Below, piece after piece: positions 1-64,000 of a DNA stretch of 64,000 bases. The position numbers and the translations under genes are program-made. Numbering within the stretch: the stretch's first letter is position 1; every line of letters begins with the position of its first letter. Under the pieces are notes generated by a model. It worked only from the letters and a program-made list of their open reading frames with translations. It ran no database searches and was not told the origin of the DNA. The stretch comes from Semisulcospira habei (Eukaryota; Mollusca; Gastropoda; Semisulcospiridae). The stretch spans positions 119,624,582 to 119,688,581 of the forward strand of contig BTPG01000002.1 of the NCBI GenBank assembly GCA_036245525.1. Reading direction: 5' to 3'.

Positions 1-600
1 GCCGTCAAGTCTCTGGAAGACGTGAGCCAATGGAGAAGATGCAGTAGAATTGGCCGGGAGTAGAGACGCCCTAGTGGGATAAGATCCGCTGCGGCGTTCA
101 TCAAACCCAGCAACTGAAGCCAGACTCTGGCGGGGCCTGCATCCTCCCGAGCTAACTGGTCGGCTAGATCAGCAATCCTCTTGATCCGGGGCACCGGAAG
201 GCGTACCGTGTTGAGGTTGGTAGGGAGTTCCATACCCAGATGCACAACCCGGCGGGAGGGAGAGATCTGACTTGCCGTCGTCTACTAGGAAGCCCAGGTG
301 TGCCAGGAGGTGCAAGAGAGCATTCTCTGTCCGTGGCTAGCGCGGTCTCCGATTGGTTGCACAACGGAGGCCGTCCAGGTAGTTCGATGTGGCCTGGAGG
401 AGGACTGTCGGGCTAAGGCGACTAAGGCGTCCATCCGCCAAGTGAAGACCCAGGGGCGGAGGTTGAGTCCGAACGGCAATCCTACCGAAGGCGCTCGAGC
501 GATGCGCACTAGTGTCCTGAACAGAAAGTGGAACGGAAGGAGTCGGGGGCGCGACCGAGTCGCGCAAGCTAGGGCTGACGTCTCTCCTGGCCAGACTCAG
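1..600 (-). pseudogene. reverse transcriptase fragment of D1
   Basis: The reverse strand at about 509-285 encodes '[13 protein letters not shown]', the conserved RT block preceding the YLDD motif. The expected YLDD reads SNYLDG in another frame (about 400-340), and the following '[11 protein letters not shown]' block comes after a further shift. RT motifs upstream of FGLN (the 'GGKWRPVIDLS' and 'SLDLSDAYLHVP' blocks of D4) are absent and replaced by a repeat array at 600-1400. A dead fragment. Confidence 0.75.
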
Positions 601-1400
601 TGAGTAGGGCGCTACGCCGGCGTACAGATCCTCCGGAAGGATCAGCGGGCTTAACGGGGAGAGACGGGAGAGGAAGGCCAGTCACGAGGGACGGCACATG
701 GCGGACTGCTGCAGGCCGGGCTCAGTGAGGCGGGCGCTGTGCCGGCAAACAGACCCTCCGGAAGGGTCAGCGGGCGTGGCAGCAGTGGCAGTCCTCTGAT
801 CAGCCATCAAGTGACCTGAAAGTGGAACGGCGGGAGTCGGGGCGCGACCGTGTCGCGCAAGCTAAGGCTGAAGCCTCTCTTGGCCAGACTCCGAGAGCAT
901 GGCGCTACGCCGGCGTTCAGATCCTCCGGGGGGAGCGGCGACGATCCCGGCGAGGCGAATGATCCCTCCAGCGGCGCTCGAGGGGCGAGCGTGAGTGTCT
1001 AGAACTGACGGTGGAACGGGATGAGTCGGGGGCGCGACCGTGTCGCGCAGGTTGAGGCTGACGTCTCTCCTGGCCGGACTCAGTGAGAAGGGCTCTATGC
1101 CGGCGTTTAGATCCTCCGGAAGGATCAGCGGGCTTCTCGGGGAGAGAGAGAGGATGAAGGCCAGTCAACGTGGGACGGCTCATGGCGGACTGCTGCAGGC
1201 CAGGCTCAGTGAGGCGGGCGCTGTGCCGGCAAACAGACCCTCCGGAAGGGTCAGCGGGCGTGGCAGCAGTGGCGATCCTCTGGTCAGCGCGCAACGCCGG
1301 GTCCCGACGAGCAGACCGTTCCGAGGGGCCGATGCGAGGAAGGGCGGTCGTTACCGAAGGGGCGGCGGAAGTGTCCACAGGAGCCGGACGAGAGATAGTA
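600..1400 (-). repeat. internal repeat array in D1 (gag Arg/Ser-rich segment duplicated)
   Basis: Two alternating blocks recur: one around 'GACCCTTCCGGAGGGTC' (at about 745-775 and 1240-1270) and one around 'GATCCTCCGGAAGGATC' (at about 625-645 and 1110-1130). A further block pair is at about 2445-2600. The same arrangement is at 47030-47260, 48300-48530 and 48790-49010 in D3. In the gag frame they encode low-complexity Arg/Ser/Pro-rich sequence. Confidence 0.7.
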
Positions 1401-1479
1401 GACGGAGGTCGCTCTCGCCGATAAAACTCCAGAGGTCCGACCAAACGTCTCCGGCCAAGTCGCACAGACATCACGAGGA

Positions 1480-2432
1480 ACGAACCGCCGACCCGTAGAG
1501 ACTGAGTCGCCGAACAGCAAGGGTCCACCCAAGGGGGCACGGTGAAGTTGCGCTCGCAGGTCCGGCGGCAACGTACTGCAGGGGCGGAGCAGGGCATCTC
1601 GACGCATGAGGTCGCAATTGGCCGAAGCCACCATCGCGTTGACCGAGGAATGGTAGGCGGCGCAGTTGGCGGTCTCCGCGAGGACCAGCAGGTCTCCTAG
1701 GAGGGGAGAGATGGAAAGATGCCAGGATACCTCCACCCGACGACCCAAGGCTTGAGTGAGGAGCTCCATAACACCCGAGCAGGGTAAGGTGTTTCGGACC
1801 AAGGTCGCTGTCTTGTCCAGGCCCCGCGGCGGGGACCGCCGCAGCAGAGTCAGACCGCCGGCTAGCGACACCGCCGAAGGGTCCAGCGTAGGCGGAGGGA
1901 TGGAGAAGGCTAGGAGAGTCCAACACACCAGTCCCGCCGAAACAAGATGTCTAATCCGCGGGCCAGCGACGGTCGGAGAAGAAGACCGGCTCCTGCTTGA
2001 CGTGGCGAGCTGTAGGTGCGACGAAAAGACGTCTCGAAGACCCTTAAAGCCGGGCGGTTGGGGAAGCGACTTAAACCTCTTGACCTGCCTCTCCGCGTCA
2101 ACAAAGGCGGCGACCTTCCTCTTCAGCGGTGGGGAAGCTGGGCAGGCGTCCGCCGGCAGCGTCACGGCCACGATCCTGGCGGCTTCCACCGGAGCTAGAA
2201 GCGTCTCTGACTGGGAAGAAGACGGGAGCGCCGAGGGGGAAACATCCTCGAGGGCCGCGTGCGAGGTCGAGCGATCCTCCTCGTCCAACAGAGCCGAGAC
2301 AGACTTCTGGTAGCAGGCTGAGCGCATCGTCCTGCAGGCGTCTGGAGGAGGAACGGTGCGGATCAGAGTCGCGGCTGCGTCGCGACGGGCGGTGCTGACG
2401 TCTCTCCGGGCCCTACTCCGGAAGTAGGCCAC
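1480..2432 (-). pseudogene. gag-like ORF1 core of D1
   Basis: The reverse strand encodes a degraded copy of the gag-like core seen in D4: the 'PPLKRK' / 'FVDAxRQVK' / 'LPQPP' block, then 'LLTQA', 'HSSVNAM' and '[10 protein letters not shown]'. Frame breaks occur near 1910-2000, where the D3 copy reads on in a different frame. Compared with D3, D1 keeps a segment (about 2190-2280) that D3 has lost, so the two copies diverged by small deletions after sharing the same rearrangement. Not expected to be functional. Confidence 0.7.
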
Positions 2433-4264
2433 TATGCCAGCAAGGCGATCCTCCGGAAGGATCAGCGGGCCTGGTGCGGGGAGAGTGGTGAGGACGGCTC
2501 GTCAACGACGGACGGCTCAAGGCCGACTGCTGCTGGTCACTCTCAGTGAGACGTGCGCTAAGCCGGCAAACAGACCCTCCGGAAGGGTCAGCGGGCGTGG
2601 CAGCAGTGGCGGTCCTGTGGTCAGACAAAAACCGCGAACCCCGACGAGGGGACCGTTCCGTGCGGGAGTGGCCGAGGAAACAGCCAGGGCGGCCAACGTG
2701 TCAAAGGGCGCTGAACGCTCGTAAGTCGGGCGGGCCCGCTCTCGGCGGTAAAAGGACCAAGGTCCGCCCACATAACCTCAGGCCAGGCCGCACACCGCTT
2801 AACTCTGGTATCAGATTCAGTCCACCCAACCAATTTCAAATACAAACGATTTTGAACTTCCAAACTACAGCAGCTCGCTTGAGCTTGCCCTTAGCACCAC
2901 GTGAAAGTTCTGTGTTTACATTCCGTGTGTGAGTGAATGCGCGTGACTCACGTGAGCGCGCTTGTTGGGCCCAGTTCGGGGCGGCGCTTTGAGCCGATTT
3001 TCCGTTGGGATAAAGCGCCTATTTAATGTGCTTATTATTATTATTATTATTATTAAACCTGTGGTCCGAGGAACCACCGAACGCGGTAGGGAGACCGAGT
3101 GAGTGTCCGTCGGCCACCTAAAGTCATCGCACCGGGAGCACAACATTATCGAAGCGTAGGCGGGCTCCCGGTGAAAGCGTAATGGGGCACTCTCGGAGGG
3201 CTAACAGGGCTTTAAACGGGCTAACACACATGGAGCCCAAGGCCCACGTGCAAACGGGCGCGACACGGCAACAGCCGACCGTGAGCTAATCAGGCACTAC
3301 GCACTGAAACCAAACCACCAGCAAAAAGCAGGGAAACACCCATAGACAGCCGGCCCTCAGCCCGAGGGACGGCCGAGGGAACTACCGCTACCTTACCTCT
3401 GCAACGAAGGGAAGGGGGGGAAAGGGCAGTCAAACCGCCGTCCACAGACGCAGAAGAATCCCCGCAAGGAGCCCAACGAAGCAGGAAGAGAAGGCCAGGT
3501 AGAAGGCAGGGTAGAAGCGGGCACAGAGCACACAGAGTCGGCAACGAGCGTCAGTAGGCAGAAGACCGGTCGAGGCAGCGAGAGCGCGGGCCAGACACGT
3601 CTTCTCTCCACGAGCGAAGTAGAAAGACTGAATGGTCTCGTGACCGGATCTGGTAAGGCAGGTATGGGGAGATAACTCTCGGCCCCTCTGGGGGGTTCCC
3701 CGAGTGCCTCTCGGGTTGTGTGGGCACACAACGGGCAAGTAGGCTAAAATTGAGCCTAGAAGTAGATATTCCCATGTAGTCATGTCATCGGTAATGTTTT
3801 TGAGGAAATAAAGAGATAAGTACAGTAGAACCTCTTTTGAACAGTCACCCGATTTTAAGGTCACCTGCCGTTTACAGTCACTTTCGCGATGTACTGATCA
3901 TGTTTACTATATAAAGTACCCGGATTGAAGGTCACCTGCTGAACGCGTATTGGAGACAAAAACGGCAAAAATACCTGAAATTTACGTCCACGGCCAGACT
4001 GGCGTGGTAAAGCCGTCACGCCGACGGGTCATTGGCAGCTCACTCGACACCTAGCCAACAGCTACACACTCAGACAAAGCCCCGACATTATTTCATTACG
4101 CAATAATGGATGTGCCATCGGCTCGCCAGCTGTGTATGCAGTCCGTAACAGAGGTATTGCGCTATCTACCCGAATGTGTCCACGTGTCTTTTTCAAGTCG
4201 GTTTACTGTGCGATCACATAATCTACCGATGTGACCACAATTTGACTGCTTTTTTGCCCTGGGT

Positions 4265-5365
4265 TCCCCGCTGTACGTCAACTTTGTGGATTATGAGAAA
4301 GCATTTGACAGTGTGGACCGAGAGACTCTGTGGAAACTCCTACGACACTACGGTGTACCCACAAAGCTCGTCCGCCTGATCAAGAGCAGCTACGATGGCA
4401 TGACATGTCGCGTGATCCACGAAGGGCAGTTCACCAGGGAGCTCCAGGTCAGAACTGATGTCAGGCAGGGGTGTCTGCTGTCTCCGTTCCTCTTCCTACT
4501 GGCCATAGACTGGGTCATGAAGATGACCACAGAGCACAGTCGAAGTGGAATACAGTGGACACGACACAGCTTGACGACCTCGATTTTGCAGATGACTTGG
4601 CATTACTGTCCCACACTCATCAACAAATGCAGGACAAGACCACGAGGCTTGCTGACATCTCGTCCCAAGTGGGCCTCACCATTCACAAACAGAAAACAAA
4701 GACAATGAGGCTGAACGCAACCAGGGAAGAACCAGTCTTGCTTGCTGGCACCCCGTTGGAGGAGGTGGAGTCCTTCACCTATCTCGGGAGTATCATAGAC
4801 AAAAAAGGCGGCACTGATGCACATGTCAGAGCACGAATTGGTAAAGCCAGAGCAGCCTTTCTCCAGTTGAAAAAAGTGTGGAGTTCCAGAGAGATGTCAC
4901 AACACACCAAAGTCCGGATTTTCAACTCCAATGTAAAAGCAGTTCTCCTATATGGAGCAGAGACTTGGAGGTTGACAAAAACCACAGTCAACAGAGTACA
5001 GACCTTCATGAACAGTTGCCTTAGAAGAATTTTGAAAATCCACTGGCCAGAGAAGATCAGCAACGTCAGACTCTGGGAGAGAACAGAGCAGATAACAGCA
5101 GAGAATGAAATTGGACGAAGAAGAAGGGGATGGATCGGTCACAGTCTGAGAAAGCCAGCTTCCAGCATCACTAGGCAGGCATTGTCATGGAACCCCAGGG
5201 AAAGAGGAAAAGAGGTAGGCCGAGAAACTCCTGGCGTCGAGACCTCCAAGCAGACATCAAGAGACCGGGAACCATCTGGAGTAGAATCGAAGGAGAAGCA
5301 CAGGAGCTGCTGGAGGCCTCTCGTCGATGGCCTATACCCGGGTAGGGGTGACAGGCGTAAGTAAG
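4265..5365 (+). mobile_element. RTE-like LINE, 5'-truncated copy
   Basis: The 12-base sequence TTTGCCCTGGGT flanks the insert at 4253-4264 and 5366-5377, a target-site duplication typical of target-primed reverse transcription. The copy starts in the middle of the RT domain and ends with a GTAAGTAAG tail, as does the copy at 38304-40643 (opposite strand). It inserted into the pogo-like element P1. Confidence 0.85.
4286..5364 (+). pseudogene. partial RTE-like reverse transcriptase
   Basis: The 3' half of an RT domain plus the C-terminal region. It shows '[10 protein letters not shown]' (motif A region), '[12 protein letters not shown]' (motif B region), '[10 protein letters not shown]' (motif C, catalytic Asp pair) and the C-terminal 'WIGHSLR' box typical of RTE-like LINEs. 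The frame changes once between motif B and motif C (near 4550-4570), compared with the longer copy on the reverse strand at 38305-40401. Lacks endonuclease and the N-terminal RT motifs. Confidence 0.85.
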
Positions 5366-6338
5366 TTTGCCCTGGGTGCCAGCTTGGCAGAAACTCTCAC
5401 GCGCCCCTGCAGATGGAAGGGGCTCATGAGAACTGAGCGAGTATGTGTGCAAACGCGCGTCAGTACCACAGGCCTCCAAATCCATCTCAGCACTCGTACA
5501 CTATACAGTGCCGAGACAGATCGACTTGTAGGCCTGTGGACTGACATTCCGACTCATGTGCCCCTGCAGCAGACTGCAGGGGCTCATGAGAATCTAGTGC
5601 GTATTTGCGCCGATACACGTGTCTTCGTGTTTGTATTTTCTGGAGACTAATGCGTATCCAAAACATTCGCTTCTTCTGGAGATTTATGAGTTCCACGGCT
5701 AGTCCAAAAATCACGGCATCAAAACTAATCAGTGGCTGCCAGTTAGTCCTGACTTATTGGTTTCTATACGCCGGGAACAAACCGTTAAGTCAGTCAGTTC
5801 TAACGATTCCATGCTACACATGTGGGTGCATAGCCAAGGAAAAAATGGAGGGAAAAAGAAAATGGTTACACACAGGCTGGAAAAAAAGTGCAATGCATTT
5901 TGCCTTCACTCAGTAATTATCGGGACAATAAGGCAACAGGATATTGACCCCGCCTCGTGTCAGTGCCATGCCCTCTGTACTCTGCCACGCGCCCCCTCCT
6001 ATCCTATCTCTTAAGTCAAGAACACAGCAGCGATACACATCGACATGCGTCGCTCTTTCTCCATCCCATACTAGTACACACAAGCACAATTTCATTTTCT
6101 TTCATCACTGAAGACAAGGAAACATCGCCGTCACTACCACATGTATCACTTTTCACAGTAGCGTGAAGAGGCCGACAGTGGTCCCGTTTTGGTGGTGGCA
6201 CATCTGTAAGCTCCTATCTGAGTGTCACAAGAACGCCTAGGTCTGTTTCCATCAAACCTGCCGTGAACGGTCACCTTCCGTTTATGGCCACTTTGTCTTG
6301 GCAACAGGGGTGACCGTTCATTGGGGGTTATACTGTAC

Positions 6339-6450
6339 CTGCAACAGCTCTTGACGCCAAATATTCTGCCACTGAAGCCTTTTCCTTACGCAGGTTGACG
6401 TGGATTTTACAGCAAACGTCCTTCTTCTCTGCTGGCAACTCAAATGCTTT
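6339..6450 (-). CDS. exon 4 of the unrecognised - strand gene
   Basis: Acceptor CCATTACAG|AAA and donor GTTGCAG|GTACAG; 112 bases, ends in phase 1. Encodes a Lys/Glu-rich segment with 'KIHVNLRKEKASVAEYL'. The T of the donor GT is the first base, read on the reverse strand, of the TA bordering the P1 element. The sequence before P1 inserted can be reconstructed as GTACTT, so the splice site survived the insertion. Confidence 0.72.
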
Positions 6451-9400
6451 CTGTAATGGAAAAGACACATTACTTATTACGAAAAAATAAAAGTTAAACA
6501 CTAAAGACTCTGAAGTCAAGGTGGTTGATGTGACAAAATTTCAGAAAACCAGGTATTCAGTTATAATTCAGAATCTAACTAACTTATGTACCCATAAACA
6601 CTCAAAGTAAAAAATGCTATTCCTTTCAACGGAATCCCTATGGTTATTTCAAATTTAGATTTGACTGAAGATAGGGTACTTTTTTTTTTTATTTCACCAA
6701 AAAACACATAATATACATACCCCTTATTCAGCCTACCTAATTAAGAAGCTGCATGGTGTGGGTGTTTTAGTGTGTGTGTGCGCGCGCAAGTACATGTATG
6801 CACACATGCACCGTGTGTGTGACTAGTAAATCATCCAAACCAAAAAGAACCTAATTCTAACTCAGACATCATTTTGATTCGATGGAATGTGCGCTCACGC
6901 TATTCTCTTTCCCGCCCCACCAGGCCGACCAAGCGGCTTGTTTAACTTGCTGTCAACAAGTGACGAGTGTCATGCATTACATTGGATTGACCCGATTCCG
7001 ATGCCGAATGAGGGTCATAGACGTATATAAAGTGTGTGTAACTTGTAAGGTACAGTGGAGTCCAGTTAACACGAACTCGCTTAACACGAATTTCCGGTTA
7101 ACACGAACCGCTTTTGCATTCCCGGCTGACGGCCTTCTTATTATGTATTAAAATTTCACTGATAACACGAAATGCTTAACACGAAATTTCGCTTAACACG
7201 AAGCTGTTTTCGGTTCCCGACCAGAGCAATTTCACTATTATTCACCTGTTTAACACGAACACACATTCCAGTCTCAAACACCGAAAACCGACTCATGAAA
7301 GGGGCACTGCACGTGTCGCTCTCGTGCTGTAGTACACACGACACATGAACGAACTCTAGCCTGTGATTGGCTAAATAGCCTTCAGTCGTTGTAATCCGTC
7401 TTCTCATTGGCTAGTGTTTCTGAACTGAATTCATGCATCATTCGTGTACCAACACTCCCTCAATTCAGTTAACTACCGATCACGGCTACCCCCCAAGGTA
7501 AAACACAAGTCGACTACGCTTGAAGTGAAAAAACAAGATTAATGAGATCCACGATTGTCTCTCTACACGGGCTGTCAATAACGCAAGACCGACTTCGATC
7601 ATGGCCCGTTTTTTAAATGACTTTGACTGTGTTGCTTTTACCGATGCCAGATGCCCGTGTTGCTTTTACTTTACTATGGATTTTACCTGATGGATTTTAC
7701 ATTAACTACGTGAGCTGTACACATATCCTTGTGTTTTCCTAGCGAGCTGAACGTAATGTAAGCATATATAGTACAATAATATGCACTTTTAACCTCGTAC
7801 TCATTCATGCACGCATCTCTTACACACTTTTTCCTTGCCGGGAGGGCCGTGATCAATTTTGAGGCCATATTGGTTAACACGAAATACAGTTAACACGAAG
7901 TGATTTTCCGTGTCCCTGGAAATTCGTGTTAAGCGGACTCCACTGTATATGTATTCTCATGAAACCTAGCAGCCCCATTTGGACATATTTCATGTCTTAC
8001 ACTGAGACAATGGCAGGTGTCCACTGAATAATCTCGCGCAGCATCCTCAATGTGAGGAACAGTATGTATTCATGAGGCAGGATTCTCGTTAGCTCTTGCA
8101 TGAGCGGGCAGCATGAGGATCTATGCCTGCCCCAGACGGAAATAGTTGTTAATTAGTGAATGGTATAGTACAGTGTGAGATTGAGCCCTTTCTACACAGG
8201 GACAAAATGCATAGATTCTCATGAGATCATGCAAATATACGCTCTATGGTTTCAGCCGTATCTTTTGTTTATTAGTAACCGTACATCAATGACCATATAA
8301 ATGAACACACTTTTCCCCCCTTCTTTCGTTCTGGTAAAGACAGAGTCGGGTTCACTACAGAATATACTTGGATCTGCTGAGGCACATATACGGGCAGGTT
8401 TATTTCTGAAAACTCAGAAATTTAAAAGCCAGGTTCAGGCATCAGAACTGTTCACCCAAAAAAAATCGGAAAATGGCGATTTTGAAGAATTGTAGAGTTA
8501 TTTAAAGCCATTTCCAAGTCAAAAGTGTTATTAAACAGGGGCCAGGAAAATCGGAAAATCGCCAAAAATCGGACAGTTCTGATGCCTGCAGGTTACAAAT
8601 TAATACTGACATGGGCTTGGACATGGCTGTTATTTAGTTGAGGGCTCGGGGCAGTACAAGGCTAGAGCCAGCCTTGAAGGCTTTCAGCGGAACTGCCGTC
8701 AGATGGTACAGCAGAAGGTTCTCTGTTCCGTCTGATGTGCACAGAGACAAATGAACCTATCCAGAAACATTTATTCCACCGTTACCGCATACTTTCATGA
8801 GGATAAATATATTCTTGTTTTACATCAGACGGATAGCATTCACTGTTTAGCAATGTTCGTCTATAACCATAGACAAAACTCCTCAAGGGACATAGATCTT
8901 CATGAGTTCTGTGCAGAGTGCGGGGGCTTGTGAGAAGCTAATTGTATTTCTGAGTTGAATTACCTTCATGCCTGCTATGATTACACAGTTTAATCTGGTT
9001 GTGGTGATGAAAAGAACACAGGCAAAACGTCGACAGCTGCAAGAATCACATATGCTCATACGCGTCTAGGAGTAGGCGCGGTCATAAGAATCTGTATGTA
9101 TCTTGCTGGCTAGTGAGGCAGCTCTATGGTGCTATGTTTATGCAGCCGGGATAAAATCTGGCTGTCAACAAGCGCAATTTGACGACCGTCCCGGCTCTGC
9201 GGCGTAGAATAGCGCAATGCTCATGCTCCCTATAGGTTCATGGCAGTGCAAACTCGAGTCTGGAGACTAAGTGTAATGCACACAAGGCCATCAGGTTGCC
9301 GCTGGCCTGCATGTGGGACAATAGCAGCCCGATGGCCTTTTGTACTTCGGGAAAATTGACAGACCAGGAGGTTGAGAACTGCGGTCTGGCCACAGGCTGA

Positions 9401-12331
9401 CAGTCCGATCTGCTTGACTTGGAGAAGGTAGGCTTCATACTCATTCCAGATCATCACACGATCCACCGATGATGTGTCCACTCCGTTCTCAATTGGCCGA
9501 CACAGCACTCGCTTCTGAGAAAAACATAATCAACTTTGTATAAGAAGATAACAAAAACCCACAAGTAGGCTTATTCGAGAAGTTCTGACATACCTTTTCT
9601 ACACAAGTGTCAAAACCATCAAATGGATAGGATCAGGAAGAATTACTCTGGACGTTAACCCCTTCATTGCCAAGAAAAGTGAACACAATCCAACTGCTGG
9701 AGACAGATCCTCATGAGCCCCATTTGCCTCTCAGTCTCACTGAGACCAATTGTATCCATGTTTCTTGGACAGCTGTAGCTTTGGTCATTGAATGAACAAA
9801 GATTTCACTTTCAGAAAGATACATTTCAGCACATCTTGATCAGCAGGAGACACCTCTTAGGTCTAGTAAAGCTGCAGATGCCTGGAGGGGTCCATAAGAA
9901 TGTCATGCTGATATGGGGCTGGTTGACCTATTGGCTGTCAGCAAAAGTCTTCATCAATGTGATTCCTGCAAAATCACCTTGACAAAAATGTTACCGTTAG
10001 CCACAGGGTTAGGGGACTGCAGTCAATGCAAGCCCAAGGCCATCAACTTCTGGTGCCTGTGAAAAGCTAACCAAGCATTACCCTTGCACACTTGTGGTTG
10101 AGCTCACAGATGGTGCAGAAATATATAAAAAAATATATAGAAAATATTATAAGTATTTAACCAACCTTCTTCCCTTCTTTGCAGGATGCCTTCTTGGCCA
10201 GTGCACCAGGGTGGAGAGCATTGTACGAGATGCCACACTCAGTGTCACGACACTCAGGGTAATCACAAATCTCCTCGTAAATTGGCTCTGCAACACCAGA
10301 CCTGCAGGACAAAACCACTATGCAAAACACTTGGAAACTTGCTCTACAAAGCACAAGAACAACTTAGATTATAATTTATAGTGTGTGGAGAAAAGAAAGC
10401 TTTACTCTGAGAGCATTTTGAGGATAACAATAAACAAGATAAAAACAACATTTTGAAACTGATATGATTAGCGCTAGTAGTGCTACATTCTACAGTAACT
10501 TACAAGCCATAAAAATGTTACACAAACCAAGAGGAATCACTCAGCGCCGGACAGACAACAGTTGAGTGATTCCTCTTGGTTTGTGTACAATTCTGCCAGC
10601 GCTAGCCTCACCTATCTGGTTTGTGAGCATAAAAATGTTCAACAATGGGTAGAAATTTGGAAGTTTTCTGAAGACATTACATTTCATTATGGAGATTAAG
10701 ACAAACGAAATGCATTTTTTTAGCCCATTTCATTAGTGACGTCACCAGACTGTGTGTACCACCTTACAAACGTATGACTTGTGTCAGAAATCTTTGTCAG
10801 ATCGCTAGTTCTCACGAAACGACTCGCACGTCGATTGCGGCTAAAAATCCTTGATGTGACACCATCTTTTAAGATTTAAGCACCAGGGTCATTTTAGAAA
10901 TGGACTCTGTCAACAATTATCATTAAAGTAACACTAACACTAAAATATGCTTTTGTCAGTTTTCTAAACCCCACTTTTATCGGCTCTCGCTACGAAGCCT
11001 ACAAGATGGCGGTCATTTCAAGCCGGCTGCTTTGATTCATTTTGACTTTCGCTGTTTACACACCCAACATCTCACAAATTTATTTGGCATAGTTGATAAT
11101 TCACTTGTATTAACCTATACAAATTTTTTAATGCACACGACTTATTTGTTTACTTTGTTGGCATCAGTAGGCAGAAATTGACATTGATATCTGATGTAGC
11201 GATACCGCTACAAGTAGAGTGCGTGACTGTAAAGAGCTACCTTCCTTGCACCAAAGGAACTTCTTTTGTTAGCCATCTAAGCTGCATCAGCAGTTTGCAG
11301 AGCCGTTTTCATATAAGACCGAAGCGAAGTTGATTGTTCGTTCTTAAAGGCCCTATACTTCCGTGGGGAACTGCTTGAAACAGCCGTGTATTGTTGTATT
11401 TCATTACAGACTAAGTCCATTTGAACACCACAGGTACTCATTTCCCTCAAGACAATGTGACATCTGAACACTGTACAAAAACCTAGTTCATCTGACGTGT
11501 AATCGTTCTCGTTTAAAAATAGATTAGCAGCAGATGACACAAATACGGTGATAGTTTCGGCTGCTACAGACATGCGCATTGAATACAAAATATGGCATCA
11601 CAGTGATTCTGTCATGCAGACGCTTCTTTGGCGGTGTACCTTCAAAAGTGATTGTACAACTAGAATGACATTCCTTGCAAGGAATCAGCTTGGTGACCGA
11701 TACAGAGCCTAGCAAACGGAAGTTAGTAGTAGCGGCTGAGATTTGAAATACTGCGCCAGATTGACAGGGCCGTTGGTGCGAGATCAGTGCCGAGTGAGGA
11801 TCGGGCAAGACCGATTCGAGGATAGGAGAAAAATCAAGTTCCTGGCCGGTGAGAGTGACTGAGACCGATCGACGCAGAGATGCCGGAAAACAAGGCTACA
11901 TTTTGACTTGTAAATCATTCCGAACATTTTATATGACCCGTGTACGCTACGTCGTCGTTTGTGTTCCCTTGATTCGACACATTTCACGCTCGTGTGTTGA
12001 GCCAAGATTACATCAGAAACTGGCAGAAGACCTGCAGTGAACCACAGGTATTCGTTACACCTACAAATGTGTCACAGTAATGGCAGTATACGCACAAGGC
12101 GTGATGTTGGAAAGTTACCGGCTGTGGGCTGGCAGTTGAGCGCCTGTGAACAGGCATGTACAAACGCTTTCTAGTCAGTCAGTATGGTATGAGTGGCCTA
12201 CGTAACAGAATTCAGTAACCACAGTAACCTTTCAGCAAGTGGCGACTGGTCGGCTTCAGGAGATACAGTTTATTCTTGTTCAAAAGTATTCACGGTTTAC
12301 AATTCTGAGCATTCCGTTTATTGATCGCATG

Positions 12332-12391
<60 letters not shown>

Positions 12392-15300
12392 TTGTAGGTC
12401 TGGATGTGTACAGCTGACAATGTCACATGATTTTCTTTCAGATATATTTCGCCAATGACCCCACAGAACTCAGTCTGCCAAGACTCAATACCAGTCAGGT
12501 TAGTACAGTGGAGTCCAGTTAACACGAACTCGCTTAACACGAATTTCCGGTTAACACGAACCGCTTTTGCATTCCCGGCTGACGGCCTTCTTATTATGTA
12601 TTAAAATTTCACTGATAACACGAAATGCTTAACACGAAGCTGTTTTCAGTTCCCGACCAGAGCAATTTCACTATTATTCACCTGTTTAACACGAACACAC
12701 ATTCCAGTCTCAAACACCGAAAACCGATTCATGAAAGGGGCACTGCACGTGTCGCTCTCATGCTGTAGTACACACGACACATGAACGAACTCTAGCCTGT
12801 GATTGGCTGAATAGCCTTCAGTCGTTGTAATCCGTCTTCTCATTGGCTAGTGTTTCTGAACTGAATTCATACATCATTCGTGTACCAACACTCCCTCAAT
12901 TCAGTTAACTACCGATCACGGCTACCCCCAAGGTAAAACAGAAGTCGACTACGCTTGAAGTGAAAAAACAAGATTAATGAGATCCACGATTGTCTCTCTA
13001 CACAGGCTGTCAATAACGCAAGACCGACTTCGATCATGGCCCGTTTTTTAAATGACTTTGACTGTGTTGCTTTTACCGATGCCAGATGCCCGTGTTGCTT
13101 TTACTTTACTATGGATTTTACCTGATGAATTTTACATTAACTACGTGAGCTGTACACATATCCTTGTGTTTTCCTAGCGAGCTGAACGTAATGTAAGCTT
13201 AGTACAATAATGTGCACTTTTAACCTCGTACTCATTCATGCACGCATCTCTTACACACTTTTTCCTTGCCGGGAGGGCCGTGATCAATTTTGAGGCCATA
13301 TATTGGTTAACACGAAATACGGTTAACACGAAGTGATTTTCCATGTCCCCAGAAATTCGTGTTAAGCGGACTCCACTGTACTACCTTTCACTAATGTCTT
13401 TTATGTGTGTAAATGTTACATAATGTACCATGAGTCAATTTTCATACCAGGAATCCATTTTCAAATGATACTGACAGTTGTGCAATACAGACTTTTTTGA
13501 AGTGTAGTTGGATGAGAAGTATAATTTCTGCAGTAACAGTGATTGTGAATTATAACACAGTAATGTTTTTGCCTGTCTTTTAAAATTTGTAATGTGTAGA
13601 GTGTTCTCCATAGAGTATCCGAAATGGTACACAAGATGCAATTAGCTTACACATTTGGTTGTCACTGTATACTACAACTGTATACTATACAGTTGCATCT
13701 ATTTCAACTAAACAAGAAAAAATAGAAGTGTACATGACAGTTTGTACCGTTCACTTGATGTAACCTGATCTCACCTTTTGTTCTTGGCTTTGGTAATGTT
13801 GACTATTATGTGCATACAGTCTGTACCTGTGTGCACTTGCTTTCTCTGTATCAAAGTGTGTGTGTGCGTGTCTGTGTGTGTGTGCAATTTTTGTAGCACA
13901 CACACACACACACCCATCCCATGTGTTGCACTTAAAATAGTTCCTAGTGTACCTTGTAGTATGTCATTATGATATTATCACCCCGAGTTATGTTTATGCA
14001 TTACTTTATCATTTACAGTTGCAGGTGCAGGTGATTTTGAGACGTATGCAGCACCTTGCCTCATTAATAACACCGTTTTGCACTGTACTCTTCCAAGCTG
14101 TTTCCCTTTCGCCAATTCTTAGGGTGATTTTACAAATCAGGACATAATCCTCCATGACCAGTTACTCACCATTATGCTTCATTTTTTTCAGACTCCAAAG
14201 AGCGCTGAGGCTGACAAGAACTCAAAGAGCGGAATTTGATACGTTTGGGACTGGATGCCACAGACAGTACTTATTAGAACTGCGATAGTGTCTCTCCAGT
14301 GGCTGTTGTAGTCTCTCTGCTTAAAAACCACTTATTTAGTATTGCTACATGCTGCAGAATGATGAAACAGTGTGTCTCCAGAGATTACTCTACAGGTTTT
14401 GCTTATATCACATAAAGAGTGATCAAACATACAAAACATTTTTGGGACTGATAAGGATTTGACTGATGGTGTAAAAATATAGTCCCAAAAGTGTATGGCT
14501 TTATCTTGAAATACTACTGCTTTGTACCTGTCTGTATTGTAGGGGAGGGTTAGACACACGCACAATTAAAGTTAGGGTAAAACTATACTTGTTCACAGAA
14601 TTGCATTGTGTCGTTACTGGAATGCTGTAATAGTCATGCACGGTTTGGAAATCTCTTTTCCGCCCGTTGCAGAGGATGGGATGTGATTTACAGTGGCTGT
14701 CGGGATCAGTGTTTTGATTTCTTTTTTTAATCAATAAATCAGAGAAACATTGATTGTTTGTTTAAAAAATTGCAAGAAACTGGAGCATGTTGTGTCAGTG
14801 GTGTGTGTGTGTATGTATGTGTGCACTCAAACATGTGTTCTCATGCATGTTTGTGTACTCAACTCATGCATGCGGTTTGTGTGCAAGGTTGTTTGCATAT
14901 TTGTGTGTGCTTAGTACGCATGCTAGCTCGCGTGCGTGTGTGTGTGCGTACTACAGATAAAGGTATGTGCATATTGTCATTTATAGAGTGAAATCTGTGA
15001 AGTGTGTGTGTGTGGACTCATACATGTATGTGTTCACATGCATATTTGTGTACTCATGCAAGTGGTGTGTGTGCAAGGTTGTTTGCATCAAATGTGTGTG
15101 TGCTCGTGTATTTGTGTGTGGTTATGCATGTTCGCGTGCGTGTGTGTGTGTGCGTGTGTGTTCAGCACTACAGATAAAGGTACGTGCATATCGTCATTTA
15201 CAGAGTGAAATCTGTAAAGTGCTGCCCACGATTCACATGCACGTAAGTTGTGCTTTTGCACCCCAGTGCCATCATGGTTACATTGTGCATGCAACACACA

Positions 15301-18158
15301 CATCATTTAGGCTATGCCCGATAACCTACCCCGTTCCCAGACACACACACACACACACTGGTCGGAAGACTGACACACCGTGACCAGACATGCTTAATAC
15401 TACTCTGACAGTGTCTTTTGGGTTTACTCCGGTTCATTTAGGTAAAAAGACGGACCGCCAACCGAGATAAAAATGGCCGCGCACGAGTTTGAGCGACACA
15501 TTGTTTGCTTTGCAAAACGAAGCAGTTCGCGGGTTTGTGCATACTCGGTAAACGCTTTTTTCAACCATTTTTTAGCCCAGATAGAAACTTAGGGGCTTTA
15601 ATCTAAATCTCCCTATTTTCAGGAGACAGATTGACCATAATACTTAAAAGTTAATACTGTAATTATCAATAGATCAAACTGGTGTTAGAGTATTAAAATT
15701 AAAACAAAGGTCATGGTAGTCAGTAGTTTACAGACTATTAATAATATAGTATTATAATTTATAGTCCACAAAAGTGGAATGGGTTAAATGGGCAAAAACT
15801 CCCTTTCCTGTATAACTGAACTGTAAACTGAAACTTGAAAATATGCACTTACTCATGTACCATCCAGCCATTCTCCTTGTACAAGTGTTTGTGGTCGGGT
15901 GGTGGTATAGCACCAAATGACTCTACATTGGGGCCAAGTGTTCCCTGCATGTTGGCCTGGTCAGGCTCCAACCCAGTGTCTGCACTGCTGTTGTATGCAG
16001 ACATCTGTTGGGCAGGGCAGGGGCAGCGCACATTGTCCACCTCACATTTGGCTTGCACGGCGCCAGACCCCCCACATGCCCCCTCACGACCATCCTGCAC
16101 CATGGGGAACTTGACAAACACTTTCTGCTGGCGGTTGCTCTCGTCGTTGATAAAGTTGGATGGTGCCACATCGTCCAAACCATTTGCCATGGACTCCATC
16201 GCCCGGGCAGCTGGAGTGATAGGGTGCAAGCGACTAAGATTGTTGACAGGTGGGGATGGAGCACATGCTCCTCCTGCCTCCTCTATGGGTGGGTCATGTG
16301 AACATGGGTCGTGGCGAGCGGCACTCTGACCAGCCAAAAAAGATGGGGGTATACCACTGGCTGTGTGTTCTGGCTGCCACTCGTTCTCCCTCAGGTTGCA
16401 AGCACTATCAAAATGGAAGCACAAATCACCGACTGCCCCAAAATGATGTCCGTCTGGACCTGGGTCTGGCGCGTGGGGAGCAGATGTGGCCTCTGCAACC
16501 CCTGCACCTTCAAACGCTGGCATCAGCTCATCCTGGCCATCCAGTGGCAGAGTCTCACTGATCTCCTCCTCATTCTCACTTTCACTGCTGTTGCCAAACA
16601 TGCCGTCTGAACTGGACAGCTCATGAGGGGTGAGGAAGTTGTCAAAGCCTCCATCATGACTAGAGTAGGATGTCCTGAAGGAGGCACCACGTTCAGGAAT
16701 TGCACGAGCATCTGGGGAGTCTGGCCTGTGGTTGAGTTCTTTATCAGAACCACCTGACAGATTGTTCTCCTGTCTAGCAGCCAGATGGGTGCCTGGGTAG
16801 TGAACCAAGTTTTGTTCTGCCAGGTCCCCATTGCTGGAAGACAGAGAGGCAGAGTCAGCCGAGCTCGATAACAGCTGTCCAGGCATAGCAGGAAGGTCAG
16901 CATCAATGAAATCACCATTGTCTTCTCCCATGTCCTGCCTGTCTCTGTCCAGATGTGCACCTGGGCTTGTCAAACCTCCAAGTCCAACCTCCTCCGGACA
17001 CACCTGGACTAGACTGTCATCATCAGAGTCAAAGCAGTACCGAAAATGTGGTGCTAGTTCCGGACAAGGCCGTCTCCTCTGATGTCTCATTCCTTGATTC
17101 TGCTTAGCGTCTTTTGAGGTCAAATGACCATTGTGATAATCAGCACCAATATTTTTGTGGGCCACAGATGTTGGAAGAATGGGATCTTCAGGAAAGTAAT
17201 AGGAATTCTCATCCACAAAAACATTTCTGTCAAAATCACACACTGCCCCTTCATCCACCATATCAAGCAAATCAGGGTCTTCTTCCCGTCTCTGTATGGG
17301 CGGCTCTGGATAGTGAACATTGTTCTGTCTGGGTGAGTGATTATTATGCCTCTGGTGACGTCTTCTTGATCCATTAACTCGGCTATAACTGTCTTGGCAG
17401 CTACCATTGCCCATTACATCAACATGCTCTGAGTCATGTTCAAAACCAGAATATTCAGCACATGTCCATGTACTCTTCCGGGCAAATTTACCACCATTTT
17501 CTTCCTCATCTGATGGCGACAAACCATTCACACAATCTCTACTGTGTCTCTCATTCAAGTGGTTACGTCTCTTACTCCTTTTTGGCTTGGCACCATTGTT
17601 TTGCCCATCACTGGAAAACTGGCCTCCTCTTGTTTCTGGCACTAGCTGGTCGCTACTGTCATCTCCCAGACCAACATCCTCATCACTTGAGTAATGGCCA
17701 TTTCCATTGGAATGCAGCACACCACCTGTCCCCAGACTCACACTCTTGCTATTTCTCAACGAACTCCCACTGTTGCACACAAAGCTGTTGGATTGCAAGG
17801 GCAGTGCAGCAGCAGCCTGAAAATGCCTGGACACAAAGCCATTCAGACAATGCTGTGCACCACTGTGACTGACACAATCATCTACGCAGGAATCATGGGA
17901 CTGTGTTGGGTGCTCAACACCATTGACGTCATTGTGGTTGACACAATCTGTTCCCTCATCCGACTCTGTGGAGTGTGCATGCCCGAGGCCATTGACAATA
18001 ACAGGGACAACACGTGCGGCCTGATGCCCCTCCCTGCTGCCTTTGTCAGTGTTCGAGTTCACAGCCAGCATCCTGCAGTGTGCTGCTGAGTCTCCTGCAC
18101 CCGGAACTTGCTGATCATCACTATCGTAACCTGGGTTGGCATGGGACTGGCTGGCCAT
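6339..18158 (-). CDS. unrecognised host gene with possible papain-fold Cys motif, four exons, 3' end outside window
   Basis: Exons in transcript order: 18158 (ATG; exon opens at 18164 after a CCCCCAG acceptor) to 15853, 10301-10166, 9514-9365 and 6450-6339. Phases at the joins (2, 0, 0) agree and leave no stop. The first 768 codons are Ser/Asp/Asn/Gly-rich low complexity, probably disordered. Exons 2 to 4 look conserved: a Cys-rich start (CDYPECRDTEC), 'MIWNEYEAYLLQVKQIGL', then 'SACGQTAVLNLL' continuing as 'KAFELP'. Q-x5-C-G resembles the oxyanion Gln and catalytic Cys spacing of papain/C39-like folds, but the His/Asp part is not in view, so function is unproven. The gene continues past 6339; D1 and P1 lie in its next intron. 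Confidence 0.7.
6451..7050. other. intron sequence without recognisable gene
   Basis: Intron between exons 3 and 4 of the - strand gene. AT-rich, with a T11-run near 6679 and a short GT-rich tract at 6770-6790. Nothing else supported. Confidence 0.6.
7051..7947. mobile_element. pogo-like non-autonomous element P2
   Basis: Ends are TACAGTGGAGTCC at 7051 and GGACTCCACTGTA ending 7947. The ~23-base inverted repeats continue as '...TTAACACGAA' and are bordered by TA. Inside, the word TTAACACGAA recurs near both ends. A near-identical copy (P3) is at 12504-13380; P2 has one extra TTAACACGAA-containing unit near 7180. No transposase reading frame. Lies in the intron between exons 3 and 4 of the - strand gene. 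Confidence 0.88.
7948..9364. other. intron sequence, one small inverted-repeat element inside
   Basis: Remainder of the intron downstream of exon 3 of the - strand gene. It holds the 153-bp element at 8436-8588. Scattered 'CTCATGAGAATC'-like words recur (e.g. near 7965, 8218, 9080) but no repeat unit could be delimited. Confidence 0.5.
8436..8588. mobile_element. 153-bp inverted-repeat element (MITE) with 6-bp target duplication
   Basis: Terminal inverted repeat CAGGCATCAGAACTGT at the left and its complement at 8573-8588. The six bases CAGGTT occur directly outside both ends (8430-8435 and 8589-8594). The interior is AT-rich with inverted 'AAATCGGAAAAT' words. No coding capacity; it must depend on a transposase elsewhere. 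CAG..CTG ends and a 6-bp duplication are shared with the 1.17-kb element at 26901-28069. Confidence 0.8.
9365..9514 (-). CDS. exon 3 of the unrecognised - strand gene, Q-x5-CG motif
   Basis: Acceptor TTTTTCTCAG|AAG and a weak donor CTCCTG|GTCTGT; 150 bases, exactly 50 codons. This donor was preferred to reading on because it joins 'AVLNLL' to 'KAFELP' of exon 4 in frame, giving a continuous helix-like segment. Holds the motif Q-I-G-L-S-A-C-G at residues ~35-42 of the exon. Confidence 0.72.
9515..10165. other. intron between exons 2 and 3 of the - strand gene
   Basis: No further exon, repeat or RNA gene recognised. AT-rich near 10120-10165 upstream of the exon 2 donor. Confidence 0.5.
10166..10301 (-). 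CDS. exon 2 of the unrecognised - strand gene
   Basis: Acceptor GTCCTGCAG|G and donor AAGAAG|GTTGGT on the reverse strand; 136 bases. Joining the 'GA' left over from exon 1 to its first G gives a Glu codon and then SGVAEPIYEEICDYPECRD. Four Cys and a run of conserved-looking residues (YNALHPGALAKK) distinguish it from the low-complexity exon 1. Confidence 0.75.
10521..10585. repeat. perfect 23-bp stem hairpin
   Basis: Bases 10521-10543 and 10563-10585 are exact reverse complements, separated by a 19-base loop (10544-10562). Stem and loop sizes are those of a small-RNA precursor, but the perfect pairing also fits a young foldback element. It lies in the large first intron of the - strand gene, 0.2 kb from exon 2. 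No target duplication seen. Confidence 0.8.
10586..11998. other. non-coding region; possible promoter-like stretch
   Basis: Part of the large intron of the - strand gene and upstream of the + strand exons at 12 kb. A word ACAAGATGGCGGTC at about 11001-11014 resembles a YY1-type promoter element. On the reverse strand a short ATG-led stretch encoding MANKRSSFGARK precedes a GTAGCT donor-like word near 11240, but its phase does not fit exon 2. No gene is asserted. Confidence 0.35.
11999..12047 (+). CDS. putative exon of small + strand gene (start uncertain)
   Basis: Ends at ACCACAG|GTATTC. The frame that joins exon 12442-12498 reads 'DYIRNWQKTCSEPQ' and is open back to an in-frame TGA near 11970. 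No ATG is visible in this frame, so either an acceptor lies between the TGA and 11999 or the coding frame is another one. Listed because the join continues cleanly for two exons. Confidence 0.35.
12332..12389. repeat. (GT)n microsatellite
   Basis: About 28 GT units with one TTT interruption near 12342, ending 52 bases before the acceptor at 12441. Confidence 0.97.
12442..12498 (+). CDS. exon of small unidentified + strand gene
   Basis: Bounded by TTTCTTTCAG|ATA and ACCAGTCAG|GTTAGT; 57 bases, phase 0 at both sides. It reads IYFANDPTELSLPRLNTSQ, and its last codon joins in frame to the terminal exon at 14192. The gene product is not recognised. A second frame is also open through the join, so the reading frame is a judgement. 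Pogo-like element P3 starts 6 bases into the following intron. Confidence 0.5.
12504..13380. mobile_element. pogo-like non-autonomous element P3
   Basis: Same family and orientation as P2: TACAGTGGAGTCC at 12504 and GGACTCCACTGTA ending 13380, with TA at both borders and a nearly identical interior differing by a few substitutions and one short deletion. Removing it restores GTTAG-TA-CTACC, so it sits 6 bases inside the intron that follows exon 12442-12498. Confidence 0.9.
13381..14191. other. intron of the small + strand gene
   Basis: Contains GT-rich tracts at 13857-13885 and a CA tract at 13898-13914 that could pair as a hairpin. A TTTACAG word at 14012-14018 could be an acceptor but no supported exon follows. 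Confidence 0.5.
14192..14239 (+). CDS. last coding exon of small unidentified + strand gene
   Basis: Acceptor TTTTTTTCAG|ACT. It reads TPKSAEADKNSKSGI then TGA (14237-14239), a hydrophilic C-terminus in frame with exon 12442-12498. A 3' untranslated stretch of ~0.5 kb follows to an AATAAA at 14733. The whole gene, as far as it is seen, lies inside the first large intron of the - strand gene, on the opposite strand. Confidence 0.5.
   Translation, partial: TPKSAEADKNSKSGI
14733..14738 (+). terminator. poly(A) signal of the small + strand gene
   Basis: AATAAA about 0.5 kb downstream of the stop at 14239, preceded by a T/A-rich stretch and followed by GT-rich sequence, as expected for a cleavage site. 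Confidence 0.5.
14800..15220. repeat. two-copy tandem duplication (~210 bp units), GT-rich
   Basis: Units at about 14800-15003 and 15004-15220 share the order: GTGTGTG tract, 'ACTCATGCA', 'TGTGTGCAAGGTTGTTTGCAT', 'GCGTGCGTGTGTGTG', 'CTACAGATAAAGGTA', and both end in 'GAGTGAAATCTGT(G/A)AAGT'. No coding sense in any frame beyond Cys/Val runs from GT repeats. Confidence 0.85.
15221..15852. other. intron sequence
   Basis: Start of the large intron after exon 1 of the - strand gene. A (CA)n tract is at 15341-15358. Nothing else recognised. Confidence 0.5.
15853..18158 (-). CDS. exon 1 (coding) of the unrecognised - strand gene
   Basis: A single 2,306-base open stretch from ATG at 18158 to a strong donor (CATGA|GTAAGT, exon end 15853, phase 2). 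Upstream of the ATG the reverse strand reads CCCCCAG|GAAAAGATG, so this is probably an internal exon with the 5' untranslated exon further upstream, possibly beyond D2. The protein is acidic and polar with repeated 'SSDE/DSDD' and 'NGNG' patches, no membrane segment and no recognised domain. Confidence 0.8.
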
Positions 18159-18684
18159 CTTTTCCTGGGGGAATAAGATAAGATATAAGTTTACTTACAT
18201 TTGTTTTATGTAATTGGAATTTTGTCAGATGTCAGTTGACAAGCACCCACAAGCGTAGCTTACTCTTATGAAACATAATGAAGTACAAAAAAGTGCATAT
18301 ACCTTAAATAATCTAATGTATTAACTAAAACTACATTATGTAGTAATAACAGCACAGATGGACACCTATTCATGGCCCTAACCGAAGACTGAAACAGAAA
18401 AAGGTTTTGGTCCAAGAGTCTGAAACATGAATTTTTCTCTAAAATGTATTTTTTTGAAAAATACTAACTGACACATTACTACTAGGAATATTTCGCTTAG
18501 CTTAGCAATTTTAGCCAAAAAAACTTGTTGTGTACCTCAAAACAGGGGAGGCAATCCCAAGGGGTGTCGTTACCAGGATACCCTGAGTGGCCTCCCCTGG
18601 TTTCCTATCCGGTGGCGCGCTCACTGTTTCCGGCCAGTCTCTGAGTCTTAGCTCGACTGCGGCAAGCGGGAAAGGTGGGAGGGA

Positions 18685-18785
18685 CCTCCGAGTAATGCCG
18701 TCGATAAGTATTTTTCGAAAAATACATTTTAGAGAAAAATTCATTTATTTTCTCAAAATCATTACCGACGGCATTACTACTAGGA
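18685..18785. repeat. internal complementary region of D2
   Basis: Reads as the right terminus (GTATTTTTCGAAAAATAC .. TTCATTT) fused to the left terminus (ATTTTCTCAAAATCATTACC), both as seen at 18427-18480 and 25090-25149. This joined-ends copy is the hallmark of DIRS-1-type elements, where it is thought to template completion of a circular intermediate. Confidence 0.75.
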
Positions 18786-19042
18786 AGAATGGCGAAAAGA
18801 AGGAGGGTGCTGCATTTCTTGGAACACCTGTCCTACACCCAAGCGCCTCAGCATGAAAATATTGAGGCTCCCCCCTTACGCGAACACTCCCGACAATTTT
18901 AGCTAGGCATCACTTATAGTGCCAAAGGAGTCGGGAGGGAGTGCTGCGCCACCGATATGTCCCCCAGTATGGTCAGGTTGTCGCGTTGGCCGGATAGGTC
19001 TCATAGGTAGAAGCAGGCGAAGGTAGACTCGACCCACCAACC

Positions 19043-20319
19043 CTATGGCTGCCACAATGTCGCTGACTGCACGGTCAAGGAGATGCTCGCTGCCACTGCT
19101 CTGACTTCATGTGCTCTGATACGCATGGCCTTGGCCTGCACAGAGGCGAGCTCTTTGTATGCCTCCCGTATCACCCAGCAGAGACAGGAAGAGATTGTCT
19201 GCACAGATGTCTCGTCTGCCCGGAGCCAAGGGTAGGAATAGTGCCCTTGTCTTAGTGGCTTTGTTCTGCGCAGGTACACTTTAAGCACCCTGACGGGGTC
19301 CTGTAAGCGGGACTCCCCGATCTGTTCCATCGCCCTGAGCGGACGGATGGTCAAAACTTGAGGCGCCGAGACTGGGAGGCGATTATTGGCCAGAAACGTA
19401 GGGTCAGTGAGGAGCTGCACCGAGCCGTCAGCCCGGCATTGGAGACATGAAAGTCACACCGAGAAGGCATGTATCTCGCGGACTCGCGAGGCTGAGGCGA
19501 GGGCGAGTAGGAAGCAGGTCTTCCTGGTTAGATCCCCAAGTCGCACCATTGACAAAGGTTCGAACCGGTCTCAGTTGAGCCAGGTGAAGACGCAGGACAG
19601 GTCCCAACATGGAATTAGCGAGCGGGATGCCGGTCGTTGCAGATCAAAGTGTGCCATAAGATCCGCAAGGTCTCTGCAGGCACCAGGGTCCGGGCAGCCC
19701 AAGCGTTGATAAGTGTCTGCCACTATTGTTAGGTATCCTTGTACGGTAATGGGGCCAAGTTCTGGTTGGTGAAAAGCCACAGGAAAAGCTCGGCCAGCTG
19801 GAGGCGAGTCAAATCCGTGGGGGAGAGATGCTCCTCTGCGCACCAGGCCTGGAGTACTCGCCACTTTCCCTCATAGACTTTATGGGTAGAGGCCCTCCGC
19901 GCTGTTGCGATAGCTTCCACTGCTGCACCCGAGAAACCTCTAGCTGCGAGGGCTTGCCTGACAGTCTCCAGGCGGGTAGCAGCAGTTGTTCCGGGCATGG
20001 ATGGAACAGCAGCTGTTGGGGTTGCTTGAGCATTGTTGGAGGCGCGGAAAGCTTCATTGGAGTATCCGTGGCGAGGCTCAGGAGCTTGGTGGTCAAGCTC
20101 TTGGACCAGCTGAAGGCGGCCAAGAGGATCATGATCGCGTTGCTGCCTCTGAGCTTTTGGAGCACCTTCGGTACCAGTACTGTCGGGGGGAACGCATACG
20201 CCAAAAGTCCGTCCCACGGAACAGAGAGTGCGTCTACGGCCCAAGCTAGCGGGTTCAGAATGGGGGGAGACGAAAAGTGGAAGCTTGTTGTTCCACCTCA
20301 TGGCAATGAGGTCAATCAC
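19043..20319 (-). pseudogene. tyrosine recombinase of D2 (frameshifted)
   Basis: Reverse strand, three pieces in shifting frames: 'GFSGAAVEAIA..VYEGKWRVL' (20020-19850), 'GYLTIVADTYQRLG' (19740-19700), and 'LLTDPTFLANNR..HEVRAVAASIS' (19420-19060). The H-x-x-R catalytic box is legible as HEVRA. The first catalytic Arg block (ATASRVSELHA in D4) reads 'LASPRDTCLLGVTF' and is broken by a shift, and the catalytic Tyr box is lost. Dead. Confidence 0.8.
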
Positions 20320-21694
20320 TGGTGTCTCCCAACGTGCAGATCATCTGGAAGATGTCTTGTCGCAGAGACCACTCTATGTGAAGTAGCTGGCTGTGGCGGG
20401 AGAGAGAATCCGCGAGGAAGTTGAAATGTCCCGGGATGTTCCGTGCCCGTAGCTTAATGCCCCGATCTCTGCACCACAGGAAGACCTGGTACACCAGGAT
20501 GCAGAGGGAGGGCGCGCGCGTCCCGCCTTGATTCTGAATGTATGCCACCACTGTCGAGTTGTCGGAGAGTACGAGGATTTCCTGACCCACGAGGCGCTGC
20601 TCCCACTCGACGAGCACGAGCCACACTGCTTTCATCTCCAGCTAGTTGATGTGTTTGTCCGCTTGATCCCTCGTCCAACCACCCGAGGTCGTGACAAACA
20701 CCGGAAGCAGATGTGCCCCCCAACCGGAGAGGCTCGCGACCATGCAGATGGAGAGCAGAGTCAGAGGGGAGGCTAGGGAAACTCCTGACGCTAGCCATGA
20801 CCTGTCCGTCCACCGCTGGAGATGAGACTTGACGAGCGTTGAGACCGGTACCAGTATAGTCATCTCGCCTGAAGCGGGGCACCAGTGCAAGAGCAGATGG
20901 AGCTGTATCGGTCAGGTGTAGAGCCTGCCGAGGGGTAACAGGTCCGCCGCTGTGCTTAGAAGTCCCAACAGCTGGAGCCAGACCCTTGCCGGAAGCGCCT
21001 GAGCGCGTAGGACTTGTAGCGCCATCTCCTCTATCTTCAGGATCCGCTTCTTGGGGAGTCGGATTTGGTTGAGATCGGTCAAGAACTCAATGCCGAGGTG
21101 GATAAACCTGCGCGACGGGGTGAGATCAGACTTGCCTCCGTTGACCAGGAACCCGAGACTCTGTAGCACTAGCAGTGTCAAGAGGCCATCTCTGTCCTTC
21201 TCCAACGCTTGCACCGCCTGGTTCTGCAGGAGTAGATCGTCCAGGTAGTTGGAGGCTGGGCTGGAGGCCGACCGTCGGAACCTGGACATGACTCCATCTA
21301 TGATCCTGGTGAAGGCCCATGGGCTGAGGTTGAGTCCGAACGGGAGAGCCCGAAACTGATACACCACCCTGCGGAAGGTGAAGCGCAGATACCACAGCGA
21401 CGATGGTGCATGGGTATGTAAAGATACGCGTCCGCTAGGTCGAGGCTCACGGCAAAATCCTGGGGTTGTACTGCTGACCGCAGGGCCCTGGCCGTCTCCA
21501 TCCGAAAGTGTGGGGCCACAATGTACTTGTTTAATGCCGAGAGGTCTATTACCGGTCGCCACTTGCCTCCAGGCTTGGGAACGAAGAACAGCCGACTGAA
21601 GAAGGCTGGGGTATCGTGCCCGTCGACCACCTCTGTGGCCTCCTTCCAAAGTAGCATCAACACTCGTCGTGAAGTGCTGCGGCCTTGTCCTCAT
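20312..21694 (-). pseudogene. reverse transcriptase/RNase H of D2 (frameshifted)
   Basis: RT blocks on the reverse strand: 'PGGKWRPVIDLSALN' and 'FAVSLDLADAYLYIP' (about 21600-21420), then a shift, 'FRALPFGLNLSPWAFT' and 'SNYLDDLLL' (about 21365-21230). RNase H remnants: 'LSGWGAHLLPVF' near 20730 and 'VLSDNSTVVAYIQ' near 20570, then 'GHFNFLADSLSR'. At least three frameshifts and a stop before the second RNase H block (near 20640). Confidence 0.82.
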
Positions 21695-22827
21695 CCCCCG
21701 GAACCCGAGTCCACAGGGGGAAGTGTCGCAAAGGAGGGAAAGACTGGAAGGAGATCCTCAGCCCCTCCGTGATGGTCGATAGAATCCAAGGGTCATCCTG
21801 AAACAGCTGGTGCCATGGGCTGCTCTAGACGGCCAGTCTCCAGCCGACTGGAGACCCTACAGGAGTTGGCGGGAGGGCGTGAGGCGGGTCAGGAAGCCCC
21901 GCCGCGCCCTCGCTTCCGAGCATAGCTGGCCCAGGTAGGAGAGGGCGTGGGAAAAGCATGCGAACGCGCAGGAAAGGAACGGGTGCCACCACGGCCCCTA
22001 GGGGGCCTGGAGGCGGTGGGTCTGGTGAAACGCAGGACGCGACCCAGGGCTTTGCGGGCCAAATGAAAGCGAGCGGAGCCTGATCCTGCTGGGGTTGGCC
22101 AGAGCTCCTTATTCGATTCCTTTTGCCATGCTGGTCCGAATAACAGCTCCCCGCCGACGGGCGCCTGGCGCAGTTGCGTCTTCACCAAAGCTAGGAGTGC
22201 GTGGCAATGTCCGAGCAGCTCGTCCCGCTGCAGAAGGTCGCAGATGACCGCCGCCGCAATTTAGTTAGCCAAGGAATGGTAAGCCACCCTATTCGCTGCC
22301 ACGAGTACCTTGTGAACATCTCCCAGCTGTGCCAAAGAGGAGAGATCCCACGTGTCTTCCAGGAAGTTGACTACGGACTGCGTCGCCCTCTTCAGGAACC
22401 CCGAGCACGCCAATGAGTTGAGGGCGAGGAACACCGTCTTGTCTGAGGCTCTGGATACCTATAGTTTTAGCACTATATCACCACCCTCCCCACCCCAAGC
22501 TGACCGTCGTAATGTATTTCACTATTTGTGGTACGTGAGTCATTATTTGTAGTCTAAAGCGTGCGCATGCGTGCGCGAGTTGTGAGTGCGCGCTTAAGAG
22601 TTATAATTATTATAAGATAAGCGCATTATAAATACCGTAATTATTATTATTATTATACCTGCGTCCATTGGCCGCGGGGTGTCCCTGTCTGTACCAAAGC
22701 CTCCTTGTCCACAGCCGGAAGAGGACAGGAAAACGTCTGGGAGTGCCCTGCATACCAGTCCTGGCGAAAGCTGATGTCCATCCCCGTCAGCCACCTGGAG
22801 TCCGAAAGGAAGCCTTGACTCCCGAAG

Positions 22828-24585
22828 TCATCCTGTAGCAGGCGTGCTGAAAAAGCCTTGACTCCCGAAAGTATCCTGTAGCAGGCGCGCTGAGAAAGCC
22901 TCTGCTAGGTCCCTGAAGCCCGGAGGTTGAGGCAGAGACTTGAACCGCTTGGGTTGCCGGGGCACGTCAATCATCGCTGAAGCCTTCCTCTTAGTGGGCG
23001 GAGATGGAGGGAAGCACTCCGGGGGAAGGAAGGAGGCGATGAAGCGGGACGCCTCATCCAAGTAGTGACGAACCTGTCTGGTTGGCGCCGCGTCAACTGC
23101 TGCTGCAGGTGAAGACCGAGGGTTGCTAGGCGAAGAAGGGGAAACGTCGCCTCCGCCCAATGCCGATTCTGAATCCTCTGGGTGAAGGCCGAGCACTTCC
23201 TCATCGTCCACCGGGGTCCGCGTAAGCGGAAGAGCCGCAGGCCTAAATGCCGATCACATAGAGAGGACTGAAGAATCCCTAGTAACCACTGCAGACCGCC
23301 GCAGGGGGCCGGGTAAGCGTCAAGGGAAAGATGCTTGCGTACCGCTGCTGCCACCTGAGCGGCTCCTGTATCGACTTCGAGGGCGCCGAGGCCACGACGT
23401 CGACCCATCCCTGGTTGTCCGATCCGACGAAGGGCTAAACCTAGGCGAGGCAGTCGCCCGATGCCGCGAAACGCTCCATCGCGTACCTGATTTCGACTGC
23501 CAAACCGTGGAGGAGGAGATTGACGAGTCATCCCGTCATGAGGAGTGTCTACCGAGCGTCGACTCCATACGTGACCTATGCTGATATGTCTGTTTAAGGT
23601 TACATCCCTCTCCTCCTGCAGGTGCGCCCTAGTTGGTCGCACCGTATCGGCCCCCCAAGCGTCAAGGGGGCCAAAACCTCTGGGTGTCCCTCCCCAAGCT
23701 CCTATGATGAGGAGAATGTGCTCCAGAGGTCTGATCACGACAGGGAAGCACGTCCCGTCGGTTGGCTCGGTTGACTGAACGTCCGTCCTCAGTGGTGAGG
23801 ACTTCGGTCCCAAAATCATTGCCTTGTCTGGGACTCACATCTCGCCTTACGTTTCTCCTGCGAGGTGCCTGAGCTCCGTATGCCGACACATGCCTAGGGG
23901 ACGAATCCCGTCATGGGTGGTCTTGCATCTCCGAGGTCTCAACGAGGCGGGGTGGAGCTCTTGTGTCCGTTCTGTCCCTCCCTGAGAGGTGCATCGTAGA
24001 TGCGGCCCGGTGACTGCTCTGGTCCGGCCTAAGGCTGGCAGGCACTAACCTTTCAGAGGGGGGGGGGGGGGGGGGGGTCCCGCGCCTGGAGGGTGATAAT
24101 TCCACCCAACACCTTTACTGCAGGGGGACCGAGCTCTGTATGCTGACACATACCTAGGGGACAAATCCCGTCGCTGGCGGTCTTGCATATCCGGGGCCTC
24201 AACGAGGCGGGGTGGAGCTCTTGGTGCCCGGGCTTGAATGGGGGGCAAGCCCCGTTTCAAGCTGCTAGGCTCATTCATCCGCTCAGGGCGGAGCAGCGCT
24301 GTCCGAGGCACCGGAGGGGGGAGTAGGCCCCTTTTACGTGCCGACCAGTCCAAGATGTTAGGCTCTGCCTTCTTCTGCGCAGCTGCTTTAGTCGTCGGCT
24401 GTGTGAGCGGCGCCGGTCTATCCCTCCGGTAAAACGCCCACAGCTGCGACCATCTCTCTTCCTCCCACGTCACGCACTTGTCTCATGTCTGACTGGAGTA
24501 GCAGCCCGAGCAGGGTAGGCAGACATCATGGCCGTCACTAGGCCACTGGAAGGCACCACACTTCGTGCAGGTCCATACTTGAGTA
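22828..24585 (-). pseudogene. gag-like ORF1 of D2, N-terminal Cys array legible
   Basis: After an acceptor (CTTTGTTACAG|T at 24585, reverse strand) the frame reads S-T-Q-V-W then the Cys/His array (Cys at array positions 1, 4, 17, 20, 23 and 32, His at 14; position 29 is a TGA stop), followed by 'WSQLWAFYRRDRP' as in D4 and D5. A 21-base G run (24058-24078) interrupts the Pro/Ser-rich middle. The gag core 'PPTKRKASAMIDVPRQPK' is at 23010-22950. Not functional. Confidence 0.75.
24058..24078. repeat. G21 homopolymer in D2 gag region
   Basis: Twenty-one consecutive G. Other long runs in the window: C26 at 25377-25402, C19 at 26967-26985, C25 at 37921-37945, C16 at 40949-40964, C17 at 41111-41127, A28 at 49726-49753. 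Exact lengths may be unreliable in any assembly. Confidence 0.9.
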
Positions 24586-26900
24586 CTGTAACAAAGGACA
24601 GAAGAAGGCCGGAGAGAGAGCGGGGAGCCTCCGAAGACGGACCCCACTCCCGGTCGGCTTGCATTTATATATTACTGCCCGGTCACCGCTGCTGCCCGAT
24701 CATAGCCGACAGGAATCAGTAACCTAATCTTTACCTTGTCCTGGTTCAAACCGGTAATCCCACAGAGACCCAACACCAAGTAATCCACCGAAAACACATA
24801 GGTAATCCAATCACACTACACAATGCACCACACTGTATCCACGAAAGTCCGTAACACTAGAAATCCAAAGTATGTAGTGCACACAACGGTAATCCCACCA
24901 TCCACAGCCGGAGCACCCGAGATGCAAACGGCCTGTCCTGATGAGCTAAGCGAAGAGACTGGCGGGAAACAGTGAGCGCGCCACATGATAGGGAACCAGG
25001 GGAGGCCACTCGGGGTATCCTGGTAACGACACCCCTTGGGATTGCCTCCACTGTTGGAAGGTACATGAGTTTTTTTGGCTAAAATTGCTAAACTAAACGA
25101 AGTATTCCTAGTAGTAATGCCATCGGTAATGATTTTGAGAAAATAATAACATATCATTATCAAACTACTTAACTAGTGAACAAGAAAGGCAAAGCCATTA
25201 TGGCTCATGTGGACGACCAATATGTGACCTTTGTGACAATAAGTAAAGGCTCATGTGGACAACCAATATGTGTGACCTTTGTGACAATAAGTAAAGGGCT
25301 GGCTTCCGCAAGAGCAAAATCTATGTTTTCTCAAAATGTAAGCATTTTTCACACATCTGTCAAACCCCCCCTCCACCCCCCCCCCCCCCCCCCCCCCCCC
25401 CCGACCCTTGCAATGAGTCGACTAAATTAGTATGCACAGGAAGATGCTATCATCAGCTACATTTGTGCCAAATTTGATTGAAAAATTTGCAAAAATGTTC
25501 ATGCAATAATACCTACAATTTTATAACAAATTGGCATTTTACACACATTTGCCAGACTTTGACCCTGACCTTTCCGAAGGGTCATCCAAATTAGTATGCA
25601 TAGATAGGTCTTACCATCAGGTATCTCTGTATCAAATTTGGGTTTGAAGTTGTGAATAGTATTTGAGAAAAAAAAATCTTGTCAAAATATGGCTATTTTA
25701 GACATATATTTAAACGACTTTAACTTTTGATGACAGTACCAACTGCCAGGTGAGCCGTCTGAAGACTGTTGGGTGATCACAATCTGGCATGGCTTGTTGA
25801 CATCCCTACACATAAGCATGGCCACACACTCTACTGGGCTGTGGTCCGTAGTGAGGGCAGCATATTGTCCCTTAAAGCAGTTCAGGACTATCCTGGTCTT
25901 TCCAACCACAGTCTTGACACTTGCACTATTGCAGTTACCAGACCTCGCCCCTGTAAACGACTTGTGACGTCACAGAACATTCGCGCTATTTCGTCTACTG
26001 ATTTTCAGTCCGATGTAAAGGAGATGGCAGCAGCAGCAGAGGTGGGTCAGTCACCTACATTGGAGCCTGAGCTGCTTGTGGACGCCTACAACAACAGGCT
26101 TTGACAGGTGCTCGACCGACACGCCCCGTCTGTCACCAGGCTGGTGAGGGACCGACCATCCACCCCGTGGTTACACGATGTCAGAGAAGCTCGCCGCCGA
26201 CTGAGACACGCGGAGCGTCATTGGAGACGGATTGGTCTGACTGTCCACAGACAGGGATCTATGTGAAAGTGAGGGTTGAAGTAACAGCGGTCATGTAGTC
26301 TGCCAGGAGACAGTTCTACAAGGACAGGATCGACTCCAGCTTGTCACCCAAGCAACTCTTCTCAGTCTTCAGTAAGCTGCAGGGCAAGCCCTGTACCACA
26401 CCACTTCTGACGGATGTGCCAAGACATCTATCCTTTCATAACGTTTCTGTGACTTTTTCTTGGATAAGACTAATCACATCTGCTCTGAACTAGACTCATG
26501 TTCATGTGATCCCCCTACGTTTGGCGTGTACAACGGTCCTTCACTGTCTCATTTTGAGCACTGAGCAGGAGATCCATGAACTTATTATGAAGTCACCAAC
26601 AAAGAGCTGTGTGCTTGATCCCCACGTCCCTCGTGCAACAGTGTACTGATGATCTCCTCCCACAGATTATCACCATAGTTAATGTTTCTCTCTCTATGGT
26701 GCAGTGCCCACTCATTTTAAACATGCTGTTGTGACACCACTCTTGAAAAAGCCTGGACTAGACCCAAATGACTTGAAACATTTTAGAACTGTCTCTAACC
26801 TTCCATTTATTTCAAAGATTTTGGATAAGGTTGTTTTGAAACAGCTAAAAAGCCATTTGTCTGGAAACGGTCTTTTAGAAATGAATCAGTCGGCATACAG

Positions 26901-28069
26901 CAGAGCATGGATTTACCTGTACTGAAAAGAGGAAAACCCATTTTTACTATGGGGTCCGGGGGCATGCCCCCCCCCCCCCCCCCCCACCCGGGAAAATTGT
27001 GAAAATTTACATTAAAATTTGTGCAATCTGGTGCATTTTAGAGAGAAACTGAACAGTTTAAGCACCTAAAAATTGTGCCTTTTTTCTTATTTTTTGGGTG
27101 CACTTTTCATTTTTTTGTGTCAAAGGTTTAAAATTACTAATACTAAAAGTATTCAACAGATCTAAATGTTTATTCAAAATACATCTGAATGTATTTCCAT
27201 TTTTTTATTTTTGAGTTTTCTTATATATTTTTTTCTTTAATAATCTCTGATTAATCAGGTGTAAACATGGATTTCTTTTCTCTCTTATTTAATACTATGT
27301 ACCATGGTCACTGAACTGGAGAAAGGTTATATAGATTTTCAACATACTTTGATCACACTTTACTGGAAATACATTGTAATTAATTTATTCGTAAATTAAA
27401 TAAAATTGCTGAACAGGTAAACTTCAAGGGCATTAAAAATTTTTTTTTTTTTAAATATTCACAAACTAAAATAGTGAATTTGCCAAACATTTGAAACATG
27501 TCACAAAAGAGGACACATAAAACACATCAAAACAAACAATTCCAAACATAAATTTTTAGAAGCATGGGCCAAATGCACTTTTGGCATTGAAACATCATTG
27601 CCTTTCTCAAGTTTCTGCAACCCAAAGTCCGCGTCCGCGTGCAGCGTAGTTAATATCAACTCCGCACAGTTCGGAATACGCCAGCCCACAGGCCGCTAAC
27701 CTGTGAATATACTGAGCGAGGAGCTCGACGTTTACGGTTTTCTCGAGCCAAGTCCATCTCCAAATATTCCTGGCTCCAGAATCGTCTATTCTGTCTCCGC
27801 GGTTAGGTATTTTTCTCTCCGGCATATCGACCAGACTACGACTACCACTAAAGACCGGAAGTGACAGGTCTGTGCGAGCTAAAGCTAACGCCTCACTCAA
27901 TTTAGAATAATGCGGTTTGGGGATATAGATCTGCCACGTAAAGATCGCGAAATACAGTATTGGAATAGTGACTTTACGATATTTTTTTTTAGCGTAATTT
28001 TTTTCATCGGCGGATTGAGAGCTTCATTTAAGTGGAAATCTGCCAAAAAGAGGAAAAGTTCATGCTCTG
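26901..28069. mobile_element. 1.17-kb inverted-repeat DNA element with 6-bp target duplication
   Basis: Ends CAGAGCATG (26901) and CATGCTCTG (to 28069), flanked by ATACAG at 26895-26900 and 28070-28075. Excising it with one ATACAG rejoins the LINE frame as S-A-Y-R-E-D-H. Ends of the CAGNG type suggest the hAT group, but hAT duplications are usually 8 bp, so the superfamily is left open. The interior is AT-rich, with a C run at 26967-26985 and a GC-richer 0.3-kb island (27610-27900) that is open on the reverse strand. Confidence 0.85.
27604..27900 (-). other. open island inside the 1.17-kb element, origin unknown
   Basis: The reverse strand is open for ~97 codons (includes 'IWRWTWLEKTV' and 'GLAYSELCGVDINYAARG') and is less AT-rich than its surroundings. 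It has no start context or recognised domain. It may be a captured genomic fragment or a transposase remnant, or a chance open frame. Confidence 0.3.
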
Positions 28070-29154
28070 ATACAGAGAGGATCACAGCCCGGAGACTGCT
28101 GTGCTGAGCGTCCTGGATGGTCTGCTAGTGAAGGCAGACAAGAGACTTGTCTCTCTCATTGCTCTTCTAGACCTCAGCGCAGCATTCGACACGCTCGATC
28201 ATTCTGTTTTGCTAAAGAGGTTACAGGTGACCTTTGGCATCCGAAGTACTGCCCTGGCCTGGTTCACTTCATATGTTAAAGATCGTTCTCAGACTGTTAT
28301 TGTTAATGGTCAGCTATCTGCTTCTAGTCTTTTGTTGTGTGGAGTCCCTCAGGGCTCCATATTAGGGCCTGTTTTGTTCACTTTATATTCACAAGCTCCA
28401 TCTGATGTAATTGCCGCCCATGAGTGTGATTTTCACAAGTATGCTGGCGATACTGAATTGTCAAAATGTAGTGTGCCTAGCCATTTCAGCTCCGCTAAGG
28501 TGAGCGTACAGTGTTGTATAGATAGATGACGTCCTGTCCTGGATGACTAGCAACAAACTTAAGCTTAACACTGACAAATCCAAAGTCATGCCTGCTGGCT
28601 CTCAGTCTCGCTTTAGTCTGATTGACAGCGAGTTCACAAACATTGTTGGCTGCAGCGTTTGCTTCCAGAACTGTGTCAAATATCTGGGTGTGAAGACTGA
28701 TTCAACGCTCTCCATGCATGATCATATCAGTAGTGTCTGCTGGGCTGGTTTCCTTGAGTTGCGCAGAATCTCTTTCCTCAAACCATATCTCACAGAAAGG
28801 GTGGCTTCAAGACTTGTAAATGCATTCATTAGGTCCCCAAGCTCGATTATTGCAATTCGGTACTGGCAGGTTTACCGGCAGACCAGATTTCATGCTTGCA
28901 GATGATTCAGAACAATGCGGCACATCTCATCTTGAAAAAATGAAAGAGAGACCACGTTACGCCTCTGCTGAAGCAGCTGCACTGGCTGCCCATGAAATTC
29001 CGCTGCCACTTGTGCCAGTACAAAATTGCAATTTTTGCCTATTGACATTTTGACGGATCTCTCCCGCCGTACCTTTCTGCCACACTGTTTATCAGCCATC
29101 ACATACCCTCCGTTCCTCCAGTGAAAAACTTTTAAAATCCCGAAGCTTAACATG

Positions 29155-29968
29155 ACAAGAAAGGCAAAGCCATTATGGCTCACTTGTGGGACCGATTTAC
29201 ATCATGTGTGACCTTTGTGATGGGCTGGCTTCTGCAGCAGCAAAATCCATGTTTTCTGAAAATGTAAGCATTTTTCACACATCTGTCAACCCCCCGTGAC
29301 CCTTGACCTTTGTGATGAGTCGACTAAATTAGTATGCATATGAAGGTTTTATCATCAGCTATCTTTGTACCAAATTTGGTTGAAAAATTTGGGAACTACA
29401 ATATTATAAAAAAATCAGCATTTTACACACATTTGCCAGCCTCTTGTGACCCTTGACCTTTCCAAGGGGTCATCCAAATTAGTATGCATAGATAGGTCTT
29501 GCCATCAGGTATCTCTGCACCAAGTTTGGGCTTGATGTTGTCAAATATGGCTATTTTTCACCTATTTCCTGAGATCTTGTGACCATTGACCTTTCCGAGA
29601 GATCAACCAAATTAGTACGTATAGAAAGGTCTTACCACCAGGTATCTTCAAGTACCAAGTTTGGATTTGAAGTTGTGAAAAGTATTTGAGAAAAAATTAA
29701 TTATGTCAAAATATAGCTATTTTGGACCTATTTCCTGATCACCTGTGACCTTGACCTTTGTGAGAGGTCACTCAAATTGGTATGTTTAGAAAGGTCTTAC
29801 CACAAAGTATCCTTGGGCCAAGTTTGAAGAATGTGGCTTGAATAGTCTCTGAGAAAAAGCCAACATTAAAGTTTACCACTGTCGATGGTCGACGCCGGAC
29901 AGATGACATACGGACAACCACTGGCCCGAAAGATACTCACTTTTACTTCGCACGTGAGCCAAAAAATG
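29155..29968 (+). repeat. R1 repeat copy B inserted in the LINE
   Basis: Starts ACAAGAAAGGCAAAGCCA and ends after 'CGCACGTGAGCC'; ATG lies at both borders (29152-29154 and 29966-29968). Removing it rejoins the LINE frame as 'KLNMSGERSFTFLAPS'. Four modules start near 29296, 29446, 29579 and 29749. The terminal part carries GACGCCGGACAGATGACA-type sequence shared with the other copies. Behaves as a mobile element of unknown class. Confidence 0.82.
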
Positions 29969-30930
29969 TCGGGGAGCGTTCTTTCACCTTTTTAGCCCCA
30001 AGTGTGTGAAACTCACTGCCAATTGAAATGTGGAATCTGCCTACATTGTCACAGTTCAAAGCTCACTTTAAAGACTTTTCTTTTTTGTTGGGCATTTAAC
30101 GTTTAGCTTGTGATTCTGGAGGGAAGTGGATATAAGGTATTGGGAAGGGATGGGGTGGATTAAAGTAGCGTATAAATGTGCGTGTGTCTGAGAGAGAGTG
30201 TGCTGTTGTGCATGTGCAGCAAGTCCAGTGTGTTTTTCAGGAGAACGCTATACTATTTATTATTATTATTATTTCCTGAGCTCTTGTGACCCTTGACCTT
30301 TCCGAGGAAGCAACCAAATTAGTATGCATAGAAGGGTCTTACCATCAGGTATCTCTGTAGCAAGTTTGGGTTTGAAGACTTTGCGAATAGTATTTGAGAA
30401 AAAAACATCTTTTGTCAAAATGACTATTTTCGACCTATTTCCTGAGCTCTTGTGACCCTTGACCTTTCCAAGGGATCAACCAAATTAGTATGCATAGAAA
30501 GGTCTTACCATCAGGTATCTTTGTACCAAATTTAGGTTTAAAGTTGTGAATAGTATTTGAGAAAAAAATAAATTATGTAAAAATTAGCTATTTTGGACCT
30601 ATTTCCTGAGCCCTTATGACCTTGACCTCTGTGAGAAGTCACTCAAATTGGTATGTTCAGAAAGGTATTGCCATAAAATATATTTGGGCCAAGTTTGAAG
30701 ACTGTGGCTTGAATAGTCTCAGAGAAAATGCCAATGTTAAAGTTTACCACGGATGACGGACGACCACTGGCCCAAAACATACTCATTTTTGCTTCGCATG
30801 TGACCCCCAAAAAAGTGTTTAAATGAACAGACATTTTCACAATAAATGTGTGATTTTTACTCAAAAAAAACAAAACCATTACTCCTGTGCTGTTTAGTAA
30901 TTTGTTAGATTGCCCCCATCAGCCAACAAC

Positions 30931-32076
30931 TACAGTGGAGTCCTGGGGACAGAGAAAATTAGTTTGTATAAAAACGTATTTCGTGTTAACTGCTTGCCTT
31001 TAGACTAAAACTTGTTCATAGTCTGAAGCGAGAGTGTGTGGGAGATGTACATGCGAGTGTGCCCTGCCCTCAAGGTTAAAAGTGCACAGTATCATACTTT
31101 ACCTGCTTAATCTCATCTCATTAGGACAATAGACCACATGCGTACAGCTCATGAATTTAAATTATTAATGTACAATCCATCAGGAAAACAATAATCCATC
31201 CAATTCAACAGAGCCTCTCCATAACCACGTGCAGTGTAGGAGCTAGTGTGCTATTTTTAGCTGTGTACCAATGTGTATGGGCAATACTATGAATGCTTCA
31301 CGTTGATCAGTGTCGCGATCCTTGAATGGAACTGCTGTTTTCACCCTCTGTAGCAATTTGCGTCTACTGCTTGTTACAAATCAGATCTGTATGTGTTTAA
31401 ATGAAAAATCATGCGCTGAATAACTGACGTTGAATGAATAAATACATATGTACAAGATCGGCAGAATACAGTTCTCTAAACACTATCAGTCGAGATGGTG
31501 GCAGTTCCCACATCTCGCCGCACATCACATGGTCAGTCTTTGTCTTTGGTTGAATTTTGGTTGAATGAAGAATGGAAAAGGAAGAATCTCATCTTCATCT
31601 ACACTAACTCCCTATGCTTACCACCAACCGATCATTTTCAGAAACAGGGCTCTATGTACTAAATGTGCAGCCCTCCCATGCCTCCTATCTCCCTTACCCA
31701 CCACTACTACCCTTCACCCTCTTACTAGGCAGTGTGTGTTCGGAACCTGCGGCGGACACGTGTCCGTCAATGTCCCCAGTCACTTGTGCACCGAAACACT
31801 TGAGCGCGCGTGTTGAGCACTAACGGTTCAAAACAGTGGATAGTCTTGGCCATTGGCGATGCAGATCGGACCAAGGTATGAAAGCTAATTCAGGCATATT
31901 AACTGTTGCGTAACCGAGTTCACGGGTACTTCTGTAAACTAATCTTCCGCGTGCAGTGTTACACGGAGGACGGTATCGTTTTGGTCCGTGGGATGGTTGT
32001 TCATGTTAAACAGGTGAAAATACTATAAAATGTTGGGAAAATAATATTACCTTCGTTGTAACTGGATTCCACTGTA
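30931..32076. mobile_element. pogo-like element P4, older member of the P2/P3 family
   Basis: TACAGTGGAGTCC at 30931 and GGATTCCACTGTA ending 32076. The interior matches P2 and P3 in inverted orientation at low identity (e.g. 'GAGTGTGTGGGAGATG' and 'GGTTAAAAGTGCA'). More diverged ends and interior indicate an older insertion. Confidence 0.75.
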
Positions 32077-33313
32077 TAGAGATCTAGTACTAGTAGTAGT
32101 ATAGTTGCGGTTGTGGAATTAGGCCTACAGATCAGAAAAGGAGCCGGAGAGATGAACCACGTGATGCCACGTATAACACAAATGTATTTTATTGTGGGGG
32201 TGTGTGTTCGTACACTGTCCGATTATATTCTGACGCTGTATAATTTGTTTTTGTTTTAACAAACACGACCAAAAAAAGTTTGTTTCATTTGTGAAGATCG
32301 TCCTCAGACAAGCAAAACAAACCCGGGACAGGTTGAGCAATCTTGTTCAACATAAACTATCATTGCGATTAACTTACCTTTAGGATTAACACAGCTGTTA
32401 CTTTTGTCTACCACAACGTAACTGCACTGTATTGAAGCTACATCTTCGAGATATTCGGTAAAAATACTAGTCTCTGAAAAAGACGTACTTCCGCCATAAT
32501 TGTATCCCATAATCATACATTAAAAATGGGGATTGCATAAATTCGATAAGAAATAGTTCACGGGATGAAATATATTTTATCATAATCTACTTAATCAGAG
32601 TATATGTGTATTTACCTAATTATGCGTGTAAACAGTTGTAATTGTAAATATTATTGAGTTAACTTTTTAACACTATCTATATGACGTCATCCATATAAGG
32701 GAAATCACTCGTTCAAAAGCAGACGACAAATGCGGCGCAAATGAGCCACTTTTCGAAACATCAAATGTCTTTTTGCAATGGTACATTTCCATCTTCCCAA
32801 AATAGACTTAACTTTCAAGCGTCTGTGTAATTTCGTGTAACTGTTTTATGTTTGGTTGTGCATTTTGCTCAGACATTTCAAATAGAATATCTCATCTCGA
32901 CTGATATATATCATTAGATCTACTTCAGTAGTGGATTGATAGTGCAGTTGACAGATTGTGCAATTATTTAGATCTATGTCATTTCTAAGAAATTACCAAC
33001 GAAGAAAGGAAACGCTGATAAGGACAAGTGCAACACAATTATTTAAATTCAGGGTTTGACTTTTATCAAATGAAAGACATACAGAGAGAAATGGACAAAT
33101 TATAACTGATGCACTTACAGTTACACCTTTATCAATGAGGCAAAACGTTTTGAAACACAAACTTGTTGCAGTACGTTTGCTTATATATATAACGTCAAAA
33201 AATTGTTATAAGTGAAGTAAATTGCACAGAAGGAGTATAGTTTCAGGGTTAATATAAAAGCTGTTGTACTTGAATTTTGTCAGTTATAGAGGAAGTTTAC
33301 TATTTACCCACAG
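32077..33313. other. region upstream of the RNF212-like coding exons
   Basis: Low-complexity AT-rich DNA. No ORF or repeat delimited. If the exon opening at 33314 has a CACAG acceptor as it appears, a 5' untranslated exon and the promoter should lie here or further upstream. Confidence 0.4.
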
Positions 33314-33361
33314 GTGATCAGCTGCTCATTTAGGTCAACAGATGCGCATCCTGTACTGGCA

Positions 33362-33470
33362 ATGACAGACTGGCTTCATTGTAACCTGTGCTTTTTGCAG
33401 CCAGGTGATGGCACTCCATTTCACATCACCAGCTGTGGTCATATCTACTGTGATAAGTGTGTAGAAAAAG
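33362..33470 (+). CDS. RNF212: RNF212-like exon with start codon and first RING half
   Basis: ATG at 33362 reads [11 protein letters not shown], the family's typical start (aromatic residue then the first C-x2-C). The exon probably opens at 33314 after TTTACCCACAG with 48 bases of 5' untranslated sequence. Donor AAAAAG|GTATGG, phase 1. Confidence 0.87.
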
Positions 33471-36400
33471 GTATGGTGCATCAGTCATAACGACGAGATG
33501 CGTACCCAATGCGTAAAATGTCCCTTGTTTGATGTCAGCTCAAGGACTTTTTGGGCACTGAGTATAATGCTGTAATCATATTAAGTGATTTCATTTGATC
33601 AAACATATAATGTGAATGTAAAAGTATGTTTTAGCACATTACATTAAGACATGTACACAATGTTCAGATGTGATGTTGATTTCAGTACTTAGGGTTCTCA
33701 CATTAATTAGTCTGCAGGTTGATTAGGCCACCTTTTTAAACCAGTTTATTGCTAAATATATAATTGCAGCAGAAAAATAAAATAGCTGCATGATTTTTGG
33801 CTGGCAGGCATGGTCTGGCCAGCATTTTGACCATATTATATGTGCAGCAACTTTTGTGAAAATGTGCAGAGCTATTTATCTAGCCCAAATTTTGCTCTGT
33901 CCAATAATAAATATGCATTGTCTGTGACCCCAAAATGATCACCAATTTCTATTCTGGTCTATTTATTGTACTGCCATCTGTCTCAAACAGGATCAAAAGA
34001 CAGCTGTAAGATGTGTGGAAGCAAGTGTTCAAAACTTGAATTGAGGGGGAAGGTAATTTTCTACACATTTCAGAAAAGTGGTGTTGATTGCATGGGCCAG
34101 TTGGTTTTCCCCACTTTCTGTTTGTTTGTTTTTTTCATTTCATTAGCTTTGTATGTCTTTATGTAGAGCTGTTTTCTATCATGCATATATTTTATATATA
34201 AATTTCCACCATAACTTATAATTTTCATTCCTACAGATAATAATATAAATACGTTTATTTTCATTTTCAGATCAAACCTGACATTGAGGCATTCTTTTTG
34301 GATCCACTGGAACTCCTCAACAAAGCCTTCAAAAAGTTTATGCAGGTGACAAATTATTGATTAGAAAGGAGAAGACACATTAAAAAGAAAGAAAGGGAAA
34401 AGGATTTAAATAAATATCTCACACATTTGTGTACCAGTGCATGTGCAGCTTTATGCATGCAAGTATGCACTGATCTATACTAGCTGTCATGGCTAAAGAT
34501 CTTGTGCATAGGGAGGAAATGTTGTACAAGTCCAGCCTAGAAAGTTGTAATTAAACGCATCATTCAAGTACATCAGATCTACAGGGTTCATTTTTGTGAG
34601 TGCACCCTTCACCATTGGCGCATAATTTTCCCAAATGACCCATAAACATTTTGAGGTGAGGAGTCAATGATCCATAGATTTCTGTAGGCAACGTGGCCCT
34701 TCTTTTCAGGTGTTCCTAAAGGTCCACCCATCTTTTTTACTCTCTTGCTGCCTTCCCCTCAAAGCTCCCTCTTTTTGATATTTCTGTGGCTGCCAAGAAG
34801 GTGCCCGCATACACTCCCACTCCCTCTTCAGCAGTTGGTTAGAAGATGCTCACACATGTATGCCTCCCCCACAGCAGTTGGTGAGGAGCTGCTCACACAC
34901 GTTTTGCCCATCCTGTTTCAGAAATGATCCATTGGATTTGTACTCTGTGGGCCAATAGCCCTTGTGCGTAAATTCTCAGAATGAACCCTGCATCTAGTTT
35001 ACATGGCTGTAACTATACCTTGGTTATACCTGCATCTAGTTTACATGGCTGTAACTATACCACGGCCACCAAAATCATCGGCTTATCTACCAACCGCCTC
35101 CTACAACTGACTGAGAGAGCGCTGGCTAGGAAAGCACGTGCAATCACGAGTGACCCAACCCACACACTTCACTCGCATTTTGAACTCCTTCCCCCCAAAA
35201 GACGCTATCGCTGCCCAAAATGTAACAGGAACAAATTCAAACTCTCTTTCATTCCGCAGGCAATACAGTTGTTGAACAAGTCTAAAGTGTAACCCCCAGC
35301 CCTCAGGATTGCACGTGACTTTCCAGCGGACGTGACTTTCCAGATGAGCAGACTCACGCCTGCTGACCTACAGTTCCCTTTGGGGACAGACAGGGTAGCT
35401 CCAACATAGTCATACTGGACTTGCCGTGTTTTGCTTTGTACTGTCTGTACTGCCATAAACTAAGTTTGTGAGTCTGTGCACATGTCTGGGCGTGCGTATG
35501 ATGTTAGTGTCAAAATGTACTATTTTATATTTTTGTCTAGTCAGAGATTTAACCATGTTGTTTGTTTGATTTGTAATTGAGATATTATGTTTTTAACCTT
35601 GACCTACACTTGGCAGGCAAAGACAACTATCCTTTAATGGACAATAAATTTCTTGAATCTTGAATCTATATTGATTATTGTATATATTCTAAATAAATGG
35701 CATCCTGATATGCGGCTTTAGCTGTGTATCCGGATACTGTTCGTCTCGAATGAGTTTAACCCCCTTGTAGATGTAGTCATCAGTACTGTTTCTGCTACCG
35801 GTGGCTACATGCACCCGGGGGTTAATATGCATATTAACATTTTATTTTCCATTTACCAGACCTGGGAGTTTCAGAGGAACCATCGAAGGAGGTTGTTCTC
35901 TTACCTCTCTGGAAAGGTGATGGAGCAAACCAAGATGCTGATAGAAGCCAAGAAGATGACATCTACTTTACAGGCGTTGGAGAGGTTTGCAATTTGTTAA
36001 TACCTCAACAGTCTGATTATCAGTGCCAGAGGTGGTACATGGATCATTCATAATAGCTAAGTATAGCACTTGATTAACTTGGTCCTAGGAAAGGTGCTTA
36101 TACTGTTATAGCTAACCTCAGGTACTTCAGAGCTGTCATGATCAATCCAGTCTTCAACAACTCAACTACATATGCCTAGAATTTAAAAATGTGATTCCTT
36201 AGGCTCCCCAAGTGAAGGTGATTTAACCCCTTCATTGCTGAAAAAACATTAACATGAATTGACTGCAAGAGATGTAGATCCTCGTGCCAAGCAAAAGTGA
36301 GTATGTTCTGGGCCAGGGTCATCCTTCTGTCGTCGTCCATCCGCTGTCATCCATGGTAAACTTTAATGTTGGCATTTTCTTGGAGACTATTCAAGCCACA

Positions 36401-39400
36401 TTCTTCAAACTTGGCCCAAGGATACTTTGTAGTAAGACCTTTCTAAACATACAAATTTGAGTGACCTTCCTTAAAAGTCAGTGTCACAGGGGAAATAGGT
36501 AAAAAATTGTCATATTTTGACATAATTGATTTTTTTCTCAAATGCCATTCACAACTTCAAACCCAAACTTGGTACAAGGATGCCTGATGGTAAGAACTTT
36601 GCTATGCATACTAATTTGCTTGACCCATTGAAAAGGTCAAGGGTCACAATAGATCAGGAAATAGGTAAAAAAATAGCCATATTTTGACAAAAGATGTTTT
36701 TTCTCAAATACTATTTACAACTTCAAACCCAAACTTGGTACAGAAATACCTGTTAGTAAGACCTTCCTATGCATACTAATTTGGATGACCCCTCAGAAAG
36801 GTCAAGGGTCACAAGAGGTCAGGAAATAGGTCACAAAGAGCCCTTTTCTGACAAAAAAGTTTTTCCTCAAATGCAATTTACAACTTCCTTCCCAAAGCTG
36901 GTACAGAAATACCTGATGGCAAGACCTTCCTATGCATGCTAACTTGGATGATGTCTTGGAATGGTCAAAGGGCACAAGAGATCAGCAGATGATGTGAAAA
37001 ATGTCTATTTGTTTTTTAAAAATACATTACCGATGGCATTACTATATGGAATACACTCTATAGCCTAACGATTTCAGCCCAAAGTTGTGACCCCTACACA
37101 ACTGGGGTGGAGACACCGGGGCTCCAAGTATAGGAGCCCGGGTGGCCTCCCCTTAACACCCTATTCTGGCATGTGTGTGGCGAATTCACCTCAGTTTCAC
37201 TCTTAGCTCGACCGTGTACGGTCGGGCGTTAGCCTTGCTCCGTGTTACGACCAGTTCTTGGATATTCTTCGATCTTCCTTGGCTTTGCCTTGGTTATTCT
37301 ACTGTGTAGGGCTGAGTGTACTTAGTGGGACGTGGCACCTTCCGGTGCTTCTGCCCGGTGCTTGACTTTCCTGTGTACCCTTATGTTGGCGGCGGCCTGT
37401 GGCCTTGGCTTGTGACTTGTGCTCTCCTTCGTGACTTTGTGACCTTCGGGAGCGAGTGTTCGGTGAACAGTTCCCGGCGGACTGTGTGCTACGGACTTTT
37501 GGCAGTTTCGCTTATGAGAGCTTGCTCTCCTTCATGACTGTGATCTTGGGGAGCGAGTGTTCAGTGAGCACTTCCTGGCGGACTGTGTGCTATGGACTGT
37601 TGGCAGATTCGCTTATGAGAACTTGCTTTAGTGGCGGAGATTTCTAAAGGCCTTCGGATGCTCACGACTCCTGCCTTCTATGTTCGGGCTACTCTTTGGA
37701 CAGGACCTGTAACGTTTGCACCATTTGGAGAGTAGACCGGTGGTCCCGGCTTGGGACTTCTACAGATGTGACCATCCTTCCCGACCCCTGCTGGCTCCCC
37801 GAACTTCCGCGCAGGATAGCGTCGCTCCGTCAGCCGGCGGACCCCACTTCGCTCCGTCATCCGGGCCGGTCCGGCCTGCAGGTAAGTCTCCTTCCTTAAA
37901 TTTTAACAGCAGACAGTAAACCCCCCCCCCCCCCCCCCCCCCCCCTCCAAGTCTTCTGAGCGGGGCAGGCGAGTGTTGGAGTCCCGGTCCCCACGCTCCG
38001 TTTCTTCCGAGCGTGGCTTGAGCTCCTTGAGTTTGCCCCCCGCTCCATATTGTCCGAGTGGGCCAGGCGAGCTCAGCGTTCGTCCATGCCCCCCCACTCC
38101 CTTCGTCGGAGCAGGCTGGGCGCGGCAAGCGCAAACGTAGTAAGAATAGAGACTCTCCCTCACGCTCCGAGTCCTCTGAGCTTGACCGAGCGGAACCGGC
38201 GAGCTACATTGGACCCCCCCCCCCTGCCCCGTGCGTACCAGGGGGGGCTGGGCGTGACTTGGCCTCGCGCCTCCGATGCTCCGGCTTGAGCTATAAGATT
38301 AAACTTACTTACGCCTGTCACCCCTACCCGGGTATAGGCCGTCGACGAGAGACCTCCAGCAACTCCTGTCCTGTGCTTCTCCTTCGATTCTACTCCAGGT
38401 GGTTCCCAGTCTCTTGATGTCTGCTTGGAGGTCTCGACGCCAGGAGTTTCTCGGCCTACCTCTTTTCCTCTTTCCCTGGGGGTTCCATGACAATGCCTGC
38501 CTAGTGATACTGGAAGCTGGCGTTCTCAGACTGTGACCGATCCATCCCCATCTTCTTCGCCCAATTTCATTCTCTGCTGTTATCTGCTCTGTTCTCTCCC
38601 AGAGTCTGACGTTGCTGATCTTCTCTGGCCAGTGGATTTTCAAAATTCTTCTAAGGCAACTGTTCATGAAGGTCTGTACTCTGTTGACTGTGGTTTTTGT
38701 CAATCTCCATGTCTCTGCTCCATATAGGAGAACTGCTTTTACATTGGAGTTGAAAATCCGGACTTTGGTGTGTTGTGACAGCTCTCTGGAACTCCACACT
38801 TTTTTCAACTGGAGAAAGGCTGCTCTGGCTTTACCGATTCGTGCTCTGACATCTGCATCAGTGCCGCCTTTTTTGTCTATGATGCTCCCGAGATAGGTGA
38901 AGGACTCCACCTCCTCCAATGGGGTGCCAGCAAGCAAGACTGGTTCTTCCCTGGTTGCGTTCAGCCTCATTGTCTTTGTTTTCTGTTTGTGAATGGTGAG
39001 GCCCACTTGGGACAAGATGTCAGCAAGCCTCGTGGTCTTGTCCTGCATTTGTTGATGAGTGTGGGACAGTAATGCCAAGTCGTCTGCAAAATCGAGGTCG
39101 TCAAGCTGTGTCCGCAGTGTCCACTGTATTCCACTTCGTCTGTGCTCTGTGGTCATCTTCATGACCCAGTCTATGGCCAGTAGGAAGAGGAACGGAGACA
39201 GCAGACACCCCTGCCTGACACCAGTTCTGACCTGGAGCTCTCTGGTGAACTGCCCTTCGTGGATCACGCGACATGTCATGCCATCATAGCTGCTCTTGAT
39301 CAGGCGGACGAGCTTTGTGGGTACACCGTAGTGTCGTAGGAGTTTCCACAGAGTCTCTCGGTCCACGCTGTCAAATGCTTTCTCATAATCCACAAAGTTG

Positions 39401-42400
39401 ACGTACAGCGGGGAGCTCCACTCCAGAGACTGTTCCACGATGATGCGGAGAGTGGCGATCTGGTCTGTACATGATCGGTTCTTCCTGAATCCTGCTTGCT
39501 GGTCTCTCAGCTGGGGGTCAACGGAGCTCTTCATTCTCTCTAGGATGATCCTGTTGAAGACCTTTCCTGGTACTGACAGCAAGGTGATTCCTCTGTAGTT
39601 GGAACACTTGCTGAGGTCGCCTTTCTTGGGAAGCTTGATTAGGTACCCCTCCTTCCAGTCAGCTGGCATCACCTCCTCTTCCCAGATCTTTCCAAACAGT
39701 GGGTACAGCATCTCAACTGTTGTCTCTAGGTCTGCTTTCAGAGACTCCGCTGGGATGCCATCTGGCCCTGCTGCTTTGCCATTCTTCAAAAATGCCACTG
39801 CTTTTCTGATCTCTTCCCGGCTGGGTCTGTCACAGCTGATGGGTAGGTCAGTCTCTGCCGGCTGGATGTCGGAGGGGGGGTCGGGTGGGCTAGGTCTGTT
39901 CAGTAACTCTTCAAAATACTCGGCCCATCTGTCGAGTTGGTCTGCTCTGTCTGCAATAGGCTTGCCTTCTTTGTCTTTTACTGGTCTTTCTGTATGGCCA
40001 TACTTACCCGACAATCTTCTGGTAATGTCGTAGAGCTGTTTCATGTTGCCGCTGCCTGCTGCCTTTTCTGCCTCTGCTGCCAGGCTGTCTGTGTAGGCCC
40101 TCTTGTCTGCCCTGATACTCCTCTTCACCTCGCGGTTGGCTTCCGAGTATTCCCCTTGTGCCCTTACTTTGGCTGCTCTCGTGCGACTGTTGTTGACCGC
40201 TGCTTTCTTCTGCTTCCTCGCTTCTATCTTCTTCAAGGTCTGTGCCGACAGCCAGTCCTTGTGGTGGTGTTTCCTGAGCCCTACAGTGTCTTTGCAGGTT
40301 GAGTTCAGCACCTCTCTAACTGCCTTCCACTGCTGCTCTGTGGTGACCGCCTCCTCTTCATTTACTAGCTCCTGTAGCGCTTGAAACCGGTTGGACAGCA
40401 CCAGTTTACTCTTCTCTAACTCCAGTTTCTCTCAGGAGGCCTACATTATAGCGCTGTCTTCTTGTTGTCTCTGTGCGGCTTTTCTTTAGCTTGAGCTTCA
40501 TTCTTAAGGTAAGCAGATGGTGGTCTGAGGCGACATCTGCTCCCCTCCTCACTCGAACATCTTGAAGGGATCTTCTAAATTTCTTGCTAATGCAGATATG
40601 GTCTATTTGGTTCTCTGTTGTATGGTCAGGTGAGACCCAAGTTTATAAGATTAAAAAGAGAGGAAAAAAGTCTAAAGAGGTTATGAAAAGAATAAAAAAG
40701 GAGATATAAGAAGTTGCTCTCCCCTCGCTCCGCTCCCCTGAGCGGTCCTGGCGAGCAGAGAGTATGTCAGCACCCTCCTGCGCCGTTTTTTGAGAGCGGT
40801 CACGGCACGACGAGCGCACACACTAGAAGAGAGAGAAGCAAAGTAAGACAGAGACTCATGCTCCATTTGTCTGAGTGTGACCCGGACCTTTAATTGGGCC
40901 GTCCCCCACTCCGGTTTGCGAGTGGGCCTGGCGAGCCGCACGTATGTTCCCCCCCCCCCCCCCCTCCCCCGCCCCGTTATTCCAGGCGGGCCCGGTGAGA
41001 CTTAGTACGCTCTCTCCTTGTTCCGAGAGTTCTGAGATGGGCCAACAAACCCGTGTTGCTCCCTCCCCGCTTCGATGTTTTTGAGCGGTCTTGGCGAGCC
41101 ACGGTAACGTCCCCCCCCCCCCCCCCCACCCCCGCCCCGTTTTTTCCAGGCGGGCCCAGTGTGACTTAGATTCGAACTCGGCTCCCCTCACTCGCGGTCT
41201 CTCGAGCGGGCTTGGGTAGCCAGGGTTCCCTTCCGACTCCCTTAAGCGGAGCGCGCTTCTTGGTAACCCACATTCCCTTTGCCGACCTCGCGTCGTAGTC
41301 GACTGGGGCAGCCCCCCTTCCCCCCGCCTTTGTGGCGAGTAGGGGGCGTCCAGAGCCAGGCTTTGCCTTTGGCCGTCGCTCGACTGCGGTCCCTCGCTCC
41401 CCGCGATGCCCTTCTGGACAGGCTTCGCCTGTCTCACCTTGCGCCGTGGCCGTCACCTTCGGCGGACCAGCGCTCTCGTAGCCAGTCGCCCCTTCTTGTG
41501 ACTCTGCGTGACAGGCGAGCCTCGGACTTGGATCAGGACATTCTCAGCTTACTCCCTGGGGATTGTGCTTCGGCGATCTGCCTGCGGGACTCTCCCGCCG
41601 GCTCCCCAACCTCTCGCTCGGCGGTTTTGTCGCCGTCCGCCACTTCAGAGATGACGGCCCTTCGCCCGGCTCTCACACCTTTGGCGCCCTTGTAGAGGCC
41701 TCCCGTCTTACCTCGTACTACCTCCCGCTACTGCCCGCCGTCGCCCCAGTGAAGAGTCGAGTTCCGGCTTGGTTGCCTTGAGGCTACTAAGCGTCACAAG
41801 GCGCTCCCGCTACCAACCGGATTCTGGGGCCGCGCGGACTCTTCTTGGCGCAGCTCCGCCAGTACAGCTTTAGTGACAACGGGATTTTCACCGTTCGCGG
41901 TGTACAGCGGGTGTCATTATGAGCTTCCCAGGACTAGTACACGGGACACTCCCACACCTTCTCCGGCTTCTCGGGGACTCAGCGGCCAGCAACCAGGCGG
42001 GCGGTTGCAGGGTGGTCCAAGAGGCTTGGTCTCGCCCACTAGTCAGGATCGCAGGACTTGTGCGGTCTTCCCTAGCTCGTTCCGTCTGCGCTGTTGGAGG
42101 ACACCTACGACCTGCGGCCCATGTCCCTGCTCTGCGACGTCCGATCCACCCTTGTGGCTGCTAGCAGGGCTGCCTTCCAGTCTTGTACTACGCTATGGCG
42201 GCAGCCGCCATTGTGACCTCTGGCGTCGGGACTCGGCTCGGATCTCCCCTTGACTGTGAAGCCTCAGTTCTGCCAGACCCCGCTCGGAGGTTCAAGCTTT
42301 TCGGGGACACGGGCTGTCGGTGACGGAAGCTTCTACGTTTTGGCCTCGGCCTGCCTTGGCTCTTCTTCGTTTCGCCTTCAAAGGCCCGCAGCTGTCGTTT

Positions 42401-45400
42401 AAGTCCCCTCCACCTTTACGCCGGTCCACCTCGTGGACCCCTCGACCGGCTCAAGGCAGTCGCTTTGCACGGAGAGGTGAAGGCCTGGCTTAACAAAACA
42501 GCAACAGAAGTGGTCTCCCGACGCGACTCGCCGGCGTTCTACAACCGCCTCCTTTCGTCCCCGATCCATTGGGCAGGTGGCACCCAGTCATCGGCGCTAT
42601 AGAGGTCACCTTTAGGCGCCGCCCTTCGGATGGAGACAGCCAGACTCTGCACTCAGCAGTCCGGCCGATGGATCTTGATATCAGCCTCGATCTTCAGTAG
42701 GTTTTTCACGTGCCGATTCTTCCGTCTTTCGCGCCGGTACCTACTTTGCCTTGGTGGGATCGTCTACCAGTTCCGAGCCCTCCCCGTCGGCCTCAACTTC
42801 ATTCCTTGGGTCTTCATGCGGATCCTCGACTCGGTGATGGCCAGCTTATGCCAGCGGTTGCTGAATCCGTCCTTCACTACCTGGACGACTTGCTGTTGCG
42901 CAACCTAGTCGCCGCGACTCTCAAAGAGAACAGAGCCGCCCAGCACTCCCTCCTTCGCCGCCTCGGGTTCTTAGTCCACCCGGGCAAGTCCGATCTCACC
43001 CTTTCGCGCTGTTTCTGCACGTAGGGACAGAACTCCTGACCGAGTTCAACTTGTTCCGCCTGCCCTTGGCTCGGCAGCAGATTTTCGCCGAACTTGCTCG
43101 GTGGTTGGAGTTAGGGGTCTCCTTCAAGGACAGTGTCTGGTTTCAGCTCCTGGGACTGCTCGACGTGGCAGCGGACTCGTTCTCCTTCGGCCGGTGCTAG
43201 AGGATACAAAGTGAGAAGGCTCGCCGTGGCTACTACACCTCCACCTACGCTGGCGCCCCTTTGTTGGCGCCCTGACGGATCCGTTTCTGTTACCCCGCTT
43301 TCCCGCCCCCACCTCGAACGTGGGCGGATCTCGCGTGGTGGGCGACGGGCGTTCCCCTGTGCTCCCCTCCGCCCCGGTGATCTCTCTGCACCGACGCGAG
43401 CCAGTCCGGCTGGGGCGCACAACTGTTCCCGGACTTTGCCTCGGACCTGTTGCCTTGGGACTTCGCAGACAATCCCATCAACTGGGAGTTATAAGCAGTT
43501 GGGATGGCCCTCAACGCCTGGCCGGAGACTCTGACCAACCAGGAGGTCCTCGTCTACCAGACAACTTGACAGTGGCGGCCTTGATACAGAACCAGGAGGC
43601 ACTCGCTCACCCTCCCGGTGCTTCCTCCTTACCTTTTCCTGCTCTGGTGCAATGACCGGGACATTGCTCTTTGAGCCCGCCACTTCCCGGAGTGGTCCCT
43701 GCGCCCACACATCCTTCGTCTGATCTGCTCACGATGGGAGACGCCGCTAGTCGACCTTTGCTGCCAGATGGAACATCCAACTTCCGCTGTTTGCCTCTCT
43801 AGTCCCGAACCCTCTCGCCTGGGCAGTAGAGGCGCTCTCCTTCCTTGGGATGGACTGATTTCGTATGCCTACCCCCCGTCGGTGCTGGTGCCGAAGATCC
43901 TGCGGAAACTTCTGTATTGCTCCGCGGTCCTGGTGGCCCGCCTTCATTTGGACCAAGAGCTGGACCACGGATCGGCTCGTTCTAGCAACGGACCCGGCCC
44001 TAGTGCTCCCCACCCCGCCCACGATGCTCGAGCAGCACCGCCCGGCTCTCTTCCACCCGTGCCCGGAGCTCCTCCTCCTTCACGCCTGAAAGTTGTACAG
44101 CAAGCCCTCGCCGCTAGAGATTTCTCGGATGCGGCAGTGGCGGCGATGGCAGCAGCCCGCAGACTGTCTACCAGGAATGTGTGCGAAGGCAAGTGGAGGA
44201 TCTCCCAGTTATGGGGTGCCGCCCAGCGGCTCCCACCCCCACGAGTCTCTCTAACCCCTAGTGGCGGAATTCCTCATATGGCTCTTCGACGACCAAGGAT
44301 TAGCACCTATTACCGTACACACTTACCGCCACCTGGGCCTATCGGATCCGGCCCTTGCAAAGACCTTCGGACCTGTTCATTCATTTGAACTCAGATGTCC
44401 TCTCTCCTGTTCTCTCATACCTCGTTGGGACCTCACCTGGGCACTGACGTGGCTAAATACAGACCGCTTCGAACCCCTGCCCTTGGCACAGTTCGCCGAC
44501 CTGACCCGGAAACGTGTTTCCTCCTGGTGCTCGCCACGACTTCCGCGTGAGCGAGCTTCATGCGCTATCGGTATGCCCCAATGGTTGGCAGTTCAAGCCA
44601 TTGGCTCAGCGCAGCTTCTCACCGACCCGTTCTTCAGGCCAAGAGCCGGCCTTCCTCGGCTGCGCCCCAGACGCTGACCGTACGTCCATTCAGAGGGACG
44701 ACTGACCCCACGGATCGCGTCAACAGGACCCAGTCCGGGCACTGCAGAATTACCTGCGTCACTCACAGCCACACCGTCTAAGGCGTTCCCGCCTCTTCCT
44801 ACCTCCTTCATCAGGCAGGCGGGGTATCTCGGCCTAGACAGTTCGCCCGGGCTGCGGTGGGTGACTCGTTGGCCTTCCAAGACCTCTCCCCGGACGGGGA
44901 TAGACGGTTACAGATCCGGGCGCATGAAGTACAAGCAGTAGCCCCCAGAGTGGCCTTGACCGCATCTGCTCGGTTAAAGACATTGGGACGGCGGTAGGCG
45001 GGTGTGCAGTTTCCACCTTCGCCCACTTCTACCTCCGCGACCTATCCAGCCAGCGTGACTCCCTGGTCTTGGTGGGTGACATCTCCGCGGCCCAGCACTC
45101 CCTCCGCGCGCCACAGGCGCCATAGGCACTTCTTAACTGAAATCGTCGGGAGTGCTCCTTGTGGGCCGGCGGATGGTGTTAGGTATAAGGGGTTGGGTGT
45201 TGGCACCCTCCTCCTCTTCGCTATTCTTCCATATAGTAATGCCATTGGTTAATGTATTTTGAAAAAAACAAATGAATTTTTTTTCTAAAATGTATTTTTG
45301 TTTTAAATACTTACCGATGGCATTACTCGCATGGCCCTCCCACCTGCCCCGCTTGCCTCCTTGGCTAAGTGTTTTTGGCTAAGTGTGAAACTGAGGTGAG

Positions 45401-46593
45401 TTCGCCACACGCATGCCGGGATAGGGTGGTAAGGGGAGGCCACCCGGGCTCCTATACTTGGATCACCGGTGTCTCCTCCCCAGTTGTGTAGGGACACAAC
45501 TTTGGGCTGAAATCGTTAGGCTATAGAGTGTATTCCATATAGTAACGCCATCGGTAAGTATTTTTCAAAAAAATACATTTTAGGAAAAAAATTCATTTTT
45601 TTGTAGAATGTTAGTTTAAATCAGGATTTTTGCAAAACGTTTTAACCAAATTTGGCAGAAAGATAGCTGATGATAAGACCTTTCTGTGCATACTAGTTTG
45701 GTTCACTGTCGGTACTCAGAAAGGTCAAGGGTCATGGGATGTTGACAAAAGTGAAAAATGTAAATTTTGAGAAAACACAGATTTTGTGGGTACAAATGCC
45801 AACCCTTCCCTTATGTAATGTTAGAACACTTCCATATTTATTTCCTCAAAAACATTACCGATGACATGACTACATGGGAATATCTACTTCTAGGCTCAAT
45901 TTTAGCCTACTTGCCCGTTGTGTGCCCACACAACCCGAGAGGCCCTCGGGGAACCCCCAGAGGGGCCGAGAGTTATCTCCCCATACCTGCCTTCCCAGAT
46001 CCGGTCACGAGACCATTCAGTCTTTCTACTTCGCTCGTGGAGAGAAGACGTGTCTGGCCCGCGCTCTCGCTGCCCCGACCGGTCTTCTGCCTACCGACGC
46101 TTGTTGCCGACTTCGTGTGCTCTGCGCCCGCTTCTACCCTGCCTTCTACCTGGCCTTCTCTTCCTGCTTCGTTGGGCCACTTGCGGGGATTCTTCTGCTT
46201 CTGTGGACGGCGGTTTGACTGCCCTTCCCCCCCTTCCCTTCGTTGCAGAGGTAAGGCAGCGGTAGTTCCCTCGGCCGGCCCTCGGGCTGAGAGCCGGCTG
46301 CCTGTGGGTGCTTCCCTGCTTTTGCTTTGGGGTTCGTTTCAGTGCGTAGTGCCTGATTAGCTCACGGTCGGCTGTTGCCGTGTCGCGCCCGTTTTGCACG
46401 TGGGCCTTGGGCTCCGTGTGTGTTAGCCCGTTTAAAGCCCCGTTAGCCCTCCGAGAGTGCCCCATTACGCTTTCACCGGGAGCCCGCCTACGCTTCGATA
46501 ATGTCGTTGTGCTCCCGGTGCGATGACTTTAGGTGGCCGACGGACACTCACTCGGTCTCCCTACCGCGTTCGGTGGTTCCTCGGACCGCAGGT

Positions 46594-46624
<31 letters not shown>

Positions 46625-49600
46625 GCACATTAAATAGGCGCTTTATCCCAATTGAAAATCGGCTCAAAGCGCCGCCCCGAACTGGGCCCAACAAGCGCGC
46701 TCACGTGAGTCACGCGCATTCACTCACACACGGAACGTAAACACAGAACCTTCACGTGGTGCTAAGGGCAAGCTCAGGCGAGCTGCTGTAGTTTTTGGAA
46801 GTTCAAAATCGTTTGCATTTGAAATTGGGTGGACTGAATCTGATACCAGAGTGTAAGCGGTGTGCGGCCTGGCCTGAGGTTATGTGGGCGGACCTTAGTC
46901 CTTTTACCGCCGAGAGCGTGCCCGCCCGGCTTACGAGCATTCAGCGCCCTTTGACACGTTGGCCGCCCTGGCTGTTTCCTCGGCCACTCCCGCACAGAAC
47001 GGTCCCCTCTTCGGGGTTCGCGGTTTTGTCTGACCACAGGACCGCCACTGCTGCCACGCCCGCTGACCCTTCCGGAGGGTCTGTTTGCCGGCTTAGCGCA
47101 CGTCTCACTGAGAGTGACCAGCAGCAGTTGGCCTTGAGCCGTCCGTCGTTGACGAGCCGTCCTCACCACTCTCCCCGCACCAAGCCCGCTGATCCTTCCG
47201 GAGGATCGCCTTGCTGGCATAGTGGCCTACTTCCGGAGTAGGACCCGGAGAGACGTCAGCACCGTCCGTCGCGACGCAGCCGCGACCCTGATCCTCACCG
47301 TTCCTCCTCCAGACGCCCGCGCTCTCGCTCGCCTCGCGAGCACCGTCAGCGGGATTCTCGACGCCCCCTGCAGGACGATGCGCTCCGCCTGCTACCCGAA
47401 GTCTCGGTCTCGGCTCTGTTGGACGAGGAGGATCGCTCGACCTCGCACGCGGCAGCTTCCCCGGAGCTGAAGAGGAAGGTCGCCGCCTTCGTTGACGCGG
47501 AGAGGCAGGTCAAGAAGTTTAGGTCGCTTCCCCAACCGCCCGGCTTTAAGGGTCTTCGAGACGTCCTTTCGTCGCACCTACAGCTGGCCACGTCCCAGGA
47601 GCCGGTCTTCTTCTCCGACCGTCGCTGGCCCGCGGATTTAGACATCTTTCGGCGGGACGGGTATGCTGGACTCTCCCAGGCCTTCTCCATCCCTCTGCCT
47701 ACGCTGGACCCTTCGGCGGTGTCCCTAGCCGGCGGTCTGACTCTGCTGCGGCGGTCCCCGCGGCGGGGCCTGGACAAGACAGCGACCTTGGTCCGAAACA
47801 CCTTAGCCTGCTCGGGTGTTATGGAGCTCCTCACTCAAGCCTTGGTTCGTCGGGTGGAAGTATCCTGGCATCCTTCCATCTCTCCCCTCCTAGGAGACCT
47901 GCTGGTCCTCGCGGAGACCGCCAACTGCGCCGCCTACCATTCCTCGGTCAACGTGATGGTGGCTTCGGCCAACTGCGACCTCATGCGTCGAGATGCCCGG
48001 CTCCGCCCCTGCAGTACGTTGCCGTCGGACCTGCGAGCGCAACTTCACCGTGCCCCCTTGGGTGGACCCTTGCTGTTCGGCGACTCAGTCTCTACGGGTC
48101 GGCGGTTCGTTCCTCGGGATGTCTGTGCGACTTGGCCGGAGACGTTTGGTCGGACCTCTGGAGTTTTATCGGCGAGAGCGACCTCCGTCTACTATCTCTC
48201 GTCCGGCTCCTGTGGACACTTCCGCCGCCCCTTCGGTAACGACCGCCCTTCCTCGCATCGGCCCTCGGAACGGTCTGCTCGTCGGGACCCGGCGTTGTGC
48301 GCTGACCAGAGGATCGCCACTGCTGCCACGCCCGCTGACCCTTCCGGAGGGTCTGTTTGCCGGCACAGCGCCCGCCTCACTGAGCCCGGCCTGCAGCAGT
48401 CCGCCATGAGCCGTCCCACGTTGACTGGCCTTCATCCTCTCTCTCTCCCCGAGAAGCCCGCTGATCCTTCCGGAGGATCTAAACGCCGGCATAGAGCCCT
48501 TCTCACTGAGTCCGGCCAGGAGAGACGTCAGCCTCAACCTGCGCGACACGGTCGCGCCCCCGACTCATCCCGTTCCACTGTCAGTTCTAGACACTCACGC
48601 TCGCCCCTCGAGCGTCGCTGGAGGGATCATTCGCCTCGCCGGGATCGTCGCCGCTCCCCCCGGAGGATCTGAACGCCGGCATAGCGCCCTGCTCTCGGAG
48701 TCTGGCCAAGAGAGGCTTCAGCCTTAGCTTGCGCGACACGGTCGCGCCCCGACTCCCTCCGTTCCACTTTCAGGTCACTTGATGGCTGATCAGAGGACTG
48801 CCACTGCTGCCACGCCCGCTGACCCTTCCGGAGGGTCTGTTTGCCGGCACAGCGCCCGCCTCACTGAGCCCGGCCTGCAGCAGTCCGCCATGTGCCGTCC
48901 AACGTGACTGGCCTTCCTCTCCCGTCTCTCCCCGTCAGCCCGCTGATCCTTCCAGAGGATCTGTACGCCGGCGTAGCGCCCTACTCACTGAGTCTGGCCA
49001 GGAGAGACGTCAGCCCTAGCTTGCGCAACTCGGTCGCGCCCCCGACTCCTTCCGTTCCGCTTTCTGTTCAGGACACTAGTGCGCACCGCTCGAGCGCCTT
49101 CGGTAGGATTGCCGTTCGGACTCAACCTCCGCCCCTGGGTCTTCACTTGGCAGATGGACGCCTTAGTCGCCTTAGCCCGACAGTCCTCCTCCAGTCCACG
49201 TCGAACTACCTGGACGGCCTCCGTTGTGCAACCAATCGGAGACCGCGCTAGCCACGGACAGAGATGCTCTCTTGCACCTCCTGGCACACCTGGGCTTCCT
49301 AGTAGACGACGGCAAGTCGGATCTCTCCCTCCCGCCGGGTTGTGCATCTGGGTATGGAACTCCCTACCAACCTCAACACGGTACGCCTTCCGGTGCCCCG
49401 GATCAAGAGGATTGCTGCTCTAGCCGACCAGTTAGCTCGGGAGGATGCAGGCCCCGCCAGAGTCTGGCTTCAGTTGCTGGGTTTGATGAACGCCGCAGCG
49501 GATCTTATCCCTCTAGGGCGTCTCTACTCCCGGCCAATTCAACTGCATCTTCTCCATTGGCTCACGTCTTCCAGAGACTTGACGGCCGCGGTCCCAGTGC

Positions 49601-52532
49601 CCCAGATGCTCCGGCCGCACCTTCGTCGGTGGACCGGCCCTACGTGGCTAGCGTCGGAAGTTCCCTTAGCCTCTCCCCCTCCAGGCGGGCCCCTGGCCCT
49701 CACACTGGGCGCACACCAAGGGGGGAAAAAAAAAAAAAAAAAAAAAAAAAAAAGCACACCCACTGTCTGGAGATGCAGGCCGTATGGCGAGCCCTTCACG
49801 CCGGGGAGTACCTCCTCCGACACCAGGAGCTTCTCGTGCTTTCGGACGACACGATCGTGGTCGCTTACATCCAGAAGCTGGGTGGCACACGCTCCCCTGA
49901 CCTGTGTACGCTCCTCTACAGGAAGATGCGTTGGTGCGAGGACCGGAGCATTATCCTTCAAGCCCCGCACGTTCCCGGATGCCTAAATGTCTTGGCCGAC
50001 TCTCGGTCTCGCCGCGACCAACTCCTACACACGGAATGGACCCTGCGACAGGACATCTTTCAGATGATCTGCGCCCGCTGGGAGACTCCCCAGGCCAAGT
50101 CGTTCGCCACGAGGTGGAACCACCAGCTTCCCCTCTTCGTCTCCCCGATTCCCGACCACCTTGCCTGGGCTGTCGATGCGCTCTCCTTTCCCTGGGACGG
50201 ACTTGTGGCCTATACCGGTCCCCCTACCGTCCTCGTGCCCTAAGTCCTCCTCTAACTGCGGGGCTCTTCGGCGTTCCTCCTGTCGGTCGCACCGCTCGTC
50301 TGGAACCGCGCCTGGATCACCGACCTGCTCAGCCTCGCCACAGACCCGACCCTGCTGCTGCCCACCCCGTGGACCATGCTCAAGCAACCGCGCCAGCCGC
50401 TGTTCCACCCCTGCCTGGAGTGGCTCCTCCTTCACGCCTGGAGGTTGGGCGGCAAACCCTCGGAGCTAGAGTAGACTCAGATGCAGCTATGGAGGCGATC
50501 GCTGCGCCCCGGGGACTGTCGACCCTTCGAGCCTACGAGGGAACTGGCGAGTCCTCTGTTCCTGGTGTACCGATCTTGGCCTTACGCCCACGGATCTGAC
50601 TCATCCTCCGCTGGCGGACTTCTCTCTCTGGCTCTTCGAGACCAAAGCCTAACCCTCATCACGGTACGCGGTTACCTGTCCATGATGGCGGACACCTATC
50701 GTCACCTGGGACGACCCGATCCGGGCGCCTGCAAGGACCTAGCCGACCTTATGGGACACTTCGGCACCCAGCGCCTTACACTCCGCTCGCTCCTTCCTCG
50801 CTGGGACCTACCCTGGGTGCTCACGTGGTTGAACTCCGCCCGCTTCGTACCATTACCTTTGGCCCAGCTCGCGGACTTGGCACGCAAGACTTGTTTCCTG
50901 CTGGCACTTGCTACCGCTTCGCGCGGGAGCGAGCTACATGCGCCTTCAGCACGCCCTGCCGGTCTGCAGTTCCGAACAGACGGCTCCGTCCGGCTCCTCA
51001 CGGACCCGGCCTTTCTGGCAAATAACAGGTCGCCTTTAACTCCGCCTCAGGTGATCACCATTAGGCCGCTGAGAGACCGACCCCGGTCCCAGGAGACCAG
51101 GCTACAGGATCCCGTGCGCGCCCTTAAAATCTATCTGCGGCGATCTAAGCTCGTCCGCAGGGGGCGGTCGCGCCTCTTCCTACCTCTAAGACCCAAACAG
51201 CGTGACATTATAGCCCAGACGATCTCTTCCTGGCTCCGCTGGGTCATACGCTCCGCTTATCAAGAGATAGCCCTGAGGGAGCTAAGAGGCCGCACATTCT
51301 CGCACACGAGGTACGAGCTAGGGCCACGAGCGTCGCGTTGAGCGAAACGGCACTGTCAAGGACATCGTGGCAGCCGTGGGCTGAAACACCGAGTCGGTCT
51401 TGCCCGTTTCTACCGCCGGGACCTGGCTAGCCAGCGAGAGAATCTCGCACTGGGGGGGGGGACATCGCCGCGACGCAACACTCCCTCCTGGTGCCACCGG
51501 CACCGTAGGTTGCACTTCGCTAAAATTGTCGGGAGTGTGCCACGGGGTGGACGGCGTTGTCCTGTTGGGGGAGTTGTGGGCGGCACCCGCCTCCTCTTCG
51601 CAATTCTCCCATGTAGTCATGTCATCGGTAATGTTTTTGAGGAAATAAATTCATTTTTCTCTAAAAGGTATTTTTTCGAAAAATACTTACCGATGACATG
51701 ACTCGGATAACCCTCCCTCCTGCCCCGCTTGCCGCTTTCGAGCGAAGTATCAGACTGAATGGTCTCGTGACCGGATCTGGGAAGGCAGGTATGGGGAGAT
51801 AACTCTCGGCCCCTCTGGGGGTTCCCCGAGGGCCTCTCGGGTTGTGTGGGCACACAACGGGCAAGTAGGCTAAAATTGAGCCTAGAAGTAGATATTCCCA
51901 TGTAGTCATGTCATCGGTAAGTATTTTTCGAAAAAATACCTTTTAGAGAAAAATGAATTTCAGTGACCTATTGGAAGGTCAAGGTCACAAAGGTAATTAA
52001 TTATGTGGATCTGTCATGCATGTGAGCCTTGAGGGCTTTGCCATTCTTGTTCTTTCTTTTAACGTGTTTTCTGTTTCACAATAACATTTACAATGTATGC
52101 TTTCATCTGTGTCAGTGAGTGGAACTTAACATGTGCATAACGTTGCTGTTTCTCTCACAGAGAGGTTATCAAGCTGAGAGAGGAAAATGTCTACCTGAAA
52201 AAGTTGCTGCATGAAAAGGTAACAGTGTGACTATACTAGATCTAGAAAAATGCATGCAAAACTTTTATCTGCAGAAAGGTGCATTTGGATGGCAAGGGTG
52301 TGCTGTTTACTTATACAGTGAACTTTGTTTAATATTGATACATGTAATTATTTGTGGTCATGCAGGATCTCTGAAGAAGCTTCATTATACGTATGTGTGA
52401 CTTTTGATATACCCAATGTATCTAACATCATGACCAAAGTTAAAATTATTATGTGTGTCTGTGACCATAAAAGTCACATGTTTTCTTAAAAATGCTCTGT
52501 GTTTTATTTCAGGGCATTGGAAATAGCTCAAG
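33362..52532 (+). CDS. RNF212: RNF212/Zip3-like meiotic RING protein, six exons, 3' end outside window
   Basis: Exons: 33362-33470, 33991-34052, 34271-34345, 35860-35984, 52161-52218, 52513-52532. All have GT..AG borders and consistent phases (1,0,0,2,0,2), giving ~149 residues. Residues 7-57 form a RING finger (C-x2-C, C-G-H-x2-C-x2-C, C-x2-C). Next comes '[12 protein letters not shown]', matching the segment after the RING in RNF212/RNF212B, then a basic coiled-coil stretch ([19 protein letters not shown] and [13 protein letters not shown]). RNF212 proteins act as SUMO/ubiquitin E3 factors that stabilise recombination intermediates on meiotic chromosome axes; this role is taken from the family. 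Which of the two vertebrate paralogs it corresponds to is not decided. Intron 4 (16.2 kb) carries D6, D3 and an RTE LINE; D4, D7 and D5 follow exon 6. Confidence 0.87.
33991..34052 (+). CDS. RNF212: RNF212-like exon, second RING half
   Basis: Acceptor CTCAAACAG|GA, donor GGGAAG|GTAATT. Encodes the last RING Cys pair (CKMC) and a following Cys, [13 protein letters not shown]. Confidence 0.85.
34271..34345 (+). CDS. RNF212: RNF212-like exon, post-RING segment
   Basis: Acceptor TCATTTTCAG|ATC, donor ATGCAG|GTGACA; 25 codons reading [20 protein letters not shown] and on. The 'FF.xP' pattern followed by a helix is characteristic of the family. Confidence 0.85.
35060..35668 (+). mobile_element. 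3' fragment of a non-LTR retrotransposon
   Basis: The frame to the TAA at 35292 reads '[17 protein letters not shown]', '[19 protein letters not shown]' and '[14 protein letters not shown]', the C-terminal signature of many fish and mollusc LINEs. It ends in AATAAATTTCTTGAATCTTGAATCT, a short tandem 3' tail. 5'-truncated; in intron 3 of the RNF212-like gene. A 32-base direct repeat (34988-35020 and 35030-35061) immediately precedes it. Confidence 0.65.
35860..35984 (+). CDS. RNF212: RNF212-like exon, start of coiled coil
   Basis: Acceptor CATTTACCAG|ACC, donor TTGGAGAG|GTTTGC, phase 2. Basic N-terminal half ([15 protein letters not shown]) and a helical half with heptad-like Leu/Met spacing. 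Confidence 0.83.
37636..37745 (+). pseudogene. degraded N-terminal Cys array of D6 ORF1
   Basis: Read from the TGC in 'CTTGCTTTAGTGG', the frame keeps Cys at array positions 1, 17, 20, 29 and 32 and His at 14 but has a stop at position 8 and loses Cys 4 and 23. It is followed by 'CTIWRVDRW' where D4 has 'CAVWPELRW'. Confidence 0.6.
38304..40643 (-). mobile_element. RTE-like LINE inserted in D6
   Basis: Flanked by the 12-base duplication TATAAGATTAAA (38292-38303 and 40644-40655). The 3' end lies at 38304 with the CTTACTTACG complement of a GTAAGTAAG tail. 5'-truncated inside the endonuclease domain: the reverse strand at 40640-40440 encodes the end of an exonuclease-endonuclease-phosphatase fold with its 'SDHHLL' motif, then a small frameshift before the RT frame. 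Confidence 0.92.
38305..40401 (-). CDS. RTE-like reverse transcriptase, 698 residues, open but lacking endonuclease
   Basis: N-terminal third: helical linker rich in Lys/Arg/Glu. RT domain from about residue 205: '[16 protein letters not shown]' and 'NYRGITLL', motif A '[12 protein letters not shown]' (~residue 340), motif B '[12 protein letters not shown]', motif C '[10 protein letters not shown]' with the catalytic Asp pair. C-terminal 'FTYLGSIID' and 'WIGHSLR' boxes follow, then a basic '[12 protein letters not shown]' tail. The family carries out target-primed reverse transcription in the nucleus. The endonuclease is missing, so this copy cannot move alone, and the Met at 40401 is only the first in frame after the shift. 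Confidence 0.88.
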   Translation of the reverse strand: MLSNRFQALQELVNEEEAVTTEQQWKAVREVLNSTCKDTVGLRKHHHKDWLSAQTLKKIEARKQKKAAVNNSRTRAAKVRAQGEYSEANREVKRSIRADKRAYTDSLAAEAEKAAGSGNMKQLYDITRRLSGKYGHTERPVKDKEGKPIADRADQLDRWAEYFEELLNRPSPPDPPSDIQPAETDLPISCDRPSREEIRKAVAFLKNGKAAGPDGIPAESLKADLETTVEMLYPLFGKIWEEEVMPADWKEGYLIKLPKKGDLSKCSNYRGITLLSVPGKVFNRIILERMKSSVDPQLRDQQAGFRKNRSCTDQIATLRIIVEQSLEWSSPLYVNFVDYEKAFDSVDRETLWKLLRHYGVPTKLVRLIKSSYDGMTCRVIHEGQFTRELQVRTGVRQGCLLSPFLFLLAIDWVMKMTTEHRRSGIQWTLRTQLDDLDFADDLALLSHTHQQMQDKTTRLADILSQVGLTIHKQKTKTMRLNATREEPVLLAGTPLEEVESFTYLGSIIDKKGGTDADVRARIGKARAAFLQLKKVWSSRELSQHTKVRIFNSNVKAVLLYGAETWRLTKTTVNRVQTFMNSCLRRILKIHWPEKISNVRLWERTEQITAENEIGRRRWGWIGHSLRTPASSITRQALSWNPQGKRKRGRPRNSWRRDLQADIKRLGTTWSRIEGEAQDRSCWRSLVDGLYPGRGDRRK
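41279..42480 (+). pseudogene. gag-like remnant of D6
   Basis: A Ser/Pro/Arg-rich stretch then degraded pieces of the gag core in changing frames around 41550-42250. Two C runs with the same following words (CCCCGCCCCGTT..CCAGGCGGGCC) at 40949 and 41111 mark a local duplication upstream. Assigned by position between leader and RT. Confidence 0.5.
42480..43700 (+). pseudogene. RT/RNase H remnant of D6
   Basis: Legible blocks: '[20 protein letters not shown]' (42765-42825), the YLDDLLLRN block in another frame (42880-42905), '[14 protein letters not shown]' (42965-43005), and RNase H '[14 protein letters not shown]' (43558-43600). Frameshifts between nearly every block. Confidence 0.75.
44085..45110 (+). 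pseudogene. tyrosine recombinase remnant of D6
   Basis: Begins '[20 protein letters not shown]' (44085) and '[10 protein letters not shown]', then shifts to '[15 protein letters not shown]' and '[16 protein letters not shown]' (44420-44470). The H-x-x-R box reads AHEVQA at 44920 with the Arg replaced. The Tyr block 'FAHFYLRDL' is legible near 45020-45050. Non-functional. Confidence 0.72.
45220..45330. repeat. internal complementary region of D6
   Basis: Complement of the left terminus (CCATATAGTAATGCCATTGG .. AAAAAAAC) joined to the complement of the right terminus (AAATGAATTT .. TACTTACCGATGGCATTAC). Confidence 0.75.
46501..48672 (+). pseudogene. gag-like ORF1 of D3, rearranged
   Basis: N-terminal piece '[17 protein letters not shown]' (46504) then the AAT tract. 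A second start of the N-terminal block '[13 protein letters not shown]' at 46858. Gag core 47455-48085 ('[19 protein letters not shown]' to '[11 protein letters not shown]'). Then, instead of the RT linker, the N-terminal block returns ('DVCATWPE' at 48118 and '[10 protein letters not shown]' in the next frame) followed by another Arg/Ser repeat array to 48670. Core catalytic functions are not expected of gag, but the fusion is abnormal. Confidence 0.78.
46595..46624. repeat. (AAT)n microsatellite inside D3 ORF1 region
   Basis: About ten AAT units directly after the gag N-terminal stretch. The D1 copy has a shorter tract at 3031-3053. The tract replaces the second half of the Cys array present in D4 and D5. 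Confidence 0.95.
48290..49095 (+). repeat. ~490-bp tandem duplication in D3
   Basis: The order 'GCCACTGCTGCCACGCCCGC' .. 'TTCCGGAGGGTCTGTTTGCC' .. 'GGAGAGACGTCAGCC' .. 'GTTCCRCTKTC' occurs from 48308 and again from 48798. The first half occurs once more at 47041-47280. Confidence 0.82.
49079..50243 (+). pseudogene. RT (second half) and RNase H of D3
   Basis: Opens directly with '[13 protein letters not shown]'. YLDD reads 'NYLDGL', losing a catalytic Asp, and later RT blocks continue in two other frames. RNase H lacks its first catalytic block (CVDASLSGWG in D4), replaced by a 28-base A run (49726-49753). '[10 protein letters not shown]', '[13 protein letters not shown]' and '[12 protein letters not shown]' follow. 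Inactive. Confidence 0.83.
50430..51400 (+). pseudogene. tyrosine recombinase of D3 (frameshifted)
   Basis: Long open stretch 50481-51341 with '[18 protein letters not shown]', '[13 protein letters not shown]', '[11 protein letters not shown]' (first catalytic Arg retained) and '[12 protein letters not shown]'. One base change of frame just before the H-x-x-R box (AHEVRA is legible in another frame at 51303) removes the C-terminal catalytic boxes. Confidence 0.83.
51607..51705. repeat. internal complementary region of D3
   Basis: Complement of the D3 left end (TTTTTGAGGAAAT) directly joined to the complement of its right end (AAATTCATTTTTCTC). The join point predicts the circular junction ..GAATTT|ATTTCCTC.. 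and therefore the element borders used here. Confidence 0.88.
52161..52218 (+). CDS. RNF212: RNF212-like exon, coiled coil, isolated between D3 and D4
   Basis: Acceptor TTTCTCTCACAG|A, donor GAAAAG|GTAACA. Completes the Arg codon from exon 35860-35984 and reads [19 protein letters not shown]. The match in phase and coiled-coil character across 16 kb of transposon DNA supports the assignment. Confidence 0.82.
52513..52532 (+). CDS. RNF212: RNF212-like 20-base microexon
   Basis: Acceptor TTTTATTTCAG|GGC, donor TCAAG|GTAATA; reads G-I-G-N-S-S plus two bases. DIRS element D4 begins 8 to 11 bases into the next intron. Microexon status rests on splice signals and phase only. Confidence 0.6.
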
Positions 52533-52556
52533 GTAATATTTTTATTTCATCAAAAA

Positions 52557-52728
52557 CATTACCGATGACATGACAAATGGGAGTGTCTACTACGTGCTCA
52601 AATTCTAGCCTACGAACCCGTTGTGTGCACACACAACCCGGGAGGCACTCGGGGAACCCTCCAGAGGGGCCAAGAGTTGTCTCCCGGACCTGCCTATCCG
52701 GTTCCGAGTCACCTGACTCGCCAGTCAG
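52557..52728 (+). repeat. left inverted terminal repeat of D4
   Basis: Complementary to 58850-59016. Contains the self-complementary GTTGTGTGCACACACAAC (about 52619-52636), which can fold as a hairpin and is present in both repeats. Confidence 0.9.
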
Positions 52729-52950
52729 CTACGTAGGCTCACGACCTTCGGACGTGTTCTAGCCTCGCGCTCCCTTCGACCGGTCGGTCTTGGTGCTCGA
52801 GTTCGCCGTGACTTTGGCTTCGCCTGTTGCTTCGCTTCTGCTTCGCTTCTTGCTTCGCTGCAGCTTCGCTTGCGCTTCTTCGCTTGGCGTCCTCCTTGGT
52901 TGGCTTCGCTTGGCGGACCTGCTGGTTCCCGCCATTTCGCCGGTGGCGAC

Positions 52951-55620
52951 ATGGACGTCTCTTCTCCCGCTACCGCTTCGGCAGAGAGGTAGGATAGTTA
53001 GTTGGGCCCGAAGCCGGTCCCCGGGCGGGGTACCGGCCTGTGCCTTTGGACTCTACCTTGTTCGTGTTGTTGGGTTTCGTTGAGCGGGGACTCTTAGCTC
53101 GGCGGGGCCCTGGTGCCCTCGCCTTTCCCCTTTGGGGTGAAATTACTGGCTTCCCCTGGTAGCCTTCGGGGAGCATTGTTTAAACCAGCTGCGGCGCGTG
53201 GCTCATGTTGCATCTCCGGCCTGGCTGGGGTATGCTTGTTTCGAGAGCGCACTCTTAGCTTAGAGCGCTACAGCATTATTGCCTGGGGGCACGGCCTTTC
53301 GTCCCTATTGTCGTTTGGCCCGCCGTGTGATGGCCTTAGTCGCCTGCGCGGCGTTAAACCCAAATACCTAAACTAAACTAAACCTATTGTTGTTTGGCGC
53401 ACATTCCTCTCCAGCCTGGCTGGGGTAGGCTTTGTTCTAAAGACGCAAGCTTAGCTTAGGGCGCTATAACAGTATAGCCTGGGGGCACAGCCCGTTTGTC
53501 CATATCGTTCGGTACGGTTCCCCTTGGTAGGACGAGCCCTGTTGGTCTCGACCACGTACCGGCACGTTGTTTGTTTGGTGTGTTGCAGTGCCCTCCTGAT
53601 GACCTGCACGCAGTGTGGAGGTTTCCAGTGGCCCTCGGATTCGCACAAGGTCTGCCTGCCGTGTGTCGGCTGTACATCTGAGCGTTCTTGTGACGTTTGC
53701 GCCGTCTGGCCGGAGCTCCGCTGGGCCCAACTTTGGAGCTTCTACCGACGTGAACGCCCGACACCTGTGCCTGTTGCAAGACCTGCGGAAGTGCCGGCTG
53801 TCATCTCAGACACACCGACCGCTCTTGCCCCCGATGGCCCCAGTCTGGAAAGATCTCCACAGCGGACACAGCAAGGTAGTGTGCGGAGTCGGGAGTTCGA
53901 GGCGCGGATTCCCAGGAGGGAACGCGCTTGGACCAAGCCTTACGACAGGCAGAGAACCCATCTCGAGACAGAGGTCAGTTCGGAGAGACGTGCCTCGCGC
54001 CGTCCATGGTCAACCGGTCCCCACTCGTCTCCTAGGAAGGCCTTGGATCCCCCTCGGCCGCTGCGAGCCCGCCTCGCCACAGAGTCCGGCTCGCGGAGAC
54101 ATTCGCGCACACTCACCACACCACTACCTGTGTCCAGTTCCTCCTTGCGATCGAAGTCGGACCACCACTCTCGCGCTCCTTCGTGTGAGCGTCGTGAAGT
54201 TCGGGATTCTTCTCGTCATCTGGACCATGGACCTTCGCGCTCTACCTCTTCGCGGCGTTCGTCCCACGTTCCCCGCCGTCTGCCTCGTCCCGCCCGTTCC
54301 CCTTCCCCTCCCCCAGCCTCCTTCCTTCCTCCTCGTTCCCGAGGATCACGGTCTCCAGCTCGTAGTCGCTCGTCTGGTCGCCGCCGCCGTTCCCGCTCCT
54401 CTAGTGCGTCGCGTCGCCGTCGCGGACGTCGCTCTCCCCTGCGTGCTTCGGCGCCTTATGGCTCCCCTCGTCCTCGTCGAGCTGCTCGCTCTCGGAGTCA
54501 CGGTCGCCGTCCCTCTTCGACGGCTCTCGGCGGCGTGGACGACGATTCGTTGAGTCTTCTCCCTGATGATTCCATCTCAGTTCTCCTCGGAGGTCTCAGC
54601 CGCTCTCCTTCGCCGCTCTCTCCTTCGGATGCGTCGACAGCCCACGGGTTACCGGCCTCCTCCCGCACAGAGGTTCTTCTGGCCCTCGACGAGGTCGCTC
54701 GCCTCATCTCCGCCACGCTTCCGGCAGCGGACTGCCCTCCATCCCCCCCCCTGAAGAGGAAGCCTTCTGCCTTCGTCGACGCGGGTAGACAGGTAAAGAA
54801 GTTCAAGACTCTCCCTCAGCCCCCCTCCTTTCGTGAGCTTCGGGATGTGTTCTCGGCCCACCTGTTGTCTGACTCAAGAGACAGTAATTTCTTCTCGGAC
54901 CACAGATGGCCTCCGGACCTCGATATGTACTTCCGCCAGCAGTGGTACGCCGGCCATTCCCAGGCCTTCCTCTGCCCTCTCCCTCCGGTGGATCCAGCCG
55001 CCGTGGTTCAGGCGGGTGGGGCCTCTGCACTCAGACGCGCGCTCCCCGCGGGTTTGGACAAGACGGCTTCGCTTGTCAGGAATTCCTTGGCCTGCGCCGG
55101 CTTCATGGAGCTCCTTACGCAAGCCTTCCTCCGGCGCGTGGAAGATTCGTGGCACCCGTCCCTGACCCCTCTTCTTGGCGACCTCCTCGTCCTCGCTGAA
55201 GCGGCCAGCCGCGCCGCGTATCACTCTTCGGTCAACGCTATGGCTGCAGCCGCCAATTGTGATTTACTCCGCCGCGACGCTGTCCTGCAGGCCTGCCGGG
55301 GAATGCCTGCCGACCTGAAGACCCAGCTGCGTCGGGCCCCCCTCGGGGGACCCCTTCTCTTTGGTGACACCTGGCAAGCCGTCAAGGATTCCAATGCGGA
55401 CAGGTGGCCTCCCAAGTCTGTTCCTCGGCGCTTTCAGGCAGCCCGCAAGGCCGTGGGTCGCCCCCTGCGGATCTCCAGACCCGTCGCCCCGACGTCAACA
55501 ACCCAGCTGCAGTCCCTGCGTCGCCGTCGCCCCGCCTTCGGTCGCCCCGGCCAAGCTCACGCCCCCGCCCCCGCTTGGCCCCGTCCCGCCCGTCGCCCTG
55601 GGCGCGGGCGGGCTCAGTGA
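52951..55620 (+). CDS. D4 ORF1: gag-like protein, probably spliced
   Basis: Proposed exons 52951-52988 (ATG..GCAGAGAG|GTAGGA) and 53589-55620 (GTGTTGCAG|T), giving M-D-V-S-S-P-A then the main frame, ~690 residues. Without splicing the first useful Met is at 53599. N-terminal Cys/His array (C-x2-C-x9-H-x2-C-x2-C-x2-C-x5-C-x2-C, 53605-53700), 'LWSFYRRERP', a long Arg/Ser/Pro-rich region (about 54040-54540), then the DIRS gag core ('PPLKRKPSAFVDAGRQVKKF' at about 54748; 'LLTQAF', 'YHSSVNAM', '[10 protein letters not shown]'). Presumed nucleic-acid binding and particle protein. ORF2 overlaps its end by 260 bases in the +1 frame. Confidence 0.85.
52989..53588 (+). other. predicted leader intron of D4 ORF1
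   Basis: 600 bases from GAGAG|GTAGGA to GTTTGTTTGGTGTGTTGCAG|T. Removing it joins an upstream ATG exon to the Cys array in phase 2. The equivalent join in D5 (60490-60652) has the same phase, and D2 keeps the acceptor. Splicing itself is not observed here. Confidence 0.65.
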
Positions 55621-57700
55621 CTCCTCCCCTCCTCCGCCTCCGCCGGCCGTCTCGGGTCCTCCAGTCGGCGGCAGGCTCGCCCTCTTCAGCGACGAGTGGC
55701 GATTACTGATTCCAGAAGACCCGTGGATTTTAGACACTGTTTCCGGCGGCCTACGGATCTCCTTTCGTTCCCCTCCTCCTCTGCGTACGACTCCGCTGTG
55801 GACCGAGATCCCCGCAGACCCGCTCAAGGAGTGCGCCCTACGGGGGGAAGTCGACTCTCTCTTGAGGAAGGATGCCACAGAGGTTGTGCGCCGCGCAGAC
55901 TCGCTGGGATTTTACAGCAGACTTTTCGTCGTCCCCAAGCCTGGCGGCAAGTGGCGCCCAGTGATCGACCTCTCAGCCCTAAATCGCTTCATCGTGGCTC
56001 CTTCCTTCCACATGGAGACGGCCCGAGCCCTGCGTACCGCGGTGCGACCCATGGATTACGCCGTCAGCCTGGATCTCTCCGACGCTTACCTACACGTACC
56101 CATACATCCGGCCGCCCAGAGGTATCTGCGCTTCGCGTTCGATGGAACCGTTTACCAGTTTCGAGCCCTACCCTTCGGCCTCAACCTCAGCCCCTGGGTC
56201 TTCACCCGCTTGATGGATGCAGTTATGGCCAAGGCACGGCAGTCGTCTCTCAGCCCTATGTCCAACTACCTCGACGATCTCTTCCTGAGGAACCACGTCG
56301 AGTCCGTCTTGGAAGAGGACAGGGATACACTGATGCGTCTGCTGTCGCGACTGGGGTTCCTCCTCAACGTCGGGAAGTCAGATCTCACGCCCTCGCGCCG
56401 CTTCATTCATCTCGGAATGGATTTTGCCACCGATCTCAACGTTGTTCGCCTCCCGGATCCCCGGATTCGGAAGTTGGCCACCTTCGCCAACCAGCTAGCT
56501 CAGCAGGAAGCAGCTCCCGCCCGAGTTTGGCTTCAACTCCTCGGACTGATCAACGCAGCGGCGGACCTTCTCCCCCTGGGTCGCCTCTACGCCCGCCCCC
56601 TTCAGCTGCACCTCCTGCTTCTCTGGAGACCCTCTTCTGGCGACCTTACCCACCTGGTCCCGGTTTCCCCCCTGGTTCGCCCTCACCTTCTACGCTGGAC
56701 CGACACGGCTTGGTTGGCTTCGGGAGTCCCTTTGTCCTCCCCTCCCCCGCACCTCTCCCTGTGTGTCGACGCGAGCCTCTCGGGGTGGGGAGCCCACCTG
56801 CTTCCTCAATTCTCCTCGGCTTCCGGCCTCTGGCCCCCGGAGTTTGCGGACAAGCACAGCAATTGGTTAGAGCTGCAGGCAGTCTGGCAAGCCCTCTTCG
56901 TTTGGGAGAACCAGCTCAGGAACCAGCGGCTTCTCGTCCTCTCCGACAACTCTACGGTGGTGGCCTACATCCAGAGACAGGGGGGCACCCGATCTCCCGA
57001 CCTCTGTATGCTCCTCTTCCGTTTGATGCGCTGGGCCGAGGAACGCGACATTACACTCCTCGCACGACACATTCCTGGCCACTTGAATGTGTTGGCGGAC
57101 TCGCTCTCTCGCCGCGGCCAGTTGCTCCACACAGAATGGACGTTGCGCCCGGATATCTTCCAGATGATCTGCGCCCGTTGGGAGACTCCCTTAATCGACC
57201 TCTTTGCTACGAGGTGGAACCGCCAGCTTCCCCTCTTCGTCTCCCCGATTCCAGACCCGCTGGCCTGGGCAGTCGATGCCCTCTCGATTCCTTGGGACGG
57301 CCTCATCGCTTACGCGTACCCCCCAACAGTCCTCATTCCCAAGGTCCTCCACAAACTTCGAGGGAGCAACGCAGTCCTGCTTCTGGTCGCCCCGCTGGCT
57401 TGGGCCCGGTCCTGGACCACCGACCTACTCAACCTCGCCACCTCTCCTCCCCTGCGCCTTCCCACGCCCCGTTCCATGCTCAAGCAGCCCAGGCAGGCTC
57501 TCTTCCACCCTTGTCCCGAACGCCTGTCTCTTCACGCCTGGAGGTTGTGCAGCGCGCCCTCACCGCTCGAGGCTTCTCTGGTGCAGCAGTGGAGGCAATC
57601 GCTGCAGCCCGCAAGCCTTCCACCCGGCGTGTTTACGAAGGGAAGTGGCGCGTCTTGTGTGCCTGGTGCGACGCCCGTCGCCTCCTACCCACCGGACTGA
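55361..57700 (+). CDS. D4 ORF2: reverse transcriptase and RNase H
   Basis: The first ATG in frame lies inside ORF1, so a frameshift or reinitiation start is possible; conserved sequence begins near 55690. RT: 'VPKPGGKWRPVIDLS' (55930), motif A 'SLDLSDAYLHVPIH' (56067), 'LPFGLNLSPWVFT', motif C 'NYLDDLFL' with both catalytic Asp (56264). RNase H: 'CVDASLSGWGAHL' (56764), 'LELQAVWQAL', 'VLSDNSTVVAYIQ' (56937), 'GHLNVLADSLSR' (57078). The C-terminal '[19 protein letters not shown]' block is typical of DIRS elements. Copies the element RNA and removes the template. Full-length, no stop. Confidence 0.93.
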   Translation: MVTPGKPSRIPMRTGGLPSLFLGAFRQPARPWVAPCGSPDPSPRRQQPSCSPCVAVAPPSVAPAKLTPPPPLGPVPPVALGAGGLSDSSPPPPPPAVSGPPVGGRLALFSDEWRLLIPEDPWILDTVSGGLRISFRSPPPLRTTPLWTEIPADPLKECALRGEVDSLLRKDATEVVRRADSLGFYSRLFVVPKPGGKWRPVIDLSALNRFIVAPSFHMETARALRTAVRPMDYAVSLDLSDAYLHVPIHPAAQRYLRFAFDGTVYQFRALPFGLNLSPWVFTRLMDAVMAKARQSSLSPMSNYLDDLFLRNHVESVLEEDRDTLMRLLSRLGFLLNVGKSDLTPSRRFIHLGMDFATDLNVVRLPDPRIRKLATFANQLAQQEAAPARVWLQLLGLINAAADLLPLGRLYARPLQLHLLLLWRPSSGDLTHLVPVSPLVRPHLLRWTDTAWLASGVPLSSPPPHLSLCVDASLSGWGAHLLPQFSSASGLWPPEFADKHSNWLELQAVWQALFVWENQLRNQRLLVLSDNSTVVAYIQRQGGTRSPDLCMLLFRLMRWAEERDITLLARHIPGHLNVLADSLSRRGQLLHTEWTLRPDIFQMICARWETPLIDLFATRWNRQLPLFVSPIPDPLAWAVDALSIPWDGLIAYAYPPTVLIPKVLHKLRGSNAVLLLVAPLAWARSWTTDLLNLATSPPLRLPTPRSMLKQPRQALFHPCPERLSLHAWRLCSAPSPLEASLVQQWRQSLQPASLPPGVFTKGSGASCVPGATPVASYPPD

Positions 57701-58611
57701 CTAACCCACAGCTAGCGGACTTTCTCCTATGGCTCTTCGAGGTCCAAGGTTTGGCGCCCATCACCATCAGGGGATACTTATCCATGGTCGCCGACACGTA
57801 CCGTCATCTCGGCCTTCCAGACCCCGGCGCCTGTAAGGACCTCTCCGACCTCATGTCCAGCTTCAGCCTCCAACGTCCGACTCAGCGTTCTCTTGTTCCT
57901 CGCTGGGACCTACCTTGGGTCCTGACGTGGCTGAATTCTTCCCAGTTCGAGCCACTCGCTCTAGCCCCTCTGGCAAATGTGACACGCAAGACCTGCTTCC
58001 TTCTAGCCTTGGCCACCGCGTCCAGAGTTAGCGAGCTACACGCTCTTTCTACCCGCCCAGACTGCCTCCAGTTCAGGGCAGATCGCTCCGTGCAGCTCTT
58101 AACGGACCCCAGCTTTATTGCCAAAACAAGGTCGCCCCTAACTGCTCCACAGATCATCACCTTGCGGCCCCTGGGAGGGCCTGCCTGCTCTCCGGAGACT
58201 CGGCGACAGGATCCCGTGCGTGCCCTACGCATCTACCTGCGCCGTACCAAGGTTACCCGTAGAGGGCGCTCCCGCCTCTTCCTGCCCATACGCCAGGGCA
58301 AGACTGATATCACAGCCCAGACGATCTCCTCCTGGCTGCGCTGGGTAATACGATCGGCATACATGGATCTCTCCCCACGCGTAGCGCAGAGACTGAAGAT
58401 CCACGCACACGAAGTACGCGCCATGGCCACGAGCGTCGCATTCGATCGGAACTGCGCTGTCAAGGACATCGTGGCCGCGGTGGGCTGGCGAGCAGAATCT
58501 ACCTTCGCTCGTTTCTACCTTCGGGATCTGGCGGGACAGCGAGACAACCTCGCCTTGTTGGGGGACCTCACGGTGGCACAGCACTCCCTCCCGGCGCTGC
58601 GGGCGCCGTAG
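57502..58611 (+). CDS. D4 ORF3: tyrosine recombinase
   Basis: The frame is open without a stop from 55696, but recombinase sequence starts only near 57502 ('SRLEVVQRALTARGFSGAAV'). N-terminal SAM-like part ('VYEGKWRVL', '[14 protein letters not shown]'), then the catalytic domain with Arg in '[12 protein letters not shown]' (58018), His and Arg in 'HEVRAMATS' (58411), Trp in 'VGWRAES' and Tyr in 'FARFYLRDL' (58506), ending TAG. Integrates the circular DNA product by strand exchange without target duplication. Overlaps ORF2 by 0.2 kb in the -1 frame and has no good Met nearby, so -1 frameshifting from ORF2 is a plausible expression route. Confidence 0.9.
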   Translation, partial: LPPLSRTPVSSRLEVVQRALTARGFSGAAVEAIAAARKPSTRRVYEGKWRVLCAWCDARRLLPTGLTNPQLADFLLWLFEVQGLAPITIRGYLSMVADTYRHLGLPDPGACKDLSDLMSSFSLQRPTQRSLVPRWDLPWVLTWLNSSQFEPLALAPLANVTRKTCFLLALATASRVSELHALSTRPDCLQFRADRSVQLLTDPSFIAKTRSPLTAPQIITLRPLGGPACSPETRRQDPVRALRIYLRRTKVTRRGRSRLFLPIRQGKTDITAQTISSWLRWVIRSAYMDLSPRVAQRLKIHAHEVRAMATSVAFDRNCAVKDIVAAVGWRAESTFARFYLRDLAGQRDNLALLGDLTVAQHSLPALRAP

Positions 58612-58705
58612 GTACGCACCTAGCTCGTTACCTGGGAATTAGCAATGGGAGGACGGTCTTGGTCTCCGGTAGTACCGGGGCGGCACCCTCCTCCTATTCG
58701 TGATT

Positions 58706-58803
58706 CTCCCATTTGTCATGTCATCGGTAATGTTTTTGATGAAATAAATGCATTTTTCTTTAAAAGGTATTTTTTCGAAAAATACTTACCGATGACATGA
58801 CAC
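58706..58803. repeat. internal complementary region of D4
   Basis: The first half is the complement of the left end (CTCCCATTTGTCATGTCATC .. GATGAAAT), the second half the complement of the right end (AAATGCATTTTTC .. TACTTACCGATGACATGAC). The fusion point near 58746 predicts a junction GCATTT|ATTTCATC that fits both genomic borders. Confidence 0.9.
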
Positions 58804-58849
58804 GGAGGACCCTCCCACCTGCCCCGCTTGCCGCTGGTGAGCCTAGTAT

Positions 58850-59016
58850 CTGACTGGCGAGTCAGGTGACTCGGAACCGGATAGGCAGGTCCGGGAGACA
58901 ACTCTTGGCCCCTCTGGAGGGTTCCCCGAGTGCCTCCCGGGTTGTGTGTGCACACAACGGGTTCGTAGGCTAGAATTTGAGCACGTAGTAGACACTCCCA
59001 TTTGTCATGTCATCGG
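58850..59016 (-). repeat. right inverted terminal repeat of D4
   Basis: Complement of the left repeat. Beyond it the right end adds GTATTTTTCGAAAAAATAC (59019 onward), a near-palindrome absent from the left end but conserved at the right ends of D2, D3 and D6. Confidence 0.9.
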
Positions 59017-59083
59017 TAAGTATTTTTCGAAAAAATACCTTTTAAAGAAAAATGCATTTTTATTTTGTCAGTGTTTGTATTTG

Positions 59084-59875
59084 TTTCCTCAAAACCCTTA
59101 CAGATGACATTACTAATAGGAAGATACACCTAGCTTATCAATTTCAGCCTAAGAACCTACACAACCAGGAAGGCGACTCTAGGGCGCCGTAACCATGGGC
59201 CCTGAGTAGTCTCCCGTCCCTCCCTATCCGGTCACGTGTCCAATGGTGACACGCCAGTCTTTTCGCTTAGCTTACCGTGAACGGTTGTGTTCAAGCCTAT
59301 TGGATCTTCGACTGTGTACAGTGTGACCGGTCGTTTCATTACTCGTGGTTTCCTTCGCTCTTGGACTCCGTTGCGGCAAGGGTTGCCTCTGCTTGGTTGG
59401 CTGTGCCTTCTTGGACTCCTGCCTCTCGGCCGGTGGCTTCACCAAGGAACCTACTGCGAGGTCTTTTTTCACTCAGGGAGTGAGCAACCGGTGCCGAGAC
59501 ACACGGGTCATCAGGGACTGCGCTGTGCACCCTTTGTGGCAGGTTCCCTCCGGCCTCGCAGCTATGATAAGATATAAGACCTCAGTTCATGCCCTCGACC
59601 GGTGGATGGCCCGGGCGGCGGCATCGACCGTGGGCGCTTTTGCTCGTACGATCCTTAACTAAGAGAAGAAGAAATTTTCGAACGCGTGGTGAAGCAGTGT
59701 TGCGCGTTGGAAGTGTGCTCGGCCATTGCCAGGGGCCGTAGATCGATACCACGCTTGGGGTAACCTCAATGGTTCAGCAGTGCATTTTGCTTTGGCCACT
59801 GATCTTCCGAGCTGTTCTGATTATACGATATTGTCCTGTGCAGGCCCAAGTACTACAAAGTAGATGTCGAGGTTT
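59084..59875 (+). mobile_element. DIRS-type element D7, 5' part, interrupted by D5
   Basis: Begins GTTTCCTCAAAACCCTTACA after TTT (59081-59083), 23 bases from the end of D4, and continues with a terminal-repeat-like leader ('GATGACATTACTAATAGGAA', 'CGCTTAGCTTACCGTGAACGG'). No ORF1 coding blocks are reached before D5 starts at 59876. If D5 inserted into it, the rest lies beyond the window; it could also be a deleted remnant. Confidence 0.6.
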
Positions 59876-60481
59876 GTTTCCTCAAAAACATTACCGATGC
59901 CATTACTACAAGGAACTGTCTCTTAGCTTACATAATTTTAGCCAAAAACTTACGATGTGTACCTATAGGGCCAAGGGAGGCAACCTAGGGGCGCAGTGAC
60001 CCAGTACCCCGAGTAGCCACCCGTCCCACTCCATACGGGTAACTGCCCTGTGCAGACACGCCAGTTTATTCTCTTAGCTTACGGAGTACAGACGTGTGTT
60101 AGCCTGCTGCAGTGTTTAGCCTACGGCTGTGTATGGTTCTGCACCGATTGTACCTTCGACTTAGGGACTTGGTTCCAGGCTGTGTATTAGTAGCCTTGCC
60201 TCGGGGCCCTTGAACTGTTGTTACTTGTGTGCTTCTTCTTCTGGTGTTCTGCACCAGTTTACCTTCGACTTAGAAACTTGTTCCCGGCCATGTGTTGTGC
60301 CGGCCTTGGAGCCCTTGTGTGCTTCTTCTTCTGGTGCCCTCTGACAAGTTCGCATTTTGACGGACTTCTGGGACTTACGTCGCGGACTCGGCGACCTTGC
60401 CCGTTGTGTGCAGCCCTCGGCCCCTCAGTGGCGCCCCCTCCTTCTTCGTGTCAGGTTCTCCTTCCCCCTGCCCTCCGTGAG

Positions 60482-62640
60482 ATGGCCAGGTAAGGTCTTG
60501 GTGTTTGCCAGCGACAGGCGCCTTTGGCGCCGGCCGGCGGCATCACTCTTGGAATTTCGTTTACTCATCGCGGAGTTTCGTGCTCGGTTGCACTTGTCAC
60601 GTGGCCTATCAGCTACGCCCGGTCGCCTTTTCTTTTCGCCTATATGTTGCAGTTGTCAAGTCCGCACCTGCACCCGTTGTGGCAATTTCCAGTGGCTGAG
60701 TGATACGCATGTGGTATGCCTCCCCTGCTTCGGTTGTTCCTCCGGCCGCACCTGTGACATCTGTGCACCCTGGGTAGAAGAGCTATAGTCACAGCTCTGG
60801 AGTTTTTATCGGCGTGAACGACCTACGCCGTCCCGCAGCCTCACACATGCCTCGGCCCCAGACCGGTCAAGACGCACCCGTGCTGCTGTTTGGAGACAGC
60901 ACATGAAGGATCCCCCCTTGCGCACCAACTTGCTCAAGTCTGGTCCGCAGCGAGTTCGCTCGCCCCGCTTTGAGGAAAACAAACGGCTGCCAAGCCCTGA
61001 CGATAGGGGACGGACGACTCCCCCCTTGCGCACCAGTTCGCTCGAGCCTGGCCCGCAGCGAGTTCACTCGCCCCACCTTGCGGAACACAAGCATCACAAG
61101 GAGAAAAGTAAGCCATGCGCCGTCCCGACAACGGACCTTCAGCTTCGTCTTGCGGCCCACGACAGGCGACCCCTGGAACGCGACAGACCGGACACAGCCT
61201 CTGGACCTTGGATTCCCGCTCTCGCAAACGGAGCCCTCGCCCACGCGTTTCTTCTCGGACTGCGGACTCCCGCCAGCAGCCCCGCGGCTCTTCGTTCCCG
61301 GACCCCCAGCGTCTTCGCCCGCCCGGCTCTTCGGTCTCTTCCCACCGTTCTCGCTCTCCTCGCCCGGTGTCCTGGTCTGCTCCGGGCTCAAGGACTCTTC
61401 GACCTCATCCTCGGATTCCCCCACGGGCCTCGGAGGATCGTTCTGGCAGTCGTCGCGCTTCCCGCTTGGTGGCCTCTTCCGTCGTCCGCCCTTCCCCCTC
61501 TCCTGCTTCTCGGCCTGGACCATTCCCTCTCCCTCCCCGGCGGGGCTCCCCCCGCTGCCCCCATCCCCCCTCCCCGTCATGCCTTCGGCAACGCTCTCAC
61601 TGCTGCTCCTCCCCCCATGGGTGCTCGCCCCACCGGACTCGCCGTTCCCGCTCATGCCATCGCAGTCGCTGTCCTCGGACTCGCTCCTCGTCGCGGTGGA
61701 GCCCGCTGCCTTGTCCCCTCAGCGCCGTCCTCCCACGCCGCCTGAGGAGGATGACACCCTCAACATCTCCGCAGAGGATTCCGCTTCAGCGCTTCTTAGC
61801 CACACGCTCGCTTGCCGAAGGCTCCTTCGTTGCCTACGCTTCGGACAACTAGGGCGGAGACCCTGTGCTCCCTGGATGAGGCCACGTGCCGGGTTGCTTC
61901 GTCTCTTCCCCCGGAAGCCTGCCCCTCCCTCCCCGGCCCCCAAGAGGAAGCTCTCGGCCTTGTGGGTGCGGATCGGCAGACTAAGAGGTTCAAGTCCTTG
62001 CTGCAACTTCCTAGGTTCCAAGGTCTTCGCGACGCCTTCTCCGCTCTCCTACAGCAGGGCTCCGGCTCCGATGCGGTCTTCTTTCATATCGCCTTTCAGC
62101 AGAGTTGGCACGCTGGACACTCGCAGAGCTTCGCTACCGCCCTCCCAGCGGTGGACCCGCCAGCACAGCTACAAGCAGGTGGACTTCGCGCCGTTGTGTC
62201 CCACCCGGTCTTGAACGGACAGCAATCCTCATCCGCAACGCTCTCACCTATGCTGGATTTCTCGACTTAGTCTCGCAAGCTGTTGTCTCTCGAGTGGAGG
62301 AGGCCTGGCACCCGTTGATCTCGCCGCTGTTAGGGGTCATCCTTGCCTTGGCCGTGGCCACCAACCGGGTGGCTTACCACGCTTCCGTCAACGCCATGGC
62401 CACTGCTGCGAATTGTGACCTTCTCCACCTGGATGCCGTCCCTTCCATCTGCCCTGATCTTCCGCCGGACTTACGGAGACAGCTGCGACAGGTTCCTATC
62501 GGCGTTCCGTTTCCGAGGGCCTCCTGCTCTCGTTCTGGACGCCGCCATCCCTGCGACGCAGCCGTCCCTGCGATGCAGTCTCGTGTGGATTTCCGCCCCT
62601 TCAGACCAACTCCAGGCAGCCGCTCTTCGAGGAGAGATCG
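60482..62640 (+). pseudogene. D5 ORF1: gag-like protein, spliced start, later frameshifts
   Basis: ATGGCCAG|GTAAGG (exon 60482-60489) joins after ATATGTTGCAG|T (60653) to read M-A-S-C-Q-V-R then the Cys/His array with all eight metal-ligand candidates (60669-60765), 'CAPWVEEL' and a TAG at 60786. The 'FYRRERP' equivalent (60804) and an Arg/Ser/Pro-rich region follow in shifting frames. The gag core is legible at 61930-62500 ('QEEALGLVGADRQTKRFKS', 'GFLDLVSQAV', 'AYHASVNAM'). Frameshifted and not expected to work. Confidence 0.75.
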
Positions 62641-63560
62641 CCGCCCTGTTGCAGAAGAACGCCACGGAGGTGGTAACGCGTCATGACTCTCCCGCCTTCT
62701 ACAATCGCCTCTTCCTGGTCCCCATGCCCGGAGGCAAGTGGCGCCCAATCATCAACCTCTCGGCGTTGAACAGGTTCATCTCCATTCCGTCCTTCCGCAT
62801 GGAGACCGCCAGAGCCCTTTGCGCCTCAGTGCAACTCATGGACTTCGCCGTCAGCCTGGACCTTTCGGATGCTTACCTTCATGTGCCCGTTCATCCGGCC
62901 TCCAGACGCTATCTGCGCTTCGCCTTCGACGGCGTAGTCTACCAATTTCAGGCTCTCCCCTTCGGCCTCAACCTCAGCCCCTGGGTTTTCACCCGCATCA
63001 TGGACAGCCTTGTTGCCAAGGCCAGACGGACAGCCTCGAGCCCAACTTCGAATTACCTCGACGATCTGCTCCTGCGCAACCAATCGGCGGCCGCCTTGGA
63101 GAAGGACCGAGATGTGTTGCTGGCTATTCTCGACATCCTCAGCTTTATAGTCAACGTGGGCAAGTCAGACCTCGCCCCATTCCACCGCTTCGTTCACTTG
63201 GGCATGGAGTTCCGAACCAACCTCAGCCAGGTGAGACTCCCGGAATCGCAGATTCAGAAGTTGGCGAACCTGGCTCGCCTAGTGTCTCAGGAGGAGGCGG
63301 TCTCTGCAAGAGTGTGGTTACAGCTCCTGGGCCTGATAAGTACGGCATCAGACCTCCATCCCCTTGACTGTCTCTACTCCTGTCCGCTTCAACTGCACCT
63401 GCTTCTTCACTGGCGAACCTCAGCTGACGACATCAAGACTCGCCTGCCGGTACTTCCCATGCTCCTCCCGCACCTCCTCCGTTGGGCGGGCCCCGACTGG
63501 CTCACGATAGGAGTGCCTCTCTACACACTACCCTCCCAGTTGTCCCGCTGCATCGACGCC
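62600..63560 (+). pseudogene. D5 reverse transcriptase (RT core open, RNase H broken)
   Basis: Open frame through '[19 protein letters not shown]', 'PMPGGKWRPIINLSALN' (62724), motif A 'SLDLSDAYLHVPVH' (62852), 'LPFGLNLSPWVFT' and motif C 'NYLDDLLL' (63052), both catalytic Asp present. At the RNase H start 'RCIDAS' (63549) the frame shifts. Further on, a segment between 'RWCEVRD' and 'IFQMLC' (63793-63815) present in D4 is missing, removing the last RNase H block. Confidence 0.82.
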
Positions 63561-64000
63561 AGCTGCACCTGCTGCCGATGTTCGCCACAGCTTCCGGCAG
63601 CTGGCCACGGACCTCGTGCACAAGCATATCAACTGGTTGGAGCTACAGGCAAGCCCTCCTCGCATGGGAAACGTCTCTCGGATGCCAGGAACTGCTCGTA
63701 CTTTACGACAACTCCACTGTGGTCTCCTACACCCAGAAGCAGGGCGGGACTCGCTCCCCCACCCTCTGCATTCTTCTCTACCGGCTCCTCAGGTGGTGCG
63801 AAGTTCGGGACATCTTTCAGATGCTCTGTATGGCGTGGGAGACTCCTCTGGTCGACCTCTTCGCTACGAGGTGGAACCGCCAGCTGCCCCTCTTCATCTC
63901 ACCCATTCCGCCCCCCCGTAGCCTGGGCAGTCGATGCGCTCTCCATCTCCTGGGAAGGTCTCATCGTGTATGCCTACCCTCCCACGGTGCTGGTCCCCTA
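63560..64000 (+). pseudogene. RNase H and connector remnant of D5
   Basis: In mixed frames: 'HINWLELQA' (63625), 'YDNSTVVSYTQKQGGTRSP' (63707), 'ETPLVDLFATRWNRQLPLF' (63839-63893), '[14 protein letters not shown]' to the window end. Lacks the catalytic His region of RNase H through the deletion noted for D5. Confidence 0.75.

Follow-up and report, generated by a model that had tools for sequence, protein, structure and literature searches.

Intronless genomic copies point to a shared leader intron in three diverged families of DIRS1-type retrotransposons of Semisulcospira habei

Introduction

Three diverged families of DIRS1-type retrotransposons, represented by the elements D4, D5 and D2 in a 64,000-base stretch of the genome of Semisulcospira habei (the window; contig BTPG01000002.1, positions 119,624,582 to 119,688,581), appear to have a spliceosomal leader intron in common, at the same site in each, with the spliced RNA acting as the ORF1 messenger and the unspliced RNA as the genome. 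The probability given to this reading is roughly 0.85. The approach relies on the expectation that splicing of the intron, in an element that reverse-transcribes its RNA, will leave some genomic copies without exactly the intron. Spliced junctions were found at 35 places in total in the three families, and the reversed control patterns gave 0 matches each. Because each family has copies lacking exactly the intron, these loci demonstrate that the intron is removed precisely and that spliced RNA is sometimes copied back to the genome, as has happened several to many separate times. The intron is kept at about 98% of the counted junctions in D4, D5 and D2. An earlier note on this DNA had read ORF1 as split by a leader intron, and the spliced genomic junctions of all three elements support that reading.

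Results

Structure of the elements

The coordinates of the features are collected in Table 1. The ends of D4 are delimited by 12 intronless copies, whose left ends correspond to 52534-52542, each in its own flank, and whose right ends reach 59059-59064 in the four (of 12) that were checked. The terminal repeats are 98% complementary over 181 bases (52552-52732 against 58846-59026), and the stretch 59037-58837 is matched at 96-97% by the left ends of D4 copies. In the internal complementary region, 58706-58748 pairs with 52541-52583 and 58746-58802 pairs with 59003-59059. Judged by this pairing, the combination of inverted terminal repeats and internal complementary region is the DIRS1-type layout, and D4 is like DIRS1-like elements in these features as well as in its ORF1, its reverse transcriptase and, tentatively, its recombinase-like frame. 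The Pfam search returned an RVT_1 match at E 5.6e-21 in the piece 55676-57697, a weak Phage_integrase match (E 0.06, below the cut-off) in the recombinase-like region and no family for ORF1. The translation of the recombinase-like frame contains R...HEVR...Y, a putative tyrosine-recombinase motif. No relative of ORF1 at E 0.001 or better was present among the 7993 candidates scored in the protein collection.

The proposed gene structure places a short first exon with the ORF1 start codon, ending in AG/GT, before an intron that ends inside a Ser codon six codons ahead of the Cys array. The structure described in the earlier note was confirmed. D4 has a 38-base ATG exon ending in GAGAG, a 600-base intron at 52989-53588 and ORF1 resuming at 53589; D5 has exon 60482-60489, a 163-base intron at 60490-60652 and exon 2 from 60653; and in D2, on the minus strand, the acceptor is followed by exon 2 at 24585. 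All three elements agree in phase 2, in the Ser codon and in the spacing of five codons between it and the first Cys of the array. The leader exon of D2, absent from that note, was located at 24742-24735 without a start codon.

Table 1. Features of the D4, D5 and D2 elements in the window
Feature	Position	Strand	Basis
D4, DIRS1-type retrotransposon	52541..59060 (right end approximate)	+	Termini of copies
D4 left inverted terminal repeat	52543..52742	+	Pairing with right end
D4 right inverted terminal repeat	58837..59037	-	Pairing with left end
D4 internal complementary region, matches both termini	58706..58802		Pairing
D4 leader exon, carries ORF1 start codon: MDVSSPATASAE + AG	52951..52988	+	38 bases; joined to 53589 in 12 natural copies
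D4 leader intron, 600 bases, GTAGG...TTGCAG, phase 2	52989..53588	+	Exactly absent from L009-L020
D4 ORF1 after splice, N-terminal Cys array	53589..55620	+	Open frame
D4 reverse transcriptase frame	55319..57700	+	Stop-to-stop frame; RVT_1 match
D4 tyrosine-recombinase-like region, within frame 55621-58611	57334..58611	+	Sub-threshold Pfam match
D5 leader exon ATGGCCAG	60482..60489	+	96% mean column identity, D5 and 27 copies
D5 leader intron, 163 bases, phase 2	60490..60652	+	Spliced junctions in genome
D5 ORF1 after splice; stop at 60788 in window copy	60653..60788	+	Open frame
D2 leader exon position	24735..24742	-	Window copy without start codon; ATG in 5/8 fetched relatives
D2 leader intron, 149 bases, phase 2	24586..24734	-	Alignment with 8 relatives; spliced junctions
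D2 ORF1 start after splice, up to stop in window copy	24483..24585	-	Open frame

The argument of the earlier note that chance would not give this pattern is weak. In dinucleotide-shuffled leaders, an ATG...AG/GT pair in phase 2 occurred in 437 of 1000 (D4) and 350 of 1000 (D5), or 35-44%, and in 46 and 26 of 1000, respectively (3-5%), when a GTRAG or GTRGG donor was required. The leader of the D2 window copy contains no such pair. Since chance pairs are frequent in shuffled leaders, the window alone is only suggestive, and these frequencies favor an explanation without splicing, in which the ATG, GT and AG are chance motifs of the leader. Two results make that explanation practically untenable, namely the 35 junction places in three families against controls of 0, and the leader of the D1/D3-type elements of the window, in which the single GT-AG junction that was guessed and tried (the leader has GTAAGG) had 0 matches in the genome.

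Spliced junctions and intronless copies of D4

For the D4 family, a 30-base joined-exon pattern was searched with up to 3 mismatches in the 1.98-Gb genome of 507 contigs. The exon-exon junction matched without mismatch at each of 12 places, distributed over six chromosome-size contigs, and the reversed-pattern control had 0 matches genome-wide. With the donor junction at 538 places, the spliced share of the counted D4 junctions is 12/550 (2.2%). The exons touch with 0 bases between them in all 12 intronless copies, which lie behind 12 different 5' flanks, and translation from the leader ATG meets no stop in any of them over the 306 codons read. In the four copies checked at the right end, the distance between exon 2 and the element end matches that of D4 within 0, 0, 1 and 7 bases.

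Among the first 28 intron-bearing D4-like loci, the exons are separated by 598-601 bases in 27, and the remaining one (L040) is without exon 1 in reach; intron length is 406-603 bases in 30 further copies of the family. The intron starts with GTAGGATA and ends with TTGCAG in 58 of 58 intron-bearing rows, of which 30 were chosen by exact donor match. Whereas L001-L008 and L021-L039 were picked by likeness to D4, the selection of these 30 loci required an exact match spanning the exon 1 end and the donor, so that conservation is tested independently only by the first 24 bases of the exon. Exon 1 is unchanged in 64 of 70 rows. When D4 is compared with the six most diverged copies of the family, 0-1 of the 38 bases of exon 1 are changed, exon 2 has 4.7-6.4% differences, the intron has 9-16% differences plus 86-206 gap bases, and the leader before exon 1 differs at 11-33 of about 374-394 bases, plus gaps. 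The D4 intron contains a pair of direct repeats, each about 100 bases long (53213-53311 and 53408-53508, about 80% alike), which the diverged copy L068 also retains.

A tree of 70 D4-family copies (12 without the intron and 58 with it; L040 dropped) was built from the leader and exon 2 with 1320 columns kept. It contains at least 11 intron-state changes, nine of them forced by well-supported branches, which is about the expectation for random labels (11.2), and the intronless copies are scattered. The most diverged of them, L015, belongs to a subfamily whose exon 2 differs from that of D4 by 4.7-6.4%. The row L048 is on a long branch, and its leader is dissimilar. An earlier 40-row tree, in which the intron-bearing rows were D4-like only, gave 3 changes, 1 of them forced, and a p-AU of 0.003.

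The D5 and D2 families

The D5 spliced junction was matched at 11 places (up to 3 mismatches) and the donor junction at 465, a spliced share of 11/476 (2.3%), with 0 matches for the junction and donor controls; a narrower initial junction pattern had found 3 places. Of the 11 places, seven distinct loci were fetched, L103 being the same as L109 and L105 the same as L106. At all seven, exon 1 directly abuts exon 2 and the matches reach the 5' end of the element at 59872-59874. The match to the D5 leader is continuous up to the junction in five, and the stretch just before the junction does not align to D5 in the other two (L104 and L110). Across D5 and 27 diverged copies, mean column identity is 0.96 in the exon and 0.98 at the donor; the corresponding values are 0.81 for the leader, 0.89 for the intron body and 0.93 for exon 2. 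Among the 27 copies, the start codon is changed in L080 and L084, the donor is changed or missing in L080, L082, L094 and L097, and the acceptor AG is changed in L076 and L095. The D5 tree of 34 rows, from which L091 was dropped as no acceptor was found, contains at least six intron-state changes, four of them forced.

The D2 spliced junction was matched at 12 places (up to 3 mismatches) and the donor at 596, giving 12/608 (2.0%), and the junction and donor controls again had 0 matches. Six of the 12 loci were fetched and all six are precise; near the junction, the leaders of these copies belong to more than one subfamily type, as judged by eye without a tree. In an alignment with eight relatives, the exon ATGACAAG is followed by GTAAA and the acceptor TTACAG by TGCTCAG, which reads M-T-S-A-Q-V-R-T-C. 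The leader ATG is present in L114, L115, L116, L118 and L119 and missing in D2, L112, L113 and L117, and the splice sites have decayed in some copies of the family. Aligning the ORF1 starts of related elements, a check proposed in the earlier note, thus bears out the exon and splice sites in D4 and D5, while in the D2 family the ATG is found in five of eight relatives and lacking in three and in D2 itself. Of the eight relatives, L112 and L113 are the closest to D2; as the ATG is missing in all three, this subclade may have spread without it.

The spliced fractions of the three families are nearly equal (2.2, 2.3 and 2.0% in D4, D5 and D2), although the search patterns differ in stringency. 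By copy identity, D4 is young and D5 and D2 are old.

Could the intronless copies descend from a single event? One loss (or gain) of the intron, later spread by descent or gene conversion among copies, is very improbable. Counts of changes on a tree cannot separate gain from loss, and young copies presumably recombine easily, both of which favor it; it is opposed by the rejection of a single clade of intronless copies in D4 (p-AU 0.0002, 70-row tree) and in D5 (p-AU 7.6e-54), and by the different subfamily variants near the junction in the intronless D2 copies. Repeated gains are a poor fit as well: in the D4 family, subfamilies differ more in the intron than in exon 2, which agrees with one old intron.

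Start of ORF1

In D4, an in-frame ATG (MTCTQC) lies just past the acceptor as residue 4 after the splice, and ORF1 could start there without the leader exon. The intron would then be only a 5' UTR intron and exon 1 an upstream ORF, and the D1/D3-type elements, in which the start ATG of ORF1 is adjacent to the Cys array, offer a parallel. This is nonetheless quite unlikely, given that D5 and D2 are without such an ATG, that the leader ATG is kept at the matching place in D5 copies and in five of eight D2 relatives, and that all 12 processed D4 copies have an open frame from an in-frame leader ATG. No in-frame Met occurs in the 45 codons of D5 after the splice (the window copy has a stop), in the D5 open frame upstream of the splice point, or in the first 102 residues of D2 after the splice (where the window copy also has a stop). 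Since there is no in-frame ATG between acceptor and array, an ORF1 of D5 or D2 that includes the complete Cys array depends on the leader exon and would presumably be made only from spliced RNA. This dependence is less strict in D4, which has a second ATG immediately ahead of the array. In unspliced D4, a stop follows 13 codons past the leader ATG and three more ATGs lie inside the intron. Three ATGs upstream of exon 1, at 52565-52577, would compete with the leader ATG if transcription begins before them.

Templates for new copies

With its GT...AG ends and its precise removal, observed through processed genomic copies, the leader intron has the features of a U2-type intron. Most new copies would be made from unspliced RNA, since the intron would be gone in one round if all RNA were spliced before copying. 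Splicing would be partial, or the spliced and unspliced RNAs would be sorted. The spliced RNA would be the ORF1 messenger and the unspliced RNA the genome, as in retroviruses and in elements of the copia, BARE and EVD type; such a division of labor between the two would be the simplest model.

Models of DIRS elements use sense genomic RNA. This argues against the alternative that the usual template is antisense RNA or some other never-spliced form and that the intronless copies record rare use of sense RNA, and so do the four intronless copies with complete ends, which show that a full-length copy can be made from sense RNA. The alternative draws on Penelope elements, for which an antisense template was proposed to account for intron retention (PMC3846280); for D4, D5 and D2 it is considered unlikely.

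The preferred reading of spliced messenger and unspliced genome can be extended, tentatively and at somewhat less than even odds, to a retrovirus-like switch. Splicing would give ORF1 its start and mark the messenger, the intron-keeping RNA alone would be a proper template, the switch would be sufficiently ancient for all three diverged families to share it, and the approximately 2% of processed copies would be a leak in sorting. A packaging-type structure in the intron was also considered and rejected, because the predicted folds are not clearly unusual relative to expectation (z -0.27 for D4, for which an ordinary fold indicates no such structure, -1.26 for the D5 body and -1.89 for the D2 body).

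Other features of the window

Two D1/D3-type DIRS copies, at 1-3900 on the minus strand and 45800-51900 on the plus strand, lie in opposite orientation with long shared arms that are 94-99% alike, and both contain a (TAA)n-flanked stretch early in ORF1. A LINE-like reverse transcriptase is located at 38308-40431 on the minus strand (RVT_1, E 1.5e-35, and DUF6451), with an inverted partial copy of the element, 98% alike, at 4235-5364 on the plus strand. A 781-residue open frame at 15852-18194 on the minus strand, with no match to Pfam or to PDB sequences, may be an exon of a host gene. Related repeat arrays at 29261-30782 and 36346-36990 are mutually inverted, and neighboring repeats are often about 150-166 bases apart.

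Discussion

Unspliced RNA is the genome and spliced RNA the messenger in retroviruses, and introns have been reported in some Ngaro elements. In retroviruses with a leader donor, splicing removes gag, whereas in D4, D5 and D2 it would give ORF1 its start. The conserved leader intron is what sets these three elements apart from DIRS1-like elements. Intron-bearing retroelements are already known; a leader intron in DIRS1-type elements is without a report among the matches listed. In term counts over the main texts of a 2011 overview of DIRS1 (PMC3266345) and a study of DIRS in Xenopus (PMC9210276), 'intron' and 'splic' occur 0 times.

Further parallels come from copia, BARE1 and EVD, for which two sources describe a spliced Gag RNA beside the unspliced full-length RNA (PMC3735527, PMC8892269). 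As in the model for D4, D5 and D2, a spliced RNA for the structural protein is accompanied by an unspliced full-length RNA. In those elements, however, the effect of splicing is that the short RNA does not yield pol, while D4, D5 and D2 have a leader intron, the removal of which would supply the start codon. The short form of BARE1 is reported in RNA and not in the genome (PMC3735527), whereas D4, D5 and D2 have processed genomic copies. Penelope-like elements keep a spliceosomal intron through transposition (PMC3846280); they share intron retention with D4, D5 and D2 and differ in reverse transcriptase class and integration.

When ORF1 of a DIRS element is annotated from genomic frames, its true start can be overlooked if an intron separates the start codon from the rest of the frame. 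The balance of translation against copying in DIRS elements is, to our knowledge, unexplored. The 35 spliced junctions in the genome allow splicing to be established without RNA and the share of spliced templates to be counted. As the start codon lies across an intron that is nevertheless kept at about 98% of junctions, sorting between messenger and genome RNA becomes directly testable in these families. If the switch reading is true, the approximately 2% of processed copies in each family would be a measure of how often that sorting leaks.
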